DNA of 64,000 nucleotides, from positions 22,789,400 through 22,853,399 of the forward strand of contig CM049322.1 in assembly GCA_026874595.1 (NCBI GenBank). The letters run 5' to 3'. The notes below the pieces were generated by a model, which worked only from the letters and a program-made list of their open reading frames with translations, ran no database searches and was not told the DNA's origin. This document shows positions 1 through 64,000 of the stretch, piece after piece (position 1 is the first letter of the stretch; each line of letters opens with the position of its first letter). This stretch comes from Sipunculus nudus. Its lineage: Eukaryota; Annelida; Sipuncula; Golfingiida; Sipunculidae. Position numbers and translations under genes: made by a program.

Positions 1-160
1 ACTTAAGCGTGTATCTCAAAACACAAGCGCTTTAATGCAGATTTAATTTTTTTCTTTCAAACCTATAGCATCAAGAAGTAAACATATATAGATGAATTGC
101 GCCAACTACGCAGAATTTCTTTCAAAATTGTAACTGTACCTGTACCAGTGAATTGCTTAC

Positions 161-209
161 CTGTAACCAGCGCACACAGTGCGGCGGCCAGCAGCACGAT
201 GCTGTTCAT
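161..209 (-). CDS. First coding exon of a secreted protein (signal peptide), gene continues off the left edge
   Basis: On the minus strand an ATG at 209-207 opens a 49-nt coding stretch that reads MNSIVLLAAALCALVT plus one base of the next codon. It stops at a strong donor, CAG|GTAAGC, with the GT at 160-159. The peptide is a textbook signal sequence: a short polar start, a Leu/Ala/Val hydrophobic core and small residues near the end. The 5' UTR would lie above 210. The rest of the gene would be at window positions below 1, so the mature protein cannot be identified. No longer frame crosses the exon, which fits a signal-peptide-only first exon as seen in many animal secreted proteins. The start and splice site are seen in the sequence; secretion is inferred. 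Confidence 0.66.
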
Positions 210-284
210 TTTGAGCTGTGACAGCAGGCCTCCTCTAGCTGTGAGTAAGTAAGATCAGCAGTGATCGACACCTGTAGCTGGCGG

Positions 285-1290
285 TGACTATGAGGACCTC
301 ACCCTGTCCTAGTGGGGGACAACAGACAGGGTCGAGTGGTTCTGCGTGCACCGCCTCACACCGTGCGGGAGGGTCAGGTACAGACCCCTACATGGATGAC
401 CAGCTAAGGACAAGTCAACAAAACCATCCGTGTCCCGTTAAAACGGATTTGTTTTACAAACTTTTCATATGGTTTTATAATTTAAACATGTATTATAAGT
501 GGTTTTAATAATAAAAATTATAATAATAATTAGAAAATTATTATTATTTTTATTATTGTTCTTATTCTTATCCTTATTTTTACTATTTCTGTTATTATTA
601 TAATTGTTGTTGTTGTTGTTGTTGATGCTGCTCTTGTTATCATTATTGTTATATATGTGTTATATCCTTTACTGTCCACCCATATAACATGTTCACGTGC
701 AAGAATATATTTATATGAACAAACATTAATTAATTCTTGACATTTTCTGGCAGATTGTGAAGGTTGCCAAGCGGTGTGAGATTCCGTAACGCTGTATTGC
801 TTTATCGCGGAAGATACTGCTGATTAAAAAAAGATTTGTGTTTTGATAAAAAAAACCCAGATAAACAAGATTTCCTTATAAAAAGTTACCAGTATTTCAA
901 CACACTCCTCGATAAACCTTATACGTCAACCAACAATTTCCAGTGGCCTGGCCTTGTAGGCTTAGTCCGTGAATTTATTCTGTTGAACGTTCGGTCCCGG
1001 TCCGTTTATTCTGCTCGGTGTTGTATGAACATGAGATATCTCCGTGGTCACGTCTCGGTGGTTACGTCCAGTTAACACCTGGTCTCGCATCACTGCAGTC
1101 TATAGCATGGACACTGGAGGACCGGTTTGTCTTCAGGTTCTCCCCTCCCCCCCCCCCCCCCCCGCAACGGCTGTGCGATGATAAACAATTTGAACTGAAC
1201 CTCAAGGGTTTTTTTCTGTATATCTGTCTTGTATCAGTGAATTGTGTCTCCTTCAGAAAAGCATGATAATTGTTGCCCCCTCCATCCCTT

Positions 1291-1323
<33 letters not shown>

Positions 1324-3400
1324 CCCTCTGTTTTTTTTTGTCAGTTCCGTAAGAGTTTTAGGCAACCTTTAAAAAACTCTGTATTGCATTTCCTGTAGTA
1401 GAGCGTTTATATATAATGAGGCACTATACCCTGAAAGTGAACCAGCGGATAAAGAGAGGTTATTATTATTTTGCCCCCCCCCCCCACCCCACCCTGCCAA
1501 TCCGGGGCAGACATGTTTTCTTTTTCGTCGTCTTTCGTAGATCTTTGGTGAATATGATCTCTTTGAAACGCCGCGTATTTTAAACTGAAATTTAAAAAAA
1601 GTTATAACAAAATAAACCTTCACCTTATTATCCTGAGTTAAATCTGTAGAAATATATGATTTCTGTAAATATCGTAGTAATATATTTTCTTTCAAATTTA
1701 GGGCAAAGAAGAAGGACATATCGGCAAAAACAATTCCATAATAGTTAAAATTCTTTTTTAAAGAAGACATGTCGCATTGTAACCTAGCTATTTCTCTTAA
1801 TTCCTCGATTGTAGTAATGGTCTCTTTTTTCAGTAAATAATTTATTTTTTCATTCCGCATTAGCATTAGCATTAGCATTAGCTGTTTTTAATGCTCTAAA
1901 TGAAATTTATAATGAACGAAATTCACATGAAGATAAAATTCAAGTTTCCCTTGCGACCGGGGTATCCATACAAACACCTTGCATAGTCATTTTGAAACAT
2001 TACCTCACACAAATTACAACAAAAGCTTACCCATTTGTTTTGTACACCAGAAGGTATCCTTTTGAACATATGAAAAGTCCTAAGATTATCTCCTGGTGGA
2101 AAGTAGTACAATTAGGGAATATCCGAAATGGCCGCCAGAAGGCCTAGAATCCATCAAGTTTAATTAATAAAAAATGTATAACTATATGTATTACAATAAA
2201 TTGCAGGGTTTTTTTTTGGATCGCAGAATTCGATTCTGGTCTTTATTTGCTAATTTAAGGACTCCCAAGGTCCATATGTGGGGGTTGATGTGGAAACGGG
2301 CTGAAACATGGAGTGTGTAGGGGGCGGGGGTGGTAGCACGACTCAGTAGGCAGGTAACCCTAACTTGGTAATGGGCAGCGCTTACCTTTCCTGTTGCACT
2401 GATATCGTAGTAATAAGAATATCAACAAACAATCAGATTAAAATGAAACGATTAAAACGAAATTTTTCTTGCACTTGGTCGATGTCGTTAGAAAGTATAC
2501 TAAAACAGCTACGATTGGTCTGGTTTATGTCAGGTGACGGAGCGCTTCTGAAACGCTCCAACAGTTTATTAGATGCAAACTGGCAGACTTGCTGCAGCAC
2601 CATCAGACGCACGGGGGAAAAGAATCACATAGCGTGTACCCTGGCTTGGTGAAACTGCGGGGGCTCTAGCTGCGTACAGGGAAAGTCAGGGAAAATATTA
2701 TGCTTTCAAGAGCAGGGAAAAGTCAGGGAATATCATAAAAAAAGTCATGGAATTTTATAATGATTATGTAAGTTTGGCAAAAGTCAGGAAATTTTTAATT
2801 GCTATGGCGACTTTAGTTGATTATCAGGTAGGAAGGCATTTTCATCTCATGAGCAAGCAATTTTATACCACGTTTTAATTTTCCTTTCAAATAAAGTTGT
2901 GTTGTGTCTGTAGGTATAATCTTATTTCGCTTTGATTTTTGTACACACATGTAAGTTGATGATGCATAGCATGGATACACAAAATGTATATACATGTTGC
3001 ATCAACCATTAATGAAAGGCCACCTGTTTTCTTAGTAGTCATACACAACTTTTATAAAGTACTAGTAAAACATTTTACACAACGACATGAATCTGCACAG
3101 GTAACAAAGTACAAAGGCAGAACAGAATGCAATTACTTTGATCTATTGAAGTCTTTTGTTGTAAATGTGTTATATATATTTACACATGATACGTGCTTGA
3201 TGACAGAGTGTATGTTTCTTTGAATATTACATTGTCAATTCCAAATGTCTAGTTTCATTTTGCTTTGCATTTAAGTAACATTTTTTTCAAATAAAAAATT
3301 TGGTTTGCAGTAGTATGACGTTTATGAGAAGTAATTGAATTTGGTGGGTTAGTTTTTTTTCTAGAAAACCAGCTAAAAGTCCTGTAATAGTTGGGGAAAA
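285..3400. other. Intergenic, low-complexity DNA with no supported gene
   Basis: No reading frame here shows a recognisable domain or a credible exon. The stretch contains AT-rich sequence with ATT/GTT trinucleotide runs (about 500-650), a C-run at 1143-1163, a (TC)n run at about 1298-1325, a second C-run near 1477-1490 and a short (GCATTA)n hexamer run at about 1857-1882. The 169-codon minus-strand frame at 1369-1878 is low-complexity AT sequence without conserved features. Confidence 0.6.
2676..2795. repeat. Short degenerate repeat built on 'aaagtcaggga'
   Basis: The phrase 'gtcagggaa' or a close variant recurs four to five times in 120 bp ('gggaaagtcagggaaa', 'gggaaaagtcagggaata', 'aaaagtcatggaat', 'aaaagtcaggaaat'). 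It is a small irregular tandem repeat with no coding potential. Similar strings occur at the ends of some metazoan DNA transposons; that link is from memory and untested. Confidence 0.4.
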
Positions 3401-3404
3401 GGAA

Positions 3405-3655
3405 TGCTAACAAAACGTTTGCTGAACGGATATTTTCAACATGTGGACCTTCTTTTTGGAATGAACTTAATGCAGCGAAAATATTTGCGGCTTTGAAAGA
3501 AAATTGAAAACGTATCTTTTCGACATAGATTTTATTAATTTTTAACTTTAAATTTGTGTTATAATATATTTTAGTACTTTTATAAATCACCACTGAATAT
3601 ATACGTATAAAAGTAGGCGCTATATTAAATGATTTAAGTTTAAGTTTAAAAGTCA
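3405..3655 (+). mobile_element. 3' tail of a CR1/L2-like non-LTR retrotransposon
   Basis: A plus-strand frame from about 3408 reads through 'ERIFSTCGPSFWNELNAAK' followed by 'IFAALKEN' and an in-frame stop. This fits the C-terminal end of CR1/L2-type reverse transcriptases, where a phrase like 'FSVVGPxLWNSLP' is followed by 'FKxxLKTYLF'. Downstream at about 3617 the sequence 'aggcgctatattaaatg' resembles the 3' tail shared by many CR1/L2 LINEs and their SINEs. Only the last part of the element is present, as expected after 5' truncation. The copy is dead. Confidence 0.55.
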
Positions 3656-6260
3656 TAGATTTTTTCTGAGTTGACTACCGGCAACTCTGTGAGTAACTCA
3701 CAACAGACACCTTGTGATACGGAAGGCCGAGATGATGTCTAATTAAACAAGTGTTCATTACATACCTACATGATTTTATTGATATGGGGATTGAAACCAG
3801 GGACCCGTGGGTCATAGTGCTCAGCTAAAGTTGGCAGCATAAGCAACATGAGATCTATACTATTACCATGACAGCTCAGCAGTTGACACCTTTTTCAATT
3901 AAATCCTAATTTTTTATCATACCATTTATTTTTTTTTCAATTTTATAAATTTTATTCAGTTGCCATATAACTAATGTCCCCAGTCTACAGGGGCAAGTAC
4001 TTTATGGTGGGTGAGGGGGTTTGAGCCGCTGAATGGCGGGAGTTTCATGATCTCTGTATACATGTGGGATATGAAATTGTATTCAACAGTTTGTACAGGA
4101 AAAACAGTAGATGCATAATTAATGAATATTTAGAAATGGACAGATGGACAGGTAGACGAACAAGGCTGATCACTTATTTCTCATTCTCCGGAGGCAGGAA
4201 AATAATGAACAAAAGTTTGCATTAGACCCGCACTTTTTATTTTATCCATTTGTTTTAAGTTTATAATTTTCATACATTTGCAGTATATCTGGACAAACAT
4301 GTGTAAGTCAATTCAAAATTCTAAATATCATCATCATTTATCCCTAATTATGCTCATATTACATCACATTATGCATGCACACTGACGGAATTAATCTTAT
4401 TTCGAATCATAACTTGATTAAAACTATTCAAAAGGAAATTAGTTCCTTTTAAAGTGCCACAATATCACAACATGGCATCTTGTAGATTACATTGGAAATA
4501 ACACAGCTTTTCAGCTTTGGAAATACAGTTCAAACAATGACAATTATTCCATTACTCTTGATGTATATTGCTGTTGGGGTGGAATGGGGTGTGATTTGTG
4601 AATAAATGACAGCGGGGTGCTCCTGAGTGATGAATTTCTAATCAAGTATGCAAGCAATGCTGTATTAAGTGCTGTATTACCTCCAGTGACCAGCAGTGGG
4701 CAGTTTGGATCGTGACAATGTAAGTGAATATACAATAGAGCCCCCCCCCCAACAAAAAAAAACTAAAATAACTGGCCTTGTTTGTGAGATTTTATTTTCA
4801 AATTTCAGATATTAACGGATTGAACCCTTATGTGAATGCTGTGGAAAATCAAATCAGCAGTGCTTACAGGAATAAAATGTGCCATGGTCAAAGTTGGGCA
4901 AAATTTAAGCTACTGATATTACACTTATGCTAATAATTTTAAGAATTTACAAAATGTTGATCTAATTTCTTTGATACATTGAAATTAAATAGTTGTATCC
5001 TTGAAAAAAACATCTCCAACCATGGCAGTTCTCATGCTGAGACAGATAATATATTTCTTGCCATTTTGATAAGGTACCTAATTAATGTTTCGGTTCATAA
5101 CTTTTATTAATTATGTAATATTGACCTAATTTTGGAACGTTTATAGGGAATATATAGCAGAAATTTATGTTAATAAATATTAACAAACACAGACGAGTGG
5201 TTTTGATATCAGGCAGTCGTTAAGTGTATCAACAGGTTTTTATTTAATTTCTCGACTGACCGAGGTTCGGGGCTTGGTAGGAGAAGAAAGAGAACTTATG
5301 CACATCTGACTGTACGTCAAATTTTGGATTTGTAGGTCTAATGGTTTCAAAACGTGCAAATCTAACAGACAGACGGGCAACAGACAATGGATCATAACCA
5401 TAGCTCAAATGACTTATAGTCAGCTGAACTAAAAATTGCAATGTATGTCAAAAGTTTGGAGAGTGTTCAGGTTTTCCGGAGATCTTTGGTTATTGTTGCC
5501 ATTTTCAGATAGTGTTGCTCATGACGTAGCTTTTATTCACAGATTGCTAATTTCCTAATGTTTATAAACTATACCATAGTGTCTTATAGTTCATGAAATA
5601 CACTTTATTTCAAATTTACTTGAACAAGGATATAAGCATGACGATAACCAAGAGATCATTCATGCAACACCGTTTGAACGCTGAAGTATGGTAAAATAAA
5701 AGGTATTTTCTGCCTTGTCAAATTTGACAATTTCCACAATTGCTTACGACTTTTAATTCTGACATTAAGGCCATATTAAGGAATCAACACAGGTGATTTT
5801 GCTTTTGTTGCAATATGTGTGAGGTTGACCACATATTTCGGGTAAAATGCCTGTACTAACCCGGATCAGAAGGAAATATAAACCAACATAAAGACTAGAG
5901 CAACATATGTCGATGCAGCCGTCTGTAATTACCAAACCCCGACCTGAACGCGTCAGTGTGGGATTCTCTATGCTCAGCAGACACAAGGAGGCCTTTTATC
6001 ATATCATGGTCATGTAAACTCCATGACATCATTGACATCAAAATCAATGTAAGAAATTCTACCTGAAATATTAATGTATATTTTAATTTCAATGGCTTTC
6101 ATCTTGTATATTTCAAAAATAAGTTTACACTCTTTTCTTTTCTCGCCCTTTTCCCGCTTTCTCTTTTTTTCCTTTCCTGCAATGTTTCTTTGACGAGAAA
6201 TCTTGAACTTATTTCGATTTTTTTCATCTTTACGGTAGAATATTTGTAGTCGATTTATGC

Positions 6261-6262
<2 letters not shown>

Positions 6263-6320
<58 letters not shown>

Positions 6321-6328
6321 ATATATAT
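6263..6328. repeat. (AT)n microsatellite
   Basis: Nearly uninterrupted TA dinucleotides over about 65 bp with one 'ttta' interruption near 6305. Confidence 0.95.
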
Positions 6329-6832
6329 GCCAAAAGCTAATACACAGAATGTACAACGAAAATTTGCAGTTACACGTTAACACGTCTTTTCATGCTGTCG
6401 CAATCGTCAGATGTGAAATGTTAACCGATAGTCACATTATGTAATTACATGTCTAAGCACTCAGCCATGATCAGGTGGGATTTACAGGAACCACACGTTC
6501 GAAAAAGATTCGGAACTCTCAAAGTTCATTTGGCTTCAACAGAAAACAAACATCCCCTTTTCAATAAACCGGTGGGTCGTCAAACGCACACCCCTGAAAA
6601 GCTCCCCAGTGGAAGATATAATCTTTGCCTGGAAGGAAAGGTCCAAATCATAAAGTTCTACAAAGCTCAATAAAATATCAGGGCTCTTTTCCAAATGCAG
6701 ACATAATCATAATCCCCATACACAAAAACGCTTTTAGCAGAATCAAAGAGGAAGAAACCTTGGATTATGATTCTACTCTTTATTACTTTAACTTGCACAT
6801 GTGATCATGAAGGAGTGTATGATGTAACGACA

Positions 6833-6857
6833 TGACTGTCTGTCTGTCTGTCTGTCC

Positions 6858-6889
<32 letters not shown>

Positions 6890-6915
6890 GTCTCTCTGTC
6901 TCTCTCTCTCTCTCC
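6833..6915. repeat. (TGTC)n passing into (TC)n microsatellite
   Basis: Tetranucleotide TGTC/TCTG repeats with a few changes grade into 'tctctctg' and then pure TC. A 79-codon frame over it (Cys/Leu/Ser/Val-rich) is only the repeat translated. Confidence 0.95.
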
Positions 6916-8142
6916 AAGATGACTACATCGATTTATATAACCCCACGTAAATATTCAAATCACATCCGGACCATGAATTCTTGTGAAATCTTACTTCACA
7001 ATCCGTTTCGTCTATATAAACATAACTTTTCACTTGACACTATGTTTGATCTTGCTGTCGGGCTACCATGATCTTTTGTTAACTCATCTTATTTTACTTT
7101 TAAAGCTGCGTGTAAAAGGAAGCATAAACAAAACAGCATTCAGTATATTATAAGTTACCTATTATACAGACAACAAGATCTATCCAGTGCAGTGACATTC
7201 ATGTTTGTACATCGAAATACAGGGATAAGATCTACGTCATGTAGTATGATTACAGAAGTGCGTGATGGTAGCTATAATTACGGCAAGTGAGAACCTTTAA
7301 TGGCGTCACGGTGATGTGTGGACGGGGCCGCTGATGGTTATAACACCATGTGTCAAAACAGGAACCAATCAACCGTGACGGGACCAGGTATACCTACAAA
7401 CCTGACAAAAGTACTCTGTATGTAAACGCTACACTTGATACAGAACTGAAAAGCCCAAATGCAATACTAAATGCGTCAATTATGTCAAATGTTGAATTTA
7501 ACTTCTTTGGATTTTATTTGATGAAATATGTACCTAGCTTTATCTTCAGAAGCTCTACTACACTCTTCAAAAAGTGACTTTCAGTTTGCTTTCATGTGTG
7601 TTTTTTTTAAGGAGATAGTATCTCACTACAAGCCAAGGAATACAGATTCAAACTGATGCTAACTTGACGCAAGAAAGCTTTTGATAGGCTGAAATTTGAC
7701 GAATTATTTCAGTTGCTTTGTTTGCGGAAAATATCTGCTTTTGATTCTTCTTGATATGTATGAGAGACAAAATATCCATCAGCATGTATCTTTGAATGAC
7801 GAATATATTGTTAGGTTCTCCACGAATAGTGTACGGCAGGAAAGTATAATTTCGCCCTTACTTGAAAACATATATATGAAAACATATATATTCATGTTCT
7901 ACTGATATCAGCGCAATAGACGGTCATTGGTTGTCATGTAGGAAGTCATATATTTAATTTACTGGTAGTTTGTCATTTGCTGACTACGTAACTCTAATAG
8001 CGTTATCATTAGGCAGTTTGCAACAAAAGATTGCTCGGTGTTTGTAATACTTACGGTGAGGAATATGGAGTGTTATATAATACAAAGAAAACTGTATATA
8101 TGATGAGAAACACACATGGTCGGGAAAAACCCACAGGACAAT

Positions 8143-8470
8143 ATATTTCTTGCATTCGATAAAATCAAATGGGCACATAGTATTGAATATTTTGGCGTTT
8201 TCATCAGAAACGACTTTGATGACAGAAGGGGAATTACAAAAAAGCGCAGTACTTTCTTTTCTTTACACTTCTTGTAATTCCAGTGGTCTACCTCGACAAT
8301 TTATAAATAAACTCTTCAAGTCATATTGTACATCTTTTTATGGATACCACACTTGGAACAAGAGATATAAAAGTATAAAGTCCATAATTAGTGTTTTCGT
8401 AGAGTCTGGGAACTGCCCCGAAATTCATATAGCGATAATATGTTGTCATTTGCTGGAAGTCTCCATCTTG
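8143..8470 (+). mobile_element. Degraded fragment of a non-LTR retrotransposon reverse transcriptase (post-RT region)
   Basis: Two plus-strand frames must be joined to follow the homology. The first reads 'KIKWAHSIEYFGVFIRNDFD', the usual 'IKWxxxxKHLGxxI' region after the RT palm. The second reads 'INKLFKSYCTSFYGYHTWN', matching the 'LFKTYCxSxYGxxLW' motif in the C-terminal part of many animal LINE ORF2 proteins. The frame change and lost residues show it is a fossil. The family name is uncertain. Confidence 0.55.
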
Positions 8471-8494
8471 AATTGAAGATTGAGTAGGAATTTA

Positions 8495-9965
8495 TAACTA
8501 GTGGCCCATGGGCCATGACGCTTAGCTGAATTCAAGGAATGTTGAACGATGAGCAAATAATTGCCAGAGTGCCAAAAAATCATGAATTTTGTGAAGAGTC
8601 CTTAGAAATGTCTGGTTTACGAGAAAACTATCCAAGACGGATTGACATGCCAAATTTCAGACCAATACCTTGAACCACTCCTAAAATATGAGCAATTTTC
8701 ACCAAAAAACATGTAAGGATAGAGGTAACAAGAAAACTATTGCAGATGGCACCACCAGTCTTGAGTACAATATGTAAGAGTCTAAGATCTATGGGTATGC
8801 ACCAATTCAAGCCAATACGGCATATCACTATTGAGAAAAGTGCTTTTTTTATTATACAAAACCAGGAAGGAAGGTGGCGCCACCTGTCTGGCTTATGAGA
8901 AGAATTCCAAGATGGATGGACATGCCAAATTTCATACCAATATCTTAAACCATTCCTGAGATATGAGCAATTTTCACCAAAAGCGCATGTACGGATGGAT
9001 GCCACAGAAGCTGCAGGTGGCTCCATCAGTCTTGTTTACGAGATGTAGGTGTTGAGGATCCATGAACATGCACATATCAACCCAATACATTAAAGAACCA
9101 CTAAGACAAACATACGGTGAATGCACAGATGGACATTACGCAAAAAGTATTGTAGATGGCGCCACCAGTAGCAATTATGTGATAGAAAAATCCAAGGTCT
9201 ATAGACATGCAAATTTTCAGCACAATACATTCAGCCACTCCTGAGATATGGGCTGTTATCTCAAAGACACCCAGATTCATACTGTACAGAAAGGATTGCT
9301 GGTGGTGTTAGGCACAACAGCATGAATGAAGGAACAACTATGCTGGGTTTCGAAAAGATCGGACCAAGGGTCTCAGAGGAGTTCTCTGAAAACTAAAGCA
9401 GAGTTTTTGTGTCACATTTAAATTATTCTGGAGGGTACTTACGAGACCCATAGCTTGGAGGATATGGGTAACAGAGACCTAATTTCAGATTTTAATGGAG
9501 ACTTTTCATGGACTTCCTTTGATGTCAAGTTAGAAAATTCAAGGTCCAGCGGTTACAATTTGGGCCCTGTTAACAGAAGACAACTTCTTTGAGGGTATCA
9601 AAAATAGACAACAAAAAAATCGTAAACATTGAAAAAATACAGGTGGCGCCACCAGTTTGTAGGAACCGATGGAACACTCCTTGATCAAAATTCATACAAA
9701 GAAGCATGGTGATCAATGCAGTAGTCATTCAGATACTTGAGCTTTTGTATCAATTTTTTTTATTATTCTGGTGGGTACTTATGAGACCCATAGCTTGGAG
9801 AATATGAGTAACAGAGATTTTTCATTGACCTCCCTAGATGTCAAGTAAAAAGATTCCAGGTCCAGCGGTTACGATTTGTGCCCTGTTAACGGACGGCCGG
9901 ACGGACAACGGACAAAGGGTGATCGCTATAGCTCAGATGACTTTCAGTCAGCTGAGCTAAAAATG
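8495..9965 (-). repeat. Large copy of the AGCTCAGCTGA-ended dispersed repeat, minus orientation
   Basis: Read on the minus strand the element begins with TTTTTAGCTCAGCTGACTG (about 9965-9947), passes 'gagctatagcgatcaccc' and 'gtccgtccgg', and ends at 'agcgtcatggcccatgggcc' (about 8503-8525). The ends are inverted partial copies of each other (AGCTCAGCTGA against TCAGCTGAGC-like), so this could be a non-autonomous terminal-inverted-repeat element. The interior is modular. A block with 'gacccatagcttggag' and 'ggtccagcggttac' occurs twice (about 9424-9585 and 9764-9905). A block around 'gagatatgagcaattttcac' occurs about four times between 8650 and 9290. The palindrome GGTGGCGCCACC sits at 8873-8884 and 9642-9653, with near copies elsewhere. 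No coding frame is evident. Confidence 0.65.
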
Positions 9966-12900
9966 ATATTATGTATGTGAAGTTCTAGAAATTAATAATT
10001 ATGTTATAGCTCACGGAGGGAGATATGATCTGATTACTTTTATTGGTAATAATCTATGTTATTTATGTTAAAAATAAAACTCTACATACGATCGAATTGA
10101 TTGACCTGTGTGGCAAAGTAGTGTCGCAACGCGTGTATATATATATATATATATACACACACTTTAAGATCTTCACAAGAACTTATCTGTATCACTCATT
10201 GTCAGCACGGATTGGGGAGAATGTAGAGAAGACAATGCTCATTCGTATACAGGTATATATTGAAACACACACACACAAAATAAACAGGGCCTAAACATAT
10301 CAACCCCATCAACTGCATTTTCCGCCATTTTGGGGCAATTTATAACTGTTCTTTGTGTCTAAAATTCAAGGTTCCGTCTAATGTGTACACTACAGATCTG
10401 ATATCGATAAGTTACCATTCTCAAAGTAGTTATGACAGAAGAATTAAAGAAGGTTTAATTTTATACAAGACCATATGAAGGACGAGCAATCTACCAAAGT
10501 ATAAGATAAAGCTCCAAATCGGTCAGTCATGTTGTGACGGCAAAAACGGCACCGCGCGCATCACTTGACCCCCGCACTCAACATTTTATGTTGATTTTCA
10601 GCATAAACTATAAATTTTGATCCAAAGCCGATCGGACATTTCTTTCAGGAAAATGAAATAATCAAATTCCGATAAAATTTGTTTTGTTATGATGCGCTTT
10701 ACCAGTTCAGTAGGCCCTGAATAAATACAGTAAATACCGCGTTTTCCCTGATCTTATGAAATTTTATCAAAGATTTGTAATATCAGGGTAAACAAAAAAT
10801 CACCCTGTCACATGACATTTTTAATATTTGCTTGGGAACTCAATTTTATTTATAGCCAAAGAAGTGAATCTTTGGCGAATCATCAAGTCTTTCCACTATG
10901 TTCCGACAGATGGCGCCCTGGTGGCCATGTAAAAACACTGAAGGAACATCATTTGTACATTTCATTTATTTTTCTACTGATAACTATGAAGATTATTTCA
11001 ACTTTTAACTCGAATGCCAACAGTTAACTCATGTAAAACTGATTTATGAGCAAAAATAATCAGTCTTTGCTTTTGGTTCGCTTTTACGTTAGTTACACAG
11101 GGAGGGGTACAGAGGAATAGGGTATTTTCCACCCCTTCCTTCACAAGAACATTCGGGCTACAATCACCTTCATGAAGATCTATTTAGCTAATTATAACCA
11201 CTTTTATTTGTCAGGTGTGTCCCGGTTTTTTTTAATGAATAATGTTTATGTGAAATGACGATAATAATGTATGATAACTTTTCAAATAAACGGCGTTGTT
11301 AAATTAAATTTTGACACACCGAGGGGTGTAAATGCAAATACCAGGCCCGTAGCCGGAGCAAAGTCTGAGGGGGGGGGGAGCAGTAAATGAGCTGTGTCAG
11401 CGCGAAGCATAACGATGGGGCGTAGCCAACGAGGGGAATCCCCCTCCCACGGTGTGGATTTTTTTTTATAAAGTGGCATTCCTGTGGGTGTGTGAGGAGG
11501 CAGGGGCCAAACAATATTGCTTGCTTTTATTTAAATGGCTTATTGGTAACTGAGTGATAGTCACCAGTCAAATTGAACTTTCTTGCAAATACTACCAACA
11601 TTTATTTATATATTTTGCCTAAGAATGCTCACATCACCGGGGGGGGGGGGGGGGCTTGTTAGCCTGTGTCTTAAAATGTCACAAGGCCATATACATTATA
11701 TATGTCACCTCGTGAAAGAGATCCTGACAATTTACTATACTAAATATAAATGTTATTAATTCTAACCTGTGATCCGTTCTGAGGACTGAAGATTTATCGG
11801 AGGTTATATTTTTTAATTGTTTAGGCGTTAAGTCAATTCTCTTGGCTAAATTTTAGTTACTGCAACATAAATAATGAATCCCATGTTTCAGGAATCTACC
11901 ATCCTATATTCATACTGGGTGATATCATTTATCAGTTCTTTATATCTATATTATAACTGAAGGTGGTGTTATAAATGAATGTGGTAATATAACTGAAGGT
12001 GGTAATATAACTGAAAGATGTAATATAAATAAAGGTGGAATTATAACTGAAGGTGGAATTATAACTGAAGGTGGTCATATAACTGAAGGTGGTCACATGA
12101 CTGAAGGTGGTCATATTACTGAAGGTGGTAATATAACTGAAGGTGGAATTATAACTGAAGGTGGTCATATAAATGAAGGTGGTATTATAACTGAAGGTGG
12201 TAATATAACTGAAGGTGGTAATATAACTGAAGGTGGTGACACTCGTTGTGAGGCAGCTCCTCTGTGGCCACAAGCATCGGAAATGTCCTTTTTGTCTTGA
12301 TGTATCGGGAACGATGCCTAAGGTGTCCTAAAGGGATATTTTCCATATGTTTCCATAAATCCTGAATAATTTGACATTATTTCTCAAAGGGCCCGTGGCA
12401 CCGCCATATATCAGAAACTACCCGTTAATTAACACGACTACTGTCAACTCGGAGCATAGAAAAACCGTGCCGCACAAAACCCGCCGAATTCTAGCAGACC
12501 TGTACAAACGCAAGAACGGGTAAAATTGCTAGTGAAGATAATAATTAATGAAACAAATTGAACGTTACCGGTGTATCACCTGTGCACAAAAAAAAATCTT
12601 CACCTTTTGCTCCTTACAGAAAAAAAATAACTTCTGTCTGCCAGAGAATGAAAATGACGTTATGTACATACATGTGGTATATTATACTGACACGATTATG
12701 TTTATGATCCCCATGTAACTGCCGTGACAGCCATCACAGGAATATTGCAAAATATGAAACTCCTTTGTTCTATGACAAAGATACAGTTTTAATATTTCTT
12801 ATAAAGAGAAATTGTCTTTACTAAGGTTATATACGTTAGCTGATTTTCATGCTACCATTTAAACAATTGAAAACATATCTACGATGTTTTAAAGTTATGG

Positions 12901-13990
12901 GTACAAGCCGTCTTTTGACAGAAAGTTTTATGTACGGAGACCCGACACGAGGGGCCGGGTATACACAGTCACTACTATACACAGGGGGTGTGCCCATGAA
13001 CAGAAAAATGTGTATGAGGAGGGCTTTATAACCCCTCATACATGTGAGCTACTTAAGTCCGATTCGTGTGTTTACAAAAGGATCGCCAGACCCGATTCAC
13101 TTTCTGAAAGGAACCTTACCGATGGTTTGGTATACTGGTATACAAGTATATATTCGCAGGTTCAGTGATGCGTGACGCCGACTGCCCCTGGCTGTCCTCG
13201 GGCACGGCCCAGGCTTGACGATCGGAACATGGCCGTGTTGCTGTAGCGGGCCAAGGCGTGAACAACCCGTTCATCAAAGCTAATACACCTGTCTTGAGGT
13301 CAGCCCATCAGCAGAGGTTAGCCTGATGCTGTGCAGACCAGCATTAACCACCAAAAGATATAAGTAAGTGAAATGTATTGAAAAGTCTTCATTAATTATT
13401 GGCAGCGTCTTGAAATGCATAGGTATCTATTATAGGGTGGTAGAGTGTAAGGTCGCGTCCCGATATGCCACGGTCTATAGGACGGATGTTTATGTATTCT
13501 GTATGGTTGACGGGTTCAGAGACACTGCCGCCCCCCCCCCCCCCCCCTTACAGCCACCCAACCAATGATGTTGTTATGAGTCACCCACATTTTCTAACCT
13601 CCCACATGCAGTTATTTTCTTCCTTGTTGGTGACATCAAATAATAACACTAGTCATGCATTGACACGATTTTAACGCCTATCATTTGTGTGTATACACAT
13701 GTATACATCTTTTTAGCTTGTACGTGTTTGTGTAGATGTGCAACGGTACAAGGCTGTCTGTAAGGGGGTATAACTGCTATTTCAACGAGGTTAAGCATTC
13801 TTGACAATGTGGTCTACTGATATTATGAATGTTGAAAATAATCAATTTTATCTAGGTTATTTTTTTGGATCCTAATTTTTGCAAGGTAAATGTTTTGTTA
13901 TTTTGTAATCTTTGGGTTAATTATAAGTATTCCAGTGCAGTTTATTTTTATAATAACCTTTTTTTAATGTTTTCTTCTCCCTGTTATCAG
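9966..13990. other. Intergenic DNA upstream of the FERM gene
   Basis: No supported gene. It contains (TA)n/(CA)n patches near 10135-10160 and 10265-10277, a G-run at 11639-11654, the 18-bp minisatellite, a C-run at 13528-13548, and a locally more GC-rich segment at about 13150-13330. That segment could carry the promoter or a non-coding first exon of the downstream FERM gene, with a possible donor 'cagag|gttagc' near 13317. This is a guess: the only support is that the first coding exon is itself preceded by an acceptor-like 'ctgttatcag'. Confidence 0.4.
11951..12240. repeat. 18-bp minisatellite, about 16 copies
   Basis: The unit is close to 'ataactgaaggtggtaat'. Because 18 is a multiple of three, the plus strand stays open from 12097 as an (ITEGGN)n-like frame and the minus strand as a Tyr/Thr/Phe/Ser-rich frame. 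Divergence between units is mostly at the last two bases (aat, att, cat, tgt). Confidence 0.92.
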
Positions 13991-16900
13991 TTGAAGGCGA
14001 GGGGAGGGTCGCAATCAACATGGCTCAGGCCAGCAAGGTTAGTAACAGCACACAAAACAGAACAATCAATACATCAAAGCAACCCACTAAAAATCGACAT
14101 TAACAAAAAGAATTAAGTTTGTTTTTCATATGTAAGTAATATTAAGAAACAATAATAATATATTTATGCTATTTTATTACAGAAAACGAAGGTACACAAC
14201 GTACCTTCGTTTTCTGTAATAAAATATTCATCTCATTTATTTGGAACACGCACATAAATGCACATATTATGACATATATATAATTGACGTTACATCTGTA
14301 TATTTTACTATAGGTGCCGGTGAAGATAGACACGGTAGAGGGGCCACTGTCGTGTACCATCAGCTCGCTGGACAAAGGAAAAGAATTGTTTGACAAAGTA
14401 CGTACATGTATCCTCTGTTCCAACTATGGTGTTGTGGTCAATGCTTAAACCATATGATAAAGCGGTGTGTACCCAAAATGTACACGAGTATAAGGTTTAT
14501 GGGTATGTTTATATTGTGTATTAAAAATATAAAGCTTTAATGTACTAAGATATACTGGATCTAAAAAACCTTTGAAACAGATTAATCATTCTTATCTTGT
14601 GATACTAGTATATGTGAATAATTTATTTTTCATTTAACGTTATTTACAGGTTGTCAGTGCGTTGGATCTGACAGAATTCTGGTATTTTGGTCTCCAATAT
14701 GAAGCCAGAAGCGGGGAAAAATTTTGGATTCATTTGGGTAAAAATGTAAGTAAAATCCCCGGATTGTATACCTAAATACTTTGAACAGTGAATATGTGTA
14801 GTTCAACGTGGCCCTCGCTGGAATATAAATGTAATTCTGAAACATTCTGATAATAATTTATAGTTGACTGAAACATATTAATATATTTTAATTCAAAATT
14901 TTTATTATAATCATAATCATTATATCAATCCATGATTCCTGAAACTGGACTGCGTGGTTATCTACAGATACTAAAATCTTTTATTTTATTGCAGTCTTAT
15001 CTCCATCAATACAATTGTTAGAATAGGTATTGGATTTATTATATTACAAGGTTCTGATTTAGAATACATAAATTGTTCACAAGGAATTGTAAACCTCGTG
15101 TTGATAGGATTGAATAGTAATTATAAAAAAAGATTCTAGGGCCAAAAAAAAGGTATAGTTCTCAGGCTTTTTTTTCAAAAATCAGTGCGGGCGGGCGATT
15201 TTTTGTTATACTTTTTTTGTATGTTTCGATAAAAATGTCGTATGATCTGGAAAAAGCATGATAATAACATATTTTTTTGCTATACAGGTAAAAGCACTAC
15301 ATAAGAAAGGAAATCTTATCAAAATTTTATTATTTTATCTTCTTGAAAATAAAAATTTTTGATGCTGAGGGTTACCATTGATGCGGGCGGGGCCTGAGAA
15401 CCATACCTTTTTTTTGGCCTAGTTCATCATGATGCATTTTCTTTGATTACCCGCGTCTTTGAATGAGATGACTGAAGTGTAAATGAAAATATTGTTCTCC
15501 TGATAATTTGACGTTTTGTTTTCTCAGATTCTTGACCATGACCTCAAAACCCGGAATCCCGTTACTCTCCTGTTCCGTATCCGGTTTTACCCTCCAGATC
15601 CGGCGAGTGACGTCATCCAAAGCACTGCCCTGGTAAGGTCACGTATAACATGATATCACTACTGTATAAATCATATTTCACGACCCCAACCCAACGGTTG
15701 TATCACAGGAGTATTCTATACAGAAAACTAAGCTTTATACTAGCTATTTCATTAGAAGAAAAAAATACGCATATACTGGAGCGAAAAAAAATATCTCATC
15801 TGAATTTCATAGAAATGGATGAAAAGGAATTTAGAAAAAAAAACTTCAATAATTTTGCGACTTGTACAACGAAAGCATAACACAATTGACGTGGCTAAGA
15901 TGAATGATGTCAGCAGAGGTGGAAGTCAACTGTGTCGAAATAATATTATTACCGTGGTCTTGGTGACTTCACTCGAAATTCACTGCATAACATAGAAGAC
16001 TCAATGACTACGTTTTGAAGAGACGCTATGGAAGACTGAGTGGTTTAATCTCGAGACAAAATGTGATCACGCAAATATGATACCAGTCAGGTCGCTATTG
16101 TGTAAAAGTACATACCTTTATCATTGTCGAGCTCCTGCTTTTAGTTTATTTAAAAAAAATAATATTTTGAAGAAACTTCAACGGAAAAAAACAGCTAGTC
16201 AGCTGTATTGGAAGGGGTTAAAGATGTCCTTCGTGAATTGGATCTTCAATCAAAACATACAACAAAGGTCTGATTATTTAATTTTTCATTCCTATCTTTT
16301 TTTCTACAATTTTGTCATCAAGGTATGTATAGACATAACAATACTGTTATCTTGTGCATAATCCTCATCACGGGTGTAGTGTAAACAATTCCTCTGAAAA
16401 ATAAGTTTAAAGTGGACCGTTTTATGTAACCTTATCTTAATATTTAAAAAGCAAGTGGACCAGATTGAAAGGTAGCAGTATGAAACATGCATGGGCTGGT
16501 AAACATTATAGTTGCCCACTAACATTTAGAGGTGTTTATATGTAGATATTTAGTCTATGTGGACATTTGCCTGTATAGTTTACTGTTTCTGTTGTAGAGA
16601 CATTTCTACCTTGAGGCCAAGCAGTCGGTCCTGGACGGCACGCTGTACTGCCCCGCAGAGGAAGCTCTGGTCCTCTCGTCGTTCGCAGTACAAGCTAGAT
16701 ACGGAAACTACGACAAGAAAGTTCACAGGAAGGGCTACCTCTACCAACACAAAGTTACCTGGCTACCAAGACGGTCAGTCACAAATACACACACACTCAC
16801 ATACACTCACACACATCAAAGTGGTCCCAAACGCTGAAACAGAAGACATTTCTATGAAGTTATGTAATATCGAAAAATCTGAGGAATTGGTTTTGAATTA

Positions 16901-19900
16901 GTTTTGTCAAACGGGCCTCCTCAGTCTCATCATGAACATATAGTGGATGTTGTTACACCTGATGATATAATAATCATCTTATATAATATTAACAGAAAAT
17001 GTAATAAGAAATTAACCGATAACGTAACACAAACTGATAACGTAATAACAAATAAACTGATAATGTAATGGTGACCGATAATGTAACATTAACCAATAAT
17101 GTAATACAAAATCAACCGATAATGTAACAACATTTGCTAACCGATAGCGTCATACGAAATTACCCGATAATGTAACAAAGTTCCCTAACCGTTAATGTAA
17201 AAAAATGAACCGGTAATGTAATAACACTTTAGCGAACCTGACCTGTCCAAAGAAGCCAATTTGCATCCTATGATAACCCAATGTGTGAGACCTTCCGCAT
17301 GTTTCATGGACCTTGCAGTCCATAGCATGCATTTTTTAACTTAGTTGACCATAGGTCACATGAGCTTAAGTGATCACCTCTTGTCCGTCAGATCAAAAAT
17401 CGTTGCACTTTTCATATCGTGTATTATAATTATATTGTTCAACCTAGGACAACAGAACATTCCAGAAAGATCCATGCAAACTGATATATTTTATCTAAAG
17501 TATGAATCCTCAACGGTCCAACTTTTAAAATTTCACAATTGTGTCTGCAACAAGCCTGAAGCACTGCCTGAGCCGATTTTCTCATTTTTTAAACAATGTT
17601 ATATGAGCAGATGATGAATAATGTTTCTTTTTATTTGGATGGGGAGGTGGGGGTGGAATGCAAAAGTTTTTTGTTTTTACAGGCAAGAACATTGACATAA
17701 GTATTTATAAGTGCTAAAACATTCACAGATATGCGAAACTCAGAGAATGAAGGTCACAGTGGCCTGATTTCTTGATATAAAGTAAGACATTTTTTGGGGT
17801 CTAACGTTTAAGATTTGTGCCTTGTTGACAATTGGCCAATCGTATTTTCTGAGTACAAACAATATAACCAATGCGTAAAAATATAGATGGCACCCCAAGC
17901 CTTGCACCCCTGAAAGAGCTATCCAGGATTTGAAACCTTATCAAATTTCTAAACACAACATGCAACAATTACTGAGATATCTAAATTTAAGTATGAATTT
18001 CAGGTATAATCGGCTGCCTCCTCCGTATTTTTGCAAATTTGTTTGCAGCAGCTGTAAAAACTCATTGGACAGATTTTCTTTAAAATGCCCATGGTGCTAG
18101 ATACATTGTGTAAATAATGTAAGTACAGCAACAGCCCAAATGTTAAAATTTCGCATTTGTATAGTCTACAGTTCTGAAGGACTGGGTGCTCTAATTTCTT
18201 CATTTTTAGCTCAGCTGGGTATGGCGCTTTGTCTGTAGTCCGTCCGGCCGTCCGGGCGTCCGTTAGTAAGGCACAAATCGTATCCGCTGATTCTAGAAAA
18301 TTAACATTCATAGATCACAATAAACATCTCCTTCGAAACCTGACATTAGATCACTGTGACCTATATAATCCGAGTTATGGAGCTTGTAAGTACCCAAAAA
18401 TAATTAAAAAAATAATGCAAAACCCTAAGTATCGCGATAAGTAATGCATGGATTGTCAATGAATCTTGCCTTGAATATTGACTAGTTTTGTTAGTTTCCG
18501 ATAACTGGTGGCGCCACCTAGATTTTTTTTCGATTTTTTTTTACGATTTTTTATCTATTTTTTTAAGACTACAAAATAACTGCAAGTTACAGGACCCATT
18601 TCTATAATGTGGATTCATTTTAATCGAAACTTTTCATCACAAACCTTTCATCTTCGAGATATTGCTCCCCTGCCATTCGGGGAAGATTCTTTTCTATTTT
18701 GAGGTCACAGGGTCAAGGTCACAAGAACCATCTATTCAAAGATTGCTTTATGGTCGATAACTGTGTTTTGGATACACAGATTGGCTTCACAAACTTGATT
18801 TATTAATGACTCGCCACTTAAGTAAGAATTATTGTGATTTCGGGGTCCAGAGTTCAAAGTTGAAGGTTACGGGACCCACATCTTTTAAAGTATTGTTGAT
18901 TCATTGTAAATCAAACCTTCCATCCCAAACCTTCCATCTTTCACGTATGGCTTACCCGCCCATAGTGAAAAGCAGCTGTCAATTTTGAGGTTACCTGGTC
19001 AAAGGTCAAGGTTGTTGGACCAATTTTTTTAAAGAATGCTATGAAAATCAAAATGCTGAAAGTTCAAGGATAGTGAGTTCTCAGACTTTTTTGTAACAAG
19101 GTCAAAAAACTTTTTTTATGTGTCATAAAATTATCCTTTTAGACCAATTTAGCTGAGCGTCGATACCACTGAGGCCCTAGATAACACGTAACAATGTTAA
19201 TTGTGCAGCTGATGCATATTGTGTAAATTTGTTTTTGTTAAATGCAAATATTTGCTTTGCGGCATAGAACACCAGTGGTCTAATAAGTCTAACAAGTTGC
19301 AAAAATAAACCACTGAGTACGTTACTCATAGAATGTAAGTCAAAATGACCTAATTTTTTGTATGCAAGAGACTTATCAAAGTCCAACCTGGAGATGAACT
19401 ACATAATTAGTTCGGTAACAATCGTAACAATCGTTGCATTTTGTATAATCGATCACAAAGATTATGTATGTTCGTTAAAGCATTATTACATTACAGGTTA
19501 ATTTTGTTTTACATTGATTGTTAGGGAACTTTATTACATTATCGGGTAATATCGTATTACGTTATCGGTAAGTAAATGTTCTTAAATGATCGGTTGATTT
19601 TGTATAATGTTATTGGTTAGTGTTAAATTATCGGTTATTTTTCTATTACGTTATCCGTTGGTATTACATTATCACTTGGTTACTTATTACGTTATCAGTT
19701 TGTGATGCACTATCGGTTAATTTCCCCATTACATCTTGGGTTAATTTTACATTATAAAATGATTATTACATTATCAGTTGTAACAGATGCCCTCTGTAAT
19801 ATTCTTGTTCACAGGATGTGCAACGTTTCAACAGGACGTCATTAACTATTAGACTCATGTAAACTTGGCTAGAATCTTATAACCACCCGACAGAGAAAGT

Positions 19901-20932
19901 CAGATGATCAGACTTACTTCTACTCGAATATGAATGTATTTTCTTACACCTCTTTACATAATAAAACATCTTAAGTGCCCCTGTCATTCTTAAGAATTAT
20001 ATTATCCAGAATAAAGCATGATTGCCCAAGTCATTCTTTATGATTTCAGTGTCCGAAATAAATACTAAGTGTTGCTTGATATTTTCAGTATACAGAGTAA
20101 ATATGGATTAAGTAACGGTGAATGGGAGAAAGTGATCACGGTACTGTTCGAGTTACGCCGGGACTTGACACCAGAGGACTCTATGAGAGACTACTTGCGT
20201 CTCGCACAAGATCTCTATGAATACGGCGCCATCTGTTGGAGAGTGAGCGTAACCTCAGGTGTCAACTGGGTGATGGCCATCAGTCCGTTTGGTCTCATCT
20301 TTTATCCGCCACTTGAAAGGTAGGAATGAAAGTATGATAGGATTAATGTATGTAAATATGTTAAGTTCTATAGAACTCAACCGGAAAGGTATTGATGTAC
20401 ACGATCTTAGTTCGAATAGTGTGCCTGAAACGCAGGGGGAAAATTATATCAGAAAAGCGTATCTGTTAAGTGGTGATATAGATATGACACGAAAACTGTC
20501 CTGTAAAATCTAGGTCTCAAATTTTATCAGGAAAACAATGATTATACAATTATGCAAAATTGTTAAGGCGACGAACTCCGTGAACACACTTATTTCAAAA
20601 TTGAACTGTGACTGGTTCAATTTAATAAAAAAAACAACAACAAAGTGAAGTAATAGATGCAACACATATTTATAATAACATGTATAAAACATATTTATAA
20701 TAACATAATTAAAGGAACCAACGACACCATGTCCAAAAGGAATGTAATAATGCTAATATACATCACCTGATATAAATGCATTAACATGCATGCTCTGATT
20801 TTAACCGTATACTCGTCACTTTTCCAGATTCCTGCCAGCCACTGCATTCCACTGGGGGGAAATAACAGACATGTCTACCTCGCTACACAAAGACATTATT
20901 GTGGGCTTTAAGGACCAGAAAGAGGTCAGGAC

Positions 20933-20972
<40 letters not shown>

Positions 20973-23900
20973 TAAAACTGCTGTCTACACTTATTCTCTG
21001 AGGAAACCCTAACTAGAAAAAAATTGTTTAGACTGGTATATCTGATAAACGATCCTATGTTTATTGATGCATTTTGTCCTAATAAATACCAAAGGTAATA
21101 TGCATCAATATAAAAAATGCACATTCTGCTTTTAGTGCGGAGATTAATCCCACAGTTTTAAAATATCGTATATGTGTAAAAGTATATTTTTATATTGAAG
21201 AACAACGCTAGATGAGTTACTCCTACATGTAATGATGTACATCTGTAAGTCGTTCCACTTATTGCGTGTATACCTGTCGTTGGTTCAATAAATAATATAT
21301 ATCAATGCATTTAACTGTCGTTGTCTTTACGACAGGCGTCCTGCATCATCACGCAAAGCATGGCCGTCACAAAACACGTGATCCGCTTGTGTAAAGGCAC
21401 TCTACAGTTACTAAGAATAATCAAAAGTGAACCGGAAGTCATGAGGAAGATGCGCGCGCAGGAAAAGAAGGAAAGGCAGAAATCGTCTGCTGAACCACAC
21501 ATGCGTGATGACCTGACAAATCCAAGCTTCTACTTACACGGACGGCCCAGGGCCAGGCAGGCAGAGAAGAAAAAGTAGGTTACCAGAGTTGAGTGATGAA
21601 CAGATATTACCGGATTTTGTTTCCACATGTAGGCTACTTAAATAAGGTAATATTAAGAGATAAGGACCCTTTTTCATGGTCATTCGCGTTAAAATCGCCC
21701 AATTGAGAAAATCCTGTATACCGTTTCCACACTTGCGGAAACGGTATCATGGAAAAGGGACCTAAGTGTTGATATAAAATGTTAAAATACTTCTCATGAT
21801 TCAATCAGGGCGTGTCCGGGGTTTGCTAAGCCCCTCTCTCCTTTATTCGTAACAATAATGATTATGTCATCATTTGTCATAAAGCTTTTGGAAATATGGA
21901 AATAACCAACCATTTCTCTTCATAATTTTAAAAATGAATGGGTCTTATTTACATATTTATATATAATTATATTATTTGCGACAATCTGTATTTTATCCAG
22001 TTCCGTGGCAACAGTAGCAGACCCTGCTACTGAAATTCAGTAACTGTCCCCTCCGATGCTCTCTGCTACTCATGGATAAAGATCAGTCCTCCATGCTATA
22101 CTTTATGATGTTAATTATACCAATGTAGCATGCTGAAACCAGCGCAGGTCTGATCTGTCTATCTGTATATAAGAGGTATTAAGTTTATAATTCCATCAAA
22201 ATACAATAAATACACATATCAGGAATTTTTCATTTTATGATTATGAGATATAAATGTAGTTTTATATAACAGGTACGAGTCTCAACGTGAGGGCGCCATC
22301 AAGAAACAAATTAAAACCAGACAGAAACACATCCAGAAACAAGTTGACCGGTACCAGACGGACATGGATAAGGTGACAAAAGGTGAGATATTAAATGTTG
22401 ACCGGTACCAGACGGACATGGATAATGTGACAAAAGGTGTGATATTATAAGTTGACCAGTACCAGACGGACATATATAAGATTTATTATAATTTGATTAC
22501 AAGTCCCTTTAACTGAATATTCAGTTGAGTAAATTGGTCAGGCGTTTTAATTGATGGGATGTGTAGAATCAACAGTAATCTTGTATAAAACTCTGCATGC
22601 ATATATTATAGATATACGGAACGCGGAAGCAGAAATAGCCCGCCAGCGTGAGCGGGCAGAGCGTAGTTTAGAGGAGTGGAAGGATATGTGTGAGGAACTG
22701 CTTGTTGACCCCGGACCTGTCAGGATGCTGGTGACTGACAGATGGCTGGAGCACGGATACAAACCCGTAAGTACAATACTATTTATAAAATAACTTACTT
22801 CTCGCGTGTAGAGATGGCAGAGACGCAGTATTTTACAAGCAGTACCCAGTATCCGACAGGTTTCTTTCGAATGAATTTCCCAATTAGGTGCTTTTTAATG
22901 AATGGAGTTACATTCAGGATGAGCGCTTTATGTTACACAGTTGTAGTAGTATACTGATGGTGGGCCCTGATGACTTTGTATATGAATGTACACACTATAA
23001 ACGTCAGGTGTTGAAAATTTTATATTCTAAATCAATGACCAAAATCGTTTGACATGGCATTACATAGTCTTTAAATAGCTTAAAACAATGCTGCTCGTCT
23101 GCAAACTGGCACAAACCGGAGCGATCACATCACCCCAGTGCTATACCAACAGCACTGGCTACCCGTGAAACAGCGCATAGAATACAAATTTCTTACCACT
23201 GTACAAAAATCCCTGCATGCAACGAATGCCCTGCGTTATATACAAGACATGATAACTGTGTATCAACCTGGAAGAGAACTCCGATCATCCTCAGATCAGT
23301 GGTACTGGCTGTACCTCGAGTGACACGCCAGTATGGGGACTGAACGTTCTCTGTGTTCTCTAACCTATGGAACACATTACCTGTGGACATCACAGGTCCA
23401 ATAAGTCATGACATTTTTAAAAATAAGCTTTAATCATTCCTTTTTAAAGAAGCTTATATTAAGTCATTCATTTTTCCAAATTAACTTCATTTCAGTATTA
23501 TTTTAGGCAGCTGGTATTCTTTTATTTATTTATTACCGTTTTTACTATGAACTATTTGATCTTTTAGTGCTGTACAGAGCATTGAAACAAATTTAAGGCT
23601 GCGTTTTATAAGTGAATTAATTATTATAATAATAATTATTATATTGGATTTTGAGAGAGAGAGAGAGAGAGAGAGAAATTAAGCCACTCAAGACCATCCG
23701 CCTTGATGACCCTCTTGACTATTTGTACTTTCAATTGCATCATCAAACAGAAGCGGATCCAGGGGGGGGGGGTCCAGGGGGTCCGGACCCCCCCCCCCCT
23801 TTTTTACCCGAAGCAACCTTTTTTAAGGGGTTTTAGACGTAATTTTGCGGCCTGGACCCCCCCTTTTCCAGACGTGATGACCTTTTTTTAGGATTTTCAT

Positions 23901-26900
23901 TAGTCCTCCTGGGTTGGACCCCCCCCTTTTCCTAAATCCTGGATCCGCCCCTGTCAAAACCGGATGTACGTATGTTTGTCTCTTCCCTTATAATAATATG
24001 TTTACTATTTATAGAGCGAAAACGCGTGGAAGGACGACGCTGCCAGTAGGAAGTCACGTGTTCTTTGTGACAAGAAGTACGCCACGGCAGATAAAGACCG
24101 GAACAAGTATAGACTTGCTCTCGAAAACCTGGAGACAGTAAAGAAAAGGAAAAACAGTCTGATGTCACCCCTTAATTTGCATATTGACGATGGCGGCTTA
24201 TTGCTGGATGAACAAGACCCACAAATAGTTTGTAGGTTTACATTTACTCAACGGGTTAAAAGTTTGTAATGTAAAGGCACACAGACGTTTGTGAGTGATA
24301 CAAGGCCTTAAGGTATTTTCAGTAGTTTAAATTTCGGAAAAATTTTAATGTGATCGGTTGTTCTGTAAAATGTCGTTCAACAGACATTGCAGACCACACA
24401 TATTATGAATATTTTTAATAATTGGATTAGATATAACGTCTTCTGGATCGCAGGATCTGATGTTCAAACAGCCGAAAGAAACACTTCATGAAATAAACAC
24501 GGCTGTTGACCGGCTCTGTAGCGTAAGGGTTGCGCAGAGGACTCAAAAACGGGAGGTCTTGAGTTAAAATCTCAGCCTAGGAGCTGTGAGACTTTTCAAT
24601 GTCCCCTGTTGTCCAGAGAATGCTTAATGAGAAGGCTGTGCCCTAAGGCGTTGTATCACTCACAAACGTCTGAGTGCCTTCTTCGGTGTTATTTTCAGGC
24701 AAAGGGATTTATTACACTCAGGACCTGCAGGTGCTTCGAACCCCTAGCCTGGGTAACACTGGGCTATAGAATAAAATAACGCTTGAATACAAGCATCGGT
24801 CTCCAACAGAATTTCGAAAACACTCGATGAGCAATCGCTTTCAAATTTACACAGTTGACTGACCATCCAAATTCCCGTTAGCCTATTGTTATGTCATTAC
24901 TGTTCAAATGACAAGGTCAAGTTCATCAAGGAGGTCAAAATATTATTGTCATCATAACTTAGTCAAAAAGTTTGCTACATGAGCCAAGGTAACTCATTTT
25001 GTTCCTCTATGCTTTCTCCATGAGATGGACTAGTCAATTTTCATATGTGTCAGTGTGGCAGTATGTGCGTCTGTTTGTCAGTTGTCTTCAAATTCGCCTC
25101 CCTGTTTGTTTTTATTCTGACATATGGCATTCCACAGTCCTTTTTAGCAATCCCTCTGAATATTATACTGTTTGTAGAACCCCCGAAGTTCTAGAAGTCT
25201 GATGTCTTTTAGAGTAAATAGGTCAAAGGTCAAGGTTAAGGCCACAAAAAACCACAACATTATTTTTAGCTCAGCTGACTGTAAGTCATATGAGCTATAG
25301 CGATCACTCTTTGTCCGTCGTCCTTCTGTCCGTCTGTCCGTCCGTCCGTCTGTCCGTTAACAAATCGTAACCGCTGGACCTAGAATCTTGTTACTTGACA
25401 TTCTGAGAGGTCCATAAAAAATCTCCTTGGAAACCTTAAATTAGGTCTCTGTTACCCATATCCTTCACGCTATAGGACTCCGAGGTATCCCTCAGAATAA
25501 TGGACAATTTGATACAAAAGCTGAAGTATCTGAACAACTAATGCAGAGATCACCATGATTCTCTGCATGGATATTGACAATTAAGTGTTTTTATTAGTTT
25601 CTACAGACTGGTGGGGACACCTGTATTTTTTCTTTAAGTTTACGCATTTTTTTCTCTATTTTTGAGATATATAAATACAGACACAATCTTGGCATGCTGA
25701 TTAATCTGTTTGATGCTTCAGTCGAATGGGTATATACTACCATTCAGATGATAAAATTTCTTTTTGCGAATCTCTTCCCAGTCAGCTGAGCGTCATGACC
25801 CATGGGTCACTTGTTTTTATCTTCATATCTTTGTCAAAAATTACCGTAGTCGCATAAACTGTGACTCATTTTATTTGCAATTCTATGGCCTTCATTCTGA
25901 TGTGTAGCTGCATCAGTCTGCTGGTTACTTCAACTTTGTCACTTTCAAAGCTAGAGAGGTCTAGTTTTCAGGTTGCTCGCGAAATCTCGTCCTTTTTTCT
26001 CGTCAAACAAAATATAATGAGATTTCACTTTTTCGATCTTTAGGCACAATTTCTGGAGTAATCACTTTGAAAATTATACATTTAATAGACAAACAAACTA
26101 CTATAAGCCTTTCATTTTTATTTGAGTCAGGTCAATGGTCAAGGTTAAAAAAATATTATTTTGCTCAAAACTTCATCAAATATTGTCCTAACTACATAAA
26201 ATATATCTCATTTTATTCGTCTATGCATTCCAAAGTATGTGTCAGTCCGTCAGTATGTCTGTCTGTTCGTCTGTTGTTGTCAACTACTCCTGTCTGCTTT
26301 TTCTTTGGTCTGATATATGTCATTCTGGAGTACGTATTGCAACGAAAGGCACACAGTTAAAAGAAAACCCCGAAACATGTTCTGTCTGTCTGTCCTTTCG
26401 TCCGCGACTTTTCAATATCAGTATTATACATAAACGTGTTATTGATTCTGCTCTCCCTGAACATTTCTCATTCAAATTATTGTTTTCATTTGTTCTCCTG
26501 TCTTCCTATCCCTCTGTACGTATTTTATATTTCAACTTCCGTCAAGCGCTCGACCTAAAGTCGTCTAGTTTTCTTTTTAATGATGATTAAAAGGTAGATT
26601 TTTATAACATTTTTTGTTTACTTTATCCTGTAAGCTGGTTTGGAAATAATGAAGGAGCCACTGTCACCCTACCCTTGGGAGGACAGAGAGTCGGCAGAGG
26701 ATGGGGACTTACACATACAACAAGACTTACAGGTCAGTGTCACTCACAGACTACATACAACAAGACTTACAGGTCAGTGTCACACACAAACTACATACAA
26801 CAAGACTTACAGGACAGTGACATAGAAAGTACACATACCACAAGACTTACAGAACAGTTAAACAGTGAGTACACATACAACAAGATTTACAGGACAGTTA

Positions 26901-28342
26901 CACACACCCACCACATACAACAAGACTTACAGGACAATGACACAGATAGTACACATACACCGAGACTTACAGGACAGTGACACACACAGACCACCTAAAC
27001 AAGACTTTCAGGACAGTTACACACACAGACCACATACAACAAAACTTACAGGACAGTTACACACACAGACCACATACAAAAAGACTCACAGGACAGTGAC
27101 ACAGACAGTAGACATACAACAAGACTTACATATCAGTGCCACTCACAGAGTTCTTTTTTTTTCTTGTAAGAGCAGCTGTCCTACAGACGTTCTTGTATTG
27201 ATTAAAATTATTATACACAAGAAAATTCTGAACCTCGTAGAAACTGTAAATTAAATTATAATCCACGCAGCGGTCATAAACTGCAGCCCTTGTCCCAGAT
27301 TTCCCTCATTGTAACAGCTGCTTCATTTAGTTAAATTCTCTCGGTCTCAACTCCAGGGCTGACACAGAGCAAATAATTGTAATCAGACGAATGAGATCGT
27401 GGTATTAGTCTTCTAGGCCCTGTGCCAGAATAGATGTTATAGAAGTAGGACGTAGCCTAGTGGTAAGACGTTGGACCTCGGAGCTGGGGGTCCCCGGTTC
27501 GAACAAAGCTGGTGCCTAAATGGCATAAAGGTGTTATCTTATTATAGAACCTCAGAGATTCGCTCTCATGTCTTTACGACAGGTTATGACTTCTAGATTA
27601 TTCCTAACCCACGTGCATAAAAACTTTAAACCCAGAAGGCTTGATAATAACAAATCATGCTTAACGTGTAAATACCTTCATCCTATTTCAATAGACAGTG
27701 CCACCAAACAGGCCATGGACCTATCAATATAACAAAAAATAAAACAAAATCTCTGAGTCTCATATCCACGGATGGCGCAGAGTAAATTATTGCAAGCGCA
27801 TGTTTGAAATTTGGAAATGGATGAACAATGCGATACCACACTCTCATTGGCCTGATTACAATTGACTCTGTGCCATCCCGGGGTGAGACCCAGAGAATCT
27901 TCTAGTATAAAGTAGCGGTTAAAACAAGGGTGATCTGGGACGACTGTTTATTATTTGACAGAGTACACAGTCATTGATGATCAAACTCGCGCAGGAGATT
28001 CGAGAAGACGCTGAGGACGAGAGTTTTCGTGATCAGACGGAGGGTCTAAGCAAGTATCGTTTGCTGCGATTGTTCATAGAAGTGCCAATTCAGGATCGGA
28101 TATTTGTTCTTGAAAACGGCGAATACGTGGATCCGGACAGTGACCCTGACAGCCCTCGTGAAAAGAAGGAAGGAAAACGTGTTGACCTGGGGCTTCTGGG
28201 AAGGCGTCTCGGTAGTCGTCAAGGACTGTTCGCGGCACCTAGCGAGAATCCCGCGAGACCAGCTTCTAGAATGTTTGTGCCAAAAACACTTCCGGCAGGA
28301 GCGGATAGTTATGAACTTGCCGATTATTTGGATGATTTATAG
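13991..28342 (+). CDS. FERM-domain protein of the ezrin/radixin/moesin/merlin type, 13 coding exons, about 668 aa
   Basis: Likely role: a cortical adaptor tying membrane proteins and PIP2 to the cytoskeleton, as in the ERM/merlin family. The splice model keeps one frame throughout. Coding exons: 14020-14037, 14314-14397, 14650-14745, 15528-15632, 16598-16773, 20089-20319, 20828-20924, 21336-21574, 22273-22382, 22612-22766, 24015-24231, 26635-26732 and 27962-28342 (stop included). All junctions are GT-AG and codon phases match. The start is ATG 14020 in an exon opening at 13991 after 'ctgttatcag'. F1 spans about residues 7-101 with the family motif WYFGLQ at 45-50. F2 follows, with RYGNYDKKVHRKGYL in exon 5 and DYLRLAQDLYEYG in exon 6. 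F3 is in exons 6-8 (residues about 200-310). Exons 8-11 are charged and probably helical. The C-terminus (exon 13) ends ELADYLDDL and is acidic. I see no ERM C-terminal actin-binding tail. It could be a divergent merlin or a lineage-specific ERM paralogue. Exons 11 to 12 are the least certain junction (donor gtaggt at 24232). Confidence 0.88.
14170..14226. repeat. Perfect 26-bp inverted repeat with a 5-bp loop in intron 1
   Basis: Arms 14170-14195 and 14201-14226 are perfect reverse complements around the spacer 'acaac'. The left arm contains 'tattttattacag', which looks like a splice acceptor, but reading on from it in the FERM frame hits a stop, so it is not used in the model. The hairpin lies wholly within intron 1 (14038-14313). 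Confidence 0.9.
15136..15422. mobile_element. MITE-like element with about 30-bp terminal inverted repeats in intron 3
   Basis: The left end 'ctagggccaaaaaaaagg' and following 'tatagttctcaggc' mirror the right end 'gcctgagaaccatacc' and 'ttttttttggcctag'. There are about two differences over roughly 30 bp. The interior of about 225 bp has no reading frame and includes 'gcgggcgg' near both ends. No clear target-site duplication is visible. Confidence 0.75.
17341..18000 (+). repeat. Diverged copy of the AGCTCAGCTGA dispersed repeat
   Basis: It opens 'ttagttgaccataggtcaca' and 'tgagcttaagtgatcacctc' 'ttgtccgtc', which aligns with the start of the copy at 25265 ('gtcatatgagctatagcgat' 'cactctttgtccgtc'). 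A remnant of the core palindrome is 'gatggcaccccaag' at 17885. The right end is indistinct. It lies inside the long-inverted-repeat element of intron 5. Confidence 0.5.
18207..19180 (+). repeat. Copy of the AGCTCAGCTGA dispersed repeat
   Basis: It starts 'tttttagctcagctggg' with 'gtccgtccggccgtccgg', carries the perfect palindrome GGTGGCGCCACC at 18507-18518, and ends 'tttagctgagcgtcgatacc' near 19148-19167. The interior holds recurrent 'aggtcaaggt' phrases typical of this family in the window. No coding capacity is seen. Confidence 0.65.
20935..20972. repeat. (GT)n microsatellite just after the exon 7 donor
   Basis: About 19 uninterrupted GT dinucleotides begin 10 bp downstream of the exon 7 splice donor (GAG|GTCAGG at 20924/20925). 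Confidence 0.95.
21660..21769. mobile_element. Small nested inverted-repeat element in intron 8
   Basis: Outer arms of about 20 bp ('taaggaccctttttcatgg' against 'ccatg…aaaagggacctaag' read inverted, with three or four mismatches) enclose a tight inner hairpin. In that hairpin 'ataccgtttcc' (21718-21728) pairs with 'ggaaacggtat' (21737-21747) around an 8-base loop. The total is about 110 bp, a MITE-like or structured repeat. Confidence 0.6.
22343..22480 (+). repeat. 54-bp minisatellite spanning the exon 9 splice donor
   Basis: Units start at 22343, 22397 and 22451 with 'gttgacc(g/a)gtaccagac'. Copies 1 and 2 differ at only a few positions; copy 3 is truncated. Copy 1 contains the last 40 nt of exon 9 and its donor AAAAG|GTGAGA at 22382/22383. 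Copy 2 contains the equivalent AAAAG|GTGTGA at 22436/22437. The unit is 18 codons long and is open in the exon frame through copy 2 until a TAA at 22448-22450. Confidence 0.93.
23085..23455 (+). mobile_element. CR1/L2-like LINE C-terminal fragment in intron 10
   Basis: The plus-strand frame from about 23120 reads 'HITPVLYQQHWLPVKQRIEY', then 'KFLTTVQKSLHATNALRYIQ', then 'RELRSSS'. After frame changes it continues 'PRVTRQYGD' and 'FSNLWNTLPVDI'. This is the conserved C-terminal region of CR1/L2-type ORF2 ('LHWLPVxxRIxYK … LWNSLP'). Stops and frameshifts make it a fossil. It sits in the transcribed strand of the FERM gene. Confidence 0.8.
23653..23677. repeat. (GA)n microsatellite
   Basis: About 12 GA dinucleotides in intron 10. 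Confidence 0.9.
23752..23949. mobile_element. MITE-like 'cggatccagg' element with G-run and C-run ends
   Basis: It starts 'agcggatccaggggggg' and ends 'cctggatccgcccctg', an inverted pair. The interior has long C/G runs and no frame. Related ends occur at 32841, 33018, 35448 and 36235, so this is a dispersed family in the window. Confidence 0.65.
24272..24680. mobile_element. Inverted-repeat element (about 39-bp arms) enclosing a tRNA-like segment, intron 11
   Basis: The left arm 'aaggcacacagacgtttgtg' 'agtgatacaaggccttaagg' pairs with the right arm 'ccctaaggcgttgtatcact' 'cacaaacgtctgagtgcctt' with about four mismatches. Between them, at about 24516-24585, lies 'ctgtagcgtaagggttgcgc' followed by 'cttgagttaaaatctc', which is reminiscent of tRNA A and B boxes. 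The element may be a tRNA-derived SINE captured in a foldback element, or a single family. Confidence 0.65.
25265..25820 (+). repeat. Near-complete copy of the AGCTCAGCTGA dispersed repeat, intron 11
   Basis: It starts 'tttttagctcagctgactg' and runs through 'gagctatagcgatcactc', a 'gtccgtctgtccgtccgtcc' stretch and 'ctggtggggacacctg' (a decayed form of the core palindrome). It ends 'cagctgagcgtcatgaccca' 'tgggtcacttgtt'. At about 550 bp it is the cleanest copy and the best reference for the family in this window. Two further related blocks with 'cagtatgt(c/g)cgtctgttt'-like text flank it (about 24965-25150 and 26190-26345). Confidence 0.7.
26713..27150 (+). repeat. 40-bp minisatellite, about 11 copies, starting inside exon 12
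   Basis: Units begin with 'acatacaacaagacttacag' at 26713, 26753, 26793, 26833, 26873, 26913, 26953 and 26993, then 27032, 27072 and 27112 after a 1-bp loss. The first unit supplies the last 20 nt of exon 12 (…IQQDLQ) and its donor CAG|GTCAGT at 26732/26733. Unit 2 keeps the same donor at 26772/26773. Later units mostly read 'caggacag' and have lost the GT. Unit length is not a multiple of three, so long frames across it rotate through different peptides and are not genes. Confidence 0.93.
27335..27899. mobile_element. Inverted-repeat element with about 70-bp arms enclosing a tRNA-like SINE segment, intron 12
   Basis: The left arm (about 27335-27403) contains 'ttgtaatcagacgaatgaga' 'tcgtggtat'. 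It pairs with the right arm (about 27827-27899), whose reverse complement reads 'ttgtaatcaggccaatgaga' 'gtgtggtat'. Both arms extend to 'attctc(t)cgggtctca'-like outer ends. Part of the left end is also repeated in direct orientation at about 27753-27790. Between the arms, at about 27459-27525, is 'tagcctagtggtaagacg' (A-box-like) with 'ggttcgaac' (B-box-like) about 35 bp later. Confidence 0.7.
27455..27530 (+). repeat. tRNA-like segment (SINE head or tRNA pseudogene)
   Basis: 'tagcctagtggtaagacgtt' resembles an A box and 'ccccggttcgaac' resembles a B box, with spacing close to a tRNA. However, the 3' acceptor arm does not pair with the 5' side and the context is an inverted-repeat element. 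It is better read as a SINE promoter region than as a working tRNA gene. Confidence 0.5.
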
Positions 28343-28615
28343 TTAATGCCTGTCACATCTATTGAGTCACATAGTAAAGCAACCAATTGGACAAATGTAT
28401 TCCACCTGTGTTCATCAGGGAGGGGGCTCTTTACAATATTTTAAACATTTATGAGCAAGTCATGACATATTTACATGTTAAATGCACTAGAGTATGTATT
28501 GTTACGATATTTTAAAGATACTATGTCTTTTTAGAATACATTCCAAGTATTTTATTCATTCTAAACAGGGCGTTGATTACTGTTGATATATTCCTTGAGT
28601 GAAAATCGATTTGTA

Positions 28616-28621
28616 AATAAA
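28616..28621 (+). terminator. Candidate polyadenylation signal of the FERM gene
   Basis: A canonical AATAAA lies 274 nt after the stop codon of exon 13. It is the first canonical hexamer after the stop that I noticed. Confidence 0.6.
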
Positions 28622-31500
28622 AACCGTTTTATTTCAAGCTATTCTTGTTATGTAGGACACAGCTGATGTTAAAGCATTCTGAGTAAGGTTTGAATAAAAT
28701 TTAATAAGATCAAGAAAATAACCAACTCCTAACGTCACACATGCATACATGGAGTACAAGCTGTTTACATGTTCCTAATTCCACGAGCATAAAGGCTGCA
28801 TACTATTAAATCCAATGCTAACATGCAACCTACTCACTCACGTTCATATATGACACACGTTGTCATCAAATCGTCACATAGCATGCATGCTAAATATGTT
28901 AATGCTTGCATTGTGTCTCTCTGATTCCTAACGTATCACGCAGGTGGTGTTGCATGGATATAAATTACGTATAACGTATTGTCCAACCAGTGAAAATGCA
29001 AAACACTCACTACAAATGTTAACATTAATTTCTGTTCCTTTTACACACATACTTTCTCGTGAAACCCTATCATTCCATGTTCCTAGGGAGACAATGCATG
29101 TTTGAATTCAGGAGCTGTATTTTCCCTATCTTTTATAGTGACACACCATCAATATTAGACTATGGTATTCTAAATGAAGGACATGTGCCCATTGCTGGGT
29201 CATAATACCGAGGATCCCCCGAAAGGCACACTTGTTTGTGAGTGAAACACGGCATGACATTCCTACCACGCCTGGATGGAATCACTGTCGATTGTGCGTC
29301 AACCATCAGCGGTTTCCAGTGGTGTAAACTGCCCCCCCCCCCCCCCCCCCGGGCCCGTTGAGCGCTAATACCTCTCATGTTATTTGATTATTTCGCATTT
29401 ATTCGTATTGTTTTAGATATCCTTTTGATTCCCCGGAAGTTAAATAATTAATTGACGTATAAGTGATTTGCTCCATTAAGATAGTTCGGAAGAGGGTCTT
29501 TTCTTAATTACATTCTGCTTGATCATAAGACCAGGTATGGATCCCCAAATTGCACTCATGTCTGAGTGAGGCAAAGCCTTCCCGTTAGTCTGCAGGGCGC
29601 CAAGTCTGGGGTGGTGCCGGCTGTTACTCATACATGTGGTCTGCCTAAACTGCAGAAGCCATTAAATTTGCAAAGTTAAACCTAGATTTTCACATCAATT
29701 ATTTTAACATGAAAAAAAAATTTTTGATATTTTGTGAGTGTTAACTCGGAAACACATGAATGAACATGTAAATACAATTGAATCTATGGACCGTGCAGTT
29801 TATACCCTCAGACTTAACTTGTCAAAATATAAATATAAAAGCTTAGCCCCTCCACATTAACCACATTATCCAACGACATGTAATTGAATAATAGTTGTAG
29901 AGTTGAAAATCCTCATATTCCTTATGTGAATAACGCCTAAAAATATTCCTCTTTAAATTGCGTATTTAAAACTTTCTCCTTTTACAGGAGGCGTTTTGAG
30001 AGAAAACGTTTGAGGCTTTTATCATGGAATTATACTACCGAGACATTACAGGTGTTGTTATTCATGGACTGACAATTGATTTCAACATAATTTTGTCTTT
30101 CAATGTCTTTAATCCCCCAAAAATTTATCAACGATATTACCAGTATATATAACAGGTAGGTTATAAATAATATGATTATGCAGTAGAGTGCTTCAGAATA
30201 AAGGAGGGAACCTTCACCAGAGATCTTCCATTGTTTCTCGAATTCAAGAAGAGCGGCGCATATTGCCCAATCTAACAATAAATCATTTACACGGCATCAT
30301 CGGCCTCCGAAATTGCACGGTAAACGGTTTCACCAAATAATTTATATAATAGAAATGTAGCAAAAAAAAAACAAGTATTTGTTCCCACTGACTGTCTCTC
30401 AGGCACGGCTGTGGCTTAGGGTTGACACATAATACATAATTTCAACCATGTTCAAGATATGTTCATGTTCACTTTAGCTACATACAAATATATGGTCGTT
30501 TGAAACAGTTATGCTTATATTATATATTCCACTGCCCATCTCAATATTTTTCAAATACGTTCTAAGCGTATCTTATAACCAGCCGCTGTGGCATTCTGGT
30601 TTTCCTATGCACGCGCATCTTCTGGTCGATGCAGACCTGATAGTTAATCCTAATATTATCACGCGTGGTAGTTTAATCTAAATATTGAGGTGCTTGGTCC
30701 AGATTATCCGACACTAAGATTCGGGGTTCCCAAAGGTACATGTATATGAATTCGCCAGCTGCCATTTCCATACACTTGACATTTTTTTATGGGCCGCACC
30801 AGTATGACCCTGTGCACGTGCAGATGTGTTGTCCTCTTTTGTCAGGGCAGCATATTTTTCTGTTTATTTTTTCAAACTTTTTGTGACAGTTACAATAATA
30901 GCTGACCTATTTTTGCCCATATTCAGGTAAACTCCAGAGATATTCAGACAAAGGGTTAAACTGAAGCTCATCAAAGTGTACCAGGCGTCTGGAATGGTTA
31001 ACATGCCATATATTGTTCCTGTATCAGGATCAACAAGGCTGTTTTAATATTTTTTTACTGACCACACAAATTGATTTCAAAATGTTTGTTTCGCATTAAT
31101 ACTGTTGACGATTAATACAACGCAATAAATCAGCAAAGAATCCGAAATGTGTGACACTACATCAATTTCATGTTTTAAATGAAAGAATGCATGCTACGCT
31201 TGAGAACATGAGGTTTTCACAATAAAATATTTTAGGCAATAAAACTTTGCTTGTCACAGTAAAAGACACGGACGGTACGTATTAATATATCAAACATCAA
31301 AACATTAATTAAGTAGCATTATCTGCGTACATAATTAGAACTATTTGGATTGATTTCTTCAAATCATTTGACGGGAGAAAATATTACCATTAATCATCCC
31401 GACAGATCATTGAACATCAGGTATAGGTAAGCAACTTCAGAGCTTGCACCAGCAAAACAGAGAAAACAGTTAAAATGAATGTAAGCCTGACAACAAAACG
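28622..31500. other. Intergenic DNA between the FERM gene and the GT31 locus
   Basis: No supported gene. It includes a C-run at 29331-29350 next to 'gggcccg'. A short segment at 29991-30049 is bounded by acceptor-like 'cttttacag' and donor-like 'attacag|gtgttg' but has an in-frame stop. The 82-codon minus-strand frame at 30030-30278 has a slightly gene-like N-terminus but no recognised domain or splice partners. Confidence 0.5.
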
Positions 31501-31509
31501 GTATATAGC

Positions 31510-31698
31510 GTGAATCCTGTTAATTTCAAGTTGTCTTTTCTTGGATTATTTGCTCTGATTATTTTACTAATGATCATACAGATGACACAGATAATGAAAA
31601 GAGAATCTTCACCTGATAGAGAGGATCAGAATTTTGATGCAAGGAAAGACATACGGCATGATCATCCACACGAGAAAGTGCATAGTGGGGGAGAATAG
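31510..31698 (+). pseudogene. Degenerate first exon of a second GT31 (C1GALT1-like) gene copy
   Basis: A 62-codon open stretch reads (V)NPVNFKLSF, then a hydrophobic 'LGLFALIILLMIIQM' segment and a charged stem. That is the layout of exon 1 of the intact gene at 35182 (MNPRFLKTFFF, hydrophobic 'IIGGCVLMII', charged stem). At the DNA level 'gtgaatcct' stands where the intact gene has 'atgaatcct', so the start codon is lost. No donor follows before a TAG at 31696. Taken alone the similarity is modest. It is strengthened by the copy of the intact gene's 3' UTR found 1.4 kb downstream. Catalytic exons are absent between them. Confidence 0.5.
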
Positions 31699-32840
31699 GC
31701 TTAAGTCAAAGTGAGGGAGATGGTTCAACATGGCGAAATACGGAAGACAACCATATAGTAGTTGGAACACATAAAATATACAACAACAAGCAAACAGGTA
31801 ATACACAAGAAAGAGAAAACGAATGAATATGTTTTACCTATCAATGCTAAAAACTAAGTAACCCAGTTTTTTAATGTTGAAAGGTGCATACCCAGTTTAT
31901 TAATGATGGCAACTATACAACCAGGTACTGTACCCACAAATAAACCTTTAAAATCATAAACAGGAGAATCGACCCTCTGAAGCAGTCTTTCCTTGTCCGC
32001 GTCGTCACCACTTGGGATTCTTGCTTCGATACTTAATATATATTTTGTATTTATGTTGTATACATTTTATTTTAAAATTAGTGATACGTTAGGGAGAATA
32101 AATTGTGTAAACAGGTTAAAATTACTTCCTTGGCCTATAACTCTGCCTTAGGCATAAACTTCGACAAGGGCTGTCTCAGCATACCTGTTTTGGTCTCTCA
32201 TGATCATTCCAGGTGTAAAACATTTTGTTTGTTCTTGTTTCAAAGTCACAGTTTATCATATTTTGGGTGTTTATTTGTCTTGGCTTAAGCGTTCCAAATG
32301 AGGGCGTACCTAGTTGTGTTTATAGCTTGCTGGTGGTTTAGGGCCAACGATCTAGGTTATCCTTCTCAGACATGGACTTCACAATCAGACGACACTGGAA
32401 ATGTAAGGGCGATGAAAGCTTGGCCTAGCCTTGTGTTTGTAGAGGTTTAAACAGAGCGCGACGTGGCGGACTCTCCAGAATCTCTTTATCTGTGGGAGAA
32501 GAGAGCTGGATAATCGAAAGAGCCCGGAACACCCAGCAAAGCGTTCACTGAACATATATTCTCATTTGTTTTGTTGGTGTTTTAAAGATCCAGTCCCAAG
32601 CCGGGTCAAGAATAGGAATGGAAGACCTCCTTGGATCTTCTCACGGGACGCTTCGGCAACTTACCTCCCTGAGGCTGTGTTCATTGCTGCTTTACATCGT
32701 CTAATATTTTTGACTTTCCTTATTGTCTCGGCAGAAATCCATTCCCTATGTTGTTGGTCCCTGATTTCCATTTCTTTTACACTCACAAGTTGAGGTCACC
32801 GCTTCTTCAAATCTTATCCACTCCTGATCATCTTTTCAGG

Positions 32841-33018
32841 GGCTCATCCAGGATTTAGGGGGGGGAGGGGTCCAACCGAACAGGACTAATGACAAAACCT
32901 TAACATTCTTAATTCTCAAACTTAATTCTTTTCTGAAATCCTTACATAAAGGATGCAGTGGCTAGAAAAAGGTGGTTTAGGACCCCCTGGACACCCCCTA
33001 CTCGAATTCGCCTCTGCT
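32841..33018. mobile_element. Copy of the 'ggatccagg'/G-run MITE-like family
   Basis: It starts 'ggctcatccaggatttaggg' followed by a G-run, contains 'ccgaacaggactaatga' (matching inverted text in the copy at 23752) and ends 'ccctactcgaattcgcctct'. No coding potential. Confidence 0.5.
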
Positions 33019-33114
33019 TTTGTACAGTGACTGTAAGTTATTTGTGAATCTATTTTCTTCCATCGCATTCCCCAGTGGTAGGTTATCCCTTTACTCTGCA
33101 GCTTTCTTGAAAAG

Positions 33115-34000
33115 TCGGAAAACGTATAACCATAGAAATGGCTCCTGTGTTTGTCTGATCGCATAATAGGATCATATTGTTTCTTCTTATAACAGAGTGA
33201 ACTTGCCCTGAATATTTGTTCAACAAAAAATACCACCTTCCGGTTTATATGAAACACGTCCTTTAGTCATTTTTATATGTGTATAATCTTTTCAATGTGC
33301 GTATAACCAATTTGTAGAACTTGAGCTTGAAGGTGGCTTATTCCCACAATCCTTTTAGAATTGTATGTAATCATGTGACCCTCTATCTTTTTTTCAGATA
33401 ATGGTTCAAAATCAAACAAATTTCGGTGCTGCTCCATGTCTATTGGTACCGTCTGTGCAGTGGTGAAAATAATAATAAAAACTGTATAAAAAGTCTGGAC
33501 TGAGTCATTTAAATGAAAATCGTACAATGGGTCACCCAAAATTTGGTCCGTGCAATTTGAACGACAGAAAGTAATTTCCAGAGGCTGAAATTCTTATCAA
33601 TTAAAAATATTATTGCGTTCTTTCATTGTGCAACATATTTATCCCTTTCATTTCTATGTCCTATAGTTTAGGGTATACCTGGTTAAGATTTAGCTATCCA
33701 AAGTGTTATATTTAACTGTACCTTTTGTATGGGGAGAAGGGCTCAGAGGTATTTAATTACGTTTCTTGGGTCTAATACCCTGGAAGTCCCCCCAAAAGGG
33801 AAATGTGTTCCCTTTTTTAAGTGAATTTTTAATTTAGTTGTTATTTTTGCATCATTCCCAAAAAGGGGAATGTGTTCCTTTTTTCAAGATAATTTTCATT
33901 AAGTTGTTATCTTTGCATAATTCAAACCATATTTCTTGAATCATAAATAATCCCTGTACAACACGTTGTCCTTTTCTTTTTTTTATAATTATTCAGTTCA
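33115..34000 (+). pseudogene. Duplicate of the GT31 gene's stop region and 3' UTR
   Basis: Starting at 'aaaacgtataaccatagaaa' this stretch aligns with the end of the intact gene ('aaaacgaataaccgtagaaa' at about 39624, where TAA is the stop). Shared landmarks then follow in the same order: 'tggctcctgtg', 'gtctgatc(g/a)cata', 'aacagagtgaact', 'ggtttatatg', 'tggcttattcccacaatcct', 'aataataataaaa(a/g)ctgtata', 'agatttagctat' and 'ttattcagttc'. Each copy has its own indels. The homology begins at the end of the coding region, so the coding exons of this copy are deleted or beyond recognition. Confidence 0.8.
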
Positions 34001-35181
34001 AGTTATTAGTAGAGTCGTCTATACAATGAGAGACATCTGGCACTATTTAGAAAATAGTGATAATCAGTTTAATAACTGATTTCGTCTGATACTTTACACC
34101 TGACACTTGTCAAATCCAGATCGTTCCCAGAAGGTCATTCAGCCGTTACCACTTCAGTCGGATACGTGTCAAGTGGCGTGTCATGTAAACTAGCACCGTA
34201 CAGGGTGGGTAAGTCACGCAGAATAGTAAACGTTGGAAAAAAGAAACCTTCCTGAATAACCTCCGCAACCTCATCACGTAATTTCTCAGAGAGTACCGCA
34301 AAAACAAGTTTAATGCATATCAAATACTGCAGGTACAACATCGAAATTTGGGAACCTCTTACATAAATTGATATTGAAAATAGTATATCATTCCGAATAT
34401 AATCCAGCGGATTCCTGAGCTAATGAGAGGAGCTAACTCTCTAGTCAGAGTCCCAGACAACATGATTAGAAGTTAGATTCATTAGGCAAAAAATGGTTGG
34501 TTTCCTAGAAACCGCACGTGAACTTTTTTTCTATTTTGACCCCAGCCACCGAATAAAAAAAATATATTTCATTTTGATTTGCAGTAGAAAGAGTTGGATT
34601 TTGAGTTCCAGCCTACATTGTTCGGGAAATACAGGCCAAAAGTGTCAGTAAAAGCATCGCATCATCTTAGAGATAGAAGCAGAAGCTGGGCAAATTGATT
34701 TTTTGTGTTAACCTTTAAACTTTTTAGTTCGAACGCCTGTTATAAATATATGATGAAACTATGTATATGACTTTTTCAGTGGCTCCTTGGCACCCATTTA
34801 AACCAGCATTGTACGGTAACTGTCCTAGGAGCAGATACACATTGCATGCGTGGAAATGGTTTGACTATCAAACCTTTGTTTACCAGTAAAGACAACATAC
34901 AGCTGCTTTTGTTTAAATATACAAAGTCACTGACATTACATAACATACCCACAGCATTATGTCCGAAGATATTCAATATCATATTAAACGATTGAGTCAT
35001 TCCAATGTATACCGATGTGTTTTGGTATGCTTTATGAAGGAAATATTGTCAGTAATCATTCATGCATCTGTTGTGAACACTGAACAACAAAGATTGGTAA
35101 ACGTCGATTGGTAAGGATGAAGTTGACATCAGACACCTGTTAGAGGGAATTAACATTTAAGAATACAGAAAGACGAATATC
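34001..35181. other. Spacer upstream of the GT31 gene
   Basis: No gene can be supported. The minus-strand frame at 34135-34341 has an ordinary-looking C-terminal half (…EKLRDEVAEVIQEG…) and could be a terminal exon of something unseen. A plus-strand open stretch follows 'ctttttcag' at about 34780-34995. Neither has a recognised domain or a splice partner. Confidence 0.4.
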
Positions 35182-38100
35182 ATGAATCCTAGGTTCCTCA
35201 AGACGTTTTTCTTTACAATAATTGGTGGATGTGTTTTAATGATAATCACAGAGTACATGAAGACAAATGAAAAGGTAGAGAGAAGTAGGAGGATATTTAA
35301 TCTGATTCAGTCAAGTAAAACGGAAGAAAGCAAAGAGGGGAACCATTTTCAGGCGGAGAAAGAGATAGAGGAGCAGGCGGAAAGAACATTTGAGTCCGGA
35401 CTATCCATAGGTAAGTAGATAACGTATAAAGCCATGTAGCCAGTGGCGGATCCAGAAATACGAGAACAGAAGCCCTATATATTGGGTATTATTAAATCTA
35501 TAGGTTCTTTAAATTTTTATTTCATCTTTTTCACCATATGCTCCTTTAAAAAATATAGGTATATGGGGAGGATATTCGAGGGGCTGTCCAACTCCAATAT
35601 TGGAATTTTTTTAAAATATGAAATGTAAAGAGGACATTTTGAGGTACATGTCACATAAATTATGAGGATTTTCTTTTAGGGGTTGAAGGTATGTTAACCT
35701 GTGGCCGGCTTTCATGATTATATTTCTTCAAATATAATAAATATAAATATAAGGATATTAACCGGAGAGCTTATGTTAAAAACTTATGTAAATGTGAAAA
35801 TGTTTATAACTTGCAAAATATTATCACAGGAAAGCCGTGCTTCACTCACAAGGGATGGGATTTGTAGGGTTCCTCGGTGTTATGTCCCAGCTGAGTGTAA
35901 TATCATATAGACTCATATATTTATACTATATAAAAATGTTTGGATGCTATCTTAATATAGACTCAATCACAAAGCTGTTTATTAATATCCTCAACTTATG
36001 AACTGAAAAGCAATAAACTTTGGATGATATAATAATCTAATTTTTAGGGAATAAAAAAGAAATTTGAAAAATGAAAATTAATTACGAGTAAATTGTAAAA
36101 GAAATAGAAAAAAAATGAGAGATGTTTCTGATCAAAGAAAAAATGGGAAAAGAAATAGATAAAATGAGAGATGTTTCAGATCAAGGGGGGGGGGGGCGCC
36201 CGCAACACCCCCCCCCCCCCCCCCAGATCAGCCACTGCATGAAGCTAATCCATATAAAACCAGGCTGAGGATGTGGCGAGATTGAAGATGCTGGTAGCGA
36301 TACTACCAGGCTGTTGATGTTTGCAATTTTAGTAACACGTTGACTTGATGTTGGCAAATGTTCAGTCAGGATGTTGATGTTGGCAACTATAAAACCACGT
36401 TGGCTTGTTGATGTTGGCAACTGTAGAACCACGTTGACTTGTTGATGTTGGCAACTGTTCAGTCAGGATGTTGATGTTGGCAACTGTAGAACCACGTTGA
36501 CTTGTTCGTGTTGGCAACTGTTGAAAAACGATGATTTGTTGATGTTGGCAAATTTAGAACCACGTTGACATGTTGGTGTTGACAACTGTAAAACTACGTT
36601 GACTTGTTGATGTTGGCAACTGTTCAGTCAGGATGGTGATGTTGGCAACTGTCGAACCACGTTGATTTGTTGGTGTTAACTACTGTACAAGTTGAATTGT
36701 TGATTTTCCCAACCGTTAAACATGTTGACTTGTTGCTGACTACTATACAACCAAGTTGATGATTTTGGTAGTAAAACTGCCAAGTTGTTTATGCTTAATA
36801 GTATTCAACCACCTTGTTGATGGCGGCAGCTAAATAAGCCATTATTGATATTTTACAGCAAGAATGTTAATGTAGGCAGCAGGCTTGGTTTCAAATTCGA
36901 CTATTAGTACTGATAACACCACAATGTACTTCATGTTAGGGATCTGGGATAGGGTGATAAGTATGCTACCTAGTCCGATCTACTTAAATATCCAGGGTGA
37001 TGCAAGCCTGACAGTTAAAAACTAGAGTTCTTAACTGCGCTGAAATGATTGACAGCTTGTCAGTATGGTGGACACTATAAAGTATTTCATTTTACGTTAA
37101 AATAAATAATTCTGAATGGCTAATTGAAAAATAATAAGCATTTATGGAACAAACTATGAAAATATAAATAATACAAGTCACTTATGAAAAAATGGTTAAA
37201 ATGATTTACAGGAAAGGCAGACCGGAGCACTGATACAACATAGAACTTTATGCATTGCATGCATTTCCATTTTCAGTTACAGCTGTCGTTTAAAGGCAAA
37301 TGCAAAATGAGTTACTGGTGGCACAGTATTTAAATAAAAATGCGACATTTTTAAATGCAAATGCATTTTTTCCAATCTAACCCTTGCCTCCGCATGACTT
37401 TGTTGATACGTTAATTCAAGATCTGTCTGATATATAAGATTTTATTTTAAATTATTTGATATATTCATCGTTTGAATTTTTTAAGTATGTGTCGATGAAA
37501 AAAAAATTGTTTTCGATGTTAAATTGTACATTATAATGAACCAATGCATTATGGATATTAAACTCACCCCAACATGTATCGAAATTTATGTCTAAGAAAA
37601 GAATAGACTAATAAAGTGGACAAGGGCACTAAATAATGCTCATTTTACTATCTCATGATCCCTGAAGACCCGTATGTATTTTAACGACTGACTTTGTATT
37701 ACTAGGCTCTCCATTAAGAGTCTTCAGCCCAAGAGTGTTTTGCGGTATCATGGCCAGCATTAAATATGCAGAAGAAGGTGCGTATGCAGTCAACAAAACA
37801 TGGGCCCCGAGATGTGATTATCCACATTTCATGTTTTCTGAACAAAACAAAAGAAACTGGACTCTCCTGGGGGCTGTGAACCTCCCGGTAAGGGAGGGGT
37901 GGTCTTTCATCACAGAAAAGACCCAGGCCACGTTTAAATGGGCTTACAGTATGTACAAGGACAAGGTGGGCTGGTATATGAAAGCTGATGATGATACATA
38001 CGTCATCATGGAAAACCTGAAATATCTTCTATATGGGATTGATCCCGATAAACCCTACTATTTAGGATGGAGGATGATGAATGCGAATAAGGCTAATCAC

Positions 38101-38409
38101 TATGGCTACCATCAAGGAGGAGCTGGGTAGGTTTAGCAAACTTTGGATTAATAAATGGCCGTTAACAAGCTATGTGTGGTCGCATCCCAGAGGAATGAAT
38201 CATTGCTCGACCGAATTGCGTTCCTGTTACCATTTATAACATATAGTAACTAAATATATAGTAGTTACCTGCGATCTGTATTGTATCAGTTGCGCCAGTA
38301 TTTGACCAAATCGTCTAACTAGCACTATATATTTTAACGATTTTGATGTTTACTTCAACCTAGAGAATCAATTTTTCCTGCATTTAATATATTAATATAT
38401 ACTTGTATT

Positions 38410-38469
<60 letters not shown>

Positions 38470-39632
38470 CACGTGATATCTTCTAGTTATTTATTGAGCC
38501 GCGAGGCCACGCGACTCTTGGTGGAAATTGGACCAAATCTTAAAGGCTGCCCTCAGAAAGGATGGGCTGAAGATGCGAATATCGGTAAGAAAAACAATAA
38601 AGCATTACTCGTAATGATGGAAGAAAATGAAAACAGATAACGGTGCCAGCTTATTAAATCTTGTTTGGTGATACATGTGGTGGGTATGTGTACATGTGTG
38701 TTGTTATAAATGTTTGATATATGTGTATGTGTCTTACTTTATTTAACATCATCAGGAAATGTTCACCCCCTGCCTTCTCCGTTTCTTTCTTTCTTGTAAT
38801 CATGCCAATACCGCCGAACATTGTCCATATGTTAACAGCACTTAAATTCATCAACAATATGGAGTTATGTATTTTCCTTGTTCGCAGGTTAACAATACAC
38901 TATTCTCTGTTCTCTTACACAGGCATCTGCATGGAAACACTCAATGTCTCGCTTGTGCAGGCCGTTGACGCTTATAACAAAATGATTTTTCACATGTTTC
39001 CTGTCTATTCCCGGTTCAAAAGTAAAAGAGCAAATTACAGGAATAGCTGGTGTCGTAACGAGGTAAAGCAACACGAAAAGCATTATATTTTCAAACTCAA
39101 CTATTAAAGTTTTGCTTTTCATTCATTAACAGATTTACCAGCTATCATATATTTATAATATTTGATAAATATGTCATATATTTTCAAAGATTTATAGAGT
39201 TAAACATTGCGTATTACATGCGTATTACAAAGAGTAACTCTGTTATCTCTGAATACGGAGGACCGAATGAATTGGACTTAGATGCTCTGACATCAGATGA
39301 AACAGATTCATAATTTTAAATAATTGTTCGTCACTTATGGCCTTTAAATGCATATTTATTTATTATACAGTGAGTAATAAAACCCCTTTCCCCTCACGGC
39401 CACTGCATCCGCTCCTGGGTCATAATAATTGGTGTTTCAGGTTTACAACTCAACCGATGAAATGCCGAGTCGCCACTGTCCTCTCAGCACCAGAGCAGCC
39501 ACGTTCCACCACCTGTCAGTGCAGGATATTTACCTCCTTGAGTATCTTATCTATGACTTGTGTGTTAACGACAGCAAGATGTGTAGAAGCAGCACGCTGC
39601 CGGGCATACGACAAAGAGATCAAAACGAATAA
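35182..39632 (+). CDS. Core-1 beta-1,3-galactosyltransferase-like enzyme (GT31, C1GALT1/T-synthase type), 5 exons, 359 aa
   Basis: In the family, this enzyme adds galactose to O-linked GalNAc on Golgi glycoproteins, making the core 1 (T) structure. The product is a type II membrane protein. Exons: 35182-35410, 37706-38126, 38487-38584, 38923-39062 and 39441-39632 (TAA included). All introns are GT-AG and phases (1, 2, 1, 0) match. The start is ATG 35182, giving a short cytosolic head, a membrane anchor at about residues 8-23 and a charged stem to about 80. The catalytic domain has KTWAPRC (107-113), the metal/UDP-binding motif DDD in KADDDTYV (169-176), HQGGAGYLLSREA across exons 2-3, AEDANIGIC around 244-252 (equivalent to the family's 'EDxxxG') and FHHLSVQDIYLLEYLIYDL near the end. 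Length is close to human C1GALT1 (about 363). Exon 3 directly follows an (AT)n run. A decayed relative lies upstream. Several GT31 acceptor types exist in molluscs, so the exact substrate is inferred. Confidence 0.92.
35440..36238. mobile_element. Candidate MITE-like element with 'cagtggcggatccag' ends, GT31 intron 1
   Basis: The left end 'ccagtggcggatccag' and the right end 'cccagatcagccactgca' are inverted relatives of each other and of the family at 23752. The right side carries G- and C-runs (36184-36226) that can fold back. The interior is AT-rich with no coding frame. Whether the whole 800 bp is one element is uncertain. Confidence 0.45.
36290..36800. repeat. Irregular minisatellite, 34-bp and 29-bp unit types, GT31 intron 1
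   Basis: Units begin 'ttgatgttggcaactgt'. Long units continue 'agaaccacgttgacttg' (34 bp total) and short units 'tcagtcaggatg' (29 bp). At least eleven units are readable, decaying towards the 3' side. Confidence 0.85.
38408..38468. repeat. (AT)n microsatellite just upstream of GT31 exon 3
   Basis: About 30 AT dinucleotides end 18 bp before the exon 3 acceptor (ttctag|TTATTT), so the run lies where the branch point and polypyrimidine tract normally are. Confidence 0.93.
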
Positions 39633-39867
39633 CCGTAGAAATGGTTAACTTAAATATGACGTGGCTCCTGTGATTGTCTGATCACATAAAACGACCAAAC
39701 TGTTTATTTTTTTTAACAGAGTGAACTGATCCTTGATATCACCTTCTGGTTTATATGTAACCCGTTTTTTCCTCATTTCAATATGAGTATAACCTACTGG
39801 TACAGGTTCCCTTTCACTGTGGCTTATTCCCACAATCCTTCTTGGTTTTATGTAATCACGAGATAAT

Positions 39868-39902
39868 AATAAAAGCTGTATAAAAAATTACATTTAAATA
39901 AA
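39868..39902 (+). terminator. Candidate polyadenylation signals of the GT31 gene
   Basis: Two AATAAA hexamers at 39868-39873 and 39897-39902, about 240-270 nt after the stop. The first is conserved in the duplicated 3' UTR (33474-33479). Confidence 0.6.
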
Positions 39903-40539
39903 AGTTGTATACGGAGTGTTTGTAAATCTTTTCTGAACAATTGGAAAGAAAAGAAATACTCTTCAGGCGTTGACGTTCATTTATCATTTAGAATATTAAT
40001 GTGGTTTTTCATAGTACAGTATATTTATCTCTTTCAGTTCCATAACCTAAATTTGACAAAAATACTGGTCTAGATTTAGCTATACCACATATATGATTAA
40101 ATTATACCTTTTGCTTGAGAAGACATTGAGAGGTAAATATGAATTGTTTCTAGAGCTTATACCCTGCAAGTCCCCTAAAATGGTTTATAAAATAATTTTA
40201 TTATTATTCAGTTCTTGCAGTGCCGGATTAAGCTGGTGCGGGACATGTAGCTTATATTATAGCCGGGCCCAAAATTAAATATTGTGTAAATATTAAGATA
40301 TGAATTATATGCCTTAATGGTATAATCATATTTATTTGCTATAATAGGCCTGCTTCTATTTCACCAATAGCATGACTGATGACTGTCATGTTGGTTGTCG
40401 TGGTCAGGAGTTGTCATTCTTTACACAAGTTGTATTCGAAACTTGTATTAAGGGATACAGGTTACGAATTATTATTTTAAATTGCTTCAATATGCCGACT
40501 GTATATAAACAGTAGGAATAGTACAGTATGTGAAGTTTG

Positions 40540-40860
40540 CTCAACTTTTTTAGAGATTATTCAAGAATTTGGTTCCTTTAGTGGTCTAAAAATGAATTAT
40601 GAGAAATGCGAGGGAATGTGGATAGGTCAGAATAGAATTAATACACAGAAATCATTAGAAATTAAAATGGCCTGAGGATCCAATAATTTTTTTGAGAATT
40701 TATAAAGAATAAAAAAAATTTAAAAAATTAGAAGCACAAGATAGAAACCTGTTCAAAATACTTTAAATATGTGGTGTAGGAGAGGATTAACAATATTAGG
40801 GAAAACTGAGATTGCTAAAACATTCCTTTTTTACCAAATTCCAATATTCCATTGCTAATG
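40540..40860 (+). mobile_element. Degraded reverse transcriptase fragment of a second LINE family
   Basis: Plus-strand frames read 'FSGLKMNYEKCEGMWIGQNR', then 'IKMA', 'KTLN(M)WCRRGLTILGKTEI' and 'AKTFLFYQIPIF'. This is the RT thumb region ('SGLKLNxEKTexMWIG … LNLWxxRxLTLxGRxxIxKTF') of non-LTR elements. Stops and frame changes interrupt it. It ends where the L1/Tx1-type element begins and its sequence differs from that element's own RT, so it is an independent older insertion. Confidence 0.75.
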
Positions 40861-40992
40861 TAAGTATGTAAGTGTGCAAGAAAACTTCCGGTCACATGGC
40901 TCAAGGATAGAGACGTGTTTCTGAGAGCTCCGTCAATTTTTGATTTAACATCACCTGAATGTCGCTTTAGTGGTCGCTCAAGAGGTACAAAT

Positions 40993-41952
40993 ATGTCTCA
41001 TACAAGAAGTAAGACAGGAAAAAAACCTGGACAGACAGTTGGTGAAATGGATAAATTTATTGAGAGAGAACCAGGGAGGCAGGGCAGTACGGAGGCCACG
41101 TCATGTGAGGAGGGACTGGGAGCAATGGCCACTGCTACGGACTTGAACACACAGGTAGGCCAACAAAATATTATGACAGAGATAAAACGTCTGGTTCAAA
41201 TCTCAAACAAAGAACTAAGTGAGCAAATTAACAAAATGCATGTTGACCTGAAAGGTCAAATGGATTTACTGACAACAGAGCAAACAAACATAAAGAAAAC
41301 TGTACATGTGCTAGAAACAGGTTTACAGTCGCTGGACAATACAGTAGAAGAATACAAAGGCCGAGAGCAAAGACTTTCAAAGGAGGTTGATATGTTACGG
41401 AAGCAGGTGAATGATTTGCAAGATAAAACAAGAATTTCTGAATTACATTTGGAAAACCTTAGAAAGCAATTACAGGAAGAAACAAATAAACAAGAACGAT
41501 ATATGAGGGAATGGAACTTGTGAATTATAGGTGTTGGGGAAGTAGGGAAAGCTGAAAACTGTGTGAACACTGCTACAAAAATCATCGCTGAAAATAAACT
41601 GCTTGGGGACGCAAATGAAACACAGATAAGGGATAAGATTTAAATAGCACACAGGACAGGCAGAAAGGGTAACGACCAAGGCACATTATTGTCAGGTTTC
41701 ACAGTCGACTGATCAGAAACGAGGTCATAATAAAAAGCAAACAGAAACTTCAAGGAAACCAGACCCGGTTTGTTGAAGACCTGACTGCCGCGGATTATCA
41801 AACGAAACGGAGGGCCAAACCGCAGAACGACCGCAGCATTCAATGACGGACAGAGAGTGCGCTTTTGGCGAGGGAAGCTCTATGTGAACGGGGAACCAGT
41901 AATCAACCAGGGTCTTCCTAGCAACACAGCTGACACAACGGAGGTCGAGTAG
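40993..41952 (+). pseudogene. LINE ORF1 (L1-type RNA-binding protein), broken
   Basis: From ATG 40993 the frame codes a basic N-terminus (HTRSKTGKKPG) and a long coiled coil at about residues 55-170 ('LSKEVDMLRKQVNDLQDKTR'). After a TGA at 41521 the frame continues 'IIGVGEVGKAENCVNTATK' and meets a TAA at 41641 before 'IAHRTGRKGN'. In another frame 'RPRHIIVRFHSRLIRNEVI' follows, matching the conserved RPRxIIVRF core of L1 ORF1p, then an alpha/beta C-terminal part that needs one more frameshift near 41840. The ORF ends at TAG 41950-41952. ORF1p normally trimerises and binds the element RNA. There are two stops and about two frameshifts. Confidence 0.85.
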
Positions 41953-42591
41953 TAGGTCAGATGACGAAACAAACAGGTTTTGGGCTTATAAGGGACCATT
42001 CTGTTATTGTTTTTGGACTTATTGTGATGTTTACCTGAGCACGTGGTAAGCGCGGGATTTTCCATGTTATCGCCTAGCTCGGATTCCGGCCTGTCTTGCG
42101 CTCCATTGCGCGGGGCAGGATGGGAACGGGGCTGGGCTTCCCTGTGCGTTGCTTAAGCACCAAGTTAAAGGTAGCACCGTGATAGAGCGAATACTATGGC
42201 GACGTTAACAAACTGCCAGACGGGGCGCGAGCTCAGTTAGAAGCAGAGACTTTTGAGCTTTAGAGAGGTGCTAGGTTTAGTATTTATGTGACACGGACAT
42301 AGGTTGTTATATTTTGGTACTTCACGTTTGGTGAGTAATGTATTGTTGTATTTATGTAATTTGTATATGTTCAGTATTCCCAAATTATGTAAGTAAGTAT
42401 GCATGTTATTACCGAAGACATGCTTCACTCTTGGAGATTGGAATGTTAATAACAGTGATTAAGATATTCAACTTAAAGTTAAATAACGAGAGATGTGTTG
42501 TTAGTGTAATATATTATGTAGAGATTTTTGGTAATGTTATTTGTGGCAAATTGAAATTGTTAACGAACAGATTTAGTACAATATTCTTCAG
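41953..42591 (+). other. Inter-ORF spacer of the LINE
   Basis: About 640 bp lie between the inferred ORF1 stop and the ORF2 ATG. It is GC-richer than its surroundings at 42050-42240. I see no continuation of either ORF and no separate element boundaries. Confidence 0.5.
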
Positions 42592-45500
42592 ATGGAGGAT
42601 GTAAAAATATTTTCACTTAATGTTAGGGGGCTGCAGAATTACATGAAACAAAGACAGTTATTTTATTGGCTACAGAAGAAACAACATAACATAATACTTT
42701 TACAAGAAACTCATAGTTCCTCCAACACTGCTTCGCAGTGGAAAGCTGAATGGGGACATTTGATGATTTTAAATCATGCAGATATGAATGCTCGCGGTGT
42801 TGCTATATTAATAAAAAATAAATTATCTCATGATATACATAATATTTACATGGATAAGGATGGGAGAACCATCGTGTTGGACATAACTATTGGTAATTTA
42901 CGTTTAAACTTATGCAATGTATATGCCCCAAACAGATCTAACCCTGAATTTTACATGAATTTATTCCATAAACTGGAAACAACTGATAATGAAACTAATC
43001 TAATTGGAGGCGATTGGAACACTGTCATTAATACTAAACTAGACAAAACTTCAATTACATATACTGGCTATAGTCGAGTTATCTCCACTCTACATGAGTG
43101 GATGGAGGAATTGGATCTGATAGATCCCTGGCGTTATCTAAATCCAATTAAAAGACAATTTACCTGGTCCCGATTGAATCCCAAGTATACAGCCAGCAGA
43201 ATAGATTTTTTTCTCATTTCCAGAATATTGACAAATTACACCAGAAGTGCTAAAATAACACATGGTTACAAAACTGACCATTCAGCAATAGATCTTTGCA
43301 TTAAAACTTTTCATAACAAACGTGGCCCAGGATTTTGGAAGTTAAATCTGTCATTATTAAGAGATAAGGACTAAGGAAAATATAAAAAATGTATCAAGGA
43401 AACTGCAGAAGAAAATAACGAAGCTAATCGTAACTTGCTTTGGGATACAATCAAAATGTCAATACGAAGAACGTGTATCAGTCATGGTATTAATGAAAAA
43501 AAAGAAAAGAAAATCAGAAATAGTCCTTCTAGAACAGGAAATAAATAAAATGAAAAATCACCCTAATTACCCAAATGCATTGCTTTGTCTGCAAATTAAA
43601 GAAGCTGAAGAAAAACTAAATAAATTTCTAGAGATTAAAACAAAAGGAGCGATTGTTCGGAGCAAAATAAGATGGTATGAAGAAGGAGAAAAATCTACAA
43701 AATACTTTCTGAACATGGAAAAACGAAACTATAATAAGAAACTTATAAGTAAATTGAATAATGATGGAAATATGATTTATGATCCAAATGAGATATTAAA
43801 AGCAGAGAGACACTATTTTGAAAAATTATTTACATCTGGACCTTCATATAGGCCACAAAAATTAAATACATTTATACATAAACACAATATGCAGGTCAGA
43901 AAAATTAAAAATGCAACAGGGAGTGGAAAGCTAACTGAAGCAGAATTATTTCAAAGTATGAGATCTTTTAAAAACGGAAAATCACCAGGAAGTGATGGAC
44001 TTCAAATAGAATTTTATAAAATATTTTGGCAGGACATAAAACCTTATTTCATGGATTCTGTACATTACTCTTTTGAGACAGGCTTATTACCAATAACACA
44101 AAGACAAGGTATAATCAGTTTATTACCAAAAAAAGGAAAAGATCTTCAATATTTGAAAAACTGGAGACCTCTTACTATACTAAATTGCGATTATAAGATT
44201 ATTTCAAAGTGCATATCAAATAGAATAAAAGCTGTAATTCCTGATCTAATCAATGATGACCAAACCGGTTTTATTAGTGGACGCTACATAGGTGAGAATA
44301 TTAATAAGGTAATTACATTGATAAATAATATAAGTAACATGAAACATAAAGCTTTCCTACTGACAGTCGATTATGAAAAGGCTTTTGATTTTTTAGAATG
44401 GGAATATATATATAAATCCTTAGAAAATATGAACTTTGATGAAGTGACAATTTCGATGATAAAGACAATGTATAATGATATCAGTAGTTGTATTATGAAT
44501 AACGGATACAACTCCGGTTTCTTTAAGGTCTCTAGAGGAGTAAGACAGGGTTGTCCACTGTCACCTTTATTATTTGTGTTGAGTATAGAATTACTAGCTA
44601 GTGTTATTAGAGCAGAAAGTAATATTAAAGGTATAGATTATCAAAACAATTTATTTAAAATAGCTCAGTATGCGGATGATACGATTCTATTTCTTATAGA
44701 TATTAACAGTATTAGTCATGTTATTAAGTTATTTCATGAATTTAGTCATGTATCAGGACTAAAAATTAATTTAGAAAAAACACATGTTATGCCAATGAGT
44801 ACAGTAAAATACACTGAAAAGGATGAAGTTAGAAAATTGGAGCTTTCCTGGGTCAATCAGGTGAATATACTGGGAGTCATAATAACATCGTCATTACAAA
44901 ATGTTATAAATTTGAACTATATCCCAAAAATAAATAAAATAAAAAGCATAATATCAGTCTGGACAGAGAGAAAGCTTACTCCAAAGGGGAAGATCACTAT
45001 TATTAAATCATTCATAATGTCACAATTTATTTATTTACTATCTGTACTACCAAGCCCACCGAAACATATTTTTGCACAAGTTGATAAAATGATATATAAA
45101 TTTATATGGGGTAAAGGTAGAGAGTTAATAAAAAGAAATATCTTAATTGCACCTAAAGAAGAAGGTGGCCTGAGTATGAATCATTTATGTTCTCAAGATG
45201 CATCACTTAAAATTGCTTGGATAAAAAGGATACTATGTAAAGAATCAGATAACTCATGGAGAAAGGTTGTTTTACATAATTTTAAAATGGGTGAACATTC
45301 ATTTAAGTGTAACCTTGCAGATCAGGACAGAAAAGAAATATGTAGGAACTATATATGTTTTTGGGATGATGTGTTATCTGCCTGGTGTAAATACAATTAT
45401 CATGTTCCAGTTGTGTATGATGATATAATACGGCAAGGGTTGTGGTTTAATTCTCATATCAGGATAAATAACAGAGTAGTTTTCTATAGGAAACTATTTG

Positions 45501-46341
45501 ATGCTGGAGTGAAATATATTAAAGATATAGTCAGTACTTCACAGTCAGATTCAGTTTGGATGAGTTATCAAGAGTTTTGTGATAAGTATAATGTACATAT
45601 TGATTTCCTTAGCTACCATGGACTATTAAGGGCAATTCCAGAAACATGGGAAAGTACTATAAAAAGTCACGATAGGCTCACAGCATTATCGCCAAGTATT
45701 TGTTTAGTGGATAGACTTATAACCAAAAAAGATGGCACAAAACAAGTGTATGCAGATATATTAAAGAAAATTTCAGAAAAACCATACAATACGATTTTAA
45801 AATGGAACAAAGAATTTAATGGTGAAATAGGAAATAAGATATTAAAAGGATTTGAAAATATATATTCATCAACAATATCTAGTAAACTGCAATATTTTCA
45901 GTTTAGAATCCTGCACCGCAGAGTGAACTGAACCCTTTCTTGTTCAGGATTAAGAAAATAGATCATAATAAGTGTTCCTTCTGCAAATCTTGTGAAGAAA
46001 CATTATTACACTTTTTCTGGAAATGTGATTTCACGAAACTATTGTGGAGAGATATATTGTTGGAGTTAAAGCAACATGGTTCAGTCAGTTCCACATACAG
46101 ATGGTCTGTGGAGAATGTTATTTTAGGGTGCGATGATGATAACTGGATGAACTTTTTAACATTGATGGTAAAGAGGTATTTATATATTACTAGATGTGGT
46201 AATGAAAAGCCAACGAAAGGGGGGGTTCAATATTTTATTAAAGCCACATTGAATATTGAAAAAGAAATTGCAATAAAAAATGACAAGTTAAACCAACACC
46301 ATATTAAGTGGGCACCAATACTGTGTATACTCGAAGAGTAA
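42592..46341 (+). pseudogene. LINE ORF2: endonuclease, reverse transcriptase and zinc finger, broken into three frames
   Basis: Segment 1 (42592-43374) is an exonuclease/endonuclease/phosphatase fold with SLNVRGLQ (Asn10), LLQETHS (Glu39), NVYAPN, GGDWNTV, SRIDFFLIS and TDHSAI. It ends at a TAA at 43372, beyond which the same frame continues 'GKYKKCIKETAEENN'. A frameshift in an A/G run near 43492-43510 leads to segment 2 (to 45931): GKSPGSDG, NWRPLTILNCDYKI, DDQTGFISGRYIGENI, LLTVDYEKAFDFLEW, RGVRQGCPLSPLLF and the catalytic QYADDTILF. A second frameshift, a likely 1-nt loss at about 45928-45931, leads to segment 3 (to 46341) with the zinc knuckle CSFCKSCEETLLHFFWKC (C-x2-C-x8-H-x4-C). Catalytic residues are intact; only the frame is broken. 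The motifs fit the L1/Tx1 group and no RNase H follows. Confidence 0.92.
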
Positions 46342-46460
46342 CTGAATATTTGTTTAATTTTATCAAAAAGGTAAACTTAGTTAAAAAGGATGCTGAAAAT
46401 GATCGTATTATTGTGATACAAATATATAAGACAATATAGTAACATAATATAAAATAAAGG

Positions 46461-47541
46461 AGAAAGCAATCAAGTGTTCCGTATTGAGGTCGGTCATTGC
46501 AAACATAGTAGTATACACTGGTGTTTATAATATGCTGAGGTTGAACCGGCTGGTGACAGCATCAGGGTTAGATGCGACTGTGCAGAATCGGGCTCACAAG
46601 TGTACCCACCTCTGATGAAAAGGTTTTTTTTCGTCCAATACTGGAATAATTCATGTATTCCGGTTGAGGATCGAAAATGATATTTAAGTTCATGTATGCA
46701 CTTGACGTTACATTTTCTAACTTTTGCCTTAGCAAATTTATTAATTAATTTAGAAAGGTCAATTTCCCGTTGACACACATGCGCAATATTCATTATGGAG
46801 AGATAATTTGAGCTAGTTTGATCCGTGTTACTCCTTAGTTCATTCCTTATTGTTTGCAGTGCTGACAAAGAATTTGTTTGTCAAAATAAGTGATAAATAT
46901 ATGCGCAAGGTATTTCTACACAAGAGAAACAAGACACGAAAGAATAATCAGTGATAAACTGATTCAGCTGTAAAATTTGTATAATATAAACAATATTAAT
47001 AATTTTGGTTCACTCTCTTTGGAATAAATACAAAATTCCACTCAAGGATTCATGTAAAGGCTTAAAACAAGTTGTCTTTTGATATACCACTGGTGATAGT
47101 ATTGGGGTTAATTCAGCTGATAACTATGTCAAAAAAATAACACGGTCTTTCACAAGACCTATACATGAATTATTTTATGCTTAAAATGGTAAATGTAATT
47201 GCAATTGAAACATATATATATCATATATAGAATTAGGAGGAACTCCGGCGCATCACCACTATATGCCACATGTTCAAAAGATATATTATTTATATGCCAT
47301 CTGAATCGATGTAATAAACTGACGTTTTATAATTAATACTTTTAAGATTATACTGCGCGTAGAGCTGATAAAATTTTCTCTGATTCTGAAAAAAATTCTC
47401 GCAAAAAATGACATTTTAAAGTATGTTTTTGTCTTCGAGCATATTACTATTAAAGAAACAAGTTTTCCAGTGTTTTAAATCTGTCCTCACCTTTTCCAAT
47501 CATGAAATATTTGTCTGATATTCGTTGGGGCAGCCGATATT

Positions 47542-47545
<4 letters not shown>
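46461..47545. other. AT-rich spacer before the satellite array
   Basis: No credible gene. The 124-codon minus-strand frame at 46494-46868 has no recognised domain. The segment around 46545-46640 is slightly GC-richer and is not repeated elsewhere in the window as far as I can see. Confidence 0.5.

Positions 47546-47612
<67 letters not shown>
47546..47612. repeat. (AT)n microsatellite at the edge of the satellite array
   Basis: About 33 AT dinucleotides with one 'aaat' interruption. It ends within five bases of the first recognisable satellite monomer. Confidence 0.94.
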
Positions 47613-47613
<1 letters not shown>

Positions 47614-47616
47614 CAT

Positions 47617-50600
47617 TATATGAAATGAGATTCATGAAAGAGGCTATCTCTGGTCATTATCCCAGTCAGCTTAATGAGAAATGAGATTCATGGGAGGAGC
47701 TAAGTCTGGTAATTATCCCAGTCAGTTTAATGAGAAATGAGATTCATGAGAGGAGCTAAGTCTGGTAATTATCCTAGTCAGTTTAATGAGAAATGAGATT
47801 CATGAGAGGAGCTTACTCAGGTCATTATACCAGTCAGTTTAATGAGAAATGAGATTCATGAGAGGAGCTAACTCAGGTCATTATCCCAGACAGCTTAATG
47901 AGAAATCAGATTAATGAGAGGAGCTAACTCTGGTGATTATCCCAGTCAGCTTAATGAGAAATGAGATTCACGAGAGGAGCTAACTCAGGTCATTATCCCA
48001 GTCAGTTTAATGAGAAATGAGATTAATGAGAGGAGCTAACTCAGGTCATTATCCCAGTCAGTTTAATGAGAAATGAGATTCATGAGAGGAGCTAAATCAG
48101 GTCATTTTCCAAGACAGCTTAATGAGAAATGAGATTAATGAGAGGAGCTAAGTCTGGTAATTATCCCAGTCAGCTTAATGAGAAATGAGATTCACGAGAG
48201 GAGCTAACTCAGGTCATTATCCCAGTCAGTTTAATGAGAAATGAGATTAATGAGAGGAGCTAACTCAGGTCATTATCCCAGTCAGTTTAATGAGAAATGA
48301 GATTCATGAGAGGAGCTAACTCTGGACATTATCCCAGTCAGTTTAATGAGAAATGAGATTCATGAGAGGAGCTAACTTTGGTGATTATCCTAGACAGTTT
48401 AATGAGAAATGAGATTCATGAGAGAAGCTAACTCTGGACATTATCCCAGTCAGTTTAATGAGAAATAAGATTCATGAGAGGAGCTTACTTTGGTGATTAT
48501 CCCAGTCAGTTTAATGAGAAATGAGATTCACGAGAGGAGATAACTCTGGACATTATCCCAGTCAGTTTAATGAGAAATGAGATTCATGAGAGGAGCTAAC
48601 TCTGGTGATTATCCCAGTCAGCTTAATGAGAAATAAGATTCATGAGAGGAGCTAACTCTGGTGATTATCCCAGTCAGTTTAATGAGAAATGAGATTCATG
48701 AGAGGAGCTAAGTCTGGTAATTATCCCAGTCAGTTTAATGAGAAATGAGATTCATGAGAGGAGCTAACTCAGGTCATTATCCCAGACAGCTTAATGAGAA
48801 ATGAGATTAATGAGAGGAGTTAACTCTGGTGATTATCCCAGTCAGCTTAATGAGAAATGAGATTCACGAGAGGAGCTAACTCAGGTCATTATCCCAGTCA
48901 GTTAAATGAGAAATGAGATTAATGAGAGGAGCTAACTAAGGTCATTATCCCAGTCAGTTTAATGAGAAATGAGATTCATGAGAGGAGCTAACTCAGGTCA
49001 TTTTCCAAGACAGCTTAATGAGAAATGAGATTAATGAGAGGAGCTAAGTCTGGTAATTATCCCAGTCAGCTTAATGAGAAATGAGATTCACGAGAGGAGC
49101 TAACTCAGGTCATTATCCCAGTCAGTTTAATGAGAAATGAGATTAATGAGAGGAGCTAACTCAGGTCATTATCCCAGTCAGTTTAATAAAAAATGAGATT
49201 CATGGGAGGAGCTAACTCTGGACATTATCCCAGTCAGTTTAATGAGAAATGAGATTCATGAGAGGAGCTTACTCAGGTCATTATCCCAGTCAGTTTAATG
49301 AGAAATGAGATTCACGAGAGTAGCTTACTCTGGACATGATCCCAGTCAGTTTAATGAGAAATAAGATTCATGAGAGGAGCTAACTCAGGTCATTATCCCA
49401 GTCAGTTTAATGAGAAATGAGATTCATGAGAGGAGCCAACTCTGGTGATTATCCCAGTCAGTATAATGAGAAATGAGATTCATGAGAGGAGCTAACTCTG
49501 GACATTATCCCAGTCAGTTTAATGAGAAATGAGATTCATGAGAGGAGCTAACTCAGGTCATTATCCCAGTCAGTTTAATGAGAAATGAGATTCATGAGGG
49601 GAGCCAACTCTGGTGATTATCCCAGTCAGTATAATGAGAAATGAGATTCATGAGAGGAGCTAACTCAGGTCATTATCCCAGTCAGCTTAATGAGAAATGA
49701 GATTAATGAGAGGAGCTAATGCAGGTCATTATCCCAGTCAGTTTAATGAGAAATGAGATTCATGAGAGGAGCTAACTCTGGACATTATCCCAGTCAGTTT
49801 GATGAGAAATAAAATTCATGAGAGGAGCTAACTTTGGTGATTATCCCAGTCAGTTTAATGAGAAATGAGATTCACGAGAGGAGCTTACTCAGGTGATTAT
49901 CTCAGTCAGCTTAATGAGAAATGAAATTCACGAGAGGAGCTTACTCAGGTCATTATCCCAGTCAGTTTAATGAGAAATGAGATTAATGAGAGGAGCTAAC
50001 TCAGGTCATTATCCCAGTCAGTTTAATGAGAAATGAGATTCATGAGAGGAGCTAACTCTGGACATTATCCCAGTCAGTTTAATGAGAAATGAGATTAATG
50101 AGAGGAGCTAACTCAGGTCATTATCCCAGTCAGTTTAATGAGAAATGAGATTCATGAGAGGAGCTAACTCTGGACATTATCCTAGTCAGTTTAATGAGAA
50201 ATGAGATTCATGAGAGGAGCTAACTCAGGTCATTATCCCAGTCAGTTTAATGAGAAATGAGATTCATGAGAGGAGCCAACTCTGGTGATTATCCCAGTCA
50301 GTATAATTAGAAATGAGATTCATGAGAGGAGCTAACTCAGGTCATTATCCCAGTCAGCTTAATGAGAAATGAGATTAATGAGAGGAGCTAATGCAGGTCA
50401 TTATTCCAGTCAGTTTAATGAGAAATGAGATTCATGAGAGGAGCTAACTCTGGACATTATCCCAGTCAGTTTGATGAGAAACAAAATTCATCAGAGGAGC
50501 TAACTTTGGTCATTATCCCAGTCAGTTTAATGAGAAATGAGATTCACGAGAGGAGCTAACTCTGGACATTATCCCAGTCAGTTTAATGAGAAATGAGATT

Positions 50601-53600
50601 CATGAGAGGACCTAACTTTGGTGATTATCCCAGTCAGTTTAATGAGAAATGAGATTCATGAGAACAGCTAACTCTGGACATTATCCCAGTCAGTTTAATG
50701 AGAAATGAGATTCATGAGAGGAGCTAAGTCTGGTAATTATCCCAGTCAGTTTAATGAGAAATGAGATTCATGAGAGGAGCTAACTCAGGTCATTATCCCA
50801 ATCAGCTTAATGAGAAATGAGATTAATGAGAGGAGCTAATGCAGGTCATTATCCAAGTCAGTTTAATGAGAAATGAGATTTATGAGAGGAGCTAACTCTG
50901 GACATTATCCCAGTCAGTTTGATGAGAAATAAAATTCATCAGAGGAGCTAACTTTGGTGATTATCCCAGTCAGTTTAATGAGAAATGAGATTCACGAGAG
51001 GAGCTAACTCTGGTGATTATCCCAGTCAGTTTAATGAGAAATGAGATTCATGAGAGGAGCTAAGTCTGGTAATTATCCCAGTCAGTTTAATGAGAAATGA
51101 GATTCATGAGAGGAGCTAACTCAGGTCATTATCCCAGACAGCTTAATGAGAAATGAGATTAATGAGAGGAGTTAACTCTGGTGATTATCCCAGTCAGCTT
51201 AATGAGAAATGAGATTCACGAGAGGAGCTAACTCAGGTCATTATCCCAGTCAGTTAAATGAGAAATGAGATTAATGAGAGGAGCTAACTCAGGTCATTAT
51301 CCCAGTCAGTTTAATGAGAAATGAGATTCATGAGAGGAGCTAACTCAGGTCATTTTCCAAGACAGCTTAATGAGAAATGAGATTAATGAGAGGAGCTAAG
51401 TCTGGTAATTATCCCAGTCAGCTTAATGAGAAATGAGATTCACGAGAGGAGCTAACTCAGGTCATTATCCCAGTCAGTTTAATGAGAAATCAGATTAATG
51501 AGAGGAGCTAACTCAGGTCATTATCCCAGTCAGTTTAATAAAAAATGAGATTCATGGGAGGAGCTAACTCTGGACATTATCCCAGTCAGTTTAATGAGAA
51601 ATGAGATTCATGAGAGGAGCTAACTCAGGTCATTATCCCAGTCAGTTTAATGAGAAATGAGATTCACGAGAGGAGCTTACTCTGGACATTATCCCAGTCA
51701 GTTTAATGAGAAATAAGATTCATGAGAGGAGCTAACTCAGGTCATTATCCCAGTCAGTTTAATGAGAAATGAGATTCATGAGAGGAGCCAACTCTGGTGA
51801 TTATCCCAGTCAGTATAATGAGAAATGAGATTCATGAGAGGAGCTAACTCTGGACATTATCCCAGTCAGTTTAATGAGAAATGAGATTCATGAGAGGAGC
51901 TAACTCAGGTCATTATCCCAGTCAGCTTAATGAGAAATGAGATTAATGAGAGGAGCTAATGCAGGTCATTATCCCAGTCAGTTTAATGAGAAATGAGATT
52001 CATGAGAGGAGCTAACTCTGGACATTACCCCAGTCAGTTTGATGAGAAATAAAATTCATGAGAGGAGCTAACTTTGGTGATTATCCCAGTCAGTTTAATG
52101 AGAAATGAGATTCACGAGAGGAGCTTACTCAGGTGATTATCTCAGTCAGCTTAATGAGAAATGAGACTCACGAGAGGAGCTTACTCAGGTCATTATCCCA
52201 GTCAGTTTAATGAGAAATGAGATTAATGAGAGGAGCTAACTCAGGTCATTATCCCAGTCAGTTTAATGAGAAATGAGATTCATGAGAGGAGCTAACTCTG
52301 GACATTATCCCAGTCAGTTTAATGAGAAATGAGATTAATGAGAGGAGCTAACTCAGGTCATTATCCCAGTCAGTTTAATGAGAAATGAGATTCATGAGAG
52401 GAGCTAACTCTGGACATTATCCTAGTCAGTTTAATGAGAAATGAGATTCATGAGAGGAGCTAACTCAGGTCATTATCCCAGTCAGTTTAATGAGAAATGA
52501 GATTCATGAGAGGAGCCAACTCTGGTGATTATCCCAGTCAGTATAATGAGAAATGAGATTCATGAGAGGAGCTAACTCAGGTCATTATCCCAGTCAGCTT
52601 AATGAGAAATGAGATTAATGAGAGGAGCTAATGCAGGTCATTATCCCAGTCAGTTTAATGAGAAATGAGATTAATGAGAACAGCTAACTCTGGACATTAT
52701 CCCAGTCAGTTTAATGAGAAATAAGTTTCATGAGAGGAGCTAACTTAAGTGATTTTCCCAGTCAGTTTTATGAGAAATGAGTTTCATGAGAGGAGCTAAC
52801 TCTGGACATTATCCCAGTCAGTTTAATGAGAAATGAGATTCATGAGAGGAGCTTACTCTGGTGATTATCCCACTCAGCTTAATGAGAAATAAGATTTATG
52901 AGAGGAGCTAACTCTGGTTATTATCCCAGTCAGTTTAATGAGAAATGAGATTCATGAGAGGAGCTAACTTTGGTGATTATCCCAGACAGTTTAATGAGAA
53001 ATGAGGTTCATGAGAGAAGCTAACTCTGGACATTTTCCCAGTCAGTTTAATGAGATATAAGATTCATGAGAGGAGCTTACTTTGGTGATTATCCTAGTCA
53101 GTTTAATGAGAAATGAGATTCACGAGAGGAGCTAACTCTGGACATTATCCCAGTCAGTTTAATGAGAAATGAGATTCATGAGAGGAGCTAACTCTGGTGA
53201 TTATCCCAGTCAGTTTAATGAGAAATGAGATTCATGAGAGGAGCTAACTCAGGTGATTATCCCAGTCAGTTTAACGAGAAATGAGATTCACGAGAGGAGC
53301 TTACTCTGGACATTATCCCAGTCAGTTTAATGTGAAATGAGATTAATGAGAGGAGCTAACTCAGGTCATTATCCCAGTCAGTTTAATGAGAAATGAGATT
53401 CATGAGAGGAGCTTACTCAGTTTAATTTTCCCAGAAAGCTTAATGAGAAATGAGACTAATGAGAGGAGCTAACTCTGGTGATTATCTCAGTCAGCTTAAT
53501 GAGAAATGAGATTCACGAGAGGAGCTTACTCAGGTCATTATCCCAGTCAGTTTAATGAGAAATGAGATTAATGAGAGGAGCTAACTCAGGTCATTATCCC

Positions 53601-56600
53601 AGTCAGTTTAATGAGAAATGAGATTCATGAGAGGAGCTAACTCTGGACATTATCCCAGTCAGTTTAATGAGAAATGAGATTAATGAGAGGAGCTAACTCA
53701 GGTCATTATCTCAGTCAGTTTAATGAGAAATGAGATTCATGAGAGGAGCTAACTCTGGACATTATCCCAGTCAGTTTAATGAGAAATGAGATTCATGAGA
53801 GGAGCTAACTCAGGTCATTATCCCAGTCAGTTTAATGAGAAATGAGATTCATGAGAGGAGCCAACTCTGGTGATTATCCCAGTCAGTATAATGAGAAATG
53901 AGATTCATGAGAGGAGCTAACTCTGGACATTATCCCAGTCAGTTTAATGAGAAATGAGATTCATGAGAGGAGCTAACTCAGGTCATTATCCCAGTCAGTT
54001 TAATGAGAAATGAGATTCATGAGAGGAGCCAACTCTGGTGATTATCCCAGTCAGTATAATGAGAAATGAGATTCATGAGAGGAGCTAACTCAGGTCATTA
54101 TCCCAGTCAGCTTAATGAGAAATGAGATTAATGAGAGGAGCTAATGCAGGTCATTATCCCAGTCAGTTTAATGAGAAATGAGATTCATGAGAGGAGCTAA
54201 CTCTGGACATTATCCCAGTCAGTTTGATGAGAAATAAAATTCATGAGAGGAGCTAACTTTGGTGATTATCCCAGTCAGTTTAATGAGAAATGAGATTCAC
54301 GAGAGGAGCTTACTCAGGTGATTATCTCAGTCAGCTTAATGAGAAATGAGATTCACGAGAGGAGCTTACTCAGGTCATTATCCCAGTCAGTTTAATGAGA
54401 AATGAGATTCACGAGAGGAGCTTACTCAGGTGATTATCTCAGTCAGCTTAATGAGAAATGAGATTCACGAGAGGAGCTAATGCAGGTCATTATCCCAGTC
54501 AGTTTAATGAGAAATGAGATTCATGAGAGGAGCTAACTCTGGACATTTTCCCAGTCAGTTTAATGAGATATAAGATTCATGAGAGGAGCTTACTTTGGTG
54601 ATTATCCTAGTCAGTTTAATGAGAAATGAGATTCACGAGAGGAGCTAACTCAGGTCATTATCCCAGTCAGCTTAATGAGAAATGAGATTAATGAGAGGAG
54701 CTAATGCAGGTCATTATCCCAGTCAGTTTAATGAGAAATGAGATTCATGAGAGGAGCTAACTCTGGACATTATCCCAGTCAGTTTGATGAGAAACAAAAT
54801 TCATCAGAGGAGCTAACTTTGGTCATTATCCCAGTCAGTTTAATGAGAAATGAGATTCACGAGAGGAGCTTACTCAGGTGATTATCTCAGTCAGCTTAAT
54901 GAGAAATGAGATTCACGAGAGGAGCTTACTCAGGTCATTATCCCAGTCAGTTTAATGAGAAATGAGATTCACGAGAGGAGCTTACTCAGGTGATTATCTC
55001 AGTCAGCTTAATGAGAAATGAGATTCACGAGAGGAGCTAATGCAGGTCATTATCCCAGTCAGTTTAATGAGAAATGAGATTCATGAGAGGAGCTAACTCT
55101 GGACATTTTCCCAGTCAGTTTAATGAGATATAAGATTCATGAGAGGAGCTTACTTTGGTGATTATCCTAGTCAGTTTAATGAGAAATGAGATTCACGAGA
55201 GGAGCTAACTCAGGTCATTATCCCAGTCAGCTTAATGAGAAATGAGATTAATGAGAGGAGCTAATGCAGGTCATTATCCCAGTCAGTTTAATGAGAAATG
55301 AGATTCATGAGAGGAGCTAACTCTGGACATTATCCCAGTCAGTTTGATGAGAAACAAAATTCATCAGAGGAGCTAACTTTGGTCATTATCCCAGTCAGTT
55401 TAATGAGAAATGAGATTCACGAGAGGAGCTAACTCTGGACATTATCCCAGTCAGTTTAATGAGAAATGAGATTCATGAGAGGACCTAACTTTGGTGATTA
55501 TCCCAGTCAGTTTAATGAGAAATGAGATTAATGAGAACAGCTAACTCTGGACATTATCCCAGTCAGTTTAATGAGAAATAAGTTTCATGAGAGGAGCTAA
55601 CTTAAGTGATTTTCCCAGTCAGTTTTATGAGAAATGAGTTTCATGAGAGGAGCTAACTCTGGACATTATCCCAGTCAGTTTAATGAGAAATGAGATTCAT
55701 GAGAGGAGCTTACTCTGGTGATTATCCCACTCAGCTTAATGAGAAATAAGATTTATGAGAGGAGCTAACTCTGGTTATTATCCCAGTCAGTTTAATGAGA
55801 AATGAGATTCATGAGAGGAGCTAACTTTGGTGATTATCCCAGACAGTTTAATGAGAAATGAGGTTCATGAGAGAAGCTAACTCTGGACATTTTCCCAGTC
55901 AGTTTAATGAGATATAAGATTCATGAGAGGAGCTTACTTTGGTGATTATCCTAGTCAGTTTAATGAGAAATGAGATTCACGAGAGGAGCTAACTCTGGAC
56001 ATTATCCCAGTCAGTTTAATGAGAAATGAGATTCATGAGAGGAGCTAACTCTGGTGATTATCCCAGTCAGTTTAATGAGAAATGAGATTCATGAGAGGAG
56101 CTAACTCAGGTGATTATCCCAGTCAGTTTAACGAGAAATGAGATTCACGAGAGGAGCTTACTCTGGACATTATCCCAGTCAGTTTAATGTGAAATGAGAT
56201 TAATGAGAGGAGCTAACTCAGGTCATTATCCCAGTCAGTTTAATGAGAAATGAGATTCATGAGAGGAGCTTACTCAGTTTAATTTTCCCAGAAAGCTTAA
56301 TGAGAAATGAGACTAATGAGAGGAGCTAACTCTGGTGATTATCTCAGTCAGCTTAATGAGAAATGAGATTCACGAGAGGAGCTTACTCAGGTCATTATCC
56401 CAGTCAGTTTAATGAGAAATGAGATTAATGAGAGGAGCTAACTCAGGTCATTATCCCAGTCAGTTTAATGAGAAATGAGATTCATGAGAGGAGCTAACTC
56501 TGGACATTATCCCAGTCAGTTTAATGAGAAATGAGATTAATGAGAGGAGCTAACTCAGGTCATTATCTCAGTCAGTTTAATGAGAAATGAGATTCATGAG

Positions 56601-59600
56601 AGGAGCTAACTCTGGACATTATCCCAGTCAGTTTAATGAGAAATGAGATTCATGAGAGGAGCTAACTCAGGTCATTATCCCAGTCAGTTTAATGAGAAAT
56701 GAGATTCATGAGAGGAGCCAACTCTGGTGATTATCCCAGTCAGTATAATGAGAAATGAGATTCATGAGAGGAGCTAACTCTGGACATTATCCCAGTCAGT
56801 TTAATGAGAAATGAGATTCATGAGAGGAGCTAACTCAGGTCATTATCCCAGTCAGTTTAATGAGAAATGAGATTCATGAGAGGAGCCAACTCTGGTGATT
56901 ATCCCAGTCAGTATAATGAGAAATGAGATTCATGAGAGGAGCTAACTCAGGTCATTATCCCAGTCAGCTTAATGAGAAATGAGATTAATGAGAGGAGCTA
57001 ATGCAGGTCATTATCCCAGTCAGTTTAATGAGAAATGAGATTCATGAGAGGAGCTAACTCTGGACATTATCCCAGTCAGTTTGATGAGAAATAAAATTCA
57101 TGAGAGGAGCTAACTTTGGTGATTATCCCAGTCAGTTTAATGAGAAATGAGATTCACGAGAGGAGCTTACTCAGGTGATTATCTCAGTCAGCTTAATGAG
57201 AAATGAGATTCACGAGAGGAGCTTACTCAGGTCATTATCCCAGTCAGTTTAATGAGAAATGAGATTAATGAGAGGAGCTAACTCAGGTCATTATCCCAGT
57301 CAGTTTAATGAGAAATGAGATTCATGAGAGGAGCTAACTCTGGACATTATCCCAGTCAGTTTAATGAGAAATGAGATTAATGAGAGGAGCTAACTCAGGT
57401 CATTATCCAAGTCAGTTTAATGAGAAATGAGATTCATGAGAGGAGCTAACTCTGGACATTATCCTAGTCAGTTTAATGAGAAATGAGATTCATGAGAGGA
57501 GCTAACTCAGGTCATTATCCCAGTCAGTTTAATGAGAAATGAGATTCATGAGAGGAGCCAACTCTGGTGATTATCCCAGTCAGTATAATTAGAAATGAGA
57601 TTCATGAGAGGAGCTAACTCAGGTCATTATCCCAGTCAGCTTAATGAGAAATGAGATTAATGAGAGGAGCTAATGCAGGTCATTATCCCAGTCAGTTTAA
57701 TGAGAAATGAGATTCATGAGAGGAGCTAACTCTGGACATTATCCCAGTCAGTTTGATGAGAAACAAAATTCATCAGAGGAGCTAACTTTGGTCATTATCC
57801 CAGTCAGTTTAATGAGAAATGAGATTCACGAGAGGAGCTAACTCTGGACATTATCCCAGTCAGTTTAATGAGAAATGAGATTCATGAGAGGACCTAACTT
57901 TGGTGATTATCCCAGTCAGTTTAATGAGAAATGAGATTCATGAGAACAGCTAACTCTGGACATTATCCCAGTCAGTTTAATGAGAAATAAGTTTCATGAG
58001 AGGAGCTAACTTAAGTGATTATCCCAGTCAGTTTAATGAGAAATGAGTTTCATGAGAGGAGCTAACTCTGGACATTATCCCAGTCAGTTTAATGAGAAAT
58101 GAGATTCATGAGAGGAGCTTACTCTGGTGATTATCCCACTCAGCTTAATGAGAAATAAGATTTATGAGAGGAGCTAACTCTGGTTATTATCCCAGTCAGT
58201 TTAATGAGAAATGAGATTCATGAGAGGAGCTAACTTTGGTGATTATCCCAGACAGTTTAATGAGAAATGAGGTTCATGAGAGAAGCTAACTCTGGACATT
58301 TTCCCAGTCAGTTTAATGAGATATAAGATTCATGAGAGGAGCTAACTTTGGTGATTATCCCAGTCAGTTTAATGAGAAATGAGATTCACGAGAGGAGCTT
58401 ACTCAGGTGATTATCTCAGTCAGCTTAATGAGAAATGAGATTCACGAGAGGAGCTTACTCATGTCATTATCCCAGTCAGTTTAATGAGAAATGAGATTAA
58501 TGAGAGGAGCTAACTCAGGTCATTATCCCAGTCAGTTTAATGAGAAATGAGATTCATGAGAGGAGCTAACTCTGGACATTATCCCAGTCAGTTTAATGAG
58601 AAATGAGATTAATGAGAGGAGCTAACTCAGGTCATTATCCCAGTCAGTTTAATGAGAAATGAGATTCATGAGAGGAGCTAACTCTGGACATTATCCTAGT
58701 CAGTTTAATGAGAAATGAGATTCATGAGAGGAGCTAACTCAGGTCATTATCCCAGTCAGTTTAATGAGAAATGAGATTCATGAGAGGAGCCAACTCTGGT
58801 GATTATCCCAGTCAGTATAATGAGAAATGAGATTCATGAGAGGAGCTAACTCAGGTCATTATCCCAGTCAGCTTAATGAGAAATGAGATTAAAGAGAGGA
58901 GCTAATGCAGGTCATTATCCCAGTCAGTTTAATGAGAAATGAGATTCATGAGAGGAGCTAACTCTGGACATTATCCCAGTCAGTTTGATGAGAAACAAAA
59001 TTCATCAGAGGAGCTAACTTTGGTCATTATCCCGGTCAGTTTAATGAGAAATGAGATTCACGAGAGGAGCTAACTCTGGACATTATCCCAGTCAGTTTAA
59101 TGAGAAATGAGATTCATGAGAGGACCTAACTTTGGTGATTATCCCAGTCAGTTTAATGAGAAATGAGATTCATGAGAACAGCTAACTCTGGACATTATCC
59201 CAGTCAGTTTAATGAGAAATAAGTTTCATGAGAGGAGCTAACTTAAGTGATTATCCCAGTCAGTTTAATGAGAAATGAGTTTCATGAGAGGAGCTAACTC
59301 TGGACATTATCCCAGTCAGTTTAATGAGAAATGAGATTCATGAGAGGAGCTTACTCTGGTGATTATCCCACTCAGCTTAATGAGAAATAAGATTTATGAG
59401 AGGAGCTAACTCTGGTTATTATCCCAGTCAGTTTAATGAGAAATGAGATTCATGAGAGGAGCTAACTTTGGTGATTATCCCAGACAGTTTAATGAGAAAT
59501 GAGGTTCATGAGAGAAGCTAACTCTGGACATTTTCCCAGTCAGTTTAATGAGATATAAGATTCATGAGAGGAGCTTACTTTGGTGATTATCCTAGTCAGT

Positions 59601-62600
59601 TTAATGAGAAATGAGATTCACGAGAGGAGCTAACTCTGGACATTATCCCAGTCAGTTTAATGAGAAATGAGATTCATGAGAGGAGCTAACTCTGGTGATT
59701 ATCCCAGTCAGTTTAATGAGAAATGAGATTCATGAGAGAAGCTAACTCAGGTGATTATCCCAGTCAGTTTAATGAGAAATGAGATTCACGAGAGGAGCTT
59801 ACTCTGGACATTATCCCAGTCAGTTTAATGTGAAATGAGATTAATGAGAGGAGCTAACTCAGGTCATTATCCCAGTCAGTTTAATGAGAAATGAGATTCA
59901 TGAGAGGAGCTTACTCAGTTTAATTTTCCCAGAAAGCTTAATGAGAAATGAGACTAATGAGAGGAGCTAACTCTGGTGATTATCTCAGTCAGCTTAATGA
60001 GAAATGAGATTCACGAGAGGAGCTTACTCAGGTCATTATCCCAGTCAGTTTAATGAGAAATGAGATTAATGAGAGGAGCTAACTCAGGTCATTATCCCAG
60101 TCAGTTTAATGAGAAATGAGATTCATGAGAGGAGCTAACTCTGGACATTATCCCAGTCAGTTTAATGAGAAATGAGATTAATGAGAGGAGCTAACTCAGG
60201 TCATTATCCCAGTCAGTTTAATGAGAAATGAGATTCATGAGAGGAGCTAACTCTGGACATTATCCCAGTCAGTTTAATGAGAAATGAGATTCATGAGAGG
60301 AGCAAACTCTGGTGATTATCCCAGTCAGTATAATGAGAAATGAGATTCATGAGAGGAGCTAACTCAGGTCATTATCCCAATCAGCTTAATGAGAAATGAG
60401 ATTAATGAGAGGAGCTAATGCAGGTCATTATCCAAGTCAGTTTAATGAGAAATGAGATTTATGAGAGGAGCTAACTCTGGACATTATCCCAGTCAGTTTG
60501 ATGAGAAATAAAATTCATCAGAGGAGCTAACTTTGGTGATTATCCCAGTCAGTTTAATGAGAAATGAGATTCACGAGAGGAGCTAACTCTGGTGATTATC
60601 CCAGTCAGTTTAATGAGAAATGAGATTCATGAGAGGAGCTAACTCAGGTCATTATCCCAGACAGCTTAATGAGAAATGAGATTAATGAGAGGAGTTAACT
60701 CTGGTGATTATCCCAGTCAGCTTAATGAGAAATGAGATTCACGAGAGGAGCTAACTCAGGTCATTATCCCAGTCAGTTAAATGAGAAATGAGATTAATGA
60801 GAGGAGCTAACTCAGGTCATTATCCCAGTCAGTTTAATGAGAAATGAGATTCATGAGAGGAGCTAACTCAGGTCATTTTCCAAGACAGCTTAATGAGAAA
60901 TGAGATTAATGAGAGGAGCTAAGTCTGGTAATTATCCCAGTCAGCTTAATTAGAAATGAGATTCACGAGAGGAGCTAACTCAGGTCATTATCCCAGTCAG
61001 TTTAATGAGAAATGAGATTAATGAGAGGAGCTAACTCAGGTCATTATCCCAGTCAGTTTAATAAAAAATGAGATTCATGGGAGGAGCTAACTCTGGACAT
61101 TATCCCAGTCAGTTTAATGAGAAATGAGATTCATGAGAGAAGCTAACTCAGGTGATTATCCCAGTCAGTTTAATGAGAAATGAGATTCACGACAGGAGCT
61201 TACTCTGGACATTATCCCAGTCAGTTTAATGTGAAATGAGATTAATGAGAGGAGCTAACTCAGGTCATTATCCCAGTCAGTTTAATGAGAAATGAGATTC
61301 ATGAGAGGAGCTTACTCAGTTTAATTTTCCCAGAAAGCTTAATGAGAAATGAGACTAATGAGAGGAGCTAACTCTGGTGATTATCTCAGTCAGCTTAATG
61401 AGAAATGAGATTCACGAGAGGAGCTTACTCAGGTCATTATCCCAGTCAGTTTAATGAGAAATGAGATTAATGAGAGGAGCTAACTCAGGTCATTATCCCA
61501 GTCAGTTTAATGAGAAATGAGATTCATGAGAGGAGCTAACTCTGGACATTATCCCAGTCAGTTTAATGAGAAATGAGATTAATGAGAGGAGCTAACTCAG
61601 GTCATTATCCCAGTCAGTTTAATGAGAAATGAGATTCATGAGAGGAGCTAACTCTGGACATTATCCCAGTCAGTTTAATGAGAAATGAGATTCATGAGAG
61701 GAGCCAACTCTGGTGATTATCCCAGTCAGTATAATGAGAAATGAGATTCATGAGAGGAGCTAACTCAGGTCATTATCCCAATCAGCTTAATGAGAAATGA
61801 GATTAATGAGAGGAGCTAATGCAGGTCATTATCCAAGTCAGTTTAATGAGAAATGAGATTTATGAGAGGAGCTAACTCTGGACATTATCCCAGTCAGTTT
61901 GATGAGAAATAAAATTCATCAGAGGAGCTAACTTTGGTGATTATCCCAGTCAGTTTAATGAGAAATGAGATTCACGAGAGGAGCTAACTCTGGTGATTAT
62001 CCCAGTCAGTTTAATGAGAAATGAGATTCATGAGAGGAGCTAACTCAGGTCATTATCCCAGACAGCTTAATGAGAAATGAGATTAATGAGAGGAGTTAAC
62101 TCTGGTGATTATCCCAGTCAGCTTAATGAGAAATGAGATTCACGAGAGGAGCTAACTCAGGTCATTATCCCAGTCAGTTAAATGAGAAATGAGATTAATG
62201 AGAGGAGCTAACTCAGGTCATTATCCCAGTCAGTTTAATGAGAAATGAGATTCATGAGAGGAGCTAACTCAGGTCATTTTCCAATACAGCTTAATGAGAA
62301 ATGAGATTAATGAGAGGAGCTAAGTCTGGTAATTATCCCAGTCAGCTTAATGAGAAATGAGATTCACGAGAGGAGCTAACTCAGGTCATTATCCCAGTCA
62401 GTTTAATGAGAAATGAGATTAATGAGAGGAGCTAACTCAGGTCATTATCCCAGTCAGTTTAATAAAAAATGAGATTCATGGGAGGAGCTAACTCTGGACA
62501 TTATCCCAGTCAGTTTAATGAGAAATGAGATTCATGAGAGGAGCTAACTCAGGTCATTATCCCAGTCAGTTTAATGAGAAATGAGATTCACGAGAGGAGC

Positions 62601-64000
62601 TTACTCTGGACATTATCCCAGTCAGTTTAATGAGAAATAAGATTCATGAGAGGAGCTAACTCAGGTCATTATCCCAGTCAGTTTAATGAGAAATGAGATT
62701 CATGAGAGGAGCCAACTCTGGTGATTATCCCAGTCAGTTTAATAAAAAATGAGATTCATGGGAGGAGCTAACTCTGGACATTATCCCAGTCAGTTTAATG
62801 AGAAATGAGATTCATGAGAGAAGCTAACTCAGGTGATTATCCCAGTCAGTTTAATGAGAAATGAGATTCACGACAGGAGCTTACTCTGGACATTATCCCA
62901 GTCAGTTTAATGTGAAATGAGATTAATGAGAGGAGCTAACTCAGGTCATTATCCCAGTCAGTTTAATGAGAAATGAGATTCATGAGAGGAGCTTACTCAG
63001 TTTAATTTTCCCAGAAAGCTTAATGAGAAATGAGACTAATGAGAGGAGCTAACTCTGGTGATTATCTCAGTCAGCTTAATGAGAAATGAGATTCACGAGA
63101 GGAGCTTACTCAGGTCATTATCCCAGTCAGTTTAATGAGAAATGAGATTAATGAGAGGAGCTAACTCAGGTCATTATCCCAGTCAGTTTAATGAGAAATG
63201 AGATTCATGAGAGGAGCTAACTCTGGACATTATCCCAGTCAGTTTAATGAGAAATGAGATTAATGAGAGGAGCTAACTCAGGTCATTATCCCAGTCAGTT
63301 TAATGAGAAATGAGATTCATGAGAGGAGCTAACTCTGGACATTATCCCAGTCAGTTTAATGAGAAATGAGATTCATGAGAGGAGCCAACTCTGGTGATTA
63401 TCCCAGTCAGTATAATGAGAAATGAGATTCATGAGAGGAGCTAACTCAGGTCATTATCCCAATCAGCTTAATGAGAAATGAGATTAATGAGAGGAGCTAA
63501 TGCAGGTCATTATCCAAGTCAGTTTAATGAGAAATGAGATTTATGAGAGGAGCTAACTCTGGACATTATCCCAGTCAGTTTGATGAGAAATAAAATTCAT
63601 CAGAGGAGCTAACTTTGGTGATTATCCCAGTCAGTTTAATGAGAAATGAGATTCACGAGAGGAGCTAACTCTGGTGATTATCCCAGTCAGTTTAATGAGA
63701 AATGAGATTCATGAGAGGAGCTAACTCAGGTCATTATCCCAGACAGCTTAATGAGAAATGAGATTAATGAGAGGAGTTAACTCTGGTGATTATCCCAGTC
63801 AGCTTAATGAGAAATGAGATTCACGAGAGGAGCTAACTCAGGTCATTATCCCAGTCAGTTAAATGAGAAATGAGATTAATGAGAGGAGCTAACTCAGGTC
63901 ATTATCCCAGTCAGTTTAATGAGAAATGAGATTCATGAGAGGAGCTAACTCAGGTCATTTTCCAATACAGCTTAATGAGAAATGAGATTAATGAGAGGAG
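47617..64000. repeat. Satellite DNA: 56-bp monomer, about 290 tandem copies with higher-order structure, runs off the right edge
   Basis: The monomer, phased at 'aatgagaaatgagattcatg', continues 'agaggagctaactc' and then 'aggtcattatcccagtcagt' 'tt'. Successive 'cagttt' landmarks are 56 bp apart. GC is about 39%. The 5' half is made of short ATGAG-type sub-repeats; the 3' half is unique within the unit. Sequence classes differ at fixed places: attcatgag/attaatgag/attcacgag; ctaactcaggtcatt/ctaactctggacatt/ctaactttggtgatt/ctaatgcaggtcatt/ctaagtctggtaatt; cagttt/cagctt/cagtata. These classes recur in long identical orders, giving nested higher-order repeats. The first two or three monomers are the most diverged, as usual at an array edge. 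All frames are full of stops. Pericentromeric, centromeric or other heterochromatic location is possible but not shown by sequence alone. Confidence 0.97.

Follow-up and report, generated by a model that had tools for sequence, protein, structure and literature searches.

The last part of the window (the whole stretch of 64,000 nucleotides that was analysed) is occupied by a head-to-tail array of 56-bp monomers that is a mosaic of serial multimonomer duplications rather than a regular higher-order repeat (HOR) array. We consider it quite probable that this is a non-coding satellite or large minisatellite that was grown and homogenised by in-register homologous unequal exchange. The array and the microsatellite on which it borders are as follows.

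47622 to 64000, + strand: 56-bp satellite array of 292 monomers and a part unit (Tandem Repeats Finder, segmentation, and consensus and core matches).
47544 to 47621, no strand assigned: (TA)n microsatellite directly left of the array (Tandem Repeats Finder and reading of the sequence).

Tandem Repeats Finder reported a period of 56, 292.4 copies, and 90% matches over the array, and segmentation gave 292 whole monomers (287 of 56 bp and 5 of 57 bp), which confirmed the repeat described in an earlier note on this DNA. The start given there, 47617, was 5 bp early, the TA microsatellite ending only at 47621. On the right, a 22-bp part unit stands at the end of the window; the repeat reaches the last base, and this end of the array is therefore open. 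The 292 monomers fell into 82 distinct variants. Among the 287 units of 56 bp, identity to the consensus averaged 94.5% (lowest, 85.7%) and pairwise identity averaged 91.1%, so that the earlier wording "near-perfect" was too strong. All 292 monomers lie in a single orientation (+) and in constant register. A 22-base core pattern, allowing up to 3 mismatches, matched 291 times in the window and not once in 100 shuffles, and the 200 of these 291 matches that were listed were all on the + strand and inside the array. The best matches of the consensus to the minus strand of the whole window (30/56) and to the + strand of positions 1 to 47560 (29/56) were no better than those to shuffled sequence (29 to 30 of 56 in five shuffles).

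A coding repeat was ruled out, since no open reading frame (ORF) of at least 60 amino acids lies wholly within the array; one 60-amino-acid ORF overlaps its start. Neither an Rfam match at the gathering score nor a tRNA was found in the window. Folding of the consensus as RNA gave z values of -0.12 (+) and -0.55 (-), and folding of one dimer gave 0.30 (+) and -2.27 (-; 4/200 shuffles as stable), the last being one of four tests and not counted as evidence. The array is thus a long head-to-tail non-coding array, as in satellite DNA or a large minisatellite; the former label implies abundance and several loci and a variable number tandem repeat (VNTR) implies one locus, and the array is known here from one window.

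Blocks of monomers in this array are far more alike than the monomers themselves. Runs of at least 6 consecutive monomers that recur with no more than 1 mismatch in each monomer numbered 44, and the longest near-identical run in 200 shuffles of monomer order was 5. When block pairs were defined by windows of 8 monomers differing by no more than 1.5%, 33 pairs of at least 8 monomers were obtained, with identities of 98.7 to 99.7% compared to 91.1% between monomers. Nearly all monomers (277/292) fall within some block of at least 8 at 98.5% identity or more, and of the 15 left outside such blocks, 10 belong to the first 18 monomers. Completely identical runs comprised 31, 22, and 10 monomers, together with fourteen of 6 to 9; the longest (1737 bp) starts at 52662 and again at 55519. 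The principal blocks, all on the + strand and found by block comparison, and a marker monomer are as follows.

48630 to 49581, + strand: 17-monomer block with a copy at 50982 to 51933 (lag, 42 monomers; 99.2%).
52662 to 54454, + strand: 32-monomer block with a copy at 55519 to 57311 (lag, 51 monomers or 2857 bp; 99.7%), 31 of the monomers being identical.
54063 to 54902, + strand: 15-monomer stretch matching 54623 to 55462 (lag, 10 monomers or 560 bp; 98.8%).
57088 to 58375, + strand: 23-monomer block with a tandem copy at 58320 to 59607 (lag, 22 monomers or 1232 bp; 99.3%).
59664 to 61232, + strand: 28-monomer block with a tandem copy at 61065 to 62633 (lag, 25 monomers or 1401 bp; 99.2%).
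60953 to 62297, + strand: 24-monomer block with a copy at 62634 to 63978 (lag, 30 monomers or 1681 bp; 99.6%).
53390 to 53446, + strand: 57-bp marker monomer with identical copies starting at 56247, 59888, 61289, and 62970.

Further pairs included 27 monomers at lag 65 (99.1%), a spacing equal to 43 + 22, and 25 monomers at lag 130 (99.4%). The five identical 57-bp monomers are spaced by 2857, 3641, 1401, and 1681 bp, and this marker variant has been carried along with the block copies. Because only 56- and 57-bp units occur, each block lag amounts to whole monomers plus 1 bp for every intervening 57-bp unit. In a gapped self-alignment at the monomer level, the best alignment paired 163 monomers at 99.5%, passing in turn through lags of 42, 40, 24, 27, 51, 43, 22, 28, 16 (one pair), 25, and 30, that is, mainly 22 to 51 monomers.

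These results bear out the earlier proposals that variant monomers recur in the same order in long blocks (44 runs of at least 6 monomers, against a shuffled maximum of 5) and that amplification acted on multimonomer units (33 block pairs and long identical runs), and block identity did exceed general monomer identity in the self-comparison proposed there. The specific unit put forward, a 42-mer of 2352 bp, held only in part. The lag itself is real, monomers 18 to 34 matching 60 to 76, but the match then breaks after 17 monomers and not 42; in a short stretch further on, five monomers, most of them near-identical, show this lag again, and with whole-monomer gaps the alignment continues at lag 40. 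Of the three anchors on which the unit had been based, "agtctggtaa" (48711 and 51063) and "gttaaatgag" (48901 and 51253) were placed exactly, but "ataaaaaatg" lies at 49186 and 51538 rather than 49179 and 51531, i.e., 7 bp away, and all three recur at further places.

A global test of lags 1 to 199, in which the mean difference was scaled for each lag and compared to 500 shuffles, showed that lags 195, 51, 116, 130, 4, and 65 went beyond the lowest shuffled z (-4.21). Lag 51 was the best-supported short lag, yet identical monomers made up only 14.1% of its 241 pairs; this proportion was not exceeded at any of the 12 best lags, and lag 42 was not among them. An unscaled test on raw means, in which long lags with few pairs weighed most and which was too weak, gave a best value of 4.21 against shuffled minima of 3.81 (lowest) and 4.53 (mean), with no lag beyond the shuffles. 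With recurrent, overlapping lags of many lengths, a fixed 42-mer HOR was ruled out, and no single regular n-monomer unit runs across the array (lags 10, 22, 25, 30, 42, 51, and others).

The nesting that the earlier note had described was upheld in the form of three layers, i.e., a 112-bp alternation, the larger blocks, and a local 10-monomer duplication. Monomers at even lags were closer than those at odd lags by 0.37 differences (standard deviation in shuffles, 0.05; largest of 2000 shuffles, 0.14), a contrast carried mostly by monomer sites 12 and 33, so that an alternation with a period of 112 bp underlies the larger blocks. Its z values were uneven along the array (3.1, 2.6, and 1.7 for monomers 0-29, 30-59, and 60-89, and 4.6 for 0-89 together; 4.6 for 90-140, 1.7 for 141-169, 0.4 for 170-205, 2.4 for 206-239, and 1.0 for 240-291), and the alternation is therefore not seen everywhere. 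Of the two copies of the 51-monomer segment, only the first contains the 10-monomer duplication (54063 to 55462); hence, the duplication is probably younger than the copying of that segment, with loss from the second copy being another possible course. The monomers at the left edge differ from the remainder of the array.

47622 to 48741, + strand: left edge of the array, the first 20 monomers, the most diverged by distance to the nearest other monomer.

The mean of that distance was 0.90 for these monomers versus 0.00 to 0.25 in the other bins (Mann-Whitney P = 4e-15 against the other 272 monomers, a value that treats non-independent monomers as independent). Such divergence, known here from the left edge only, is as expected where an edge joins exchange less often.

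The array shows constant register, a single orientation, and segments in series at lags of 10 to 51 monomers. In the mechanism that we propose, unequal sister-chromatid exchange or crossing over, with gene conversion, would expand and homogenise the array through events that copy segments of tens of monomers in register. Constant register, one orientation, differing neighbour segments, and four-allele combinations all fit such exchange and conversion. The last of these refers to eight variable sites, at which all four allele combinations were present for 19/28 pairs, as exchange inside monomers would give; repeated mutation can yield the same patterns. Of three possible routes (homologous exchange, rolling-circle reinsertion, and replication restart), we infer the first, and likewise the order of the amplification layers, and the array would have no sequence-specific job.

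Neighbouring monomers were no more alike than random pairs, the ratio of lag-1 distance to mean pairwise distance being 1.067. Neutral simulations with segment duplication, deletion, and mutation were kept if pairwise differences averaged 4 to 6.5, a filter passed by 2 to 15 of the 96 runs at each setting. The simulated ratio (5 to 95%) was 0.12-0.13 at a mean event length of 1 monomer, 0.28-0.44 at 2, 0.33-0.65 at 3, 0.62-0.88 at 5, 0.84-1.09 at 10, 0.96-1.10 at 20, 0.99-1.13 at 40, and 0.99-1.08 at 80. Within this model, short slippage (1 to 5 monomers) was rejected as the dominant process (0.12 to 0.88 versus 1.067 observed), and the simulations favour events averaging at least 10 monomers. 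The 24 observed runs of at least 8 monomers were above the 5 to 95% range at a mean length of 10 (6.6-16), inside it at 20 and 80, and slightly short of it at 40 (24.6-44.7). The 82 distinct variants exceeded the median of every setting (50-72), and the contrast between even and odd lags, at 0.072 of the mean, was likewise higher than simulated, no setting having a 95% point above 0.05. These misfits in runs, variants, and contrast indicate that the model is incomplete. Moreover, since few runs were kept at each setting and it simulates duplication and deletion and not crossing over, it argues against short slippage and singles out no route.

Several other features were observed elsewhere in the window. 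An exon at 37666 to 38127 is galactosyltransferase-like (Pfam Fringe, E = 2.1e-10; best solved relative, glycoprotein-N-acetylgalactosamine 3-beta-galactosyltransferase 1, E = 3.9e-21). A degenerate LINE, probably L1/Tx1-like, spans three overlapping open stretches at 42577 to 46338, where an endonuclease (E = 7.2e-10), a reverse transcriptase (E = 3.7e-37), and, weakly and under the curated cutoff, zf-RVT were matched; its wider span, 40864 to 46338, includes a leading ORF with no trustworthy Pfam match. These surroundings resemble an animal genome in which genes lie close to the array. A fold-back transposon-like element (16951 to 19785) has 33-nucleotide end arms (16951 to 16983 and 19753 to 19785; 88% complementary) and, just inside them, opposed arrays of degenerate repeats (17061 to 17205 and 19504 to 19648; 83% complementary). 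Other tandem repeats have units of 18 bp (11952 to 12237; 15.9 copies, with at least one open frame on each strand), 40 bp (26712 to 27149; 11 copies), and 34 bp (36312 to 36735), the last showing longer periods of 97 and 165 bp and forming a second nested array in the window. An open stretch of 127 amino acids at 27959 to 28339 contains paired basic residues and has no Pfam match; by impression, it is possibly an exon of a secreted precursor.

Amplification by a rolling circle, in which excised circles of tens of monomers are reinserted into the array, would likewise yield in-register multimonomer blocks in one orientation, and it would provide for the similar blocks found at long distances (lags 130, 195, and 237), a recurrence that counts against unequal exchange. 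However, one circle would give a single fixed repeat length, whereas the segments in series here have several lengths, and none of the 12 best lags among 1 to 199 had more than 14.1% identical pairs; we therefore regard a rolling circle as unlikely. That some of the blocks are contig pieces wrongly repeated in assembly might be suspected from the identical runs (31, 22, and 10 monomers, and the fourteen of 6 to 9). All 33 block pairs nevertheless carry 5 to 13 mismatches over their full length (in the 31-monomer case, all six sit in the single added monomer), and the long self-alignment requires whole-monomer insertions and deletions, so that an artefact of this kind appears highly improbable. 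Equally little probability is assigned to the array being the tandem core of a transposable element, like the Helitron-type satellite arrays of oysters, even though such arrays are common in Crassostrea gigas (PMC8268682). The 25 longest of the 60 inverted pairs in 46200 to 47900 all fall in the TA run, no element ends being seen among them on this left side of the array, and the consensus matched the + strand of 1 to 47560 no better than shuffled sequence.

An active centromeric or pericentromeric satellite, with blocks shaped by centromere function, is a reading that we find quite unlikely. Block organisation and a diverged edge do resemble human centromeric alpha satellite, but the array has the galactosyltransferase-like exon and the degenerate LINE less than 10 kb away; this lowers the likelihood of a centromere core and is compatible with a pericentromere. 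Very unlikely, too, is that the array forms the margin of a functional centromere or of another selected chromosomal structure. If it did, block exchange that is very frequent and continues today would keep the HOR lengths irregular, and the array would preserve a readable three-layer history of 112-bp alternation, blocks of 22 to 51 monomers, and local 10-mer duplication. Unequal exchange in a non-coding array thus remains the reading that we prefer.

Five strings of the 56-bp monomer had no match in the open-access papers searched, a weak negative because it covers papers and not repeat collections such as Repbase and Dfam, and phrase searches of the same papers found no description of a 56-bp satellite, mollusc satellites included. 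The degenerate core pattern, searched for exact matches only, gave none in prokaryote contigs and none in viral contigs, and a distant blastn of 47622 to 50000 against plasmids gave no match. The monomer sequence may therefore be undescribed, judging from these searches, and the kind of array is already known. It is well known that such arrays evolve by copying chunks of tens of repeats at a time, and existing knowledge of them is unchanged. The present array, compact and assembled, lets several amplification layers be read together, and models of satellite evolution could usefully be tested on it.

In the C. gigas satellitome, tandem repeats range from 21 to 3287 bp, and some form long standalone arrays of up to 232 monomers; a 56-bp monomer occurs in 0/53 rows of its Table 1, a comparison by length and not by sequence (PMC8268682). 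The main text of a study of five oyster species contains no "56 bp" (PMC11136912). For mollusc satellites, HOR units have been attributed to unequal crossing over and/or slippage on subrepeats, and the two repeats newly described in that work, Ac4p1 and Ac4p3, have monomers of approximately 726 and 237 bp compared to 56 bp here (PMC5874043). Human centromeric alpha satellite is described as having HORs at centromeres and monomeric copies at centromere edges. It resembles the 56-bp array in its ordered variants, in blocks far more alike than monomers, and in its diverged flank. Alpha satellite has 171-bp monomers and chromosome-specific regular units, whereas the monomer here is 56 bp and there is no fixed unit. 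The human pseudoautosomal region Xp22.33 contains an 18-kb array of a 61-bp VNTR, whose irregular HORs measure 1.6 and 2.5 kb (PMC2588610). Although it lies in a different genome and the likeness is one of description and not of sequence, that array has nearly the same scale and anatomy as the 56-bp array, including a complex HOR arrangement (PMC2588610).
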